DNA of 64,000 bases from Pycnococcus provasolii (lineage: Eukaryota > Chlorophyta > Pseudoscourfieldiophyceae > Pseudoscourfieldiales > Pycnococcaceae). Positions 1 to 64,000 of this stretch are shown piece after piece. The stretch's first letter is position 1, and each line of letters begins with the position of its first letter. The translations under genes were made by a program, and so were the position numbers. The notes below the pieces were generated by a model. That model saw only the letters and a program-made list of their open reading frames with translations. It ran no database searches and was not told the origin of the DNA. Location: positions 434,001 to 498,000 of the forward strand of contig OW568883.1 of NCBI GenBank assembly GCA_938743325.2, in the 5' to 3' direction.

Positions 1-202
1 ATGGTTGATGATGATGAAGCAAATAACGAAGTAAAAGAAGTAAATAAGAATAAGACGTACGTAATAAGTTTTCACTTTGCAGGAGGAGTCCATCATAATA
101 GATTGATGATTAGTCTTCTGCTCAGCCAATCGCTTGCGAGTGAGAAATGTTGCTATTGATGCAATAAGTGGTGTTTGTTACAGTTTACAGTCTGCAATGC
201 GC

Positions 203-3200
203 CTATCGTACATCCCAGACGCGAATGGTCGAGTCCCAGCCCGCGGAGACGATGCGCGCACCATCCGCGGAATACGATGCGGATGCCACCCCACTTGAAT
301 GACCTTCCAGCATAGATAAACACGCGCCGGTCGTCGCGTCCCAGATGCGAACGGTCTTGTCGTAGCTCGCGGAGACGATGCGCGTCCCATCCGCGGAATA
401 CGATGCAGAAAACACCGCACCAGAATGGCCTTCCAGCACAGATATACACGCGCCGGTCGTCGCGTCCCAGATGCGAACGGTCTCGTCCCCGCTCGCGGAG
501 ACGATGCGCGTCCCATCCGCCGAATACGATGCGGAAGTCACCACACTGGAATGGCCTTTCAGCACAGATATGCACGCGCCGGTCGTCGCGTTCCAGACGC
601 GAACGGTCTTGTCCTGACTCGCGGAGACGATGCGCGTCCCATCCGCGGAATACGAGGCGGATCTCACATAATTAGAATGGCCTTCCAGCACAGATATGCA
701 CGCGCCGGTCGTCGCGTTCCAGACGCGAACGGTCTTGTCGTAGCTCGCGGAGACGATGCGCGTACCATCCGCGGAATACGAGGCGGAAGTCACCCAATTA
801 GAATGGCCTTTCAGCACAGATATGCACGCGCCGGTCGTCGCGTCCCACACGCGTACACTCTTGTCGTAGCTCGCGGAGACGATGCGCGTCCCATCCACGG
901 AATACGATGCGGAAGTCACATAATTAGAATGGCCTTCCAGCACAGATATGCACGCGCCGGTCGTCGCGTCCCAGACGCGAACGGTCTTGTCGTCGCTCGC
1001 GGAGACGATGCGCGTCCCATCCGCGGAATATGATGCGGAAGTCACCACATGAGAATGGCCTTCCAGCACAGATAGACACGCGCCGGTCGTCGCGTCCCAG
1101 ATGCGAACGGTCTCGTCCCCGCTCGCGGAGACGATGCGCGTCCCATCCGCCGAATACGATGCGGAAGTCACCACACTGGAATGGCCTTCCAGCACTGATA
1201 CACACGCGCCGGTCGTCGCGTCCCAGACGCGAATGGTCGAGTCCCAGCCCGCGGAGACGATGCGCGTCCCATCCGCGGAATACGAGGCGGAAGTCACCGC
1301 TTCAGAATGGCCTTCCAGCACAGATACACACGCGCCGGTCGTCGCGTCCCACACGCGAACGGCATTGTCCTGGCTCGCGGAGACGATGCGCGTCCCATCC
1401 GCGGAATACGATGCGGATCTCACATAATCAGAATGGCCTTTCAGCACTGATACACACGCGCCGGTCGTCGCGTTCCAGACGCGAACGGTCTTGTCAAAGC
1501 TCGCGGAGACGATGCGCGTCCCATCCGCCGAATACGATGCGGATCTCACCCAACTAGAATGGCCTTCCAGCACAGATATACACGCGCCAGTCGTCGCGTC
1601 CCAGACGCGAACGGTCTTGTCAGAGCTCGCGGAGACGATGCGCGTCCCATCTGCGGAATACGAGGCGGAATACACCCGACCAGAATGGCCCTCCAGCACA
1701 GATAAACACGCGCCAGTCGTCGCGTCCCACACGCGAACGGTCTTGTCCTCGCTCGCGGAGACGATGCGCGTACCATCCGCGGAATACGAGGCGGAAGTCA
1801 CCGCTTCAGAATGGCCTTCCAGCACAGATAGACACGCGCCCGTCGTCGCGTCCCATACGCGAACGGTCTTGTCATCGCTCGCGGAGACGATGCGCGTCCC
1901 ATCCGCGGAATACGATGCGGAAGTCACCCAACTAGAATGGCCTTTCATGTTGTTCAATATCGTAGCATCAATATCCACGCGAGCAGGTATGCAAAGGCTC
2001 GGCGTACAAGACGATAGCACCCTCTGTCCTGGACTCTGATACCATGCACTCGTACACGGCACATTCGCGGCAATCACTTTAACCTGCGAATAATTCCCAA
2101 CTCCCCACCGAAGCACGCGAACAAAGGCATGCAGCGATTCCACGGTCGCCACCAACCCAGTAGCACTATCTGCCAACTTTTCCTTCGCTTCCAAAAGCGC
2201 CTTCTCGAGGCGCAGCAGTTCCACCACGAGCACGCCTCTTCGACCAGCATCCATCTGACGCTTCAACCACAGAGCCGCAAAGTGTGTCGCACACCAAGGT
2301 GACGCCTGATATCCCTCGGGCATCATGGACACCTCCTCTTGACGCCTCTCCACCAAAAACGCACCATGCCACTTCTTGACAACATCCATCAACAACGCCT
2401 CATCGTCACCATGCTGCATCCTCTCAACCGCTTCGGTCAAGTGCACGTGTGCATGTCGCAAGGAATACGCCACAGCCGGCCCCTTCTCGTCGTCGCCACA
2501 TTTCAGAACGTCCAGGCACGATCGCGCCAGCTCACGATGTCCACGAAACACGTCTGCTGCGTGCTCGCCTGATCGCTTCGTGTCTCCTAAAAACTCACGC
2601 AACGACAAGTGCAACGTCTGCAGCAGGTGATCGCGCTCTTCAAACAGCAGTCCCCAACCAGGTAGGTGCTCGCACGTCTCTCGCAAACGCAATCTATCAA
2701 CATGCGCCGACGAGAGAGGTTCACGCGAAGCGAGCACAATGTCAATCAGCCTACGAACTTCCTCGTCATCCTTCGGTGTGCGATCAAACCAAAGCTTATA
2801 CGCGGCATCGACATCCGCAGGTGGTTCCAAACTTGTGCCGTATCGCTTGACAAACTCGCGAGCAACAATCTGGTACACCTTTATGCTCTGCATGTTGCGC
2901 ATCGCCTCTTCCCAGGGTCCTAGAAGGCGACTCTCCTCCTTTTCCACTTCCACCGGGGCCGGTCCAAGAACCTGTGCAGGCTCCATCACGCGAATGCCGC
3001 TCTCCCAATCGTGCTCCAGCACGCGTCGACGAGGATAGTCACCATCTGCATCTGGGCGCGTCGTCACAAGCACAGAAACACTCGAGCGCACATCACGAGC
3101 GAGATGCCGAAGCAACCCGACTGCAGCATTGGAAATGTGCCGGTCATCGTCCGCCTCGTCGAGCGCATCCAACAAAATCACCGCATGCTTTTGAATTTTA

Positions 3201-4537
3201 GAAAGCTTTTTCAGCGGATCCACCAAAAGCGCGTTCACCGCGACATCTGGGTCGACGAGCGCCTTCGCGGCGGTATCTTCCTCCAGATCAATCAGGCATT
3301 CGCGAACAACGTCAAAGCGTTGACCAAGCTGAAAGCCAAGCGACCTCACCATCTCAAGCACATCCTGGCGCCTGACGTCAGCACGCTTGCAGAAGTGAGC
3401 CGCGTGAACCAAGTCGAGGGCCGCCGCAGCCACACTCGACTTGCCCTCTCCTGGTCCGCCAACGACGCATGCAAGACGTCCACCAGTCGATGTCATATGT
3501 GCACGCAGCTCCTCCAACTGGTACTTGTTGCTCTGTCCACGTTCTCGCAGCGCCTGCAAATCCGACTCGTAGCTCATCGGACGGAGCATGAAACGCAGCT
3601 TGAGCTCCTCCGTGAAGTGCCGCATGCTTGCAAACCTAAATTTTCCCGTGATCTCGCCGTGAATCATCTCCTTATCCGCGGGTGAAAAGCACTGCGCCGT
3701 CTCCGCGTCGATATTACGAATGTGCTGCGACACGTCCTTTTCTGAGAATCCGTGCGTGACGAGCTGCAGCTTCTGCGGTGGTGTCGACCCGATCTCGTAC
3801 AGGCACCACAACCTCGTCAACGGAATGACGCGATCTTTATCCAGCACGACGAGCGTTGCGCGAGACGTCGCTATCGTACTAGCGAGCGTGCGGCCGTCGT
3901 CGAGCTCTTTCATGGCCGAGAATACGCCGTCCGTATCGTCCTGGTTGATGGCGAATATGTCAAGCCACACGTACGTATCTGCTTGAGCAGCGCCTGCGAG
4001 TGCCCCTTTCACGCTCTCCACGAGGTCGACGAAAAGGCTGTTCCACGCGTGCGAAACGAAGTACGTCGGCGTGCCAACAGGAAGATTCTCGGCTTGCGCG
4101 TAGCTCATGTGCTCTTTGCGTGCCAGCGAACGCACGAAGCACTCGACGATATCCGTCGTGTACATCTGCTCGAACGGGATGTCGCGGTACTCCACCGGAA
4201 CCGGCTTGCCACTTTTTGTTTTTTCAGCCGCGCGTCGCTTATCGCGGTGCATCTCTATGTTATCAGACGTCACGATCAAGCTCGTATCTTTCCCACCACC
4301 ATCCTCCTCAGCCATGAACTCCTTGTTAACCTCCCAGCTTTGCGTCGTTCCGGCGTGCGCCTTAACAAACTGTGCAAGCCATGCGAGCGACACCGCGCGG
4401 CCGACGGGCGACTCGGACGCATATTCGGCCTGAGTCTTCCCATCATCGACGTCTTGCCTAGGTGGCTTGACTGGCAGCACCGTCGTCGGCCAGAGTTTTT
4501 CCTTGCGCGCCGTTGACGTCGATGCCGCACACCCCAT
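203..4537 (-). CDS. TIR-like / NACHT-type NTPase / WD40-repeat protein, NLR-like sensor
   Basis: 1444 residues in one open frame. The N-terminus begins MGCAAS, a good N-myristoylation plus palmitoylation signal, so the protein is probably membrane attached. Residues about 155-255 form a TIR-like domain with SHAW at 162-165, WLDIFAINQ at 191-199 and LWCLYE at 243-248. An NTPase module follows: Walker A GGPGEGKS at 360-367, Walker B AVILLDALDEADD at 452-464, then a VTTRPD sensor-like motif. Residues about 866-1444 are fourteen WD40 repeats of 42 residues. This order (effector-like domain, STAND NTPase, ligand-binding repeats) is that of NLR-type receptors and of fungal HET-NACHT-WD40 (NWD) proteins. 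By family knowledge the repeats would sense a ligand, the NTPase oligomerise and the TIR-like domain signal. That function here is inference; a dispensable or recently duplicated gene is also possible. Transcribed in the same direction as beta-tubulin. Confidence 0.85.
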   Translation of the reverse strand: MGCAASTSTARKEKLWPTTVLPVKPPRQDVDDGKTQAEYASESPVGRAVSLAWLAQFVKAHAGTTQSWEVNKEFMAEEDGGGKDTSLIVTSDNIEMHRDKRRAAEKTKSGKPVPVEYRDIPFEQMYTTDIVECFVRSLARKEHMSYAQAENLPVGTPTYFVSHAWNSLFVDLVESVKGALAGAAQADTYVWLDIFAINQDDTDGVFSAMKELDDGRTLASTIATSRATLVVLDKDRVIPLTRLWCLYEIGSTPPQKLQLVTHGFSEKDVSQHIRNIDAETAQCFSPADKEMIHGEITGKFRFASMRHFTEELKLRFMLRPMSYESDLQALRERGQSNKYQLEELRAHMTSTGGRLACVVGGPGEGKSSVAAAALDLVHAAHFCKRADVRRQDVLEMVRSLGFQLGQRFDVVRECLIDLEEDTAAKALVDPDVAVNALLVDPLKKLSKIQKHAVILLDALDEADDDRHISNAAVGLLRHLARDVRSSVSVLVTTRPDADGDYPRRRVLEHDWESGIRVMEPAQVLGPAPVEVEKEESRLLGPWEEAMRNMQSIKVYQIVAREFVKRYGTSLEPPADVDAAYKLWFDRTPKDDEEVRRLIDIVLASREPLSSAHVDRLRLRETCEHLPGWGLLFEERDHLLQTLHLSLREFLGDTKRSGEHAADVFRGHRELARSCLDVLKCGDDEKGPAVAYSLRHAHVHLTEAVERMQHGDDEALLMDVVKKWHGAFLVERRQEEVSMMPEGYQASPWCATHFAALWLKRQMDAGRRGVLVVELLRLEKALLEAKEKLADSATGLVATVESLHAFVRVLRWGVGNYSQVKVIAANVPCTSAWYQSPGQRVLSSCTPSLCIPARVDIDATILNNMKGHSSWVTSASYSADGTRIVSASDDKTVRVWDATTGACLSVLEGHSEAVTSASYSADGTRIVSASEDKTVRVWDATTGACLSVLEGHSGRVYSASYSADGTRIVSASSDKTVRVWDATTGACISVLEGHSSWVRSASYSADGTRIVSASFDKTVRVWNATTGACVSVLKGHSDYVRSASYSADGTRIVSASQDNAVRVWDATTGACVSVLEGHSEAVTSASYSADGTRIVSAGWDSTIRVWDATTGACVSVLEGHSSVVTSASYSADGTRIVSASGDETVRIWDATTGACLSVLEGHSHVVTSASYSADGTRIVSASDDKTVRVWDATTGACISVLEGHSNYVTSASYSVDGTRIVSASYDKSVRVWDATTGACISVLKGHSNWVTSASYSADGTRIVSASYDKTVRVWNATTGACISVLEGHSNYVRSASYSADGTRIVSASQDKTVRVWNATTGACISVLKGHSSVVTSASYSADGTRIVSASGDETVRIWDATTGACISVLEGHSGAVFSASYSADGTRIVSASYDKTVRIWDATTGACLSMLEGHSSGVASASYSADGARIVSAGWDSTIRVWDVR
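206..1942 (-). repeat. Tandem array of fourteen 126-bp WD40-coding units
   Basis: Thirteen full 126-bp units plus a 99-bp last unit (1737 bp exactly) encode WD40 repeats that are nearly identical in DNA as well as protein. Conserved blocks recur every 126 bp. Differences fall mainly at codons 4, 5, 7, 22, 23, 25, 26, 31, 38 and 42 of each 42-codon unit. Fourteen repeats fit two seven-bladed propellers. The low synonymous divergence suggests homogenisation by gene conversion or unequal crossing-over. Confidence 0.95.
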
Positions 4538-5298
4538 GGCCGGTCCCGTATGTCACTTGTGAGGGCGCTGGCAGGGTGGACGTTCGGGACCAATAGGGAG
4601 TACCTTATCACTTGTGGAGAGCACCGATAGTGGGAAACCAGCACGCTCAAGAATGGCGTTTTCTCGACCAAACCTCCCGTTCAAAACCTCAGAATTCCGG
4701 GGTTCTCAGGACTTTTCCCCCCAGTATATTGTCATGGTAATCTCAGTACTACATAAAAACGTCACACTCTCCGCCTCTCACCACCCACTTGTTCCATGCT
4801 CGAGAGAGTCACAGACACTCCACAACCAAAACAAAGCAAAACCGAAACCAAAGTAGGAAGAGAGCTCTGGAGAGAGAATATAGGCGGTGTTAAAATAACA
4901 CCAGTTTGTATTCACAGATCGTCACAAGTGAGCGGGCGGTCTCTTGACCACCCGAATCAACGTACAAAAACAGCGGTCAGCGGCCGCGAACTTGCACTCT
5001 TGCAAGCTCGCGGCCGGATGCATTCCAGCAAGTTAGTAGTGAGTACCGCGCGTCGACAAATCGGAGTCGTTGGGCGACCGAGTGTGCGAAGGAATGTGTG
5101 ACTACTCATGTGTGTCTTTTGATGATTTGGTTTTATATTTTTTTTGGAACAGGAGCCCACGATGGCAGGCCGCCGTAAGTTTTGTCATTACTCGCAGGTC
5201 GCGCAATGATGCATATAAATCTTCTTGAAATCTATGCGCGCCGGCAGATGAAGATTGAAAAAAGGAACTCTCACCTAAGAAGAAGTCTGGCAGGTGGC
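4538..5298. other. Intergenic region between the NLR-like gene and beta-tubulin
   Basis: About 760 bp holding the promoter side of the NLR-like gene and the 3' flank of beta-tubulin. Only short overlapping frames without family resemblance are present. No RNA gene or repeat was recognised. Confidence 0.6.
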
Positions 5299-7412
<2,114 letters not shown>

Positions 7413-8800
7413 CTTTGTTGTGTGTTAGTGAAGAATGAAGAGGGAAGGAGGAGTGTGGGCAGAGGAGGGGGGGGGGGGGGGGGGGGGGGCGTCGGGACAA
7501 CACCACTGCAAGTCGTTCGAAGAACTTCGACAAACGAGGACGAGCTTCGACGAGGGAGTGTGGTGTGTACTGCTCGAACGAGAACGACTTCCTCAACAAA
7601 CGACACGATGAGGACTCGAGGAGAGACACTCGACTCGAGGAGTGCTTCTTGCGAGTACATTGTGGTGCTTCTTGCTCGTAGAGTACATTGTGGTGCTCGA
7701 ACAACACAGGAGGACGCGAGACACACAGCACAGCACCACATGAGCGAGGCCACTTGCATGTGCATGTGCCTTGTGCCTTGTGCCTTGTGCATTGGGCAGG
7801 CCCGTTGTGTTGTGTCTCTCTGCTCGGCCTCCTTCTGGTTGCCCCCAAGCTTTCCTTTCCTTCTTTCGGTTTGCCGCCTCGTCTAATCGCCACCGCTTTT
7901 AACGTTAGTCCGACCTCGCCGCTTTACGAGATGGCCTTTTTCGCATTCGTCCCCGTGGACTCGCGCTCTGTTTGAAGGAAGGGAACGCTTCCTTCCCTCT
8001 CAACGCTTGCAAGGGGCACGCGTCCCTCTCGCGTCCCTCCGAGACGGCAAGACGTCTCTCTCATCAGGTGTCTGGTGTCTGGCCGCCTCGCCTTTCGTCT
8101 CCTTGCCTTGCCTTGCCTTGCCTTGCCGTGTTGTGTTTTGTTGTGTTGTCCAGCACTCTGTTGTCGAGTATCGAGTGTCGACATTCGACATTAGCCCAGC
8201 TTCGAAGGTTGGAAGACGAACTTCGAGATGCTTTTGTGAGTTTTTGAGTTTTTTTGGGAGGAGAGTTGGCACACTCGTCTCCGCTCTCCACCTAGGTGCT
8301 TTGTGAAACGTTAACACTCCACTCCCCCTCTGGCAATCTGGGACCATCTTGCCAACGATAGTAGGCTGGTCCTAGGCCGTTTGCCAAGTCCATAAAAGCA
8401 GGAAGGCTACCCTAGGGAAAAACGTTTGGCAGTCGAACAAGTTCCGTCGAAGCATAAAGTTAGACCATGTCACCCCAACATGCATGCTGTAATGGAGCCA
8501 ACAACACCAAGGAACGATTGCTTGCTGTGAGAAAAGTCTCTCGGAGTTGCTCTGATGTCTGAGAGATGAGAGATGAGGAAAGGGAAAAAAAACGCGCGCG
8601 AAACCAAAAACAGGAAAATGCCAGCCTGGAATCTCTTGAAAAATCTCTTGTTTTCGGGAATTTTTTACGCGCGCGCGTAAAAAGTTCCATTTGCGTTCCA
8701 AGTCAGACGGAGAGTTGAATTTTACAACTCCCCCCCCCCCCTGAATTTTCCCCATCGAAATTTTTCCCATCGATCTCGATCGCGTAAGTAAGTAGTCGTG
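7413..8800. other. Intergenic region with homopolymer and short tandem repeats
   Basis: Divergent spacer between beta-tubulin and the polyQ gene, about 1.4 kb. It contains a run of 23 G at 7467-7489, a CCTTG pentamer repeat near 8101-8127, and an alternating GC stretch near 8667-8677. Many overlapping frames cross it but none resembles a known family. Confidence 0.6.
7467..7489 (+). repeat. Poly-G tract of 23
   Basis: Uninterrupted G23, about 55 bp upstream of the tubulin start codon on the other strand (where it reads poly-C). It may form a quadruplex and is likely length-variable. Confidence 0.9.
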
Positions 8801-10309
8801 ATGGTGTCGTCGGTGTCGTTGGCGGCCGCAAACACAGAATCAGCAGGTGGTGGTGGTGCCGGTGGTGGTGGTGCCGGTGCCGGTGGTGCCGGTGGTGGTG
8901 CCGGTGGTGGTGGTGCGTTGGGCTCAGATTCCTCAGCTTCTGCTCATGACACATCTTCCGAACTGCTCATCAAAAACTTAACGAGCTTGCACATGTTCAA
9001 CCACAAAGAATCGTCGTCGTCTGCACATGCACATGCACATGCACCTGCAACGACAACATCCACCCATTCTCGTCTCGGGTCGTCGTCGTCGACATCATCA
9101 TCATCATCATCATCATCGGCAGACTGCACAGCGCTCGACTTGCTGGCTGCTCGGTGGGGAGATAACGCCGACGACGTTGGTGACGCTCTGGCTCTTACCC
9201 TGGCTCTTAGCTTGCACAGTCCCTTGGGCAGCAGTCATCAACATCAACAACAACAACAACCAACCACACCACCACCACCACCACCCATCAAGAACCCGTT
9301 CCGCCTCGCCGACCTGCCTGACACCTCCACCATCTTCCAACAACAACAACAACAACAACAACAACAACCAACTCATCTTCTGCCGCAGTCGTCGCCGTTC
9401 CTTCGCGCGGAAGCGGAAAAGGAAAACACGACGAATGTCGGATCCTGGATCAAAAATACAGCCTTGTGGAAGCCGCCGTCAACACCACCTGACCCAAACG
9501 AAACATCGTCACCCACGTCGTTCTTCCGCACGCTGCAAACACAGCCGCCTCCCGCGAGGTTTCTGTCGCCTCTCGCGATGGGCTCACCACTTCCCGACGA
9601 CGCGTCGCCACCCGTCTCGCCCATATCCAGCGGAGGGTGCAGTGCCGTGGCCCACAACGACGTTGCGGCCGAGGCGAACGCCACCACGAAGCGAAGACTC
9701 TTCGACAATGACGACGACGACGACGACGACGACGACAGAAGATCGTCCAAGTCAGAGCACAGCACGACGTCGTACGAGGACTACTCTGTCTCTGCAAAAC
9801 ATCACAACAACAACAACATACCACGATCCCCAGTTCCGTGTCCCTTCTGCGGCCGACATCTCGTCGAGGACGAAGACTCGCCACGACAACAAGTACAGCA
9901 GCAACCACAGCAGCAGCAGCAGCAGCAGAAACCACCCACACCGTCGAGTCCCACGACCGTCTTGCCACCCTCGCAGCACACGTACTCGTTCAGCCCTGCA
10001 CGTGCATATCGTTGGCCGGAGGACAACAGCAAGGCCGTCATACCCACCACCACCACTACCGCCACCGCCACCGCCACCACCACTCCCATTCCCTTCACCG
10101 CCACCGCCACCATTCAGCCAAGCCCGTCCACTGTCTCGCTGACGTACCACAACAACAGCACCACCCCCACATCCACATCCACATCCACATCCACATCCAC
10201 GTCATCGTCATCTCCTCCGTACCCGAAGATTCACACGCTCCTGCGATCTCCGCAGCGCCTCGATCCCCCGGACTTTAATCGCCGCTTGAAGCGTATTCTC
10301 ACGCCATAG
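8801..10309 (+). CDS. Low-complexity polyQ/polyS protein with KEN-box and Cy-like motifs
   Basis: 502 residues from the ATG at 8801; a GTG codon just upstream is not used. The protein is mostly disordered, with Gly/Ala, Ser, Gln, Asp, Thr and Pro runs. Short ordered-looking motifs stand out: KEN at 207-209 (APC/C degron-like), a patch VGSWIKNTALWKPP after it, KRRLF at 297-301 (the RxL cyclin-docking pattern), many S/T-P sites clustered around 245-275, and a single CPFCGRH zinc-knuckle half at 347-353. The combination suggests a cell-cycle-regulated CDK substrate or regulator, which is inference only. The frame is long and uninterrupted and uses repeats in a consistent coding phase, so it is probably a real gene. 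No family was recognised. Confidence 0.65.
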   Translation: MVSSVSLAAANTESAGGGGAGGGGAGAGGAGGGAGGGGALGSDSSASAHDTSSELLIKNLTSLHMFNHKESSSSAHAHAHAPATTTSTHSRLGSSSSTSSSSSSSSADCTALDLLAARWGDNADDVGDALALTLALSLHSPLGSSHQHQQQQQPTTPPPPPPIKNPFRLADLPDTSTIFQQQQQQQQQQPTHLLPQSSPFLRAEAEKENTTNVGSWIKNTALWKPPSTPPDPNETSSPTSFFRTLQTQPPPARFLSPLAMGSPLPDDASPPVSPISSGGCSAVAHNDVAAEANATTKRRLFDNDDDDDDDDDRRSSKSEHSTTSYEDYSVSAKHHNNNNIPRSPVPCPFCGRHLVEDEDSPRQQVQQQPQQQQQQQKPPTPSSPTTVLPPSQHTYSFSPARAYRWPEDNSKAVIPTTTTTATATATTTPIPFTATATIQPSPSTVSLTYHNNSTTPTSTSTSTSTSTSSSSPPYPKIHTLLRSPQRLDPPDFNRRLKRILTP

Positions 10310-10388
10310 CTAGCATGTAACACACACATATATTTGATCATGACGCTGAACTCACGACATGTATGTATGTATCATCACAATTTTATAA

Positions 10389-10790
10389 ATGATGTTTCCT
10401 TCGTCCGGCGCCGGTGGTCGACCGTCCATTTTGATTTATATGGGCGAATCGACGACGGATCTCGCTCGCATCACCTTCGAGCGCGTGCCAGGTTTGAAGC
10501 GCGTCACGCGCGTCAGCGTTGGTGAGAAGCATTCACTCGCACTGCAGGCGATTTGGTACCCGCACGTGCCCACGGCGCAGGAGCACGAGCAGGGAACACT
10601 TCGCAGTCTCGCGGAAGATGCAGTGATGCGAAGCATCACCGAACCACGCGAGGCGATGGATGCTCTCGAGTATGCATATTATCTCGACTCCGAGCGGCTG
10701 TGGAAATTGTGTGCAGGTGTCGTGCTTGGAAATCTCGACGCGGTACTCTCCTCGGCCCCACTGTCAACACAATCAACAATAGCGCTGTAA
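10389..10790 (+). CDS. Small RCC1/BTB-like protein or gene fragment
   Basis: 133 residues from tandem ATGs. The middle reads VSVGEKHSLALQ, like the end of an RCC1 repeat, and the C-terminal half (REAMDALEYAYYLDSERLW onward) resembles the helical part of a BTB/POZ domain. RCC1-plus-BTB proteins such as the IBTK and RCBTB families are normally several hundred residues longer, so this is a truncated copy, a terminal exon of a gene whose other exons were not recognised, or a minimal relative. It ends 22 bp before the stop codon of the converging EF-hand gene. Confidence 0.45.
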   Translation: MMFPSSGAGGRPSILIYMGESTTDLARITFERVPGLKRVTRVSVGEKHSLALQAIWYPHVPTAQEHEQGTLRSLAEDAVMRSITEPREAMDALEYAYYLDSERLWKLCAGVVLGNLDAVLSSAPLSTQSTIAL

Positions 10791-10812
10791 GTAAGTTTAC
10801 TTACTAATATAA

Positions 10813-13197
10813 TCACATTCCTCTTGGTGTCACCGCACCACCAAATGCACCACCCCTAAAATTATTAAAGCTCGACGCCACCGCCTGTGCTCTGGCAACG
10901 TCGGCATGATCTCTCCTCCTAGGAGTTAAAATGCGTCGCTGCTCTTTTTGCCACGGCGTCTCCCTCTCCCTCTCCTCTCTTTCCCTCGTGCGACTCTTCA
11001 CCACACCGTGATACGCATCGTACCGTGGTCCTCCATCATCCTCCTTCTTCGGTGGACTTTTCGGGTAGTTGCTCTCAAAGAATGCTCTCGACTTCAGCTG
11101 ATGATCGGGAGTGGGAACTCTTCTGCCGTCGCCACCCATGCGCACGTACGTGTCGTGAATGTTCTCCCCCCTTGCCATCCTCCAGTCGTCCAGCAAGCTC
11201 TGCCCCGACGTGTCCGTCAGATCCTCACGAACGACATCCATATCCACGACGTGGTTCTGCCTAGGCTCCGCGTTGTACTTTCGACGCTGCGTCGTGTTAC
11301 GCTGGCTCAAGTCTATGTTCGTGATGTCCGAACTTCTCAGCATCGCGGCAAACTCGTCCGCGCTGATTCTCCCGTCACCATCCTCGTCACACTTCTGCAC
11401 AATCCTCTCCAGATCCTCAGGATCAATGTCAATGTGAGCAGCCGCGCACACCATGGGCAATTCGTGCGCATCCAAAAACCCGCTGCGGTCGGCATCCACC
11501 TGCTGAAACGCGCGACGCAGCGACTTCCCGTCCACCTTCACGCTATCCTTGAAGCCGCGCATGAAGCTTCCAGGCTTGTACATCTCGTCGCCGTACCGCA
11601 CCAGGCAGGCATCCACCAGCGTATTCCTGCTGATTCGTCCGATGTTTTTGGGATCCAGGTGACGAAGAAGAGCCTTGCGATCGCGTGCCGTGCACACCAC
11701 ATTCAGCTGCTCCAACCGACGGAACAGGTCGTCGTGCTTCAGCCAGCGAGCTCCACCCATGAACCTGCCAAAAAACGCGTGCGCCGCGGCAAACTCACCC
11801 TGCCCCGTGTTGCTCTGCGTCAGTCCGGTAATCTTATCCTGCAGCTGAGCCAGCACGCCGCTCGCGCCGACGTGAGGGTCGTACTCGCTCTCCGGCTTGC
11901 GCCGAATCGGAGCCGCGCGACGTCGCATGAAGTTCTCCAAGATTCCTCGGCTCTCGCCAGCCGCAGCGCGCGCATCCGCATCAGCGCGCGCCGAGGCGTT
12001 CGCGTCCGCCTGCGCCACCGTGAGTAGCCGACTTACCTCGACCTCACGCTCTCCCACGCAAGCCTTGGCAGCCTGCGCAAATCCGAGGTCGTGGCAAGCT
12101 CGCTCCGCGCGAACGGCGTCGACATAGCCGTGCTCGTCAATGCCAATCTCCTCATCCAGAACATCCTCCAACGCAATCACGCGCTCAGCCGCGTGGCTGT
12201 CGAGGCGCTGACGGAGCGCGTCGCGCGCCGTGAGGAAGTCGCGAGGGAGCACGCTGTCAACAAATCGGCGCCCGTCAATGCCCCCGGGACGTGCGTACCG
12301 CCGCACGAGCGCGACGAGCTCGAGATTCGTCGCCTCCACGCCGAGGTTGTTGAGTGCATCCCTCAGCACGCTCGTTGCATCGCCGCCACCGCTTAGACTT
12401 TTCAAGACATCACGCCGGAATTTCGACGCAGCTGCTCGACTTCCCTGCTCCAGCTTGGACGTCACCGCCGCCTCGAGCTCGGGCGGCGCGCGCGCGTGGC
12501 GTGCCACAGCCTCGCGACGCGCCACCTCCTTGGCCTTCGCTTGGTGCATCGCGTCGCGCTCCTCCTTGCGCCGATTTGACGCTTTCTCCAACTCCGTGCC
12601 AAAGCCAACCTCGTTGACGTCCAGCATGCGTGCGAGGTCATTAAATGTGAGACCGCCCCCATTGTTGTACTCGCGAAGCAGATTTGCCACCAGACGCGGG
12701 TCCGGATCATCGCCAGACTCGTCGACGAGAAGATCTGCAAGCTCCTGCGCCTCGAGACGTCCCGTCTTGTTGCGATCGAATGTGCGAAATGCAGAACGCA
12801 CGCTTCCGAAGCGATTCTCCAGGCGCAGGCGAAGTTGCGTGGCATTGAGCTCGCGCGGGGGCGTCGACCGAACATTTGCGGCACCTGATGCAGCAGCAAG
12901 AAAGCCACGAAAGTCCATCTCCACTTCCCCAGATTTTGTGTGCGCGGCAAACAATTTGCGAATCACGCTCATGTCGTGGTCGTACCCAAGCATTTCCACC
13001 GCGCTCGCAAACTCGTCGAACGTGAGTGCACCCTTTCGATCGGCGTCGCACAGGCGAAAGGCACGACGCACTGCAAGCGCACCACCACCCCCGTGCGTTG
13101 CTGGCTCCGCAGGTGCCGGATCGAGTCTTGCGTGCATGTTGCGTCGCGTTTGGTTTTGAAGGAACGCGCTGAAGTCGTTCACGTTCATGTTGTTGCT

Positions 13198-13230
<33 letters not shown>

Positions 13231-14157
13231 ATCGTTGCCCGCATTTGTCGCACGTTTCGATGCCGCTGCTGGTCGTGGCGCACCCCAAGCGATGGTGGAG
13301 TTGCCTCCTGCCGACATGTCGACGGTGCGGTCGCGGTACACGATGCGCCTAACAAAGTCGTCATAGTCGAGGTGCCCCCCTGTTCCTGCGTACGCACGAA
13401 AGAACGTGTCCGTTTGCGTTTCTGTCAGTCCGAGAAGAAATTCGGAGAGCGCGAGTCGAAATCGCCTTGCATCCACGAAACCCGTTCGTCCTGGGTCTGC
13501 TCGACGAAAGGCACTGAGCAGCTTAGTGAGACACGCCGTTGACCCCGCGCTGACGTGCGTCTTCTGTTTGCACTTCGCGAGCAGGAGTTCGTCCGCCGCG
13601 ACGCGTCTGCCGTGCACCGCAAAGTGAGGAACAGGCACCCGCCTCGGGCCGCGTTCCGTCTGCGCGCCTCTGGCCGTCCTTGATTTTGTCGGCGGCGCAG
13701 GTTGACGAGAGGCAGCTTGGTGCACGGCCGTCGTCGTTGGACCTGTTTCACGGCCACGCTGGTCAACGAAAGTCTCATGTTCTGCCGTCGTTGTCTTCGG
13801 TTGGTTGCACATCGCCTTAAGTTGTTCTGTATTTTTCGCGACTCGTCTTTGCGTTCCTCCTCTGGGTGTGGTGACGACCCCACCTAACGCGGCGTTTCCG
13901 AATACGACCGCGCCATCCTGGATAAGCTGCGTGGCCTGTTCTCTCACTAAATTGGATAACGACGCTAGCTTATCAAGCGAAGTCACAGGCATAAATGAGG
14001 ACGAGTTAGACGAGCCTGATCGTCCTCTTCCCGAGGAAATCAATGCAGAGGTCATGAGTGCGTCACAGGCGTGTTCACGCAACAATATACGTTCGGCCTT
14101 GGCCACCACACGAGACGACCGAGACATGTTCTTGGAAGCTGTTGTTGTTGTTGACAT
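10813..14157 (-). CDS. Large multi-EF-hand calcium-binding protein
   Basis: 1114 residues from the ATG at 14157. At least four EF-hand loops match the consensus: DADRKGALTFDE (about residue 370), DRNKTGRLEAQE (about 460), DADRSGFLDAHE (about 888) and DEDGDGRISADE (about 924). The last two form a classic pair, so calcium binding is likely. Degenerate EF-like units occur near 220 (DPGRTGFVDARR) and between 600 and 850. Other parts are charged and helical, with an Asp run near 310 encoded by GAC repeats. Such long EF-hand proteins are common among algal flagellar and signalling proteins, but no specific orthologue was recognised. Faces the RCC1/BTB fragment tail to tail. Confidence 0.8.
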
Positions 14158-15419
14158 GTTATGTTCCGGCCGGGGAAATGAATATTAATGGGGGGGACGG
14201 AGTTTGGGGGACTCCCGGGAACTCAATATAAATTGGGAGGGAGGAAATGGATGGGCCCCCGGCTGCCCGGGGGGGTTGTTGACTTGCCTTGACTGGACTT
14301 GACTTGACTGGCCTCCCCTGAGTTTTGATGCCCGACCCCCTTGGGGCCCCGACCACCTTGCCCGACCCCCTTGGGGCCCCGACCATCTTGCCAGACCACC
14401 TTGGGGCCCCGACCACCTTGGGGCCCCGACCACCTTGGGGCCCCGACCACCTTGGGGCCCCGACCACCTTGGGGCCCCGACCACCTTGGGGCCCCGACCA
14501 CCTTGGGGCCCCGACCCCCTTGCCCGACCAACGACGATCCTTATTTGGGTACCGGGGAGGACGACAGAGGGTGTTCTTTTCTCCCCTCCTTGACTTTTCT
14601 GTCTCCGCCGACCTGTTTCTTTCTCCCAGCCTCCCTTGTGCGACCTTGGGAAAAAAAAGAAAAGGCAAACCTCCTTCCTTCGTAAAGTAGCCTGATCATC
14701 CGGTTCATCCCCTCCGGTTCCAACGACAGTCTACCATGTACGAGTCCCGTAGGAAGGCCTATGTACTGTATCATAAACGTATTACCTGGGCACGAAACGA
14801 AACGAAACGAAACGAAACGAAACGCGTGAGATATTCCTGACCTGATACGATAAAGTGTCCCGTAAAAAAAAACGAAAAAGGTCGACGTAAAGCTCGGAGA
14901 GGGTAGCGTATCGCGCAGCCTGCCGAGCTTGCTTCCGATGGAGAGATCTCTCCCAGCTGAATGCCGCGCTTTGACGAAGCGGGCACCTTTTTCTCTCTTC
15001 CACGCACGGCTCATTGACGGAGACCCTCACCAGTGTTTCTTTTTTTATGCGGTGCTCCCTCCTCCAGCGAGAATCCCAGGAAGCGCGTGGGAAACGGAAA
15101 CACACTGAGAGCAACGCAACCACTTGAAAAACAAAATCGTGGAGCGTGCTGGGGCCTATCATTGCCGTTGCCTTGAGTCTTGACAAAAAGGAGCAAGCTG
15201 TGCTGTGCAGCTGCGTTTTTCTATGTATAAGTAGCAATGGAAATCGCGCCCAAATCCCAACGAGGAGGGGGGAAGGGAAGTTCGGGATCCTTTCATGGTC
15301 CGGATTACATATGAGGGGGGAGAAGTTTCGTACTTTTTTTTCGGTTGAGGGCCACAGTGACACTTCAGCATTTCAATCATTCTCAACGCGTTTTGCGTTT
15401 TGCTCCCCAACTGTGCACA
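14158..15419. other. Intergenic region with GC-rich minisatellite
   Basis: About 1.26 kb. Contains the 18-bp minisatellite listed separately, an ACGAA pentamer run near 14797-14823, and no recognisable gene. Frames crossing the minisatellite only translate the repeat. Confidence 0.6.
14331..14525 (+). repeat. Minisatellite, 18-bp unit GGGGCCCCGACCACCTTG
   Basis: A higher-order 30-bp variant (the 18-mer plus a CCCGACCCCC-type spacer) occurs about twice at the left, followed by about seven tandem 18-bp units from 14401. Each unit contains the palindrome GGGGCCCC. Confidence 0.9.
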
Positions 15420-15833
15420 ATGCTCGCTGGCGTCCTTGCTCGTTCGTCGTTTGGTGGTGGTGGTGGTGGTGTGGTGTGTGGTCTTAGCACCTACAATAAT
15501 ACCTCCTCAGTGGTCGCTAGAGGTGACAGCGGTGGTCCTTCGTCTTTCAGGTGTGGTTCCCCCCCTGGGGATCATCATTCCAAGAGGGACAGTGGTGGGT
15601 TAGGGAGATCGTCATCCAGTGCGGTGAAGAGACGCACCTCCTTTACCACCACGTGGAAGACGCCGCGTTCTGTTCCGGCGTCCATCACGTCGTCGGCGGC
15701 GAGACGCAAACAAAAGAGACGTACGCACCTCAGCAGGACGACGGGGGGAGATGACAGTGATAACGACCACCCGTTTGGTGACGGATCTTCGGGTGACGAA
15801 AACAACGAGTTCCCGTGGGGGTGGTGGCGATGA
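15420..15833 (+). CDS. Small hypothetical protein, possibly organelle targeted
   Basis: 137 residues from the ATG at 15420. The N-terminal part is Ser/Gly/Arg-rich and nearly free of acidic residues, as in plastid or mitochondrial transit peptides. A basic stretch follows (SSAARRKQKRRTHLSR), then an acidic segment and the terminal EFPWGWWR. The switch from basic to acidic with a tryptophan-rich end is typical of small algal organelle proteins of unknown role. No family recognised; a non-coding frame is possible. Confidence 0.45.
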   Translation: MLAGVLARSSFGGGGGGVVCGLSTYNNTSSVVARGDSGGPSSFRCGSPPGDHHSKRDSGGLGRSSSSAVKRRTSFTTTWKTPRSVPASITSSAARRKQKRRTHLSRTTGGDDSDNDHPFGDGSSGDENNEFPWGWWR

Positions 15834-16039
15834 CAATAACGTGGTCAATTGTTTGGTCTGCTTTATAAGCCTTACGCGGCGGCGTATGTAAGAAGCAGAC
15901 GTCTTTGAGTCTCCCATTCAGACATAAGATTAAGTTGTCTGTGGTAAGATTCGCTTTGAAGATGAGATATTAGTTTATTTGTTTAATATATCGATATCGC
16001 TATTTTTTTTACTGATAAGTAGGGTACGTAAAAGTTGTG

Positions 16040-17098
16040 TTACAAAAAGCCAACGCTCGTCTCACCCGTCACGGTGGCGTGCAGAGGTTTTCCCGAAGGA
16101 TTTCGGTTGTCGAGCGCAGGCCCGTACGTGCGAGCGCACTGAAAATTAGGGGCGATCTTCCATCCGGCGATGCTGCCGAAAATGTACGGGCCGCTCTCCC
16201 GAAATTTGCTCTTGGCAACCGTGCCGCGAGGAGGTGGTTTGATTGCAGGGCGCTGCTTCGCATGACTGCGAGCTCGAGCGCGCGTCGGTGGTGCAGACGT
16301 GCCGCGGTATGCTGGAATGCCTGACGTCTTCGGTGTCGCAGCCTCGCTCGAACGCAACCGAGCATTCGAACGAAGAGGCTGTGAGAAGAGAAAACCGTGC
16401 GCTACCCACGTGCGCTCCGACGAGTGGTCGATGAGTGACTGCATGAGCTCCGCCTCCCTCTTCTCCATGTCCACCGGCTCCTCCTGGTCGCCGCCAGCGA
16501 GCGGTTGGCTTACCACTGTCGCCGAAGTTGACGACGGAATTGCACTGCCGTCTGTCGAAGCCTTGTTTGGAATCGCACTCGCCATGCGCCGTGTGCGTGA
16601 CAGCACGCCAAGTTGTCCACCCTGCGCCTCGCCAAAGTACTTGACGGAGTACGTGCTTCCGTCACTGACGCGCCGTCTTGGAGGGGACACCGACGACGCA
16701 CCTCCTGCACGCGGCGTTGCTGACCTCGGTGGCCTCGGCGGCGACGTTGGCTTCGTTGCCGCAGGACGCGCGCTGTTGGTTTTTCTCGGCTCGTTCGTCC
16801 GTCTTGCTTGCGGCACGTACGGAACGCGCTGCAGTCTCGGCAGTCTCGAGCTTGCCCATCTCGGCGGTTTCGCGCTTGCCACCACCACCCCTCCTCCAAC
16901 TCCTCCAACTCCTCCTCCCGTTTGATTCGCAACAAAGTCATCTTCCAAACTACTACATCCCGTCAGGCCCGTGTAGTATGCACGCGCTTCCATAAGGCCT
17001 AACCCACCTAACGAATCATGAAGGGGCACCACATCATCGGCTAAAGTCGCACCCACTGTCGCCTCACCCTCACCCTCACCATCAAAGGCCGACGACAT
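16040..17098 (-). CDS. Hypothetical Pro/Ser/Arg-rich protein
   Basis: 352 residues from the ATG at 17098 (MSSAFDGEGEGE). The frame extends further upstream without an ATG, through sequence that looks non-coding. The first two thirds are disordered, with Gly/Val repeats and Pro/Ser/Arg-rich tracts. The C-terminal third has better-defined segments (RTWVAHGFLFSQPLRSNARL; GPYIFGSIAGWKIAPNFQ). No domain recognised. Its strand and neighbours say nothing about function. Confidence 0.5.
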   Translation of the reverse strand: MSSAFDGEGEGEATVGATLADDVVPLHDSLGGLGLMEARAYYTGLTGCSSLEDDFVANQTGGGVGGVGGGVVVASAKPPRWASSRLPRLQRVPYVPQARRTNEPRKTNSARPAATKPTSPPRPPRSATPRAGGASSVSPPRRRVSDGSTYSVKYFGEAQGGQLGVLSRTRRMASAIPNKASTDGSAIPSSTSATVVSQPLAGGDQEEPVDMEKREAELMQSLIDHSSERTWVAHGFLFSQPLRSNARLRSSEAATPKTSGIPAYRGTSAPPTRARARSHAKQRPAIKPPPRGTVAKSKFRESGPYIFGSIAGWKIAPNFQCARTYGPALDNRNPSGKPLHATVTGETSVGFL

Positions 17099-18144
17099 GA
17101 AAGCCACGAGCACGCAGCACGCAAGGGACGACGTTGACTGCTTGCACACTGCTCTTGAGAAGAATGAACATTGTGGTGGCCGGAGCTTAACAACGAACTT
17201 TTGGGCCCCCGGGGTATCCTGGCACCCGCTAAAATACCCGGGGAGGGGGAGGTTAACCGGTCGGGGAGGGGTTAGAGCCAAGCCCTTCTCAAGGGAGAAA
17301 ATAAAATACTCAAAATAGGTCCAGATTGGGAGCAACTCCAGAATTGGTCGACAGAATTGGTCGGGGGACTAATTTAAGGTAGTAATTTTTCGGGACCCAC
17401 TTTGGACCTATTTTAGCCTAATAAAGTTTAGACTGATAGACTGATAATACAGTAGAGAGCCTGATAATAAAGCCATAAAGGTAGGACTATCCTACGGGTA
17501 CAGGAGAGCCGTGCTTAGAGGGGGAGCCGAGGAGGTGCCACCTGTCCCGTCTTCCGAGGTGCAAAACCGGCCGCGCCGCCGCCGCGAACGAGGAGTGCCT
17601 GTTGGAGTACCTCGTAAAACTGTTCCTGCAGACTCCAGAGGGAAGAGGCACAGCGTGCGAGTAGCTTAGAGCCTTAGACTATCGTGGAGGAGGAAGAGAG
17701 TCCGTCGAATACACAAGGTACCTAACGTTATATTTATTTTTTAGGCCTGTCCTGTCTGCCTAGCACAATAAATGTGTGTGTCACCACCACCGGCCACCGC
17801 AAGCCGTCTCATCAGAGCACTAACCTTTACGATAAAATCATCGACTAAGGTTAGGCTGAGCGCCTTGCCTGGCAAGTGGCACCTACCGTAGGACGTAGGT
17901 GGCCTCACTACGATAGTCTAATCAGGCGAACAGGTGATTTTGTTTCTTTCTTACTGGCACCTGGGATTATGATTAGCTCGTGGAATCATCAGGCAGGCAG
18001 GCAAGCCAAGCCGCGCGGAGGACGGAGGACGGAGAAAAAAAAAAAAGAGTTATGAGTTTTCCGTTTGGGAGATTTCAGTTTTTCCGAATTTCCGAATTCA
18101 TCCTGGGAACCCAATTTTATTTTTATTTTTTATTTTATTTTCTG
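17099..18144. other. Intergenic region, no gene seen
   Basis: About 1 kb between divergent genes. It contains CTGATA-type short repeats near 17430-17470 and a stretch at 17740-17935 dense in CCTA/TAGG words and imperfect inverted repeats (for example CACCTACCGTAGG followed by CGTAGGTGG). An AT-rich segment at 18100-18143 just before the next start looks like 5' UTR. Confidence 0.5.
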
Positions 18145-21100
18145 ATGGCGACGACGATAGGTATGTTAGGCTTGTTAGCACGTGCTATGACGGCGGCGGC
18201 GGCCACATTCCCATTCACATCTTCACCTTCACCTTCAACGGCAGCTGCACCGGCCGCCCCGTTTCGGAGAAGAAGAAGAAGAAGAAGAAGAAGAAGAAAC
18301 TTGTTGGCGTTGACGGACTCCCTCCGTCTTCTCGTCGTACTCACCGCTTTCGTCGCTTGTGCTGTATCTCCTCGTGGAGCACTCGCACAAACTCCTGCTC
18401 CTACTTCAGAAACGAAAAAGATGCGCGTCGACAAGTTCGTCGAGTCTCTGCCGTGCTACAAAGATAAAGATAAAAATAATACGTGCACTTGCACTGAAAT
18501 TAAGCCACTGCCTGGCATCACCGTCACGGGAAAACTCAAGCTGCTTGGCGACAAGCTCGCGAAGTGCGAAAACCTTCTCGTCGTTGACATTGCAAAACAA
18601 AAGTTGTCTGGCTGGCCGTCCAACATCACACTACCCAACGCGACACGCGTGCTCTGGCTGCAGTCCAACAACCTCGACGGCGACATCAACGAGTTTCCCA
18701 AGCTGTGGAAGCTGCCGCCGAACTTGGAGTCGCTTCGCCTGGATGATAACAAGATCACGGGTACCATGAACGCATCCGTGTGGTCAGGCGTGCTGCCTAT
18801 TGGCATTCGCGCCATTGACCTGTCTCTCAACGACGTGGGAGGAGAGCTGAGCGAAGCGTGGTGCGAGCTGCTCCCACAGATCGCCTCGTTCTCGGTCACC
18901 AACATGAAGGCCATCTGCGGGCCCATCCCACCGTGCCTGAATGGCTTGCAGTATGCGGGCACGTCCGCCTTCTTCGAGGACGAGGCTGACTTCGCGGCAG
19001 GCACGAAGTACGGCTACTGCGACGACGATCGTCCCACCTGCGATGAGAAGGATGGCTGCGACATCTTCGTGAACCCTATCAGCAACTCTCGAACGCACTT
19101 TGAGTTCAACTTCACGGAATTCAAAACGCTGAGAGGTATTCGGATTTACACGTGGGCGCTCGAGTACCAGATGTTGAACGGCGGCTGGGACATCATAGGC
19201 AAGGGGTACGAAACGTTCTGGCCGATCGAGCCGTTGCCACAGGGATTCACCATCGTGGGCGGCGGCGAAGCGCCGCTGTACAAGGGGCGCGAATTCCGCG
19301 CGCGCCTCACGCTCCCTGGCGTGGAACTGCTCAACGGCGGCCGCTACCGCGTGAAGATTCGCGCGCTCTCCAGGGCCGGGCCACCCAAGACCAAGGTGGA
19401 GAATTCCGACGCGTTCATGGTGGACACGGAGCCGCCGTCCATGGGAATCGTCAATGACGGCGTGTTGTGCGACACGGACGCATTTCAGATGCAGAGCAAT
19501 GCGTCGTCGCGGAGCAGCGGCACGGCTCTGAACGTGATCACGGCGCTGACAACTCAGAAGCTTCGCGGGTGCTGGAGCGGATTCCGCGACTCTGGGTCTG
19601 GAATCGTGTCGTACCGCGTGCGCCTGCTGAGGCGAAATAACATCGTAGGCCAGTCTTCCACAGAAGTTTGTTCCATCACCTGCCTGGTGTCAGAGAAGGT
19701 GTGCAGCGGGAAGATGGAGCAAAGTCCGCGCAGCCTTCTGGCAGAACACGACGCCGAAGCCACTTGTATATCGTTCGAGTTGAACGCTTCGAAAGGATCT
19801 ATGGTTTTGGAGTACTCGAATCACAGGGATGGCGATGAAATCTACTTCGGCGTGTCCGCGACTGACGGAGCGGACTTCCCATCCGTCGAAGTGCAGTCGA
19901 ACGGATATCGTGTGCGCCTGCCCACTTCAGAAACAGCTGAGATTGTCAAGATCGCGGCATTCGCGGCGGCGCCGATTGGATTTGTGCTGTTTATGGCGCT
20001 TGTCGTCGCGACGGTCATCATTCGAAGGCAGGCTAAGAATATGAAAATGGCGGAAAGGTTGCGGCAACGTCAAGCGGATGCAGAGGCTATCACAACTGCG
20101 CTGCGCGAGCTGAACCAGACAGTCACGGCCAATTCGCTGTCAATAAGTGTGCCGATGTCATTCACATCCAACCCAGGCCAAACTGACATGGTGTTTGTCG
20201 TGACCGATCTCGAAGGCTCGACGCCAATGTCCGCCTCGAATGGGAAGGCGGCAAAGGAGGCGCAGCGAGTTCACGATAATGTGATGCGGCGTGCTCTGCA
20301 GCAGCATGGTGGGTTGGAAATCGCCACCCAGGGCGACTCCTTCGAGCTGTGCTTCGCGAGCGTCTCCGCGGCTACGAAATTCTGCCTGGATGTGCAGAAG
20401 CGTCTGTCCGAGCACGAATGGACAAAGGAGGTGCTCGCGCTGCCGTACTGCGAAGCAATGTACACCGAGGATAGGCAGCTCGTACGCGTCGGCCCGCGCG
20501 TTCGCATGGGAATTCACTACGCAAAAGCTGGCACCTTCGAGCGCAAGGTGAATGACTTCACAATGACTGTGGTATTCACGGGACCGGGCTACGACCTGAC
20601 CACATTAGTGTCCGATGCCGGCGCTGGTGGGCAGATCCTGCTTACCGAAGCGGCGGTCGCCCATCTCGACTGGTCAAGCGCGGGATTCCCCCTCGTCTCG
20701 AGCATTGGTGCGTTCGAGCCGGAGGATGCCAATGACGACAATTCAACGCCGATTGACCTATACAGTGTGACACCTGGACTAGGGTCGACGATGTATTCTC
20801 AAGAGTTTGACACGGCTAAGCTTCGTGGTATGAATCGTATTGCACCGGGAACAGGTTTGAACATGAGCAGGCTGTCGCCGGATGATGTGAGAGCGATTGT
20901 TTGCGTTCGCTTTGGTTTCACGCCGGCAAGGCTGCCGCTGCAGGTGTTCTCGTACATCATGTGCGCCGTCTCGCAGATCTTCGGCGGCAAGGTGCTTCAG
21001 TGCATCACAAATCCGGAGACAGTCATCGTGGCATTCGAAGAAGAAAAGGCAAAGTCAGGCGCTGCCGTTGGCTGCGCTTGCGCGCTGCAGGTGGCAATGT

Positions 21101-22575
21101 ACCACTCCGTGCTGCGACACGATGTTGCGATCGGCGTGCACTACTTTCCTGGCGGGTTTGCGGCTCGCGAAGCGCCAGGCGAGGCTTTCGTGCCGCTCAG
21201 GCACACCACAGCCATGCCCATTGTCAACAGGGCAAACACCATACGTGCGCTTGGACGAGTGCTATCTTCGGGCAGCAGAACTCCAAGATCGCCGCACAGC
21301 GGTAGTTTTGGCGCCGAGGGCTCTTCTTCGACCAGCGGCGGTGGGAGAACGCCAAACTCGCGCGATAATCGCTTGTCGTTCATGGAAGTGCTCAGCAAGG
21401 GATCGAATGTTGTGATGAGGATTGTGCTTGACAAGGCGGCGGTTGACCAGGCGATTCATCTGTCTCGTATTGCGAACCTTGGTCAGACGTTGCTATCGCA
21501 GGCAGCTTGGGAGGGGATGACCACACCTGTGCTCGCTCAAGCGCGTGCGCTTGGCACATATGTTCTGGAGGAGGAGGAGGAGGAGGGGGCCGATGGCGGA
21601 CAGCTGCTAGTGGAGGTCATGCCGCTCGAATTTGCCTCCAAGACGTTTCCACAGCTGTCCACTGCGCACCACGTGGGTAAGGGTTTCTACGACTCACCCG
21701 ACGTCGAGGCTGGCGTTGCGATCGTCTTCTGTCGCTGCTTTGCGGACGAGAGCGGCGCAGTTCCGCCGAAGAATCTTGAGTTGTGGAGTCGACTCTGCCG
21801 CGAGCAGGTGGAACGGTGGGACGGATACTGGTGCAAGGAGGTGACCGGCGGTAAGTTCACACTGTCTTTCCAAAATCTGAATCAGGCGGTGGCATGCTGC
21901 TGCAATATGCAAATTGCTCTCGCGGAAACTGAATGGCCCGTTGCCATGAAGTACGCCGCAGACGAGTCGTCTTCCGAGAGTTCCGAGTGGCGAGGATTAC
22001 GTGTTGGCATGGGCATCGCATTTGGCACCGACTGCTATCGCAAGGCTCTTGCCTCTGGCCGTGCGGACTTCTTTGGCGCCATCCCGAACACAGCGGCGCG
22101 CGTGATGGGCCAGGCTGCCGCCGGCCGCGTACTTCTTATGGGCGAGGTGGGCGAGTGGGGTGAATGGAATGCGGACCTAAGCAGTGCAACTCTTAATGCC
22201 AAGACAGCTGATGGCATGAGGCATATGGAGTTGAACGTGATTCCCGTCGGATACTGCGACTTGAAGGGCGTGGGACCTACACATCTGTGTTCGGCATACG
22301 TCGATGCACTTGCTGACCGCAACTTCCCGCCTCCGAAATCTCTCATTGTTGACGGACCTGAAACAGCTAGGTTAAACAGGTCAAAGAGTCGAGCCAACAA
22401 CACGGGTGCTGCTCCACGAACACCGTGGAGTGCCAGATCAGGAGCGTCAACCGCGACAGTGGCGTCTTCGGTGTCGGGAGACCACTTCCGTGTACGGCCA
22501 CTTGAGGAGATTGTGACTACTAGAAGTGGAGGTGTTGTAGATGTTGGTGACGTCGAATTGTCATCAGAACAATGA
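18145..22575 (+). CDS. Receptor-like LRR protein with transmembrane helix and three class III cyclase-homology domains
   Basis: 1476 residues if started at the ATG at 18145; an in-frame ATG at 18052 lies in AT-rich sequence that looks untranslated. A basic run and a hydrophobic segment ending GALAQ act as signal sequence or anchor. The ectodomain has leucine-rich repeats (about 125-250) and a Cys-containing region. A transmembrane helix spans about 600-628. Domain 1 (about 680-870) has the cyclase hallmark VVTDLEGST and the second metal site ATQGDSFELCF, but its Asn/Arg motif is lost. Domain 2 (about 914-1110) is degenerate. Domain 3 (about 1188-1385) lacks the metal aspartates but keeps PNTAARVMGQ. 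Known class III nucleotide cyclases work as dimers that share these residues. cAMP or cGMP synthesis in response to an external cue is inferred. Confidence 0.8.
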   Translation: MATTIGMLGLLARAMTAAAATFPFTSSPSPSTAAAPAAPFRRRRRRRRRRRNLLALTDSLRLLVVLTAFVACAVSPRGALAQTPAPTSETKKMRVDKFVESLPCYKDKDKNNTCTCTEIKPLPGITVTGKLKLLGDKLAKCENLLVVDIAKQKLSGWPSNITLPNATRVLWLQSNNLDGDINEFPKLWKLPPNLESLRLDDNKITGTMNASVWSGVLPIGIRAIDLSLNDVGGELSEAWCELLPQIASFSVTNMKAICGPIPPCLNGLQYAGTSAFFEDEADFAAGTKYGYCDDDRPTCDEKDGCDIFVNPISNSRTHFEFNFTEFKTLRGIRIYTWALEYQMLNGGWDIIGKGYETFWPIEPLPQGFTIVGGGEAPLYKGREFRARLTLPGVELLNGGRYRVKIRALSRAGPPKTKVENSDAFMVDTEPPSMGIVNDGVLCDTDAFQMQSNASSRSSGTALNVITALTTQKLRGCWSGFRDSGSGIVSYRVRLLRRNNIVGQSSTEVCSITCLVSEKVCSGKMEQSPRSLLAEHDAEATCISFELNASKGSMVLEYSNHRDGDEIYFGVSATDGADFPSVEVQSNGYRVRLPTSETAEIVKIAAFAAAPIGFVLFMALVVATVIIRRQAKNMKMAERLRQRQADAEAITTALRELNQTVTANSLSISVPMSFTSNPGQTDMVFVVTDLEGSTPMSASNGKAAKEAQRVHDNVMRRALQQHGGLEIATQGDSFELCFASVSAATKFCLDVQKRLSEHEWTKEVLALPYCEAMYTEDRQLVRVGPRVRMGIHYAKAGTFERKVNDFTMTVVFTGPGYDLTTLVSDAGAGGQILLTEAAVAHLDWSSAGFPLVSSIGAFEPEDANDDNSTPIDLYSVTPGLGSTMYSQEFDTAKLRGMNRIAPGTGLNMSRLSPDDVRAIVCVRFGFTPARLPLQVFSYIMCAVSQIFGGKVLQCITNPETVIVAFEEEKAKSGAAVGCACALQVAMYHSVLRHDVAIGVHYFPGGFAAREAPGEAFVPLRHTTAMPIVNRANTIRALGRVLSSGSRTPRSPHSGSFGAEGSSSTSGGGRTPNSRDNRLSFMEVLSKGSNVVMRIVLDKAAVDQAIHLSRIANLGQTLLSQAAWEGMTTPVLAQARALGTYVLEEEEEEGADGGQLLVEVMPLEFASKTFPQLSTAHHVGKGFYDSPDVEAGVAIVFCRCFADESGAVPPKNLELWSRLCREQVERWDGYWCKEVTGGKFTLSFQNLNQAVACCCNMQIALAETEWPVAMKYAADESSSESSEWRGLRVGMGIAFGTDCYRKALASGRADFFGAIPNTAARVMGQAAAGRVLLMGEVGEWGEWNADLSSATLNAKTADGMRHMELNVIPVGYCDLKGVGPTHLCSAYVDALADRNFPPPKSLIVDGPETARLNRSKSRANNTGAAPRTPWSARSGASTATVASSVSGDHFRVRPLEEIVTTRSGGVVDVGDVELSSEQ

Positions 22576-22861
22576 CATGATGAAATGTTTTAAAACTGTT
22601 AAATGTGATTTACAATAAGAGGAAAGTGTACATGTGCTTCTTCTCACCTCTGTAGTCATACAGTATTTTTATGCGCTACAGTACCGATCTCAAAATAAAG
22701 TCGGTGCCATCGTCTTCGGAGGAGGGTTTCTGATAGCCGATGTGAGCACCTTTTTTTCAGAGGAGATTTTCTGAAGGGGGAAATCGCGGTAACGTCCCAG
22801 GGAAAGAGTCTTGGCCGACCCAGCCCCTTACCATTATTTGTGGTTTGATCCTAGTCTTGGC

Positions 22862-23344
22862 ATGGTTCCTACGACGCGCAGCGCGTCGTTGTCTGGCGAC
22901 GGCGCGTGGCGCGCGAAGCTGCTCACCGCGCAGGAGGACATACGGCGCGTCGTGCGCAGCGCGCGTCGCGTCGCGGTCGTAGGCATAAAGCCTGAGTCTA
23001 AGTCGGACCAGCCAGCGCACTACGTGCCTTCTTACTTGGCGAGCGTTGGACTGGAGGTGGTTCCGGTGCCTACTTATTACCCCGACGTGACAGAGATTCT
23101 CAACCAGAAGGTGGTGCGTAGCGTGAGTGCGATTGACGGCGAGGTTGACATTGTGAACTTGTTTCGGAAGGCTAGCGACGTGAGCGATCACGTCGACGAC
23201 ATTCTGAGTATGAATCCTCTTCCGAAGTGCGTTTGGATGCAGAGTGGCATCAGCAACGACGAGGCTGCTGAGCAGTTCGCCAAGGCAGGCATACATGTCG
23301 TGCAAGACCGGTGTTTGTTAGTCGACTACCAGAACCTAAGGTAG
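22862..23344 (+). CDS. CoA-binding domain protein (CoA_binding_2 / YccU type)
   Basis: 160 residues from the ATG at 22862. The frame begins slightly earlier at a TTG that is unlikely to be used. It shows a Rossmann-like start (RRVAVVGIKPESKSDQPAHYV), the long strand-helix stretch VPTYYPDVTEILNQKVVRSV, DIVNLFRK, and VWMQSGISNDEAAEQFAKAG then VVQDRCLLVDY. These match the small CoA-binding proteins found in bacteria and eukaryotes, close to full family length. The biochemical role of the family is poorly known. Follows the cyclase gene on the same strand. Confidence 0.85.
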   Translation: MVPTTRSASLSGDGAWRAKLLTAQEDIRRVVRSARRVAVVGIKPESKSDQPAHYVPSYLASVGLEVVPVPTYYPDVTEILNQKVVRSVSAIDGEVDIVNLFRKASDVSDHVDDILSMNPLPKCVWMQSGISNDEAAEQFAKAGIHVVQDRCLLVDYQNLR

Positions 23345-23613
23345 TAAAACCAAGCATGACATACACTAAAAGTGATGATGAAACCCACATGTAAAAGCAA
23401 AAAACCCGAACGATGAGAAAAGGATTAGGGTAAAACAAACATCCCGAATAGACCTCCCGAATAGGTCTCCCGAATAGGGTTAAAGTATTATTGCCGGGTC
23501 AAGTTTCCCTCCCCCCCCGGCTGCTCGGAGCTCCCCCGGGATTCAAACACCAAACGCGCCAGTTCCCCCCCCCCCATCAATATTCGAAATCCCTTTTCAT
23601 TTCATTCTCGGCC

Positions 23614-26600
23614 ATGGACGACTTCGATGACGACTTCACTGTTGGTTTTCTTGTAAGCTCGTTTGCTCATGCTCCTGCCCAGGATGGTCATGCGCAGGGG
23701 CTAGGGTTAGGCGCGTCTTCGCCTCCGCCTCTTTCGTTAGGTGGTGCTGCGGCTTCTCCACTGCGTGAATCTGAAATTCGTGTGGCTGGTCTTCGTGGTG
23801 GTGTGACTGCTCTTCAGGGTGGTGTGGCTGATGATGATGCGGGTGGTCTCTCGGCTCGTCTTCATGTGGCTGATGATGCTCCAGATAATCAAAATCACGT
23901 TCTTGCATCTTCTGATCATCGTCACGCTCTCTCCCCTCCTGCTCCTGCTCCTGCTCCTGCTCGTCTCCACGAGAACAATGATGGTGGTTTCAACGCCTCA
24001 CCTGCGCGGGAACCCTCTGCGCTCCCCAACGCTCCTTTGACGTCAGAGCCTTCGGAGAAGAAGAGCAGTCCTCTTGAGCATGATGCTCCGCAGCACGAAC
24101 TCCAGGAGGAGGAGGAGACGCACGCACAAACTCTTGCAGAAGATCCTGCGCCTGCCGAGGAGCCATCGCGCGCTGACGACGGTGAAAAAATCGCCTCGCC
24201 TTCGCCCTCCGCAAAAGAACCTGCCAATCCTTCTCCAGAAGAAGTAGTAGTAGAAGAAGAAGAGCTGGCGCGCGCTGACGACGGTGAAAACATCGCCTCG
24301 CCTTCGCCCTCCGCGAAAGAACCTGCCAATCCTTCTCCAGAAGGTGAAGAAGAAGAGGTACCAAAAACCACTACTTCCGCTGATGACGCTGACGACGAAC
24401 CGCTGAAGTGGGTGTGCTGCGACGCGTGCGGGAAGTGGAGGAAGATGTTCGAATCTGTCAACACAGAAGGAACGTGGACGTGCTCGATGAACCACTACGA
24501 CGACAAGTACAACACGTGCGATGCTCCCCAGGAACCAGGATTCGACGAGGATGACGAAGAAGAAGAAAATGAAGAGGAAGGAGAAGGAGAAGAGGAAGAC
24601 CAGCAGGAGGACGAAGAGGAAGACAACGAGGAGCTCGCGTATCTCAGGATGATCCAAGAAGAAGACCGCAAGAAGGCTGCAAAAAAGGCAGCCTTGGCGG
24701 AGAAGCGCAAGGCGCTCTTGCTGACAGAAGATGCTGAAGCGCTCGGCTTGAACGAAGAGAAGGCGGCACCGCAGAGGCCAAAGACAACCAAGGAACTGCA
24801 TGCAGAAAGCCAGCGCCTGCTCCGCGAGGCGGCACAGCGCGCGCGCATGGGAACTGACGCGCCGAGCCGCGACGGGGCACGCATACCGCTGACGGGACTC
24901 ATCGCCAAGCTGCAGGCGCGCATGCGAGAGGTACAAAAGGCGGCGCCTGTCTTGGAGTCGGTGCCGAAGCAGCCAGCCATCAAGGCGGCTGTGGTCACTG
25001 CAGAAGACACCAGCCTGGACGGTGTGATTGAGCTGGACGACGACCTTGACTTCAATCCAAACAAGGAGACGGAGCAGGAGGTGCATGCAGTGGCGGCAGC
25101 GCCGGCGACTGACGACGACACGGATGATGAGATTCTCGAGGAAGCTGAGGCGAGCAGCGATGAAGAGGATGAGGAGGAGGAGGAGGAGGAGGAGGAGATT
25201 GAGGTGGATTCGTACGAAGAAGCTGAGGAGGAGGAGGAGGAGGAAGAAGAAGACGAAGAGGAGGAGGAGGAGGAGGAGGAGGAAGAAAATCAGAAAGGTG
25301 CTGCCGTGGAAATGGAGGCTGCTGACGATGGTGAAGAAGACGACGAAGACGAGGAAGAAGAAGAAGATGGAAAGGCTGCCACGAAGGATGCCAACGACGT
25401 CCTGAGAAAGGCTTCCGCAGCAGCTGCGGCAAGGCAAGCTGCAAAGGCGGAGGGACGTGCTCGCAATGCGGCGGACTTTTTCGACGAAGAGGCGGAGCTG
25501 AGCGACAACGACGAGGACATGGATGAAAACGCGCGTCTTGCGGCACGTCGAACGGATGCAGACGAACACTACGATGCGGAGGACGACGACGGCGCGGATC
25601 TCAAGGGTCTTGTCGCCGCCGGCGAAGAGGGGGAGGAGGACGGTGCCGAGGCGGGCAGAATAGATCTGCACAAGCGATGGGAGGCTGAGCGTGACAATGC
25701 TGCGGTTCGCGAGATTGAACGCGGGGTGCGCTTCGGCTTTCGACGCGCTGGTGCAGCGTACGCGTCGGATGACGACGAGGGTGACATGGCAGCCCGTCGC
25801 CGTCGGCGCCGCGCAAACGACGAAGAGATGGACGGCGATGGCATGGATGGGGGAATTGGAGCTATCGCTGGATTTGGTCGTCGTGGGGGTGCGCAGCGAG
25901 ATGACGAGGATGGCAACGACAGCGACGAGGAGGAGTTCAACCTGCGTGCGGCTCGCCTCGCCGCCGCCGGTGCACCTGGCGACGGCGATGATGCCGGGGT
26001 TGGCGAGGGACAGCCTACGTCGAAGCGCCGCAAGATTTCGCCAACGTCGTCCGCAAACCCTCTCGCAGGATTATCTATGGCGCGCACGTCGAGCCAGGAC
26101 GTGTTTGCGCTGATGGATCGCGACATGCGCCTTGGATCGGGCGAGCACAGTCAGCCAGTGCTTCCTCGCGCCGCCAGCGCCGGTCTTCCTGGCCTGCTGC
26201 CAGTGACTAGCAGCGGCGGCCTTTTCGGCGCGAGCCAGGGCGGATTCTCCTTCCTCGGTCGTGGCGACGATGCCGCGGCCGAGGGCCAACGCATGGCTCG
26301 GGGTGGCAACGGCGCCGCGGCTGCTCGTGCCGCCGGACGTAGTTACGTGTTCGGCGCGTCGCGCGGCGGCGGCGGCGGCGGCGAGTCCAACCACGGCGGT
26401 GGAAGTGGAGATCATCTGGGGCAGAGTGCACCCGCACGAGGGCCGACGAGTTTCGCGGGGCTCATCGCACGGCCCAAGGGTGGCACAGCACGTGGCGGTG
26501 TGCAACAGAAGGCGCAGCTGTTCACGGCGCTCGAGTCGTGCCACAGCAAGGATAAGGACCCGACTCTGCCGGACATCCTTCCCCCGATGGCGAGTGGAGG

Positions 26601-26616
26601 CCGGCTCATCCGGTGA
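23614..26616 (+). CDS. CW-type zinc finger protein with Claspin/Mrc1-like acidic region
   Basis: 1000 residues from the ATG at 23614 (MDDFDDDF). The CW domain at about 263-310 has the expected WVCCDACGKWRKM, the TWTCSMN cysteine and the final cysteine before APQEPGF; CW domains bind methylated histone H3 tails. Very long Glu/Asp runs flank it. At about 620-700, DFFDEEAELSDNDEDMDEN, then a spaced DLHKRWEAERDNAAVRE segment and GFRRAG, resembles the conserved middle of Claspin/Mrc1, the adaptor between replication forks and the Chk1/Rad53 checkpoint. The C-terminus is Gly-rich and ends with a conserved-looking basic segment. A 66-bp-like acidic block (ADDGE..IASPSPSAKEPANPSPE) is duplicated near 190-240. 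CW assignment is firm; the Claspin link is inference. Converges on RPA1, 151 bp away. Confidence 0.75.
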   Translation: MDDFDDDFTVGFLVSSFAHAPAQDGHAQGLGLGASSPPPLSLGGAAASPLRESEIRVAGLRGGVTALQGGVADDDAGGLSARLHVADDAPDNQNHVLASSDHRHALSPPAPAPAPARLHENNDGGFNASPAREPSALPNAPLTSEPSEKKSSPLEHDAPQHELQEEEETHAQTLAEDPAPAEEPSRADDGEKIASPSPSAKEPANPSPEEVVVEEEELARADDGENIASPSPSAKEPANPSPEGEEEEVPKTTTSADDADDEPLKWVCCDACGKWRKMFESVNTEGTWTCSMNHYDDKYNTCDAPQEPGFDEDDEEEENEEEGEGEEEDQQEDEEEDNEELAYLRMIQEEDRKKAAKKAALAEKRKALLLTEDAEALGLNEEKAAPQRPKTTKELHAESQRLLREAAQRARMGTDAPSRDGARIPLTGLIAKLQARMREVQKAAPVLESVPKQPAIKAAVVTAEDTSLDGVIELDDDLDFNPNKETEQEVHAVAAAPATDDDTDDEILEEAEASSDEEDEEEEEEEEEIEVDSYEEAEEEEEEEEEDEEEEEEEEEEENQKGAAVEMEAADDGEEDDEDEEEEEDGKAATKDANDVLRKASAAAAARQAAKAEGRARNAADFFDEEAELSDNDEDMDENARLAARRTDADEHYDAEDDDGADLKGLVAAGEEGEEDGAEAGRIDLHKRWEAERDNAAVREIERGVRFGFRRAGAAYASDDDEGDMAARRRRRRANDEEMDGDGMDGGIGAIAGFGRRGGAQRDDEDGNDSDEEEFNLRAARLAAAGAPGDGDDAGVGEGQPTSKRRKISPTSSANPLAGLSMARTSSQDVFALMDRDMRLGSGEHSQPVLPRAASAGLPGLLPVTSSGGLFGASQGGFSFLGRGDDAAAEGQRMARGGNGAAAARAAGRSYVFGASRGGGGGGESNHGGGSGDHLGQSAPARGPTSFAGLIARPKGGTARGGVQQKAQLFTALESCHSKDKDPTLPDILPPMASGGRLIR

Positions 26617-26767
26617 GTGCAGATGAAACGCGCGCGTGTGTGTTGCATCTTTATGTTGTTATAGACACATCCGTCTTTTCAGTTTTTCACATTCGTCTTG
26701 ACAAAAAATGAAATTCGTGGTGGTGATTTACACGGCGATGCTTACGTTCGCTTTATTTTTGGAATTC

Positions 26768-28838
26768 TCAGTACCCATTCATCCCCCAGTAGTTGCTAGG
26801 CGCACCGCCACCACCACCTTGTTGGCCGCCGACACCACCACCACCGCCGCCACCCATGTCACCTCCTCCGCCACCGTATCCTCCGTATCCACCGCCACCG
26901 TATCCGCCGCCACCGCCACCACCACCACCACCACCACCACCGTATCCGCCGCCGCCGCCGCCGCCAAAGCCTCCGTATCCGCCATATCCACCTCCGGGCA
27001 TCACATTCTGCCTCTTGCCACCTCCGCCATCGCCACCCATGGCAGGGTCGTAGCTTCGGCGACCTGCTGCATGCTGCTGATGTCCGCCCATGCCCATGCC
27101 CATGCCCATACCCATGCCGCCGCCGCTAGCGGCATCTGGCTTCGGCTCCATGGGTGGGAAGGGATTCTTGTCCTCCTTCAGCTTTGCGATGCCGTCGATG
27201 AGCTCCCTGCTTGCAACAGCGAAGTCCACGGGACGAGCTTCCACCACCGTTGTCTTCTTGCGCATCTCGCCATTCCACGAGTCTTGGAAAACCTTCAGCT
27301 TCATGTTCCACATCTTCATCTGGGCATTTTTCAGCGTGACTTCCCACGCGTCGGTGTCCTTGAGATTGTTCATCTCCTCCGCCTTCAGGCCAATCAGCGT
27401 TTCGCCAGCCTCCGTGAATGTGGACACGTGGTGCGTCGTCGTGTGGTCCAAAACCTTCAGGTTGAACAGGTACCTCCAGCTCGGACACTCGTGCACCTGC
27501 ATGCACCTCTCGCATCGCCACTGGCCGTTGCCCTCGTCGGTCAGCTTCTTGTTGCACTGCTTGCCCGCCTCCGTGATCGTCGGGCATCCAGGGTACATCA
27601 GGCCACGATCATCTGATATGCCGTGGATGCGAACGCGCGATTCTACGTAATGTGGACCGTTTCCGTCGTCCGCGAGACCCTCGTCGTCGATCTGCGCGAG
27701 GCTGATGCGTCGCGTGCTGCGCCCACCTCCACCTCCGCCACGCGGCATTGTCAGCGCGGTACCAGTCTCGTTCTTGCCCGAGACGTCGTACCACTGTCGA
27801 ATGTCAAGAGCCTGGGGAAGCACATCGGGCAGCGGATCCACGAATAGCTGAGACGACTGCAGCGTGCTGAGGTTGCGTCCGCTGAACTCGCCAACTTTCA
27901 CATCCTTTACCGCAAGCACCGGATGGTTGCCCGCGGTGACCATCTGCTCAATTTGCGTGCCCGCGTCTGTCGCCTGCTTGCCCCAGAGCGTAACCTCAAT
28001 CGAATAGCTCGACGGGTCCTTGATGGTGATCGACCTCTTCGTCGTCTCCGTCCCATTCTTCAGCATGATTGGCACGAGCGGGTCCACCGTCTCGACGACG
28101 CCCGCGACGTCGACGAGCGTGCCAAGTTCGCGGTTCTGCACGTCGGCGATGGCGGTGATGCGCCAGTTCACCTGCGCGATGGAGTTGGACCCTCCATCCT
28201 CTGCGCACTCCTCCACGAGCGCGGTAGCCTCGAGCCCAATCTCGTAGTCGCTGTTCAGGTTGTTGAACTGCTTCCTCTTTGGCTTCAGGGTGCCCTTGGA
28301 GATGATGTACACCTTTCCCATCTCGATGACCGGATCCCAGCGATCCGCCGCATCGTTGAAGCACGTCGCGCGAATCTCGCCGCCGTCGGCGTCGAGAAGG
28401 TCGAAGGAGAATACCTTGCCCTCACCGCGCGCGTTGGACCAGCGTCGCACTTCCTGCTTTTTCGTCACACGCGCCTTGATGGTCCACCGATTCTGGAAGG
28501 GGTTGAGCGACCTGATGGGCATGACGCGCGCCGGCGCCTCGTTGCGCGCCGTCGGACCACCCTGCCTGTTGTACGTGTACCGTCCCGCAGGCTCCGACTT
28601 CTGCTGCTGCTGCTGCTGATACATGCCGCCGCCATTGTCGTAGGGATTCGGAGGCATGCCTCCACCGCCGTACGGATTCGGAGGCTGGTTGGGAGGCGGG
28701 CCTCCACCGTACGGGTTCATGCCTCCATACGGGTTCGCAGGCTGCTGCTGCTGTGGCGGTCCGTTGTTGTACCCTCCGTAACCTCCATAGGGATTTTCAC
28801 CTCCTCCTCCGCCGCCGCCACCACCGTAGGGATTTGGT

Positions 28839-28871
<33 letters not shown>

Positions 28872-29455
28872 CCCGCCGGCGCTGGCGCAGCGGCGTACGG
28901 GTTCGGTCCTCCGCCGTTTCCTCCGTACGGATTTGCGGGCGGTGGTGCGTTTTGGTTTCGAACATGGATCGGCTCACCGGGCAGTTCCGGCAATCCCTGC
29001 TTCGCACGTTCTGTCCCCTGCTGCTGGTGCGCGATATGGAATCCGGGAAAGTCCAAGCAGAGCGGCACGTCCGTCCACGGCGGGTGCGCCCTGAGACCGA
29101 CGGTGTGCACGTCTGTGACGAAGTGGACCGCCTTATCGCCGTCTCCATACTTCTGGCACTCCATGATGCGCAGGAGCGTTCCGTGCATAATTTCGTCGTT
29201 GTGCACGCGTTCGTTGAGGTCAGGCGCGATGAAGACGGGCGCACTGTTGGTTCCGTCGAAGAGTATGAGCCTGAATCGCGTTGGCGCGTTGGAGTTGGGC
29301 ACGGTGATTTGTGCGATCTGTAGGCATTGCACGATGGGGTAGGTACCTGATGTGGCTTGCGGCGAGCACGACTTGGTGATTGTGTTCAGCACGGCGACGA
29401 GGCCGTCAGGCGTCAGGGAGGAGGAGGAACCGTCGCCTTCCATGAGGGACGTCAT
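26768..29455 (-). CDS. RPA1: Replication protein A large subunit (RPA70)
   Basis: 895 residues from the ATG at 29455. Binds single-stranded DNA in replication, repair and checkpoint signalling as part of the RPA heterotrimer in the nucleus. An N-terminal OB fold (about 1-120) is followed by an unusually long linker (about 170-300) of NPYGG-type repeats and polyQ. DBD-A begins near SLNPFQNRWTIKARV, then DBD-B and DBD-C. The DBD-C zinc ribbon is present (CPTITEAGKQC, then WRCERC), with about five extra residues between the first two cysteines compared with human RPA70. The last ~95 residues are a Gly/Tyr-rich tail ending SNYWGMNGY that standard RPA1 lacks. Plant RPA1 paralogues can carry C-terminal extensions, but of a different (zinc-knuckle) type. 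Confidence 0.93.
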
Positions 29456-29749
29456 TGAGAGAAAAGGGACGAGCGAGAATGAAAGTGAAAATGAGAAGAA
29501 TAATAGTTCAAACGAGGGGGAGGCTCAAGGGAAGGGGAGAGCGAGCGCGAAAGCAGGAGGGGCTTGACGAGCCTGCTTTGGCCACCCATGCAAAGCAGGT
29601 CCGGGACTGGTTCTGGGAAAAAACCTCACTAAGGTGGGGATACGCTCGTGAACCAGTTTTAATAAAATAATCGACTCCAGTGGGTTTAGGGTTCTGGTTT
29701 AGGGGTTTCCCCTACCTTTTTTTAGGGGTTATGTAATGAGTAAGAGTAG

Positions 29750-30080
29750 CTACACGAGCGTCTTGCGACCCTCGAAGCCGGGACGCGCGCTGGCTCCGAA
29801 CGCCGCGCCGGGCCCGCCGCGGTCCGCGAGCTTCTTGTCGCGCTTCGCAATCTTACGCGACTTCTTCGCGTCGCGGCGAAGTTTCAGGTTCTTCTGCCGC
29901 TTCTCCTGTGCGTCGCGCTGCCTCTTCTCCTGACCCTCGACGCGCGACGCCCACTTGCCCCGAGCCTTCTCCTTGCGCTTCTCCTCGCGACGGAGCGCCT
30001 TCTTCAGAGCCTTCGGGTCGTCGAGAACGCGCTCGCCCGCCGCGCGGCGCATCGCCGTGCTCCAGTCGTGCGTGCCATCG

Positions 30081-30112
<32 letters not shown>

Positions 30113-31003
30113 GCCGTCGCCGTCGCCACGCCGTCTGCTGCGCTTCTCCTCGCGATTGCGCTGGCGTTTCCTCTCAACAGCCTTGTCCACAAACTCACTC
30201 GCGCGCGACTCCACCCGAAGGCGGTTGAACTGCAGCTCGGGGTCCACCTCTTCCGCCGTGGGTATCGCTGCCGTCGTTGTTGCGCCGCCGTTTTGCTGCC
30301 CCGTCTGCTGCTTTGCCGGCTGCTTAGACTTCGGCTTTGGTGGCTGCTGCGTCTGCTTCCTGAAAGCGAGCGCATCTTTCGCCTGCGCCTCCCTCTCCGC
30401 AGCCTTGCGCTGACTTCTCATTTCCTCGAGTCGCTTCGCGAGTCTCTCTCGCAGTTCGTCGCGCGACGCCGCCAGTGATGGCACGGCTCTCGACGGCGCG
30501 TCATCCGCGCGTCCTTCTGAGGCGGTCGTCGTTCCGTTCTGGTTCTGCAGGATGTCGAGCGTCGTTCGTGCGGCGTCTGGGTTGAGTTTTCTCCGTTTCG
30601 CCGCCTTGGAGTTTGCTTTCGACGCCGCCTTTGCTTCAAGCTTGTCGTGTTTTTTCATGAACTGCACGGGAACAGCGTCGTGGTCTTTGTATGACTCCGC
30701 TAGATAAATGTGCGGCGGGAACATCGTTATGAGCGCGTCAAAGAAGTTTGCGTGTTCCCACGCGGATGACGAGGTACTGGTGTGTATGATTTCGACATCT
30801 GCGTGAGCTGCGGAGCGCGTTGAGGCGTGCTCGTGTGCATCTGTGGTATCGGGCACCCCAACAACAGCAGCATCATCATCCTTCTCAGCGATTGCTCGTG
30901 TTTCCCCCTGATCGCGTGCTTGAGAGATTAACGTCGACGCACCACCATTATTTGCCAATGATGATGATGTTCGTTTGCGCGTTGACGCACGCGTTGGCGG
31001 CAT
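29750..31003 (-). CDS. SURF6: SURF6/Rrp14 family ribosome-biogenesis protein
   Basis: 417 residues from the ATG at 31003; the frame stays open slightly upstream to a GTG. The N-terminal block FFDALITMFPPHIYLAES and KRRKLNPDAARTTLDILQ match the Rrp14 N-terminal domain. The C-terminal part has the SURF6 signature, with basic coiled segments LRERLAKRLEEMRSQRKA and KALKKALRREEKRKEKARG before KWASR. Known members are nucleolar, bind pre-rRNA and are needed for 40S and 60S assembly. A run of Gly-Asp repeats (DGDGDGDGGGDGDGDDG), encoded by GC-rich tandem codons, is an insertion in the middle. Upstream of RPA1 on the same strand, about 295 bp away. Confidence 0.88.
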
Positions 31004-31248
31004 AGGATACGGGGCCCACCTAGTAGCAGGTCTGCAGGTAGGAGTCACAAAACAGAAAGATTCAGGAGTATGCCAGGTGCTGCAACGGCGGAAGAGTAGA
31101 ATGTTCGGCTAATGGCGGCGGCGGAGGGGGGTCGAAGAACTCCAGGGAGGTTTGGGGGGGGGGGAAGAAAACTTCGAGTTGCTGGGGATCCCTCTCCGGA
31201 CGTAAATGCAGATAGGGAAAAACTCGTAAACAATCCGGACCCTATGCG

Positions 31249-31653
31249 GTGGGAACGTGGAGCACGCAGCGCGTGGGTTTCGCAGCGCGGCGTGTCTTGT
31301 GGGACGCGAGCGCGAGCTCGCGCGCCAAGCGAGCGGCGCGATGGCGTCCGAACGCGGCGCCCGTTGACGAGGTGAAGGAATCGGAGCGCGCGCGGGCGGA
31401 TGCGATGGCGTGGAAGCCGTGGTACACACGCTTCCACGCCGAGCAGTTCGCGGCGGAGCTGCACGCGAAGCGAAAGCTGCGCCAAACCTCGAAGGTTCTG
31501 CGCTTGCCACGCGCGAATCGCAAGTGGAGGTGGGAGACGTCGAGGGACGTCGACGTCTATTGCCCGAGAGAGGGTGGTGGGAGGAGGTTTGTGTGCGCCA
31601 TCCGTGTGGGGAAGTCTGGAAGCTTTGTCACCACCGCGTCGGCGAAGGCGTAA
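31249..31653 (+). CDS. Possible small basic protein or exon, unrecognised
   Basis: Open frame of 134 codons, opening with GTG; the first in-frame ATG is at 31405, giving 82 residues (MAWKPWYTRFHAEQFAAEL...). The second half has mixed charge and aromatic content like a folded protein, and resembles in style a small organellar ribosomal or assembly protein, but no family can be named. It is divergent from SURF6. An upstream ATG exon joined by splicing cannot be excluded. Confidence 0.35.
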   Translation: MGTWSTQRVGFAARRVLWDASASSRAKRAARWRPNAAPVDEVKESERARADAMAWKPWYTRFHAEQFAAELHAKRKLRQTSKVLRLPRANRKWRWETSRDVDVYCPREGGGRRFVCAIRVGKSGSFVTTASAKA

Positions 31654-31819
31654 CTGCGAATAAGTTGTGGGAGGCTGGGAGCGGTGCGAGGTGCTGACGC
31701 CGCCGAGCTCGCTAAATGCTTACATGGGCGGCCGCGGGCACGTGGCACGTGACGTCAACCGCGCGATGATGTTGGAGCTCTTCGTCAAGGAGGAAGAAAG
31801 GACAAAAGAAAGGGCCCAG

Positions 31820-31842
31820 GGGCCCCCGGGCCCCGGGGGCCC
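31820..31842. repeat. Perfect G/C palindrome (11-bp arms, 1-nt centre)
   Basis: GGGCCCCCGGG and its exact complement flank a single C, within a longer 100% GC stretch (about 31811-31857). It lies about 45 bp upstream of the RT-RNase H fragment. Confidence 0.9.
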
Positions 31843-31886
31843 GGCCCGGGAGGCCCGAGAGAAAAGTCAGAAATGGCAGACTCAGA

Positions 31887-33053
31887 ATGGGGACCCCATT
31901 GAAATCTGAGGGAATCTCCCCGGCGGAGCCGGGGAATTCCCAGCCCCGAAGTGACAACTTTGGACTCGCTGCGGCGGTCCCGAATTTCAGCCGTATCCCC
32001 CACCTCGTGTCGGAGGTGATGTGTGCACTGCTGGCGGCTCCGACATCACACTATGTGGACGACTACTCGCAGGTGGACTTCGCGTCCAGTAAATGCAGCG
32101 TGCAGCACGCTCTGGCGCGCATCAGCAAGATCGTCGGCTTCCCAGTCGAGCCTTCTAAACGACAGACGATGGCGGCAAGCAATGTCGCTCTCGGCGTCGC
32201 CGTGGATCTAACAAAGGTGCATGAAGAGTCGTCGCCGATTCGCTTTTTCCCGGCGCCGGGACGCGTCGACGGCATTCTGAAGATAATCGAGTCGGCACTG
32301 GATGAGTCGTCACTTGCGCCAGGCATCGCCGACAGCCTGGTCGGGAAGCTGGGCTTCCTCGCAACTTCGTCCTACGGACGATGCGGTCGCGCAGCGAACG
32401 CGCCGCTGCGGCAGGTGGCCAACGGCTCTACCACGTCGTGGGTCGCGATACGCGACGCGCTGGAATTCTTCCAGCGAATCGTGCCTAACATCCCACACCG
32501 AACACAGAAATTCGCGCCGCCTCCGGCGCTATACGCAGTCTACTCGGATGCATCGCTGCAATTTATGTGCGTGGTCGCAGTCAATCGGATGACAGGCGCC
32601 ATCACGGTCGCTCGGACGGCGATTACTGATGATGTCGCTCACCGCTTTGCACTCGACCGCGCAAACATTGCGCACTGGGAGGCGCTCGCAGCGCTGAGTG
32701 GCCTTGCAACCTTCGCCCAGGAGCTGTCGGGCAGGTCCACAGTCCTGTTCATTGACAACACACACGTCGCCTCGAACTTGATTTCCGGGTACTCTGATCA
32801 ACGACAACTGGTGCAAATGATGCACACCTTCTGGGAGACGGCGGCGACGTGCTCAATAGCACCCTGGATTGAGTACGTAGCCTCAAAGTCCAACCTTGCA
32901 GACCCGCCGTCGCGACTACCGTTCCCTACCTGTTTCAGCAACTGGCCAAAGGAGGATTTGAACGAGCTGCTGTCCCGCAGCACCCAATGCGATTTTGTTT
33001 TTCCCACCCACCTTCCCCTTCACCACCCTCTGGGAGCCGCTCCTCGCCCCTAA
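31887..33053 (+). mobile_element. Truncated reverse transcriptase-RNase H, DIRS/Ngaro-like retroelement fragment
   Basis: 388 residues, open throughout. It begins inside the RT domain: the catalytic YVDDY motif is near residue 57, followed by the thumb-like region (FPVEPSKRQ, LGVAVDL). RNase H residues are all present in order: Asp in VYSDASLQF, Glu in HWEALAAL, Asp in LFIDNTHVASN and Asp in SNLADPPSR. The RT fingers and any gag, methyltransferase or recombinase are missing, so the copy is 5'-truncated. The RH arrangement and PPSR ending are reminiscent of DIRS/Ngaro-type elements. The frame is intact, suggesting a young or retained fragment. It sits between SURF6 and ATM. Confidence 0.75.
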
Positions 33054-33121
33054 GGCCTCGAGTGTCTGTCGGAGGGAACGGTGAACCCGCCGCCACTGCC
33101 TCAGTGGTCGGTCGCGGCAAC

Positions 33122-33170
33122 AGTCCTTAAATGTTGTAACTGCGCCTAAGGCGACGTTGCTTTAAGGATT
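33122..33170. repeat. Nested inverted repeat downstream of the RT fragment
   Basis: AGTCCTTAAA (33122-33131) pairs at nine of ten positions with TTTAAGGATT (33161-33170), and CGCC-TAA-GGCG forms a hairpin between them. It may be the terminal structure of the retroelement or a transcript 3'-end signal. Confidence 0.6.
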
Positions 33171-33382
33171 GCCCCTTCCCCACGTGACCGGGCGTGGCTA
33201 GGGCCCGCGCAGCGCTGGGGGGGGAATCCCACCAGGCTGTTTTTTTTTGGGATTTGGGCCTGCTTTGTAGTTTGTATTTTTATGACCTCCCGCCCCGTCA
33301 TTCATATTATTGTCTGTCTTGTCGATTTCACGTGTCAGCCATCAGCTTTTGTTTGGGCAGTCTCTCTCGCTGCTTTTGCGTG

Positions 33383-36300
33383 ATGGTGGTGGACTCTGCT
33401 GCTGCTGCTGCTGGTGTTAGTGGTGGTGGTGTGTCGCAGCATGCGCACGCACACGACGCGTCAGCGCGTTCACTCCTCGAATCTCTGTCAACTTCAATCA
33501 AACCACGTGAACGTCTACATGCAATCACGTCCTTAGAAGCACTGATCGAAAACGTCTCCTTCGCAAGACACGTCGACGCAAAGTCACTCGTCGTGCGATT
33601 CGTTGCACCCTCGAAACAGGAGAAGAGAAAACTCGCAACGTGGCCTGCACTGCTACGAGCGACGTGCGAATGCGTCGAAAAAGAACACAAGGCTTCCAAA
33701 TCAACCAAGGCGGGACTCAAGCCGGTGTTCACAAACGCCGTGCTCCGTGTCGTGCAAAAGGCGGACGACGCTTGGCGCACGGGAGGGAGGCGCATGCTCG
33801 CGCCGTGCATCCTTGACCTCTTCAAGCACATCCTCGAGATGGTCAGGGAAGATGGCGAAACTTCAGTCAAAAACGTAAGCTCGAACGTAAGCGCCGAGTA
33901 CAGAACGCTGCTCTCGCGCCTGCTCGACGTGCCCGCGTACTGTCAGGCGTGCGTCGACGAGGGTGCGCAGGAAGACCAACAGCCGTTCGCACAGCTCATC
34001 TTCTTCTACGTGGACATGCTCACAGAAAACGTCAACGTGCTTCAGGCGACGGGCTCGGGGCAAGGACACACCACAACGGCGGGTGGTGCCGCCAGCGCGC
34101 TCACGCAGCGCGCAAAAGTGCTCGGGTCGATGCTACGCCGATATCCCCTCGACATCTCGCCGAGCCTGGGCATCGTTCTCGTCGAATTTCTCGTCGACGC
34201 GCTGCGGTGTGATGGCGTGCCTCTCGACGGCCCAGCTGGAGCTGCACTCGTCGGTGCGCTCAACCAGCTCATGCTTCGCATGGGCCCGGACATCAACGTG
34301 TCTTGGGCAAGGCAGATTGACGCGGCCATCGCACCTAAGCTGCTGTCCACGTGGACGCGACACAGCACAAACGAGCTGACGCGCGAGGAAATCGCGCGAT
34401 ATTTTCGTGCAAATCTGCACCTCACTTGGATGCAGCAGAGAACGCAGATGGATGGGGATGATGACCGCGACACGGCGATGGCTTCACTGAGAGATTGCGT
34501 TGGTCGCGAGCTTGCACGCATTGCTGAGAATGCTGCGCCGCGCGACGCACACGCATTTCGCGTGCCCATGCGTGAGATTGGCGGCGCCGCAGATGCGCGC
34601 AGATACACGGGTGTCGTGCCACGCCGAGAGGTGGGCTTGACACTGCTTGCCGCCGATTTGGCAGTAAGGTGCTGCCACCATCCCAACGGAGGCGCTGCTG
34701 ACGCAGGCGGCGACGGACCGTCGCAGAAGCGCGCACGCATGAGCTCCACGACGTCATGCTCACCCTCCGCCACCGTCGCCACCACTGCCATATTCGCCAA
34801 CTCCGCCGCGGCGCTGGCGGCGCACTGCGCTGAAAGCCCCGCGGTGTACGTCCCAGTACTGTGCTGCACGCTAAATCATCCGCTGAACAGTCGGATGCTC
34901 GACGACGGCGGGCGTGAGGCTCTACTTGCCGCGCTCGCTGATTCGCTGCCCAAGGCGCTCGAGCTTGGCGCAGATGTCGAGGCACGCGTCTCAGCGGGAA
35001 CGCAGCTGTGGATGCTTCGCTGGGCGTCGCACCTAGCGGCGGCGTGGTCTTCTGGTTCCCATCATGCCGACTGGCTTCGTGTGCATCGCACCGTGGTGGA
35101 GGCGATGCCACTCTACGCGCGCAAGGAGCGCATCGTGCGCGAGGCGATGGATGCACTGTCTTGCATGGTGGCATGCAACCTGATCGACGCCCACGACGTG
35201 GGCATGATGCCACCCGAGACTGTCATAGTTGCAATGCCGCACGAGGCGGAGGTGGATGAGCCGGAGGCTTTGGACGAGGGAGCGGCAGCCGCGGCAGCAG
35301 CCCATATTGCCGGGCATTCAACCATAGCTCCCACGATGAGCACGCAATTGCGACGAGTGTCGTCTACGAACGCTACTGCCACCGTCGCGTCCACAAAATC
35401 GCAGTGGAGATCTCTGCCAACCTCTGTGGCGGCGAGACTGCACTTCGTCGGTCTCTGTTTCGCCATTCAGCCGCATCTCTCGGCCAAGACGCGGCATGAG
35501 GCGATGGAGTGGACTGCACGCACGATGTCGGCAGGTGCATCATGCGCGCCGGGTGATATTGGTGGTCTCGTGGAACGTGCGCTGAGCCGTGCGCTCGTTG
35601 GACTTGCTGGATTCGAACGCTTGGCAGAAGCCACGGAGGAGGTGGAGCGGTGGGAGGGTGCATTCCATGGACTGCCACTTGCCGAAGAGGACATCGAGCC
35701 GGAGTCGGCAGGATCGCGCCAAGTTGGTAATCATGCCAATGGCGCCGTGGCCACGATGCTCACCTCCACGTGGGAACAGGATGCGGCGCTCGTTCGGGGT
35801 GAGGAGGAGCTGCATCGACAGTATGGGCGCAGCTCCGGCGACGTTCTTGCAGGTGTGGGAGAAACGGCTTTTTGGCATTCTTCCGCATACGGGGAGAAGA
35901 AGGAGACTAACAATTCCTCGAAGACGACGTGCTGGCTTGGGCATGCACCCATTTCCGCGTGCGCGCTTTCACCGCACGAGCGCAGCGGTCTGCTCGCACA
36001 AGCTGCGCGCACGTGCGTGGACCTTCTCGACGAGGCGCTTGATTCTCGGGCGATGCCGCTCGCCACGAGCCTGTGGCGGTACACATCATGCATGGAGGTT
36101 TGCCTTCTCTTCGTATCAGATGGCATCGCACGGCGATGGCGTGGCGTAGATGCCGATGCCATGAACGAGCAGCTGAACGAGGTAAAGCGGGCACACGAAG
36201 CGTTCGCGAAGCGCCTTGGCGACGCTCTCGACAGTCTTGATCCCGTCGCGTCGCTCGCCGCGGGCAAAGATCCGCTCTTCGGTGCCAAGGCGAAGGCGAA

Positions 36301-39300
36301 GGCGACGTCCTCGTCCACATTTGCAGACGTGGAGGAGCTTCGCGAGGCTGCTCTTGCCGCATCCGCTATGTGGTGTCGTGCACGTAGCTTTTTTTCCAGG
36401 ATGGACAGCAGTGCTGCTAGCATGGCAGACGCTGGTCATGCGGTTGCATCGCTCTCCGCATTTGCATCCGACTTCGCCCAGGAGGCTTCTGGATCTTGGG
36501 CCAGTCACCTGACGCGTGGCTTGCAAGGCGCATTCCGCACGGCATGCCAAGCATGCAGCGGAGGAGGCAGAGGAGATGTGGCTGAGATTGCGGACGAGGA
36601 CGCCTTCGACGATATTCGATCGTCGGACGATGCCGCGGCTGCAGGTCGGGCGCGACGTGCACGGCGTGCGTGCGTGGTATTCGCACGGATCTGTGCCAGC
36701 ACCACATTTGCGGACTGTGGCATTGCCGCGCTGCGCATCTTTGGAGGTTGGCTTCGCGATGGCTTCGATGGCAGCGACGGCATCGACGATATTATCTCTT
36801 CGAGTCGCGACGACATGAGTGAAGCTCTCGAATGGGATCCCATGCGTGAGCTTCGCACCGTTGCGCGAGGCTACCTCGAACTTCCCAAGATTGGCTCGGA
36901 AGCGGACAAGGCACCAAAACACATGGATTCATCGGTGCTTGACGAGATTCTCTACCAGATGGCGAGAAGCCTTCTCGCCACCATTTCACGCTTCGGTGCG
37001 TCGGCGATCGGAGATGCGCCAAAAGCACTGGCGGCGTGCGTGTACGTGTGCTTCGCACACTCTAGTCTCGTCGGCGAACGGCGCTTTGGTACGGCACTGC
37101 GCGCCGCGCTCGAATCGTTCCGTGCCGTTCTGTGTGCACTGCGAGAGCGAGCACGCACACGTGTCTTCATGGCAAGCATGTCGCACGACGACTTTCGATC
37201 GGAGCCTTTCTCGCTCGCTTTCTTTGCTATGATCGAGCTCACTGCATGTGTGGAACCGGTGGAGTGTAATTCTGTCCTGACGCGTGCTCCTCAGCTCGAG
37301 CTACTCGCAACCGTGGCTGCGCAGAGTCTTTGGACAAATGAGGCGGCTGCGCGTGCGGGAACGCTGCACGATACATGCAACTCGCAGCCTGATGTGGAGA
37401 CGGATGGTGAGGCAGAAAGCTCACGGAATTGTTTTCTCAAGATATTCGACAAGATTGTGAAAGGTCTGGACGACACATGCTACGACTTGCGAATGCTCGC
37501 GGCTACGTACGCTGCGCACATCATGTTCCAAGCGGAACGTTGGCACGATGCGGGTTCCTCGGAACGTCTCAGAGGCGCAGTCCTCTCGCTCGGGAGCAGA
37601 ATGAGGCAGCATGAGAGCGGTTTATCGGAGGATGCGTCGCGTATCGCGGAACTTGTGACGGGCCTGGCGCGCGGGAGTGCTGCGGCAGATGCTCAGAAGC
37701 TCTTCACGGAATGTCTGAAAAAGCTTCGCATGGGCTCTCGCAAACGACGTGGCAATGCTTCATCTGAAAGTCAGCAGAGCTCGCAACCACGACGTGCTAG
37801 CAATGGCATTCGTGGTCCTGGGGACATTCGAAGCTACGTTCAGGTGCAGGGCACGGAGGCGGAAATGCAAGCGTCCCTGCAAGCGAAGGCGAAAGCTGCT
37901 GCCGCCGTGTCTCGCACGTCGACAGGCATTTTCTTCCTAGCTCGCGCCGCCACATGCTCCATTTCGCTTGAGCGGGAGGCCCTATCGATGATTGCATTCG
38001 CCGCAGCCGACGGTCAGGACGAGCTTCTCTCTTTAGCACGTGTCGCGTTCGATGCCATTGCATGGGCTCATGAGCGCGTGCCTACTGGTGGCGCATATGG
38101 AATAAGTGAAGCACGGTCGATGGATCTTACGTATCACTTCGCACTTCAGCAACGTCCTTTCGCCGAAATCCTGCGCTTGCAGCAGGTATTTGGAGCTCCC
38201 GGCGAGCCAGCGGCGGCATTTCAAAGGCGCTGGGCTGTGCGACTGCTTACGTGGTACTGGACGCAACGCGAAACACGGCTCTTGAATTACACCAACGGCG
38301 TGTCGCAGGATGACCAATCTACCGAACATTCAAATGAGAGTGCAGATGCCGTCGATCGCGACATTGTCGCATGTCTGGAAGCGATTCGTAGCCCAGGTAG
38401 CGCTACAAGCCCGCAGGTGGCAGGCTTGGCATTCCTGCGTGCGTCTCACTGGCGTGCCATTGTCCCGAAGCTGCCAATTTTGGGGATGCCCTCCAATGCG
38501 CACGATTTTCGCTTCGATCAGGAGAGGTCTCTTTTGCTGCATATGATGGGCATTTCCAAGATCCGCGAAGGCAAAGCGTCGAGACCTACGACATCCACGT
38601 GGCTTCCGCTCGATAGTAGCGGACGGCGCACGCCGATAGGCTTGATGATCATGGAAGGAGATAACGAGGAAAGGCTGGAGCAAATTTACGCGCACATGGA
38701 GAGGCACATGTGTGACATTTTGTACGAACTCTTCCTCCTCGCCGATCCAGGCACGAGCACGGACTTGGCAAGGGCTGGATCTAGCGGCATCTCATCTCTA
38801 GCGGCGGAATTAGGTGCCCCCTCAAAAGCAAGTCTGAAGCGTGCCGTTCGACGGCCACGCTTTGCCATGGCGGATATTGCGTATTCAGTTTGGGCATTGC
38901 ACAAATTTAAGCCGGAAGATGTGAACACGAAACCTCCTCTTATGGATGCTGCGATTCTCTTTGCTGTCGCATGTAGGCTGACGGCGTACGTCGATGCAGC
39001 TCGTGGTGAATGCCACACGCTTGAACGGTTTGCTTGCCTCGAGACACTGATCGATGCAGTGACAAACCCAAGAGACGGGAATATTGGCAGCCAGGTGAGC
39101 GGCGGCGACGCGATTGGCGAGGCGAATCCTGCATACCTGCCACCAGATGTTGCTCGCATCCTGCTTCACGGTATAGCACGCACAGCTCTGCGATGTGCGC
39201 CGGTTCGCCCGCGAGCTTGTGCGGCAATGGCGAGCGTTCTGTCGACAACACGCAAGAGGCACTCGGAAATAGATGAGAGCGATCGTCTTGCGCTCGGTGA

Positions 39301-42300
39301 CGTTTGCCACGCCGTGGTTTGCGCATGCAGCTTTAGCGCGGAAGCGCACGCGACGCCTGTGCTAAAGGAACTGATCGCCGCGCTAACAGACTATCCTGTC
39401 GCGGCGGAACAGGATGAAGGCAAGCTCGCTCTACGCTCGAGTTTTCCGCTGCCGTGCAGAATGGTAGTATCGTACGATGCGTCTATGCAGAGTACACCGA
39501 CGCTCAATATGCATGTGGATGAGTCGCAATGTGGAGACGCTAAGTCAGCGGTGGCGGCCTTCAACATGCTGAGAAAAGCTGGCATCAATCCACCAAGCTG
39601 GGATGTGCAGGTGAGATTGCTTGCCTGGCGCCGCATGCGCCACTTCGACGCGATGCAGGCTCGACGCGAGCGAGGTCTCAACCGTGCCGATGCCGCACCG
39701 CCCGTGCAGTTGAAGGAAAACGTCATGCGTGACAACGATCAACGCACCTGCTCGGTGGGCGGGACTTTTTTAACGGCGCACGGCGTCACCCTAGCGAAAG
39801 ATACTCTCGCAGCTCGTGAAGCTGCGGGCACGCTGGCCTCCGCAGGAGCACTGCGTCGCGAAGCGCGCGACTTGCTGTCCATCGTTGAGCTCACGCAGGA
39901 TGAATCGCTTCGCGAGCTTGCCGGTCATCTGCTCGTTCTCGCTGGTCCCTCGAACGATCCCTACGACGCCGTGCTTTCGCTAGAGAGTGCGCGTTGGCGC
40001 ATGCAGGGACAAGCGGAGAGAAAGGAGGAGAGCAAGTCGCACATGGAGGAGAGAAAGAAGATATTGAGCACTGCCACGAGCGGTGCATGGGCTGACGCCC
40101 TTGGCAATGTGGAGGCGGCAGCATCTCAGATGATAACTCGTGCCAATCAGCGCGACTTCACATACATGGCTGATTCCGCAGATAGGTTGTTGAAGGATCA
40201 CCCGCTGATGAAGGACATTGCGCAGGACAGGAAAAGGGGCCCCTGCGTGATGTTGGATTGCATCCTATTCGACGCCCTCGACGTTGCGGTGCGCTGCCTC
40301 TGCGACAATCTTGGGCGTGCCTGGTGGGACGTGGATGGCGGCGTGTTCGGTGCAGCGGGCGAGGCTGGCGCGCAGCTGACGGGATGCGTGTGCGCCGCGC
40401 TGCTTAGCATATTCGCGCATCCCGTGGGGAGTCGTGTGAAGAGCACCAGACACCTTAAGCGCGTGCTGGCGGCGCGTCTAGGAGCTCTCCGCGCGACGGG
40501 CCAAGACCACCTGTCGTGGAGTAGCCTGCTCGACGACGCGATGCGCCGGTCTCTCGGCGCCGATCCCGTTGGCGCACCGCCACCTCCACCACCTCACGAC
40601 GCCAGCCTCTGGCGTGCAGCATGTGCCGACGTGCACCGCTTCTCACGCCTGATGTGTGCAAGTCTATGCTACCATTCGGCGTGTCCACCTCTGCAGGCAC
40701 TCTGGCCCATTGCGCTGCGCGATGGTAATCTGGCACGGCGGCTAGCACCGTACGCCCTGCTCTTCTGCGCGGTGCAGGCTGGCCCTACAAACTTTTATCA
40801 TGGAGTGGACGACGATGGAATGCCCAGCCAGGCGCTCGATGCCACACCGACGGCAAATGGCGAGGTGGCGGCTGTGCAGGAAATGGAGTGGGAAGCGGAT
40901 GGCGGCGCGGCCACGACGACTCGCCTGGTGACGCATTTCAACGGTGTCCTCCTTTCGAATGTGGCAAAGGATGAGTTGCTAGGACCCATCGCTAGTCTTG
41001 GCAAGGGTGATGATTGCAATTTCTATGCCTCTGCTGCCGCGAGGCGCTCCGCACAGGCATGCACCATCAATGTGCTGCGCTGGCTGGACTTTTTCAGGGC
41101 TCAGCATATTTACAGCCGTCGCATTCAGCCTCTCAGCAGGCATGGCCAAGATGTGCTGTCGGCGCAGACGTGGGCCGTGCCTTGGTATCTCATGGTGACA
41201 CCGGAGGTCATTGCATCTGCAAGTCTCGCGGTAAAGCTGGATGCAAGCTGTGTGTTCTGGTGCGAACGTGCGGTACGCTGGGAAGCTTCTTTGTCAGCGT
41301 CTGCGGCACCGGAGGATGAGTACATGACGACGCCCGGCTCATCGCCTGCATCAGGCAGCATGCTCTCGACTGCGTGCCCATTGTCGTGGCATCCGAAACG
41401 CGCGTGTGGCCTGAGTACGACCGACGCCATGCTACTTGCGGTGTATCGGCGCAGCACGAAGGTCAGCGATGGAATATATGCGGTTGCGGCAGGTGCCGAT
41501 CCTGATGCTGGCGCGGCGCTCGACGCAACCACGGGACGATGGAGCAGCGTCGTCTCGACGCTGGCACCCGCGCCGGGCTCTTCCTCAAAGACCCTTCCAC
41601 CCAACCTATCCGACGCTTTGCGCGAGCTGGGTGTGTCGGCGCTGAGTGACCGCATCTTTGGCGGAACTCTGGCGGAGACGCAGCGCGGCGTCGCATCTCA
41701 GTTGGGCAGCTGGGGTGTCGCTGCGTCGATCGACGACAATGCTGGTGGCGAGGCGTCGTTCGTGTCCAACGTAAGTGCTGGCGTTGACTGCCTCACGTCC
41801 GATGATGCGACTGCGTTTCGCGCTTGCGCGTCTCGTGCACTGGCATCAGCATTTACTGCTGGTGGCGATCATCCCTTCCTTGCGCTGGAGAACGCAGGTA
41901 TGCTCGATTTGCTCAGCATGCGGCTCTCCGCTGTGGCGTGCCTCGAGGCGGCGGCGGACGGCCGTTGGGCGAACCCAGCCGCACCGCGCAACATGGACGC
42001 TGCTGCGTGGCACAACGCCGTGGATGCGGAGATGAATCCGCTCCCACGTGTCGCGTGGCTTCTCGCGCGATGGGATGCGATCGCTCCGCACGACCCTCTC
42101 TTTGGCGACGACGAGATGGGCACCAGCGTGGAGGATACGGCACCTCGCCGTGGCATCCTCGGTCCGCAGCACGCGACCGTGATGCGCGCTGCACGAGATG
42201 TGCTGCGAGATGTGCAGCTCGCGGTACTGCGGGAACATCCGCTTTGCACGTCGTGCGGCGACGTGATGGGCGTGCTTCCCATCTACCTGACCGCCGCGGC

Positions 42301-45300
42301 GCGCGAGTGCCGTCTCGCGGGGCGCACGGGCATGGCCCAGGCGCGTCTGAAGGAGCTGAAGCGAGTTGCGGATGCGTGGAAGACGACGACATCTTCTTCC
42401 AAATCGCCAGCTTCAGACGCGCTTGCGGCTTTGGTCTCCACGTGCGATTATCTTCTGTGGCAGCGTGAGGAGGCTGACGTGCTATGGGATCTGGGTAGGC
42501 GAACGATGAGCAGGGAGGCGCACGAATACCTGTGCCGCATGGTGGGGGGTATCGAAGGTTCCATGGGTCGTATGGAAAAGAATGTGCACCCCGTGATTCG
42601 CGCGGATATCACCCGCTCGTACGCGAGCCGCCTAAAGGCTTGCGATCAAGATGACAACGCGACGATGATTCGCCTGTTCGATTTGGCAGTGGAGTCGGCG
42701 ATGGGGGAGGGAAGTCAGCCAAGTCAGACGAACGGTGGTTTGCACACCGCGTGCGCGCCTCCTCTGAGCGACTTTCTCGAGCGCTTTGCGGTATCGCAGA
42801 TGGCGCTCTCCGACCGCCCGGCGACTTCTCGCGGGTCGCAGATGCTGGCGCCGCCGGCGCTGTGTCACGACCACCAGCGCGCCCGCGTGCTTTGTCAGAG
42901 CCACTTCTCATTTGCGGAGTGGAGCTTCACCGAGATGCAGAGTCGCCTGGATTATGCCTCGGGCAACGAAGGGAAGGAGCGCGAGCGCCTTCGCGAGAAG
43001 CGAAAGAAGGATCTTGAGGACACGAAGAACCTCTACCTCGCATTGCGCGAAGAGTACCAGAAGATAAACAAGAAGGGTGGTAATGCGGAGCAGCAGCAGA
43101 AAAAGCATCGCGAGCTTAAAGATTTAGCGAGCAAGCACGGCACGTTGACCGGGATGATTGAGATTGACGTGCGTGAGGCGGAGGAGGCTCGGCAGGTTGT
43201 CGAGACGAATCGCCACCACGCGGCGAGACACTATCACCTTAGCCTCATGGAGGGTGACTGGAACAATGTTTTGGGTGCGTACCGCCTCGCAAGCCTTTGG
43301 TTCCGCTTCCCCAAGGACTCGTACGTGGCTTCGATGGCGGTGTACGGATCGTCGACGCCGCCGAGCGGCGGGGGTGCAGGTGCCACCTTCGTCGCGCAGC
43401 TCAGCCACAAGTGGATTGGACTGGCAAACCTCATTGCGAGTCGCCTTGAGCCGGTGGATGTGGGCGATCCTGAAACAGCCGTATTTCGCCGTAGCATGAT
43501 TGACGCCATGGCTGCGCTCTGCATTCACCACCCTCACCATGCGCTGTACGACCTGCTTTGTGTTTGTCACGGCAGCTACGGCGTGAATGGCAGGGACACG
43601 ATGGGAGATCATGTGTCGATGACCGACGGTGCGTACCAGGTGAAATACGATCGAGTACGGGCAGCACGCGACTGCCTGAATCTCGTGAAAGAATCGGGCG
43701 GAGGAGGAGGTGGTGGTGGTGGTGGTGGTGGTGGTGGTGGTGGACGCCGCGGGGCTGGTCGTCCAGGAGCATCCAGTAGCACTCGGGTGCCCATTTCGTC
43801 CACGGTGGACATTCGCAGGGTGGTTTCTCAGTACGAGTCTGTCTGCGAGGCGTACATCGAGCTGGCTGCGAAACCCGTGAGGAAGCAAGATGTCCAAACG
43901 AACGATCGAGACAAGCTGAAGGTTGACATCCCACGGAATATATCGTCGTTGAAAGACCTCGACTACGTGCCCATTCCAACAAATCAGATCCCCGTGTCAC
44001 GCGAAGCACGCTACCCCGTTACGTCGTATCGCAGCTGGAAGCTGATCAGTCGGGTGGACATCATCCCGGGGAGCGTCAACATGCCAAAGAAGGTGGAGCT
44101 GAGGGACAACTACGATGCCACCTGGAGCCAGTGCCTGAAGAGTCAGACGGCGGAGCACGGTCACGACGACATGCGTCAAGATGCGATTATGATCCGATTC
44201 TTTCGCCTGGCCAATGTGCTCCTTTCACGCGATGCGGCGACGCGAGCTCGTGGCCTGGAGATGCTCACGTACCGCGTGATCCCATTCACGCCGTTCGCGG
44301 GTGTCGTGGAGTGGGTCAACGACACCGTGGAGCTCAGGCAGTGCGTGAATGGCTGCCACATGCGTCACGGCAAAGAGGGCGACTACACGCCAGAACATTG
44401 CCGTCGCAAGATGGATGAGGTTCACGCCGATCACAACAAGGTTGTGGCCAGGTACGCTGGCAAGGACACCGTGGATGCGCGCAACAAGGTTTCAGCAAGC
44501 GCTGCCAAGGTGCGCGACAGGTTCGAAGACGTGTGCGCTCACTACCGCCCATGTCTGCACAACTTCTTTCTGGAAACGCAGGCGACACCCGCGGCTTGGA
44601 GCGTGGGTGTGAGCTCATTCAATCGCAGTGCGGCAGCATCGAGCATCGTCGGCTTCTTCGTTGGGCTGGGCGATCGGCACCAAGGCAACATCCTCATCAA
44701 GCGTGCTACATGTGAGGTGGTTCACATTGACCTTGGTATTGCCTTCGAGACGGGTAAGACGCTCGCAATGCCCGAGAGCGTTCCGTTTCGCCTGACGCGT
44801 GACTTTGTCGATGGTCTAGGTTCGAGCGGTGTCGAGGGCACATTCCGCAGGTGCTGCGTGGAGACGCTTCGTGTTCTGAGGGACTACAGCGGTCCCTTGC
44901 TGAGCACGCTGGAGGTGTTCTTGTACGACCCTCAGTACAAGTGGAATCTGAGCACTCGTCAGAGACATGGCATTGATCGCAAGAGGAAAGGAGGTGGTGG
45001 TGGTGGTGGTGGTGGTGGAAGGAGGAGGACGAGAGCGACGGGTGGTGGGGTGGAAGACGACGGCGATGATGATGGTGGCGATGTGGAGGAGGAGGAGGAG
45101 GAGGATGGTGGTGGTGGTGGTGGTGGCGACGATCATCCTCATGCGGATGACAACAGCATGGAGGACGAGTCGACGGATGCTCGCAGTGCACTTTTTCGCG
45201 TTCGCGAGAAGCTGCTGGGCGTGTGCGACGATGGACTCGTGCGAGGTGCTGAAGGTCAGGCGAGCAGCCTGCTGAGCGAGGCGACGGACGTGAGCCGCTT

Positions 45301-45337
45301 GGCACTCATGTTCGGTGGATGGGTCGCTTGGTCTTGA
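33383..45337 (+). CDS. ATM: ATM-family PI3K-like protein kinase
   Basis: 3984 residues from the ATG at 33383, in one exon of almost 12 kb. Apical serine/threonine kinase of the DNA double-strand-break response in the nucleus. A TAN-like motif lies near the N-terminus (about 30-60, LSTSIKPRERLHAI). A long HEAT-type solenoid and FAT region follow. The kinase domain begins about 3548 (RVDIIPGSVNMPKK) with DDMRQDAIM, catalytic loop FVGLGDRHQGNILI (about 3760) and HIDLGIAFE (about 3780), which match ATM rather than ATR, TOR or SMG1. The FATC ends LALMFGGWVAWS. The protein is about 900 residues longer than human ATM. A poly-Gly run sits before the kinase (about 3440-3453), and a Gly/acidic insertion (about 3868-3930) lies between kinase and FATC, where regulatory PRD sequence normally is. 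No frame break was seen. Confidence 0.95.
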   Translation: MVVDSAAAAAGVSGGGVSQHAHAHDASARSLLESLSTSIKPRERLHAITSLEALIENVSFARHVDAKSLVVRFVAPSKQEKRKLATWPALLRATCECVEKEHKASKSTKAGLKPVFTNAVLRVVQKADDAWRTGGRRMLAPCILDLFKHILEMVREDGETSVKNVSSNVSAEYRTLLSRLLDVPAYCQACVDEGAQEDQQPFAQLIFFYVDMLTENVNVLQATGSGQGHTTTAGGAASALTQRAKVLGSMLRRYPLDISPSLGIVLVEFLVDALRCDGVPLDGPAGAALVGALNQLMLRMGPDINVSWARQIDAAIAPKLLSTWTRHSTNELTREEIARYFRANLHLTWMQQRTQMDGDDDRDTAMASLRDCVGRELARIAENAAPRDAHAFRVPMREIGGAADARRYTGVVPRREVGLTLLAADLAVRCCHHPNGGAADAGGDGPSQKRARMSSTTSCSPSATVATTAIFANSAAALAAHCAESPAVYVPVLCCTLNHPLNSRMLDDGGREALLAALADSLPKALELGADVEARVSAGTQLWMLRWASHLAAAWSSGSHHADWLRVHRTVVEAMPLYARKERIVREAMDALSCMVACNLIDAHDVGMMPPETVIVAMPHEAEVDEPEALDEGAAAAAAAHIAGHSTIAPTMSTQLRRVSSTNATATVASTKSQWRSLPTSVAARLHFVGLCFAIQPHLSAKTRHEAMEWTARTMSAGASCAPGDIGGLVERALSRALVGLAGFERLAEATEEVERWEGAFHGLPLAEEDIEPESAGSRQVGNHANGAVATMLTSTWEQDAALVRGEEELHRQYGRSSGDVLAGVGETAFWHSSAYGEKKETNNSSKTTCWLGHAPISACALSPHERSGLLAQAARTCVDLLDEALDSRAMPLATSLWRYTSCMEVCLLFVSDGIARRWRGVDADAMNEQLNEVKRAHEAFAKRLGDALDSLDPVASLAAGKDPLFGAKAKAKATSSSTFADVEELREAALAASAMWCRARSFFSRMDSSAASMADAGHAVASLSAFASDFAQEASGSWASHLTRGLQGAFRTACQACSGGGRGDVAEIADEDAFDDIRSSDDAAAAGRARRARRACVVFARICASTTFADCGIAALRIFGGWLRDGFDGSDGIDDIISSSRDDMSEALEWDPMRELRTVARGYLELPKIGSEADKAPKHMDSSVLDEILYQMARSLLATISRFGASAIGDAPKALAACVYVCFAHSSLVGERRFGTALRAALESFRAVLCALRERARTRVFMASMSHDDFRSEPFSLAFFAMIELTACVEPVECNSVLTRAPQLELLATVAAQSLWTNEAAARAGTLHDTCNSQPDVETDGEAESSRNCFLKIFDKIVKGLDDTCYDLRMLAATYAAHIMFQAERWHDAGSSERLRGAVLSLGSRMRQHESGLSEDASRIAELVTGLARGSAAADAQKLFTECLKKLRMGSRKRRGNASSESQQSSQPRRASNGIRGPGDIRSYVQVQGTEAEMQASLQAKAKAAAAVSRTSTGIFFLARAATCSISLEREALSMIAFAAADGQDELLSLARVAFDAIAWAHERVPTGGAYGISEARSMDLTYHFALQQRPFAEILRLQQVFGAPGEPAAAFQRRWAVRLLTWYWTQRETRLLNYTNGVSQDDQSTEHSNESADAVDRDIVACLEAIRSPGSATSPQVAGLAFLRASHWRAIVPKLPILGMPSNAHDFRFDQERSLLLHMMGISKIREGKASRPTTSTWLPLDSSGRRTPIGLMIMEGDNEERLEQIYAHMERHMCDILYELFLLADPGTSTDLARAGSSGISSLAAELGAPSKASLKRAVRRPRFAMADIAYSVWALHKFKPEDVNTKPPLMDAAILFAVACRLTAYVDAARGECHTLERFACLETLIDAVTNPRDGNIGSQVSGGDAIGEANPAYLPPDVARILLHGIARTALRCAPVRPRACAAMASVLSTTRKRHSEIDESDRLALGDVCHAVVCACSFSAEAHATPVLKELIAALTDYPVAAEQDEGKLALRSSFPLPCRMVVSYDASMQSTPTLNMHVDESQCGDAKSAVAAFNMLRKAGINPPSWDVQVRLLAWRRMRHFDAMQARRERGLNRADAAPPVQLKENVMRDNDQRTCSVGGTFLTAHGVTLAKDTLAAREAAGTLASAGALRREARDLLSIVELTQDESLRELAGHLLVLAGPSNDPYDAVLSLESARWRMQGQAERKEESKSHMEERKKILSTATSGAWADALGNVEAAASQMITRANQRDFTYMADSADRLLKDHPLMKDIAQDRKRGPCVMLDCILFDALDVAVRCLCDNLGRAWWDVDGGVFGAAGEAGAQLTGCVCAALLSIFAHPVGSRVKSTRHLKRVLAARLGALRATGQDHLSWSSLLDDAMRRSLGADPVGAPPPPPPHDASLWRAACADVHRFSRLMCASLCYHSACPPLQALWPIALRDGNLARRLAPYALLFCAVQAGPTNFYHGVDDDGMPSQALDATPTANGEVAAVQEMEWEADGGAATTTRLVTHFNGVLLSNVAKDELLGPIASLGKGDDCNFYASAAARRSAQACTINVLRWLDFFRAQHIYSRRIQPLSRHGQDVLSAQTWAVPWYLMVTPEVIASASLAVKLDASCVFWCERAVRWEASLSASAAPEDEYMTTPGSSPASGSMLSTACPLSWHPKRACGLSTTDAMLLAVYRRSTKVSDGIYAVAAGADPDAGAALDATTGRWSSVVSTLAPAPGSSSKTLPPNLSDALRELGVSALSDRIFGGTLAETQRGVASQLGSWGVAASIDDNAGGEASFVSNVSAGVDCLTSDDATAFRACASRALASAFTAGGDHPFLALENAGMLDLLSMRLSAVACLEAAADGRWANPAAPRNMDAAAWHNAVDAEMNPLPRVAWLLARWDAIAPHDPLFGDDEMGTSVEDTAPRRGILGPQHATVMRAARDVLRDVQLAVLREHPLCTSCGDVMGVLPIYLTAAARECRLAGRTGMAQARLKELKRVADAWKTTTSSSKSPASDALAALVSTCDYLLWQREEADVLWDLGRRTMSREAHEYLCRMVGGIEGSMGRMEKNVHPVIRADITRSYASRLKACDQDDNATMIRLFDLAVESAMGEGSQPSQTNGGLHTACAPPLSDFLERFAVSQMALSDRPATSRGSQMLAPPALCHDHQRARVLCQSHFSFAEWSFTEMQSRLDYASGNEGKERERLREKRKKDLEDTKNLYLALREEYQKINKKGGNAEQQQKKHRELKDLASKHGTLTGMIEIDVREAEEARQVVETNRHHAARHYHLSLMEGDWNNVLGAYRLASLWFRFPKDSYVASMAVYGSSTPPSGGGAGATFVAQLSHKWIGLANLIASRLEPVDVGDPETAVFRRSMIDAMAALCIHHPHHALYDLLCVCHGSYGVNGRDTMGDHVSMTDGAYQVKYDRVRAARDCLNLVKESGGGGGGGGGGGGGGGGRRGAGRPGASSSTRVPISSTVDIRRVVSQYESVCEAYIELAAKPVRKQDVQTNDRDKLKVDIPRNISSLKDLDYVPIPTNQIPVSREARYPVTSYRSWKLISRVDIIPGSVNMPKKVELRDNYDATWSQCLKSQTAEHGHDDMRQDAIMIRFFRLANVLLSRDAATRARGLEMLTYRVIPFTPFAGVVEWVNDTVELRQCVNGCHMRHGKEGDYTPEHCRRKMDEVHADHNKVVARYAGKDTVDARNKVSASAAKVRDRFEDVCAHYRPCLHNFFLETQATPAAWSVGVSSFNRSAAASSIVGFFVGLGDRHQGNILIKRATCEVVHIDLGIAFETGKTLAMPESVPFRLTRDFVDGLGSSGVEGTFRRCCVETLRVLRDYSGPLLSTLEVFLYDPQYKWNLSTRQRHGIDRKRKGGGGGGGGGGRRRTRATGGGVEDDGDDDGGDVEEEEEEDGGGGGGGDDHPHADDNSMEDESTDARSALFRVREKLLGVCDDGLVRGAEGQASSLLSEATDVSRLALMFGGWVAWS

Positions 45338-45900
45338 AGCCTTAACTTTGAAATATTAAATTTGTGTGTGTGTGTGTAGTTGTAAATACGATAATCGTAC
45401 AGTACTTGATTTCTGATGATTTATGTAGAAAAGTACATCAAGTTTGCTGCGGGGGGCTGTGATGAACTATGTGTATTGACACAGTTAGCTAGCCGACTGT
45501 GTGTGTGTAACGTGTGTGCAAGGTTGTTGTTGGGACCAACCACAATAGGATAGGATAGTTCATATCCTGAGTACTACTGTAGAGTGTAAGAAGCCGATGA
45601 TATGGGTAAAACTTTTTCGCATACAAAAGTATGATAACAAACCTGAAACGGAGACGGAGACGGAAACAGAAACTTGTGATGCCATGCCATGCGCTGGGCT
45701 CACTGTAGGAAGGCCTAGTAGCCTGTCAGAGCAGCGCGGATGTACGTGACACAAAATTCACAAGTCCTCCTCCCGTCAAAAAAAAAAGGCACACCTCTCC
45801 TGTTTGTTGAAGTTGACGCGATTTTAGACTTTGCCATGTTATTGTGGGCGCAACGGAGGAGATAGTCTTCAAGAGACGATCAGCAGGCGGTAGACGCTAG
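45338..45900. other. ATM 3' flank, no gene seen
   Basis: About 560 bp of AT-richer sequence with a short GT run at 45363-45378, a CGGAGA/CGGAAA repeat near 45650-45670, and an A9 run near 45778. No recognisable frame. Confidence 0.6.
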
Positions 45901-46140
45901 CTAGAACCCACAACTGTCCGGCTGTGGGCATTCGGGCCGCGTCTCCGAGCATGCATCTGCTGAGAAGATGCCTTTCTTTCCTTTTTTCCCGCAGATGTAG
46001 TTGGTGGCAGTGTCGCGTGTGTGGCATACTGGTGGTTCTGTTGGAATGAAACCAGCCTTCAGCTTGCTCAGGTCTGCCTTGAGACTTGGTTGATCGTTGC
46101 CGATGCACACTTCGCCTCCGATTTTGACCAGCTCGCGGAG
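45901..46140 (-). pseudogene. Terminal-exon fragment of a receptor-L-domain paralogue
   Basis: On the minus strand the frame encodes GGEVCIGND, then SLKADLSKLKAGF, then CGKKGKKGIFSADAC, and stops at 45901. This is homologous to the last exon of the intact receptor-L gene at 47758 (GGDVCIGDE, SLDADLSSLVTGSF, VCGKEGNGLFTAEGC). No convincing upstream exons were found; the preceding sequence is antisense to the RRM gene, and an LRR-like stretch (LPQLSHVDSTLRL) appears in a different frame. It is a decayed or truncated duplicate, or the true 3' end of an antisense gene. Confidence 0.6.
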
Positions 46141-46905
46141 GCGATCGCAGGCGAAGTGTTGAGTCGACGTGAGACAGCTGCGGCAGCTGTGGAGCCACCA
46201 CAGCCAAAATGCTGCGTCTGCGCGAGACCTTACGCATTGTACCGAGGGCAATTTCACTGCGCGATGCGCGAGTGCAAGGTACCAGTGATAGTTTGCCCAG
46301 CCTGCGCCCCTAAGTGCTCGCGAAGTCATTTGCGATGCCCGCTGTGCACCGAGGGATACACGGCTCCCAAGCAGAGGCCAGCATTTCTGCGAAATGCAGC
46401 AATGGAGACTGATGCTACCGCAAAGTCGGAGACGGAATTCACGCAGGGTAGCACAAGTCACGTCGGCACAAAGTTCTCCCCGAATCGCCGCATTTTTTTC
46501 GGAAAATTGCCACTGCACGTCCGCGCATCGACGCTGCGCGAATTTGTGGTGCGCTGCTGCGATGGTGCGGTGAATGTGGAGCGCGTGTTATGGGCGATTG
46601 ACCCGTCAACTTGCGGTTTTTACGGCAGCGCATTCGTCGAGCTAAGCAGCGACGTGGAGGCGGAGCGAGTGCTATCTCAGGCATCGCATGTGCTCGACAA
46701 GCAGCTGGCTGCGCTTAGCAGATGCAAGAAGAGAAAGCGTCGAAGGCCTTCCGCTGGCGCCGAAGACAATCCGTTGTGGGCCCTCAAGCTGCTAGGCACG
46801 GAGAAGAGGGTGAAATTTGGTTTTGCTGCAAGCATATCATCTTCGCAATCTGATGGCTGCACCTTTGAGAGCGAAATTCCTCCCCTACCAGCATCCTGCA
46901 AATAG
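46021..46905 (+). CDS. Cys-rich zinc-binding and RRM protein; N-terminus uncertain
   Basis: Open frame of 294 codons beginning with GTG. The first in-frame ATGs are at 46264 and 46402, so the true start or an upstream exon is unresolved. The first ~40 codons are antisense to the receptor-L fragment and probably not coding. Residues about 63-115 hold ordered cysteine pairs (CCVCARPY, FHCAMREC, CPACAPKC, CPLC), a probable zinc module that resembles the Cys-rich tail of some rhodanese-like proteins. An RRM follows (RRIFFGKLPLHV as RNP2, GFYGSAFVEL as RNP1), then a basic stretch KKRKRRRPS that could be a nuclear localisation signal. RNA binding is likely; the process is unknown. Confidence 0.6.
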   Translation: MAYWWFCWNETSLQLAQVCLETWLIVADAHFASDFDQLAEAIAGEVLSRRETAAAAVEPPQPKCCVCARPYALYRGQFHCAMRECKVPVIVCPACAPKCSRSHLRCPLCTEGYTAPKQRPAFLRNAAMETDATAKSETEFTQGSTSHVGTKFSPNRRIFFGKLPLHVRASTLREFVVRCCDGAVNVERVLWAIDPSTCGFYGSAFVELSSDVEAERVLSQASHVLDKQLAALSRCKKRKRRRPSAGAEDNPLWALKLLGTEKRVKFGFAASISSSQSDGCTFESEIPPLPASCK

Positions 46906-47757
46906 AAAGGTGCGTGACTTGTTTTGTTTGCCCAGGTTGTTTTTTATTTCTTCGAGGAAAATGATGACGTCCGTGTGCCGCGGCAGACGAAGGGACACCC
47001 ACTACATTCGTCGGTCGTTCCGTTTACGGAGTCAAATTAAATGTGAACGTATCCGCGGGTGCATTCCACCTCTCGATGGCGTACTACGCCGTGGCCGGCG
47101 CTTGACAAATTCATAAATTTTGTTTCTGATTCCTCGATCAAACAAACACGACGATCCTTTATGCTTGATTGTATACATAAATGCGATGGAAAATTTCTAA
47201 CACAACACTTTCTTTCTTTCGAAACACACACGCCAATGTTATAAAATTAAAATCAGGTGTTTCGCGCTTCTTGCGCATCATCATGTGCAAGATAGAGATG
47301 CGCCACCGTGTGTTCTACTGTACTAGTAGAGAGACACCTGCTGTGTAACTAGTTTTGTAAGATTCGAATGTACAGGTAGTTGAAATTTTGATGTAGTTGA
47401 TTGGTGATTACACACAAAAGAAAACACAAACTGTGGTGATTCTTTTCTTGGCTGCAAGAAATTTCAAAAAAAAACGTGTTTGTCACCAAACTCTCTCTCT
47501 CTGTGTGTGTGTGTGTGTGTGTGTGTTCTCTCTCTCTCTCTCTGCTAGCATTCCTTCTGCTATTGTGCTTATTCCTGCTCACTCAGTAGTGGATGAGGAC
47601 GGCAAAACTGGTCAAAAATGCCGACTACTACTCGCTCGTCGTCAGCGGATTATTATCTCCATCCTCACGTCGGTCGTCGGTCGTGTTCAAGGCTTCTTCT
47701 TGGTTTTCTCCTTTTTCGTCTTTTTCGTCTTTTTCGTCTTTTTGTTTTTTTTCCTAT
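46906..47757. other. Intergenic region between convergent genes, with microsatellites
   Basis: About 850 bp. Contains a compound (CT)n(GT)n(CT)n microsatellite at 47491-47543 and a TTTTTCGTC repeat near 47707-47742. No coding potential recognised. Confidence 0.6.
47491..47543 (+). repeat. Compound CT/GT/CT microsatellite
   Basis: About six CT, then about twelve GT, then about eight CT dinucleotides in direct succession. Confidence 0.9.
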
Positions 47758-49496
47758 CTAGGAGGGTGGTGGGGGCGTGGGGCATGCCATCGACGGGCAT
47801 CCTTCTGCGGTGAAGAGACCATTGCCTTCTTTTCCGCAGACTTTTTCGGCTTCCAGGGGAGGCTGGGTTCCTCCTCCATAGCAAAACGGAAACCCAAGGA
47901 ACGATCCAGTCACCAACGAACTCAGGTCCGCGTCGAGCGATTGTTGGTTGCTTTCGTCGCCGATGCACACATCACCTCCATCTTCAAGGTTGGGTGCGCA
48001 CAGCGTCTGGAGATTGCTGTTGTCGAAAACCTGTAAGGTTGGAGGGATAGGTTGTCAGAGGGAAAAGGGGGATGGAGTGTGGTACGTGAGTTTGGTGTTG
48101 TTGTGACGATGAATGTATCTGCTGTGTTGGTTGCGTACGTCAAATCCATTGCTCGATGTCTCCAGCACAGGAATGGTGATGCCGACGAGGTTCTTGTTGC
48201 GTATGATCTGTTGTTGTTTTGTTTGTATTGAATGGTGGATTGGTGGTAGTGTAAGTTTGTGTTGTTGTTGTTGTGGTAACGATGAAATGACGAATCTATT
48301 TGTTGTGGGAAAGAATGAAAGAGACATGGGATGTCACGTACCTCCAAGGAGTCAGTCGTGTTGAGCTTGGGCAGGCTGAGTTGCTCGAGACCGTCGTTGT
48401 TGTCGATCTATTGTTATTGTTTGAAAGGTGGTACTGTAAGTTTTGGTGCTGTTGTTCTTGTGACGACGATGAATCCATTTGATGATGGGTTGTCACGTAC
48501 CTTGAGGAAAGCGAACACTGTCGTCAACTCAGGGAGCTTGACGTCGAGGCGATTCTGAGGCGTCGTCGTGAACTCAGGATTGTTGAAGATCTGTTGTTTT
48601 GTTTGTAGTTGGAGTTTTGTAGGAAAGAAGAGTGAGTGAGTTTCACATGCAGTGAGTGATGCGAGTTATTATGGTAGAAGAACAAACAAAAAGCAAGGAA
48701 TAAAAAGACAAGAGAACAGTGTGAGACGTACCTCGACGCTTCCCGCCTCCTTCAGCGCAGACAAGTCCACGGTGGTGAGCACTGGGTTGCCGTCGATCTG
48801 TGTGTTTAGAGAGGTGTGTGTTGTATATGTGTCGTTGAGTGGTGAGTACATGGTGAGTTTTGTGCAATCAGTTGAAAAGTCGATTATTGCTGTTCAAAGG
48901 GATACGTACTCGGATGTCCAGGTTCGAGTTACCCTCAAGACGAGGCGCGTAGATACTCATCAAAGAGCCTGCCCCATTACCGGTGAACTATTGTTGTTGT
49001 TATTATTTGTTGTTTGATGATACGACGAATGGTTGTTGTGTTGTTGTGAATATGTGATTTGGTTTGTTAGTGAGGTGCTACCAAATATTTTGTGTGTGTT
49101 CTGTCGAAGACACGCCATATTATTGTAGAAGAACATAAGGCAGAGCACCAAGAAGAAGATGAGAAAGGAAAGGAAGGAGGAGCGTACGTACCTTGAATCG
49201 ACCGAACGGGACCCCCGGTCCTGTCACCCAGTTGGCGAAGCGAACCTCCTCAAGATTTGTGAGTTCTCCAGATCCAAAGTTAAATTCCACCTCCTGGGAC
49301 GAGTTAGTCATGCATGGGAATGACACGACGGTGATGGCAGAAGGATTGCCGCCTAATTCTTCGATGTCAAACGCGATGTTGGGGAGGGTGATCCTTTCTC
49401 CTGAGCCGAATGGCTCGGGGTCGCACGAGGTATACTTGGTACCAACCAGGAACCTACTATTTTCTTCACAAGCAGTGCACTCCTCAAAAGCGTGCG

Positions 49497-49528
<32 letters not shown>

Positions 49529-50700
49529 GCTGCTGCTGTTGTTGTTGTTGTTGTTGTTGTTGTTGCTGCTGCTGTTGTTGTTGTTGTTGTTGTTGTTGCT
49601 GCTGCTGCTGTTGTTGTTGTTGTTGTTGTTGTGATGTCCTTGTGGGGAATGTCACGGTAGTCAATCTTGCTGAATTTGCTGGTTTCAACGTACGGTGGCT
49701 TCCCACAGTCGAGTGCCATGTGGTGTGGAATGCACTTTCCACCCTTTTGATGCGTTTTAAATGTAAGGATGCACTTTTCAGGTGTAGAATAGCCTCCTCC
49801 AAAGTGTCCAGCCATCGTACAAATTGCATTCTTGCGGCTGATATCGTCAATCGCACATACCCACTTTTCATTGTAGTAGTAGTGATTCGTGAGAGTGAAC
49901 GTCAAGCCATGCGCTTCTGACTTCGCATAGAAGTACTGAGTTTCGTATAGGGGCCGCGGGTAAGAAAGTTCGAGAAGCTGACGACGACGGCCATCACCAC
50001 CCGCATCACCACCATCACCACCAATGATGGGACCAATGGGATCACCAATGATGCTGCACCCATCACCATGGCACCCACCACCACCAGAAGCGTGAGTGAC
50101 AGTGTACCAAGTAGCTTCACTCGCATCATCACGAAGATCTTTTCCCCAGAAGGGAAGACAGTGTTCTTCCTTCTTTACTTCGCAAGGACCAGAGTAGTAG
50201 TCAAACTTGGCATACTTGCGATACTTCCATGTAAACGGCGAGTACCACTTCGGCTTGGGGTAGAACGTGTCGCACGGGTAGTGCTCGTCCTGCTCGTACT
50301 GCTTCCCATAGTACGGCCCAACTCCATATTTAGAGTCGTACTTGCTGTATCCAGAGCCGTACTTGCTGTATCCAGAGCCGTACTTGCTGTATCCAGAGTC
50401 GTATCCAGAGTCGTATCCAGAGTCGTACTTGTTGTCATTGTACTTGTTGCTGCTGTACTTCCACGTCCACGGCGCCCACCACTTGTACTTGGGATAGTAG
50501 CCTGATTTGTATTCTTCACCGTAGTAGCCTGAGTTGTATTCATCAACGTACTTCGTCGTCTCATAAGTCGTCGTCGTCGATTTGTCTGCGCTCACACCAC
50601 TCACGGCACTGAGCATTACGACGACAGCAAGCAGAGCGACCAGAACGGCTGATGACGCCGTGACGATCGATCGCATGTTCCTGACATTCGTCGTCATCAT
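47758..50700 (-). CDS. Secreted receptor-L-domain (Ecm33-like) surface protein, seven exons
   Basis: 716 residues. Exons: 49192-50700, 48910-48987, 48732-48797, 48501-48590, 48342-48407, 48139-48207, 47758-48030. All six introns are phase 0. Donors are GTACG[T/C]; acceptors mostly AACAACAG or AATAG. Exon 1 gives a signal peptide (LVALLAVVVMLSAVSGVSA), a Tyr/Gly-rich region with SGY-type repeats and two copies of a YPK-KW-P-TWKY motif, a Cys-containing domain, a Thr/Ala stalk and the first L-domain-like segment. Exons 2-7 each begin a solenoid repeat of the type I-x-x-N-x-x-L with a later LPxL, as in Ecm33/receptor L domains. The C-terminus is Cys-containing and Pro-rich, with no transmembrane helix. 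A TATAAAA element (50731-50737 on the minus strand) lies just upstream. Probably a cell-wall or surface glycoprotein; its function is inferred. Confidence 0.82.
49497..49631 (+). repeat. GTT/GCT trinucleotide array encoding a Thr/Ala stalk
   Basis: On the coding (minus) strand, AAC-type and AGC-type triplets read as ACA/GCA codons, giving four Thr blocks of 8-11 residues separated by three Ala blocks of 3-4. It is internally periodic at about 11-12 codons, which fits expansion of a Thr8-Ala3 unit. Confidence 0.9.
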
Positions 50701-51327
50701 CTTCGTTACTACCACTATTATGGTATACTGTTTTATATGAGCCAATCAACAAACGCCTGCGCTCTGCCTATCTATCAGGTATGATGAGGACCAACCGACC
50801 AACGTGTGCAGTGATTGATGAGGACCAATCAATGAACGAGCCAATCAATGAACGAAAGGAGCCAAGGTACCATACAAGCCTGCAAAAAAGCTGCACTGAC
50901 TACTCCGAACCACCACTGGGCACCACATTCACAGCGTGACATGTTTCGCATGAGCCGGGAATGGCGAACAAATAACGGGCGGAGGGGCCGAGGGTGAAAA
51001 GGTCCTCGGCCAAACAAACTCCCCCTTGTTCTTTTCACCCCCTTTTGGGGGATACACCGTTGCTTGGTGCATTTGGCCTGTCCTGTCCTTTGGGGTCCGG
51101 TCCGGCTTGGGTTTTGGTTTCCCAACGTCCGGACCATCCAACCTCTCGGAACGCACGCCCGCATGCTGGCTGAAACGGCGTTGATAGCCGACTCTCTTCA
51201 ATTGGACACATTCGTGCACTCGGCTTGGCGTACGCCGGTGGTCCTGCCTTCGGCCTTCCGCCAGTCCGCCGTGGACGATCGACTGTGACGACACTCCCAG
51301 TTGGGGGTTTGGGGTAGACCCAGCTAG

Positions 51328-51513
51328 CCACAGCGCAAGCAGCAGACACAGAACCGCCCGAACAGAGACAATCCGAAGACAAAAGATAAGTCACACATCC
51401 AATGCTACAACTGCGGACAGTTCGGACACTACATGAACGAATGCCCGAAACCGAAAAAAGACAACAGCGCATCGACGAAGACACCCCGGCCGCGGGTCCA
51501 AATAGTCTGGTGA
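51328..51513 (+). mobile_element. Retrotransposon Gag remnant with CCHC zinc knuckle
   Basis: Short open frame between an in-frame TAG and TGA. It is basic and Gln/Asn-rich, followed by CYNCGQFGHYMNEC (C-x2-C-x4-H-x4-C, starting 51403), then KPKK. This is the nucleocapsid knuckle of LTR-retrotransposon Gag. The rest of Gag and Pol is missing or scrambled. Confidence 0.8.
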
Positions 51514-51534
51514 AACGGATTATTTGGGGGTTAC

Positions 51535-52020
51535 ATGCAGGGCGCCAATAGGAGGCCGATCGGCACGCGTCAGGCTATTTACATGGAGGTTGCAGACACT
51601 CTGCTAGTCATGGCTGAGCACATGCATCAGGCGCTCCGCAAGGAGCGTAACGCTGGTGGCGGAGGCAACAAGAAGGCAGCGGCGGAACTACCACGCAAAC
51701 CACAGGACATCCTCAACGTGCTGAAAAACATGGGCTCCGACCTGAAGTACGAGGATGAGGCATGGCTGGCGGCACCGTGCGACCTGGCGCCCAACCACGG
51801 TACATGTTGGGAGAACAACGTGCGGAGCTGCCTGTTATCGTACGGTCAGATCAGCCGGAAATGCACGTTACCGGATCGGGAAAAGGCAGGCTCGCTGCCG
51901 AAGTGCAGAGCAGCGAGCACCACCATCAACAGCCACTCTTCCACTGGTACGTCTAAAGCGCAGGAAGGCACACTACTTACTGTGGTGCATTTTCGTGTGC
52001 TTCAGCATAGCGGGATGTAG
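51535..52020 (+). CDS. Unrecognised frame in retroelement remnant
   Basis: 161 residues from an ATG. The first ~110 residues have protein-like composition (YMEVADTLLVMAEHMHQAL; KPQDILNVLKNMGSDLKYE); the end is low quality. No family recognised. It lies between the Gag knuckle and an LTR-like segment, so it probably belongs to a decayed element, though a captured host fragment is possible. Confidence 0.25.
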   Translation: MQGANRRPIGTRQAIYMEVADTLLVMAEHMHQALRKERNAGGGGNKKAAAELPRKPQDILNVLKNMGSDLKYEDEAWLAAPCDLAPNHGTCWENNVRSCLLSYGQISRKCTLPDREKAGSLPKCRAASTTINSHSSTGTSKAQEGTLLTVVHFRVLQHSGM

Positions 52021-52280
52021 TACGAGCGCGTGGCATGCCACTCGGCAACCACATCATCCAGCACCAGCAGCTAGCGACTACGAGTGTGTTCGAGTCGACA
52101 AAGGGCGCAACGGAATTCCGCGGCAGTTCAAGCTGGGCAACCGTCGGAGCAAGCACACGCTTCGCGCTGACGTACGTTGTGCGGCTAACTCCAAGGCATG
52201 GGTTCGCGGTATGCAATTGATGGCTATCTTCATGTTTCTTGTCATGATTCAGCACCATCACGTGATTCATCAGCCCCCCT

Positions 52281-52850
52281 TATAACGGGCAGTGCCCACT
52301 ATGAGGAGGTTATCACGTGATCCCCCTCTCTCGAGGGACCTCCCTTAGTATCCTCCGTGTAACCCAACCACTCTTAACTTTTACTTAAGGTGTGTCTACC
52401 GTAGGCTTGGCGGTCTTACGTGTAGTGAAAGAGGACGGCTTGAGCTCGCCGCCACACCTTCACCGGAAGCTCCTCGCACGCAGCACTCCCCGACCGCCGT
52501 CTTCGCAACCTTATGCCCTCCATCGGACGACGGACGGGTTCTTCTTTCTCAGGCTGTCAGGGGCTACTCAAAGTCCTAAACCTATCGTAACTCAACCAGG
52601 TATCAGGTATGATGTATGTAACTCGACCAGGCGTCCAGGCCTAACTATCGTAACTCAACCCCTAACCTACCTGACTTTCCCAACCCCCACCCCACCCCAA
52701 CCCCTAATAACTGACGCCTAACATAACACCGCGTGAAAAGGGAAAGCTTCTCGGGGGAACTTCTCGCACGGAGGTAACCGCCATACTTTTACTCCGTCAG
52801 CCACGCACACGAATCTGCGTATCTGTGCATCGGTGTAGTATATCATTATC
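52281..52850. other. LTR-like sequence and Rab7 promoter region
   Basis: Contains one TCACGTGA palindrome (52313-52320), a GTGTAAC and CTTAA-rich segment resembling the LTR at 56190-56519 in arrangement, and a C-rich stretch near 52680-52705. It probably includes a decayed LTR. Rab7 begins at its right end. Confidence 0.4.
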
Positions 52851-53483
52851 ATGTCGTCGTCCAGCCGCAAACGTACGCTTTTAAAAGTCATCATCCTAGG
52901 TGACTCCGGTGTCGGCAAAACGTCCCTGATGAACCAGTACGTCAACAAGAAGTTCAGTAACCAGTACAAAGCCACCATCGGCGCGGACTTTCTCACCAAG
53001 GAAGTGCAAGTGGACGACCGACTCGTGACGATGCAGATCTGGGATACCGCCGGACAGGAACGATTCCAAAGCCTAGGAGTCGCCTTCTACCGAGGTGCAG
53101 ACTGCTGCGTGCTCGTGTATGACGTGAACGTCGCCAAGACGTTCGAAAACCTCGACAACTGGCGTGAGGAGTTTTTGATTCAAGCAGGACCGAACGACCC
53201 GGACAGCTTCCCTTTCGTCGTGCTTGGCAACAAGATCGACTACGACAACGGAAACTCACGAGTCGTCAGCGAGAAGAAGGCAAAGTCGTGGTGCCAAAGC
53301 AAGGGAGGAATCCCGTACTTCGAAACCTCCGCCAAGGAGGATGTCAACGTCGAGAGCGCCTTCCGTGAAATTGCCCGTAACGCGCTCAAGAACGACAACG
53401 ACGACGACGTTTACATCCCTGACACCGTGGACGTGGGCGCGGCACGCACAGCCGCACCCACGAAGAGCTCGTCGTGCTGCTAA
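52851..53483 (+). CDS. RAB7: Rab7-type small GTPase
   Basis: 210 residues. Controls late-endosome and vacuole traffic and fusion on the cytosolic membrane face. The P-loop [10 protein letters not shown], switch region [42 protein letters not shown] and ETSAK motifs are all intact. The switch and interswitch sequence is the Rab7 signature. A C-terminal CC provides geranylgeranylation sites. The length is normal and there are no introns. Tail-to-tail with the mTERF-like gene. Confidence 0.96.
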
Positions 53484-53596
53484 GGGGAAACACTGTGACG
53501 TTTTCTTTTTTGTTTCAACGTGGAGCGTAAAAAAAAAAAAAATTCGGAAAAAAATAAACAAACAAAACAGAAACAAAACCGTTGTTACCTTGTGTG

Positions 53597-54205
53597 TTAG
53601 AAAACGTCGTCATCCTGCCACGCCTTGTAACCTGCACCTCCACCACCACCACCAACCACAAGCATGTTCTGAACGTCCATAGGAAGTCTGCTGAAGTCGT
53701 CGTTGGCGTTGAAGTGCTGTAGCCTGAGAAGCAGCTCTGGATTTTCCTCGACGATACCAAGAGCGTCGGCGGGACAGTAGTCGTCAGGACACAGCGACTC
53801 CAACTTCGAGATGGACTCGCTTACGACGTCCGCGACGTCAGGTAGCGTGAGCAGGCGTGGTTGTGCGGCGGCGACGTCAAGCACGTCCAGACCGGGCAGG
53901 AGAGTCTGCAGCTGCATGAGCCTCGTCGCGAACGCGCGTGGCGACACGTCGAGCAGTTCGGGACACCGCTCTACCATGGCGTGTGCGTCGTGTCCTGGCA
54001 TAAGTGCTTGCAGTCTTGCCGTCGCCGCCGCCTCTAAATTCGCGCGATCCACATCTGAATGCGACGCCGTCTCTTCGTCAGACGCCGCGGCGGCCGTTGC
54101 CGCACTGCACCTTCTCCTCGCAGGGGGGAATCCACGCGCACGACGTGCGTTGTATGCCGCCGCGCACCTGAAGGACGGGCGGACGGGCTGGGCACACGTC
54201 GCCAT
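53597..54205 (-). CDS. mTERF-like protein, probably plastid targeted
   Basis: 202 residues from the ATG at 54205 (MATCAQPVRPSF). The N-terminal ~50 residues are Ala/Arg/Ser-rich, as in a transit peptide. The mature part has three helical repeats with the pattern LQALMPG-D-...-VERCPELLDVS, LQTLLPGLDVLDVAAAQPRLL and LESLCP..ALGIVEENPELLLRL, the proline-containing repeat of the mTERF family of organellar nucleic-acid-binding proteins. It is shorter than typical mTERFs. A Gly run precedes the acidic end. mTERFs act in plastid or mitochondrial transcription, splicing or ribosome assembly; which applies here is unknown. Confidence 0.6.
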   Translation of the reverse strand: MATCAQPVRPSFRCAAAYNARRARGFPPARRRCSAATAAAASDEETASHSDVDRANLEAAATARLQALMPGHDAHAMVERCPELLDVSPRAFATRLMQLQTLLPGLDVLDVAAAQPRLLTLPDVADVVSESISKLESLCPDDYCPADALGIVEENPELLLRLQHFNANDDFSRLPMDVQNMLVVGGGGGGAGYKAWQDDDVF

Positions 54206-55162
54206 AATGTGCACTGACTGATCACGAGTGATGGGTCTGCTGATGGGGACCAAAGTCGCCCCGACCCAAAATTCGTCTCTGATTTTTTTGTTCGGGTCCC
54301 TTCTAGGTGGGTGGTCTCGGAAATCAGAAATCAGGAGAGCGCGTCACTCACTACTCATGTGAACTGAGAACTTGTCCTACGATTTTCCTACGCCTTCTCC
54401 ACCGGCCCCTTCTCCCGCCTTCCGGGTTACAAGTGCGCTTGCAGGATTTTTTTTGAGGCGTGGGTCGGGGTGGTGGCGGTCTTTTTGTCCTCGGCCTCTT
54501 GCGCTTTTCTCGGGATACGTTGTTGAAATGACGGATATAACGGAAGTTTTTGGCTAAAAAGGGCTGGTACGGCCACGTGCGAAGTGGCTTTGGGCAAGAC
54601 GAGAGCGTGTTCAAAGCGTTCGCCATCCAACGCGCCGAATGGACGGTCGACGGCATATCCGACATCACCGTTGTGTGTAGCTTTCTTGGACGGAAGCCGC
54701 TAATGCACCTTCTCGTTCTCCCGCGCGAGAACTTGTGGTGCAAACCCCTAACTGGCCCTGGGAAAATCTGGGACAACCACATTGCAAAAGTAGATAGGAA
54801 CTTCGTGTACCAAGCTATTCGCGGAGCCCTTACAGACAACGCCAAGCACCTTACGAAATCTATGGAGAAAAACGGTGTGTCATGCCCGGAGGGTGCACTG
54901 ATGTGTTTGATGTGTTTGGGGGTTAAGAGAATCCACGCGCCCAACGGTTGCGACAGGTGCTGTACTACTGCAATATTTCTGGAAGCTGTGAGGAGGTTGG
55001 CGCTATGGCAGGCCAGGAGCACACGCTCGACGAGCACGAGCTTAATGGCTCAGCGGACCGCAGGATGCTCAAGGGATCTGAACCGCCCGAGGAAATCGCG
55101 CACTGGCTGGGACGATTCTCAAGGACTGCGCAATACTCGTCGGCACGCAATGGCGTCCAGTC

Positions 55163-56134
55163 GTGAGCCCAACAACTGGCAAGCGCGGATCGAAACTGCG
55201 CGCGCAATTCGGAATGACAACATCAAACAGATCGTGCAAGATCTCACCGCACGTGAGAATCTCATCGCCTCTCGCGTTACACGCCCAGGTGGCCGCGTGT
55301 CGCAACCGTGGGTGCGTAGGCGTACCTTCGGGTGCACGCTCTCCTCTCACCAATGGAGGACCCTTCCCGTTCAACCACTGCAGCTCGCCGGAACTGACAG
55401 CTGTTGGTTTCGGGTTTGAATATGTTGAGAAACGCTGTCCAAACGTTACTGTAACCTATGCTCATTCACCAACGGGTCACGTCGACAACGACGGAAACTG
55501 CGCTACTGGCGGATCCGCGGCCAGCGAGGATGATATCCTTAAGCACAAGCCCCTGGACAGCCAGGAGGAGACACCGAACACGCTCTCTCCCGCCGCTGAC
55601 ACCGAGGAGGAGCTCCTCCATGTTTTCCTCACGATACCAGACCAGTATCCAGCGTCTACTCAATCGGCAAACGGCAGCCATACTATGCTTTTCGATAATT
55701 GCGCGGCCGTTTGCCTTACTAATGACCTCACCATGTTCGATCGCGCACCAACGCAGTCTAACGTCGTCATCGCGGGCGCCGTTCCTGACGCCGAGTCAAT
55801 TCGTGCATTGGTTGGGCCAGCAACCCTGCGCTTTACACAACGTGATGGCTCACTGGGACCTCCGATCTTGTTTGAGGACATGTATTATGTTCCTAATTCG
55901 GTCAAGATCATCAGCCGCAATGGGCTTCAGCGCAGATTACTGCCAACGCAACATGATCGTGACGCGCGTTGCCGCGACAGCTACGTTGACATGACGTCTT
56001 GGGATATTGCTATCAATAAGAAACATCTCTTAGACACAGTTGAAGCGGTACATACCCCAGACACTGCGCAAATCTTCGTACATGTGGCGATTAGACGTCA
56101 GACTGAACCTGCCGTCGCTGCAAGCCACCACTAA
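55163..56134 (+). pseudogene. Copia-type aspartic protease region of the degenerate element
   Basis: Open frame without a proper ATG. LFDNCAAVCLTNDLTMF corresponds to the copia protease active site, normally D-S/T-G-A-S-x-H-V-T-N-D. The Asp is kept but the following residues are N and C. FTQRDG and EDMYYVPN later match the protease's second half, up to the usual leucine-serine segment. The first ~90 codons are doubtful because the neighbouring frame looks more protein-like there. Confidence 0.65.
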
Positions 56135-56189
56135 TTGGGAATGGGATGATGAAGCGCGAACTCATGGGAGATGGGTCCGCGAGGAGGAG

Positions 56190-56519
56190 TGTTGGGGGAT
56201 GGAATAATTGGGGGTTATTCAGTTCTATGTTAAGGAATCACGTGATACCTCCTGAGGGATCACGTGGTACCCGAAAGGGCTGAATCACGTGATACCTGGA
56301 AGGGATCACGTGACCCCTTGGAAGAAAGAGGGAGCTCGGAGAAGCCTCCCTCCCCCACCTTGTAAGGGAAGGTGGGTTCCGTGGTGGAAACAACCACGTA
56401 CGGAGTTTATTATTGTTGTTAAGTGTTATCTCGTGTAACACTGACGACCTTAAGTTACCTTTAAGCTTATAACACTCCGTGGTCCTCTCCCTCCACGTAT
56501 TGGCCGGTGGTTTCCAACA
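56190..56519 (+). repeat. Long terminal repeat (330 bp)
   Basis: Starts TGTTGG directly after the purine-rich tract GAGGAGGAG and ends CCAACA, a perfect 6-bp terminal inverted repeat typical of LTRs. It contains the clustered CACGTG boxes. The matching 5' LTR was not seen. Confidence 0.75.
56238..56313 (+). promoter_or_regulatory. Four clustered TCACGTG(A/G) G-box/E-box palindromes
   Basis: Copies start at 56238, 56260, 56285 and 56306, spaced 21-25 bp, each in a partly repeated context ATCACGTGATACC. CACGTG is the core bound by bHLH and bZIP factors. It may be the LTR promoter control region. Confidence 0.55.
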
Positions 56520-56605
56520 CGGGCAGCAGAAAGAACTAAGAAGGGGGTCCGGATCCAACCTCATCCTGAAGGTGGAAAGTATCCCCCTGCGGGGCCGGGG
56601 GGAGC

Positions 56606-56626
56606 GGGGGGGGGGGGGGGGGGGGG
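56606..56626 (+). repeat. Poly-G tract of 21
   Basis: Uninterrupted G21 about 77 bp before the ferredoxin start codon. Confidence 0.9.
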
Positions 56627-56702
56627 CCACGTGGCTCGGAAGCGGGGGAGCAGTCGGAATGGATCGCCAAAAATCCCTCTCGCTCAATCATTCTCCGGAC
56701 GA

Positions 56703-57416
56703 ATGCCGCCGCCTGCTCCTCCTTCTTCTTCTTGTCGGATGAGTTGCTGTCGGCGGGTTGGCTCGGCTGGCTCGGTTGGCTCGGCTGGTACCATCTCGGT
56801 TTTTGGTCAGGCTCGGCTGGTACCTTTTGAGTTTCGACGTGCTCGGGCTAGGATTATGTCAGGTTTGGGTCAGTCTCAGGCTCGGTTCGTTGGATTAGGA
56901 GCACAGAGAGGAGGAGGAGGAGGAGGACCTTTGTCTTCATCGTCATCGACGTCTGTCTTATCGTCGTCGATGTCGTATTCTGCTCATTTGGTGAGGGTTG
57001 GTGGGCAGAGTCGTCGTCACGAAGTCATCACGCAAGGCACGAAGTCGAAGTCCTCGAAATCGAAGTCGAAGTCAAAAGGTGGAGGAGGCAACATGTACGC
57101 CGTGATCCTCGACGACCTGCTGAGAGAAGATGACGAACTGCCGACGGTGATCATGAAAGAATCGAAGAGACCGGAAGTTGTGCTATGCACTGGAAAAGCG
57201 TGCCAGAAAAAAGGGGATGCAGATGCGCTGCTCGGGATTCTATCCTGTGCAGCTAAAGCGCCAGACGCGCCGTTCTCTTTGCAGGGTACTTCCAAGTGTC
57301 TGAAAGAGTGCAAACACGCACCGTGCATGCGCGTCGGACAAGACCTCATATGTGGGACGGAGGCGCGCGCCTTTGTCGCGGCACTCAACCAGCACAATCG
57401 CCAAACGCGAAAGTAG
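56703..57416 (+). CDS. Thioredoxin-like [2Fe-2S] ferredoxin, probably organelle targeted
   Basis: 237 residues from the ATG at 56703; later in-frame ATGs (56739, 56853) are possible. The N-terminal ~130 residues are Ser/Gly/Arg-rich, suggesting a transit peptide, with a SKSKSSKSKSK run. The C-terminal ~85 residues form the thioredoxin-like ferredoxin fold: VVLCTGKACQKKGDADALL and TSKCLKECKHAPCMRVG place cysteines in the C-x4-C ... C-x8-C arrangement used for the 2Fe-2S cluster (as in NuoE-type and algal ferredoxins). A redox carrier role is likely; the partner is unknown. Converges on the GST-like gene. Confidence 0.8.
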   Translation: MPPPAPPSSSCRMSCCRRVGSAGSVGSAGTISVFGQARLVPFEFRRARARIMSGLGQSQARFVGLGAQRGGGGGGPLSSSSSTSVLSSSMSYSAHLVRVGGQSRRHEVITQGTKSKSSKSKSKSKGGGGNMYAVILDDLLREDDELPTVIMKESKRPEVVLCTGKACQKKGDADALLGILSCAAKAPDAPFSLQGTSKCLKECKHAPCMRVGQDLICGTEARAFVAALNQHNRQTRK

Positions 57417-57528
57417 CAAAAAAAAACCATGTCGCCTTTTGTAACAACAGAAAGTTTGTAACCAACCTTGTCGTTATTCGAACTTCACAAAGCTTTGTTT
57501 TAATAAACTTTACTCTATTATTACGCAT

Positions 57529-58473
57529 TCAAAGTTTGCCCGTGCAAGGCGTAGCATAGTCAAGGCGGTGCTTCCTGTATGTTTCCATACACACTTGCCC
57601 GATGCGCGTCTCGCGATAGCGCAGCACGTCCTCGCGCATGAGCGGCGGCAATCCTTGCAGGTCGAAGACATTCCTTCCGTAGAAAGGAATGGAGAACTCG
57701 GGTGGGCAAACGAGTGGTGCGGTCACAGACGCGAGGGCAATCAGCGCAGGTGTTGGCTTTCCATCTTCGGCGATACCAAACGTGTGAGTCTGTGTGTCCA
57801 CCATACGCTCGAGCTCCTTAAGTGCCTCGTCAAGCTGTTTTCGTTTTTTCTCGACGTACGCGTCCGAGCGCACCAAGCCCTTGTGTATGCGCTGGCGAAC
57901 CTGTTCGCGAAACGGCTTGATGCTGAAGAGAAGGCGCTGCCACCACGAAATTTCTGGCGCGAGGCAGAATACGCACATAGCCGCGTCTCCTGCGTCATCC
58001 TTGAGCAAATGGCTGTACACGATCGTTCTTGCCGCAGGTCCGACGACGTTGTCGAGCAACTCCTTGAGGTTGTCCGACACGGGTTCCACTCTTCTTATGT
58101 TCGCCGCCTTGCTTGCAACTTCCCAGCTGTTGATCGCGACGACTTCAAGGTCCTCTGAAGTGTTCCACCATCCTAATGAGCTTCTTTTCACACGAGCGAG
58201 CAGAGGCGTTTCGGTCAAGTTCTTCGCGCGAGCGCGTGCTCTTAGTTCGGGTATCGGCGAGAGCGCGGACATGGCGTGAATGCCTACCAAGTAGGCACGT
58301 TCCGTGAACGATCCGAATGAGGCGTCAGCACCCTCCTCACATGCTTCACAGCTGTGCATTGCCCACCGCGCGTGTTCGTTGTAGTGCGAAAACGGAATCG
58401 TAAACAGCACGTATTCGTCACCCGTTGAACATCCACCACCATGCCTGCCATTATGATTATTCACCAGTGCCAT
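57529..58473 (-). CDS. Glutathione S-transferase-like protein
   Basis: 314 residues from the ATG at 58473. The thioredoxin-fold start YVLFTIPFSHYNEHARWAMH is the usual GST N-terminus with a Ser where Ser/Cys-type GSTs have their active residue. LEVVAINSWEVASKA corresponds to the conserved gamma-glutamyl-binding 'NSWDIA' segment. A ~60-residue insertion separates them. The rest is helical, with LFSIKPFREQVRQRI and FPLC-like features. Substrate is unknown. Activity is plausible since the key motifs are present. Confidence 0.75.
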   Translation of the reverse strand: MALVNNHNGRHGGGCSTGDEYVLFTIPFSHYNEHARWAMHSCEACEEGADASFGSFTERAYLVGIHAMSALSPIPELRARARAKNLTETPLLARVKRSSLGWWNTSEDLEVVAINSWEVASKAANIRRVEPVSDNLKELLDNVVGPAARTIVYSHLLKDDAGDAAMCVFCLAPEISWWQRLLFSIKPFREQVRQRIHKGLVRSDAYVEKKRKQLDEALKELERMVDTQTHTFGIAEDGKPTPALIALASVTAPLVCPPEFSIPFYGRNVFDLQGLPPLMREDVLRYRETRIGQVCMETYRKHRLDYATPCTGKL

Positions 58474-58750
58474 CAATCACCCTTGTGACACACTACACTG
58501 ATGACATTGATGTGACGTAGAATGGGGATGTGATGTGATGCGAAAACACTTTTTCTCACTTGCCTCGACTTGCCGAGAAAAACTAAATCGGAGAACGGAT
58601 TTCCCCTGGGCGGGGGTGATTGCCATTTGCCACCTGTGCTTGCGTGGCTGATGGCGCCCGCGTCAATGGTGTTCGTCGACGCGGGTGTGTGACCAACGTG
58701 AATAGTAGTAATACAAAGCGTCGTGTGGTAGTAAATGTAACGTATTTACA

Positions 58751-59746
58751 CTACTGTACAGGCACCAAGTCCACGTTGCGCCCGTCCGGGTCGACGACCG
58801 TGCTCGCGCCCGCCTGGTTCACCGCGGCGGCGCGCAAGCCGACGTCGTCCACCGCGAGAACCATGCGGTCGAAGCGCGACGCCAAGACCTGCTCGCGCGA
58901 TACAGGACGGCGACGCAACTCGACGGCAAAATTTCCGTACGCCAAAAGCGCTCGCTCGTTGAGATCCGCCGACTCCTTCGGGTCCTCCGCCGCCTTCGGG
59001 CTCACGCCCGTTTGTTTCGATGAGGCAGCGGCGCTGCCGAGTGCGCGGTAGAACGCGGCAGTCCGTGCGACGTCGGGCGTGTAGAGAATGACGCGCGCGA
59101 CTGCGGCTTGCTTGGCGACTCCGCGCGCGAAGTACACGGGAGTGCCGCCCGCCGTCGCGACAGCGCAGCCTCGGTACGCGTCGCCTGCGCACCGCTCGCC
59201 GTTCAGCCGCGACACGCCCCGGTCACCCTCGCCGACGGCGAGTGCGCGCGCGCGAGGCGGATTAGGCGTCGCGACCACAATTCCGCCGAACGCATCCGAG
59301 GTGGTTGACGACGATGAGTTCAGCGCGTCTACGAAGCGCACTGCAGGTCCCTCGGCATCGTCACCGATTGCGCGCGCAAGCGCCGCCTTCGCCTTTTCTG
59401 GACTCGCGGCGCGGAGGATTATTGTTGCAGTAGTAGTTGCCGAAGGGCGCGTGGCGGCAAACGCTTGTTTCGTTCCCACTATCATACATGTCGTACATGA
59501 CATCGCCAGCAGAGCCGCACGCCTGCTTGCCTTCTCATGTAAGGCTCCGCCCACATCACGGAATCCATCCCCATGACCATCATCGTCATCAAGATCGTGG
59601 CAATCCACAAGATCGTGGCTTTTCTTCCAAAACGCCAAACAGGATACACGTCTGAAATGCTTCGAACTAGGATGAGTACCAACATGGTCTTGAAGACGAC
59701 TTGAAGGTATTACCAGACGTGCACGACACACCGAAGCGGATGACAT
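58751..59746 (-). CDS. Glyoxalase-like (VOC) protein with thylakoid-lumen Tat-type targeting
   Basis: 331 residues from the ATG at 59746 (MSSASVCRARL); the frame is open further upstream through AT-rich sequence. A transit peptide is followed by SRRAALLAM and a hydrophobic stretch ending QAFA, a twin-arginine lumen signal. Two vicinal-oxygen-chelate halves are visible: one earlier (ATTTATIILRAASPEKAKAAL...), the other VILYTPDVARTAAFYRALG with RMVLAVDDVGLRAAAV and VDPDGRNVDLVPV. Metal-ligand residues are not all evident, so catalysis is uncertain. Divergent from the SANT gene; the two share a ~190-bp spacer. Confidence 0.72.
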   Translation of the reverse strand: MSSASVCRARLVIPSSRLQDHVGTHPSSKHFRRVSCLAFWKKSHDLVDCHDLDDDDGHGDGFRDVGGALHEKASRRAALLAMSCTTCMIVGTKQAFAATRPSATTTATIILRAASPEKAKAALARAIGDDAEGPAVRFVDALNSSSSTTSDAFGGIVVATPNPPRARALAVGEGDRGVSRLNGERCAGDAYRGCAVATAGGTPVYFARGVAKQAAVARVILYTPDVARTAAFYRALGSAAASSKQTGVSPKAAEDPKESADLNERALLAYGNFAVELRRRPVSREQVLASRFDRMVLAVDDVGLRAAAVNQAGASTVVDPDGRNVDLVPVQ

Positions 59747-59936
59747 GAGCGGATGACAAAAGTACAAAAATAAATGCCAAACGTAAACCCTATTGTAGAA
59801 AACAGGAAAATAATAATTTACCACTCGACAAGGACGGATCCCCAACATAGGCAATTATTTAGGTGAATTAGTTTCCCGCCAGAAGACGCATTCCATTCCC
59901 CCCGGGGAAATCGAAATCATTCTCGATCCCACGATC

Positions 59937-60677
59937 ATGGCGGACGCGTCAGGTGCAGGGTACAAGGGCCCCCGTCTGGGTGACGCGGCGTCGCTGTGGA
60001 ACTTCACCACCGCACCTGGGTGGACCACCTCGGAAACGCTCATACTCCAGCACGCGCTACAGCACTTCGGTGTCGGACGATGGGTGCAAATCCTCGACAG
60101 CGACGTCCTGCCTGGAAAAACCATTCAGCAACTTAACGGACAAACGCAACGCCTGCTCGGGAAACAGTCACTCGCGGCGTACACAGGACTTAAGCTCGAC
60201 ATTGACAAGATTCGAGGGGATAACCAGGCGATGAAGGATGTCGAACGCAAAAACGGTCTAGTCATCAACTCGGGACCGAACCCCACGGCGGAGGCGAGGA
60301 AAAAGTGGCAGGCGGAGTCAAACGCCAAGTACAAACTGACGGAGGAACAGGTTGCGGAAAACGGACGCAAAATGAAGGAACTCGCCGCGCTCACGAGAGG
60401 CACCGAGAACGTCGACGCGGACAAAAACGAAAATAAGGCGAAATCACCAGAACAGGCACGCATCAGGACCATGACCTCGGACGTCGCCACACTCGACAAC
60501 GCGACGCGCGAACAGGTGATTCAAAAACTTGTCGCGCGCGCAAAAGACCTGCTTGAGAGGGTGATCAAGGCGCAGTCCTCAAGTGACGTGCAGAACGACA
60601 AGGCGGCGGGAAAGAAAAAGCTTGACGCCACACCCGACGTGGGACTCGCCGAAAATCGCAAGCGTGCACGCGTGTAG
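59937..60677 (+). CDS. SANT/Myb-like domain protein
   Basis: 246 residues from the ATG at 59937. Residues about 25-75 form a SANT/Myb-like repeat: WTTSETLILQHALQHFGVGRW, then GKTIQQLNGQTQRLLGKQ, with regularly spaced tryptophans. The remainder is helical and charged (KKWQAESNAKYKLTEEQ; TREQVIQKLVARAKDLLERV) and ends in a basic KRARV that may be a nuclear localisation signal. A single SANT unit suggests a chromatin or protein-interaction role rather than classical Myb DNA binding. No orthologue identified. Confidence 0.75.
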   Translation: MADASGAGYKGPRLGDAASLWNFTTAPGWTTSETLILQHALQHFGVGRWVQILDSDVLPGKTIQQLNGQTQRLLGKQSLAAYTGLKLDIDKIRGDNQAMKDVERKNGLVINSGPNPTAEARKKWQAESNAKYKLTEEQVAENGRKMKELAALTRGTENVDADKNENKAKSPEQARIRTMTSDVATLDNATREQVIQKLVARAKDLLERVIKAQSSSDVQNDKAAGKKKLDATPDVGLAENRKRARV

Positions 60678-61124
60678 CTCATTCCCAGCATACATACATA
60701 CATACATACATGCATAAATACATACATCCTCACCTCACGCGTCCTGCCTTCGACCACCTCCACCTTGGGCGTCACTCTCACCAAAACTGCGATAGGATGT
60801 TTGGTAATGGAGGGTATGGTTCCTTCCTCTTGGGGATACAATGTAATCAATTTACAGTTAACCATCAGTTTCAAATTTTGCGCACTCGACGTCGCGTGCG
60901 CGGTTTCGAAGGCTCAGCTTCTGCGTCGCCACCTGTGGATGGCGTGCTGGCCTTGTTGGCGTGGTCTCCAAGCAGACGCTCGAGAGCAGCTGGATTGCGG
61001 TTGTCATCGCCGTCGTCGGCGACGGCGACGAGGGCGGTGTTGAGTACACCGGCATTGATACATACATATTCAATTCTTTTGTTTTGCATTCACTACAAAT
61101 CTCAAAGAGATGGAGACTTTCTTT
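60678..61124. other. Intergenic region with CATA repeats
   Basis: About 450 bp between convergent genes. CATA tetramers repeat at 60690-60726. No gene recognised. Confidence 0.6.
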
Positions 61125-63239
61125 TTAAGGCACCCACGCAGGCGCACCTCCACCACCGCCGACGCGTCTTGTGGGACGACGAAGCGCAGGCTCAAAGTCA
61201 GGCTCGTTCCACGACGGGGCAACGTAAGGTCGAGCAATCTCAATCAATTCACTGCTCAGCCGTGCAAAGGCACGAAGGGCGTCGTCTTTCTCGCGAAGTG
61301 CTGCAGCCATTGCACCAGCGTCCTCAATCTCGTCGTCGGCAAGGCTTGCTAGAAGCGCACGGCGCGCACGCGGGTTGGGACTTGCCGATCGGCGAGGGCG
61401 CTGCACCACATTTTCGCGGCCACGTGCAGGAGGGCTTGCCGATCGGCGTCGACGACCCGACGGCTGTGCTAGCCTCGTTGACGCGCTAGATGGTCTCGTT
61501 GATGCCGCCGCCGCCGCCGCCGCCCCCGAAAAGGACGTTCCACCGCTGATCAGCGAACTGCGCGCGAGGCGGGCCATGGCAAGCTCACGCTCGCGAAGGG
61601 CAGCTTCGAGGCGCCGGCGTTCCTCGCTTGGCGATCCGTACGATGCTGGTGGCGATGCTGCGCGCACACGCGGTGGCATGACGATCGGACTCTGCGGATT
61701 GGCAGTGTGCAGCTCCGGCGCGGACGTCTCGCGCCCGGGTGCGGGAGGTGGCCATCGCACGCGGCTCATTCCCGCCTGCGAGCCGAGCGCAGCGAGAGCT
61801 GCGTATGCGCCCGTGAGTTGTGCACGAGAACCGGATGTGGACTGCATTGGCAGTGAGAAACTGTCTTCCGGCGGTGCTGCACCAGAATTCGTTGCTGTCG
61901 TCGTCGCCATCGTCGCAGCGGCAGCTGCTGTGGCAAAGTCGGCAGGACTAGCTGGAACAGGCGTCGGCGATCGCGAGGAGGATGCGGCTGCTGCCGCTGA
62001 GGCGGCGGCAGCGGCGGCGGCGGCGGCGGCGGCAGACTGGCTTGCCGCCTCCGCGTCAGCTTCCGCTCGTCTGCGCCCCTCATCCGCCGCCAAGGCGAGT
62101 GATCGCGCATCGCTTGCCGCCGCCTCTGCCGCTGCAATGCGTGCTTCAAGTGCATTCGTAGCTGCCGTCGTGGATGGATCGAATGTCTTGTTCGCCGAAG
62201 GTACGGCCGAGGCTACCGCTGCCGCCGCCGCACGCCCTTCCGCCTCCCGTAGCTTCATGGCGAGGCTTGATGCCTCCTCCTGTGCCCTACGCCGTGCCTC
62301 CTCAGATTCGCTCACTTGCTTCTCAGCCTTCTCCGCACGCCGCCGCCATCTCGCAAGTTCCTTTTCGAGTCGTTCGTTCTCAGCCATTGCCGCGGCGACG
62401 CGAGCCGCCGCATCCGCGCTGTCGTCTGCAGACGCCGCGCGTGCCGCCTCGGCGACATCCTCGGCATCCGCAAGACTCTGCTCCGCCTCCTCGGCGCGCC
62501 GCTCCGCTTCCGCCGCGGTCTGCTCGGCAGCCTGCACGCGCGCCTCAGCTCGTTCGGCCTGTTCGCGTGCTCGCTTCACCGCCGACGTTGCGGCATCTCG
62601 CTGCCTCTCCATATTTTCCAGCTGGCGCGACATCGTCTCCGTTTTCTCTCGAAGCGTTGCTAGTTCGATGGCAAGTTCGGCTGCCGCCGCGGCACGCCCT
62701 TCGTCGTCGTCGTCGTCGCCGCCGCCAGCGATTCTCTCCGCCTCGAGCTGTGCGATGCGTGCCCTCGCCTCCTTGAGAGCTGCTCTTGTGTGTTCTAATC
62801 TCGCGGCGGCGGCGGCGTTGATGGGTGGAACGACGCTTGGCCTTCCCGGTTCGTTCGCGTTCTTGGGTGGGCTCGTGACGAAGCTCGGACCGTCGAACGA
62901 CGACTCGTTGTCGAAAGCCGCGGACGAGCTTACGGATGCGGCCGGCGACGCGGGCGAGGCGTACGGCTGACCGCCGAGGTTGTTCGCTGAGGCCTGAGAA
63001 CTGTGAGCACTTATGTTGGCCGCACCGAGCAGGTTGCGTCCAAGTTGCAGGTGGTGTGCTGGATTGCGTCCTCCGTGTCCATGTCCATGCGAGGTGGTTG
63101 GTCGTGCAGGCGAGGACTGAAATCCCTGAAATCCTCCTTCCTTACCTGTTTGCCCAGTGACTGAACTGTGACTGAAGTCTCCATTACCACCCGGTGCACC
63201 ACCACCACCTGAAGAACGCAGCTCACGCGCGAGTCTCAT
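61125..63239 (-). CDS. Coiled-coil protein, unknown function
   Basis: 704 residues from the ATG at 63239 (MRLARELRSSGG). After a Gly/Ser-rich head, residues about 150-410 form a continuous Ala/Glu/Arg-rich coiled coil rich in heptads (AERIAG, ELATLREKTETMSRQLENMERQ, EQAERAEARVQAAEQ). Pro/Ser-rich linkers follow. Two similar helical blocks near the end (ALRERELAMARLARSS and ALREKDDALRAFARLSS) look like an internal duplication. The tail is Gly-rich. Structural or scaffold roles are likely; no family named. The long frame on the opposite strand is its shadow. Confidence 0.75.
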   Translation of the reverse strand: MRLARELRSSGGGGAPGGNGDFSHSSVTGQTGKEGGFQGFQSSPARPTTSHGHGHGGRNPAHHLQLGRNLLGAANISAHSSQASANNLGGQPYASPASPAASVSSSAAFDNESSFDGPSFVTSPPKNANEPGRPSVVPPINAAAAARLEHTRAALKEARARIAQLEAERIAGGGDDDDDEGRAAAAAELAIELATLREKTETMSRQLENMERQRDAATSAVKRAREQAERAEARVQAAEQTAAEAERRAEEAEQSLADAEDVAEAARAASADDSADAAARVAAAMAENERLEKELARWRRRAEKAEKQVSESEEARRRAQEEASSLAMKLREAEGRAAAAAVASAVPSANKTFDPSTTAATNALEARIAAAEAAASDARSLALAADEGRRRAEADAEAASQSAAAAAAAAAAASAAAAASSSRSPTPVPASPADFATAAAAATMATTTATNSGAAPPEDSFSLPMQSTSGSRAQLTGAYAALAALGSQAGMSRVRWPPPAPGRETSAPELHTANPQSPIVMPPRVRAASPPASYGSPSEERRRLEAALRERELAMARLARSSLISGGTSFSGAAAAAAASTRPSSASTRLAQPSGRRRRSASPPARGRENVVQRPRRSASPNPRARRALLASLADDEIEDAGAMAAALREKDDALRAFARLSSELIEIARPYVAPSWNEPDFEPALRRPTRRVGGGGGAPAWVP

Positions 63240-63765
63240 AAAGGAACCACTCACTGGTCACCACCAAGATAAGACAAAGTAAGAGGCCAACAAGCTTACA
63301 GTATCTAAGGTTAGATACAGTGATACCGTACAGTAAGAGCCACCTAGGAAGGTAGTACTAGTGCTTATGTACCACCTAAGGTAACTACTTAGACTAAGAG
63401 TGCCAGACTGGTCAACAACAGTAATGTTAAGAATCAATGAGCACACAAGAACCACCCAGGGGCAGGATGTCCCACAAAGGGGCACACTTCACAATCAACA
63501 ACAAGCTCCTGACACAGCTGTGAATATAAGGCGTTTGTATAAGGCTTGCCCTACTTACTAACCCTTACTTATTATAAATATTATAACACTACTACTCCCA
63601 GTTAACTACTCTTAGGATGGAAAGCGGTCTCGTTTCCAAATGGCGAACGACAAATGGCGAACGCTTGAAAGAATGGTTTGACTTTTTCTGAAATGGCGAA
63701 ATGGCGGGACCCAACAAAAAGCAAAGAAGGGGGCAAGTGGATCCAGAGGGGTCACCAGAGGGAAC
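63240..63765. other. Spacer rich in CCTAAGG/ACCTAGG words
   Basis: About 525 bp without coding potential. It is dense in short CTAAGG/CCTAGG motifs near 63298-63405, which resemble the stretch at 17740-17935, and contains two copies of CAAATGGCGAACG near 63637-63665. Confidence 0.5.
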
Positions 63766-64000
63766 TAGTAACCCTAGCACTAACCCTAACCCTAATGCCC
63801 TAATGCCCTAATGCCCTAATGCCCTAATGCCCTAATATTAGCCTGGGACAAATAACTGGGGCAAGCCAGCCAGCCAGGGGGGGGGACAAATAATGGGGGG
63901 CCCTCCAGAGCAATCTGGACAGGAGAACTACGTAGTAGGAACCCTAGCCCTAACCCTAACCCTAATACCCTAATGCCCTAATGCCCTAATAATATTAGCC
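63766..64000 (+). repeat. Telomere-like CCCTAA / CCCTAATG repeats, duplicated block
   Basis: Two blocks (63778-63844 and 63946-64000) share the layout CCCTAACCCTAACCCTAAT, then repeated CCCTAATG, then TATTAGCC, separated by about 100 bp. The CCCTAA orientation at the right end of this strand is opposite to that of a right-hand telomere. Confidence 0.85.

Follow-up and report, generated by a model that had tools for sequence, protein, structure and literature searches.

The gene described here, which lies in a 64,000-nucleotide stretch of DNA (the window) from the single-celled marine green alga Pycnococcus provasolii, probably encodes an NWD receptor of the NLR (STAND) type, one of a repertoire of intracellular non-self sensors that carries a TIR-type effector and is both constructed and diversified like the fungal NWD receptors. 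A broader interpretation, held more tentatively, is that of an anticipatory-style repertoire in a unicellular alga, in which about a dozen TIR-STAND-WD40 genes would trade blades, selection would rewrite four to five residues on the surface of each blade so quickly that counterparts in sister strains would share almost no recognition code, and the effector end would be copied and scattered by inverted duplications and Mutator-like elements; as far as searched, such a hypervariable NWD repertoire of the fungal style would have no precedent in Viridiplantae. The architecture itself is not new, being preceded by Chlamydomonas NACHT-WD40, red-algal TIR-NB-WD40, and human TEP1 proteins.

Gene architecture and the predicted TIR-fold domain

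The initial annotation had placed a receptor frame at 203..4537, and these coordinates proved exact: a single open frame starts with ATG at 4537 and stops at 203. The minus-strand location of the gene was absent from that annotation. A search of related genomes and a count of paralogues had also been proposed; the former matched the N-terminal 860 residues to ten Pycnococcus/Pseudoscourfieldia proteins (P0002–P0011; 95–100% coverage, 78–91% identity), and the latter revealed 12 receptor copies in the own genome, one of which loses the frame within its first repeat. Among the 12 copies, pN/pS was 0.17 in the TIR-like part and 0.26 in the NTPase part, indicating purifying selection. Because of these relatives and this constraint, the ORF is not due to chance. 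All of the motifs that had been named could be located (Table 1), as could the fourteen WD40 repeats, for which Pfam gave 14 stretches and a script 14 YSxDG repeats spaced exactly 42 aa apart. The suggested design of a TIR-like effector, an NTPase, and WD40 repeats in a green alga is supported, with the TIR fold as a prediction.

Table 1. Coordinates of the receptor gene, its parts, and the duplication arm in the window
Feature	Position	Strand	Basis or remark
Whole gene, TIR-fold / STAND NTPase / WD40 receptor	203..4537	-	1444 aa
MGCAAS start (residues 1-6)	4520..4537	-	sequence
TIR-fold domain, predicted (residues 155-322)	3572..4075	-	AF2 model, VIA-align, Foldseek (weak), hhalign to TIR_2
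SHAW motif (residues 162-165)	4043..4054	-	aligns with ISH of TIR_2 domains
WCLYE motif (residues 244-248)	3794..3808	-	W/E spacing as in ligand-binding W71/E75 of TIR domains
NPHP3_N (NACHT-related STAND) NTPase (residues 345-494)	3056..3505	-	Pfam PF24883, E 1.6e-14
Walker A GGPGEGKS (residues 360-367)	3437..3460	-	
Walker B AVILLDALDEA (residues 452-462)	3152..3184	-	
TTRP sensor motif (residues 492-495)	3053..3064	-	
Winged-helix and helical arm (residues 521-860)	1958..2977	-	placed as in Apaf-1, between NTPase and WD40
14 WD40 repeats of 42 aa (residues 866-1444)	206..1942	-	variable at repeat positions 4, 5, 7, 23, 25
Arm of a recent inverted duplication	2655..6380	.	partner C23:429117-432841, outside the window; 99.7% over 3726 bp

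The annotated NACHT domain held as a NACHT-related STAND NTPase, NPHP3_N, which scored 54.9 bits against a cut-off of 24.8, whereas the NACHT model itself remained below its cut-off. As in STAND/NLR proteins, Walker A, a Walker B with DxxDE, and a TTRP-type sensor were present, and the NTPase was followed by a predicted winged helix and helical arm. Its G, G, K, S, D, D, E, T, and R residues were invariant in a 26-row alignment (A3). Grouping with a housekeeping AAA family had been named as evidence against the receptor; the sequence was nearer to STAND than to ORC/Cdc6-type AAA proteins. A PDB sequence search with the NTPase piece gave no match.

The MGCAAS start is a candidate N-myristoylation and S-acylation signal. 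The MGC start could be observed in 10 of the 12 own-genome copies and in the Chlamydomonas relatives P0045, P0048, and P0049, while an EF-hand-like start replaced it in two own-genome copies.

Comparison of the N-terminal part with TIR, HET, and SEFIR, likewise proposed earlier, gave a divided outcome: the AF2 model of residues 155–322 has a predicted TIR fold, but the Pfam TIR, TIR_2, SEFIR, HET, and DUF4062 models did not match the N-terminal part of the window protein. The domain was therefore classed as a separate TIR-fold family rather than under Pfam TIR or TIR_2. Foldseek alone gave no match at E ≤0.001 (best 0.014), and the domain profile found one weak match in the PDB (PdTIR 3h16, E 0.097). 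A PDB sequence match to the N-terminal part (E 1.2) was dismissed as chance. With the same part, NCBIfam returned one weak, meaningless match and PADLOC returned 0 matches. HET, which has been reported as TIR-related (PMC4986451), was weakly matched by 3 of 14 homologue domains (best E 0.098) and showed no match to the window protein itself. Own-genome HET and SEFIR searches were empty, as were their controls, and carry no evidential weight. PF01582 TIR had one own-genome match, on a different contig, and TIR_2 had 18, with 0 at the 12 receptor loci.

In hhalign, W244 and E248 paired with the TIR_2 motif, where W, Y, or F occupies the place of the W; the W71/E75 numbering of TIR domains follows the available part of PMC7075850. 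A control comparison of the domain profile with the NTPase alignment scored 32.8, above shuffles; a false match was rejected as the reading since the 16 aligned columns were residues 330–345, which are present in both alignments and represent an overlap. Based on the alignments, E248 is the predicted catalytic Glu of the TIR-fold domain. The domain may instead lack enzyme activity and serve as an oligomerisation or adaptor module in the manner of the MyD88 TIR, signalling via other proteins with the same domain; this reading is compatible with the receptor interpretation, and we give it some but limited weight. MyD88 and other adaptor TIRs were among the VIA-align matches, and a second group of 13 further loci shares the TIR-fold domain, the one scanned carrying TPR (TPR_NPHP3). 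Some TIRs do not hydrolyse NAD+, according to the part of PMC9153377 available, and in that of PMC13174449 only TEP1 was active among four human DUF4062-NACHT proteins. However, W244, C245, and E248 were invariant in a 26-row alignment (A1) and identical in all 12 own copies, and the best VIA-align matches also included SARM1, AbTir, and plant TIRs, at Z values below 8, which per the tool may reflect a common arrangement only.

Variable sites and code turnover in the WD40 repeats

The repeats form a DNA array at 213–1944 with a period of 126, 13.7 copies, and 89% matches (TRF). A total of 130 repeats were detected, and dropping 9 irregular ones left 121 from 11 copies; the last, shortened repeats were excluded from codon counts, so that the window gene contributed 13. 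Diversifying selection in the Podospora anserina HNWD proteins (HET-D, HET-E, and HET-R) was found at repeat codons 7, 9, 25, and 27 (PMC1805685, in part), which correspond to codons 5, 7, 23, and 25 in our numbering. By simple counts, amino-acid change in the 121 repeats was concentrated at these same four codons, which ranked 3 among 111,930 four-site sets; in the window gene alone the set ranked 5, with position 25 sixth, behind 38. The matched pattern could partly reflect WD40 surface positions that are free to vary. There were 96 distinct four-residue codes in the 121 repeats, and 12 in the 13 of the window gene. Targeted adenine mutation of the retroelement type was rejected because at every variable position all four bases are found at the first base of the codon.

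Amino-acid identity between repeats was 0.832 within a gene and 0.821 between genes, as expected if loci exchange repeats. Framework pS was 0.141 within genes and 0.178 between them, compared to 0.257 in the N-terminal part. These sequence comparisons are suggestive of concerted evolution of repeats among loci. Under the HNWD definition of high internal conservation (85% over at least 100 aa), the window gene had 88.9% over 126 aa; 10 of the 11 frame-intact WD40 copies reached 85%, with L049 at 73%.

Six counterpart pairs, formed with another P. provasolii record or with a related genus, kept 91–98% of the repeat framework, and the four-residue code was kept in 1 of their 63 aligned repeats, approximately as in shuffled order. 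This comparison was limited to copies with a clear counterpart, and the L040/P0002 pair (2 repeats) was excluded from the 63. Five pairs were mutual best matches; L048/P0010 was not, and its code match was slightly above shuffled (1.44 vs 1.36), while the other five were below. The detected repeat number differed in all six pairs, a count in which the script misses irregular repeats (L046: 13 vs 14 by Pfam).

The Podospora HNWD family, of ten members, shows the same effector-NACHT-WD40 order with the TIR-related HET as effector, high internal repeat conservation, and repeats that are similar across loci. The algal protein differs in having no Pfam HET match, an NPHP3_N-type NTPase, and an MGC or EF-hand-like start; it comes from a green alga, and no incompatibility is known for it. 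As HET-D and HET-E sense HET-C, the receptor might recognize variable proteins from different strains of its own species, for instance during mating or cell fusion. The shared architectural logic, variable codons, and internal repeat conservation would fit such allorecognition, as would the codes of the two P. provasolii records (L044/P0004), identical in 1 of 11 aligned repeats. HET-D and HET-E, however, work in fused fungal cells and the same pattern is expected of pathogen sensors, and we regard allorecognition as rather unlikely.

Improbable, too, is a non-immune STAND regulator whose repeats grew by slippage and whose four-site variation stems from surface loops under relaxed constraint. 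Tandem arrays of 126-bp units readily undergo slippage, and both the irregular repeats (9 of 130) and the frame-lost copy would be in line with it. Against this, pN/pS was above 1 at the four codons (1.41; gene bootstrap of 60, 5–95% 1.28–1.67) and 0.41 elsewhere in the 121 repeats; the value of 1.41 is rough, since it comes from a plain count of sites rather than a tree-based likelihood test, and pS was also raised at the four codons (0.40 vs 0.16 elsewhere). Counterparts, moreover, drop codes while keeping the framework. At repeat position 4 the third codon base was T in 109 of 121 repeats and all four bases occurred at the first two, a pattern more in keeping with selection for amino-acid change than with drift.

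Inverted duplications and mobile DNA

The partner of the duplication arm holds the 5' part of the window gene. A second gene, a source of hairpin RNA, and the end of a mobile element were dropped as readings of the inverted copy in favour of a segmental inverted duplication, which is simpler because the arms continue into the neighbouring gene, presumably beta-tubulin, and end at window 6380. An assembly error is unlikely for this pair since a few bases distinguish the two arms, while the inverted pairs at L045 and L048 are 100% identical and hence indistinguishable from one.

A short copy on C5 carries long terminal inverted repeats and a 9-bp target duplication, and 7 dispersed fragment copies had similar scores (98.7–99.5% in the four compared). 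The element also shares flanking DNA with full-length loci, namely 705 bp at 96% with L049 and 225 bp at 85% with L040. That the copies are mostly passengers, spread as cargo of Mutator-like elements, nevertheless appears very unlikely, since in the flanks searched terminal repeats were observed around the short copies and the broken C33 copy, with none beside the window gene or the further full-length loci covered by this search, and coding constraint is strong.

Proposed mechanism and comparison with known systems

At rest, the WD40 sensor of the putative non-self receptor would keep the Apaf-1-like NTPase in an ADP-bound state, and an acylated MGC start would anchor it to a membrane; in two copies, the EF-hand-like start may tie it to calcium. 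A non-self molecule that fits the variable face on top of the WD40 propellers would act as the trigger, upon which the NTPase would swap its nucleotide and assemble into a wheel, bringing the TIR-fold domains together. The gathered domains may then consume NAD+ or nucleic acid via E248, leading to cell shutdown or death. The repertoire would be maintained by copying repeats among loci and by selection altering four or five residues on the surface of each repeat.

Apaf-1 has a CARD where the alga has the TIR-fold domain, and it is not known to form a variable family. Plant TIR-NB-LRR receptors (RPP1, RUN1) are similar in combining a TIR fold with a predicted catalytic Glu and a STAND NTPase. 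They have an LRR sensor and an NTPase of the NB-ARC class, whereas the C-terminal part of the algal protein is WD40 throughout. The human TEP1, NWD1, NWD2, and NPHP3 proteins join a TIR-like domain to a NACHT-type NTPase, several with WD40, and the part of PMC13174449 available does not describe a hypervariable repeat family for them. Their TIR-like domain is DUF4062 (PF13271), which had 0 matches in the alga genome (the control matched in 3 of 14 genomes). The second algal family resembles NPHP3 in coupling the TIR-like domain with TPR_NPHP3. Algal NB or NACHT proteins with WD40 include Chondrus crispus TIR-NB-WD40 (TIR in 23 of 58) and Chlamydomonas NACHT-WD40, for which hypervariable, internally conserved repeats are not described in the available parts of PMC7145615 and PMC4773052. 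No earlier description of a hypervariable repertoire in a green alga was found among open-licence PMC papers; the titles and abstract openings of the papers listed do not name the window gene family, and Pycnococcus is absent from the last listing (15 of 1,753 papers).

In this family, an early-branching green lineage combines a TIR-type effector with an Apaf-1-like chassis, a layout distinct from the LRR design of land plants. The variable face of the WD40 repeats lies at the same four surface positions in the green alga as in the fungus, by shared NWD ancestry or by convergence. For the recognition of viruses, parasites, or foreign cells by single-celled phytoplankton, the family represents a concrete, testable candidate system with a dozen near-identical receptors, a readable specificity code, and a small finished genome. 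It suggests that even algae of the plankton may maintain a repertoire of recognition proteins that changes.

The candidate receptor gene and its family

The open reading frame that the initial annotation had placed at window 203–4537 was borne out as a single open frame on the minus strand, encoding 1444 residues and carrying the fourteen WD40 repeats claimed for it, each of 42 residues. The window lies on contig 23 of a genome of 46 contigs totalling 32,333,900 bases; the published CCAP190/2 assembly is described as 44 chromosomes plus mitochondrial and plastid genomes, with chromosomes 1–4 measuring 1.49, 1.45, 1.34, and 1.25 Mb (PMC11130579).

A count of paralogues, which the initial annotation had proposed along with a search of relatives, returned 12 copies in this genome (window gene included), with at least 82% identity across the greater part of the N-terminal 860 residues. 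One copy on contig C7 showed 45% identity, with ankyrin repeats at its end. Another 13 loci matched over the TIR-like part only (36–40%), and shorter fragments were also present. The start MGC[AG][AS]S, a putative membrane-anchoring motif, was present in 10 of the 12 copies, and receptors bearing it are candidates for membrane anchoring. The other two begin with an EF-hand-like stretch, and Pfam EF-hand models match their database counterparts, P0008 and P0010. In one of the 12 copies, L041 (C33), the frame was broken in the first WD40 repeat, with more repeats in another frame.

The 13 loci that match over the TIR-like part, L057 and 12 others, make up a second group sharing this domain; domain partners were scanned in L057, which resembles NPHP3, while the window gene resembles NWD1. 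The ordinary TIR_2 model gave 18 matches in the genome, 16 of them above the cut-off, and on C44 a SHAW-type TIR-like domain and a TIR_2 domain apparently share one open frame of 2099 residues.

Variable positions and turnover of the WD40 repeats

Codon variation was analyzed in 121 regular repeats from 11 own-genome copies, with selection gauged from simple counts (pN/pS). The greatest amino-acid change was observed at positions 5, 23, 4, 7, and 25. In Podospora, positive selection has been reported at repeat codons 7, 9, 25, and 27, with a conserved residue between the members of each pair (PMC1805685); these correspond to algal positions 5, 7, 23, and 25, which flank V6 and D24. Among 111,930 four-site sets ranked by amino-acid change, this one came third; its pN/pS was 1.41 (gene bootstrap 1.28–1.67) against 0.41 at the other 38 codons. 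Little changed when the near-duplicate L040 was removed (1.45) or only distinct repeats were kept (1.46), the rank being 3 in both. The window gene alone gave 1.91 against 0.37, with the set at rank 5 and position 25 sixth. Fungal repeats were later classed by seven sites (10, 11, 12, 14, 30, 32, and 39; PMC12222747), which by the same spacing fall on algal positions 3, 4, 5, 7, 23, 25, and 32. All five most variable positions lie within this set (chance 2.5e-5). The comparison with the fungal sites rests on the spacing pattern, because the numbering offset was fixed by aligning the conserved V and D and the fungal sites were looked up after the variable algal positions were known. At position 4, amino-acid change was high and silent change low; the third base was T in 109 of 121 repeats, while the first two showed all four bases.

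Six counterpart pairs could be formed with NCBI proteins, two from another P. provasolii record and four from Pseudoscourfieldia marina (species names as given in the sources). Across the N-terminal 880 residues 91.5–96.9% was shared, and repeat framework identity was 91–98%. The code, meaning the residues at positions 5, 7, 23, and 25, matched at 1.15–1.91 of 4 positions compared to 1.24–1.97 under shuffled order, and was identical in 1 of 63 aligned repeats. As a positive control, the in-genome pair L039/L040 had identical codes in 12 of 14 repeats. Repeat identity was 0.832 (amino acid) and 0.877 (nucleotide) within genes, and 0.821 and 0.864 between genes; the synonymous difference between genes was lower in the repeat framework (0.178) than in the N-terminal part (0.257). 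These near-equal identities and the lower framework difference are compatible with repeat exchange among loci. The 85% internal-conservation mark was reached by 10 of 11 intact WD40 copies; repeats so conserved made up 0.4% of Viridiplantae repeats in one survey (PMC4986451).

Inverted copies, short copies and surroundings

Beside four of the 12 receptor loci lies an inverted copy that covers upstream DNA together with the 5' part of the gene; the copies are 99.6–100% identical and stop at different codons. A fifth locus (L040) has an inverted copy of 74 bp only, and the seven others had none in the stretch examined; inside the 64-kb window no inverted repeat above 100 bp was found. Seven short copies of the receptor 5' end were located on C5 (L054, L061), C31 (L053, L060), C4, C15, C3, C13, and C2, of which four were compared (98.7–99.5%). 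The C5 copy, flanked by long terminal inverted repeats and a 9-bp target duplication, resembles a gene-carrying Mutator-type element (Pack-MULE). The terminal repeat of the short mobile copies recurs in one flank of L041.

Coordinates of receptor-related features and of other features in the window
Feature	Coordinates	Remarks
Inverted copy, window gene	window 2655-6380 / C23:429117-432841	
Inverted copy, L045	1-1986 / 5187-7172	
Inverted copy, L048	79-1450 / 5030-6401	
Inverted copy, L039	1-765 / 4936-5700	
Short copy, L054/L061	C5:563000-568500	
L057	C1:1101000-1104200	second group, same TIR-like domain; NPHP3-type TPR repeats, hydrophobic C-terminus
SHAW-type TIR-like and TIR_2 domains	C44:34983-35588 + C44:38802-39197	
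Paired ~70-bp stretches	window 8846-8916 and 10044-10112	mutually inverted, on many contigs; may mark the termini of a small dispersed element
Large ORF	window 10813-14157	EF-hand protein
Large ORF	window 17980-22575	guanylate cyclase-like protein
Large ORF	window 26768-29455	RPA large-subunit-like protein
Large ORF	window 33194-45337	PI3/PI4-kinase plus FATC protein, 4047 aa

Relatives and precedents

The search of relatives retrieved 49 matching proteins outside this genome, including four from Chlamydomonas and Volvox, three of which have the MGC start. Database names within the family (P0002–P0016), such as 'EF-hand domain-containing protein' and 'dynein assembly factor', seem misleading, and copies with the MGC start are included. 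The L057 domain gave 126 matches, with TPR, ankyrin or EF-hand partners; among the 120 of 126 listed were choanoflagellates, chytrids, oomycetes, and a diatom.

The architecture of the window receptor is already known in outline, because NACHT-WD40 proteins are described in Chlamydomonas (PMC4773052), red-algal NB-WD40 proteins carry TIR in 23 of 58 cases in Chondrus crispus (PMC7145615), and several human TIR-like DUF4062-NACHT proteins carry WD40 repeats, TEP1 being an active NADase (PMC13174449). The literature searched contained no description of a green alga with a hypervariable repertoire of the fungal kind. Judged from sequence, the window gene and its family may act as receptors and are regarded as candidates for that role.
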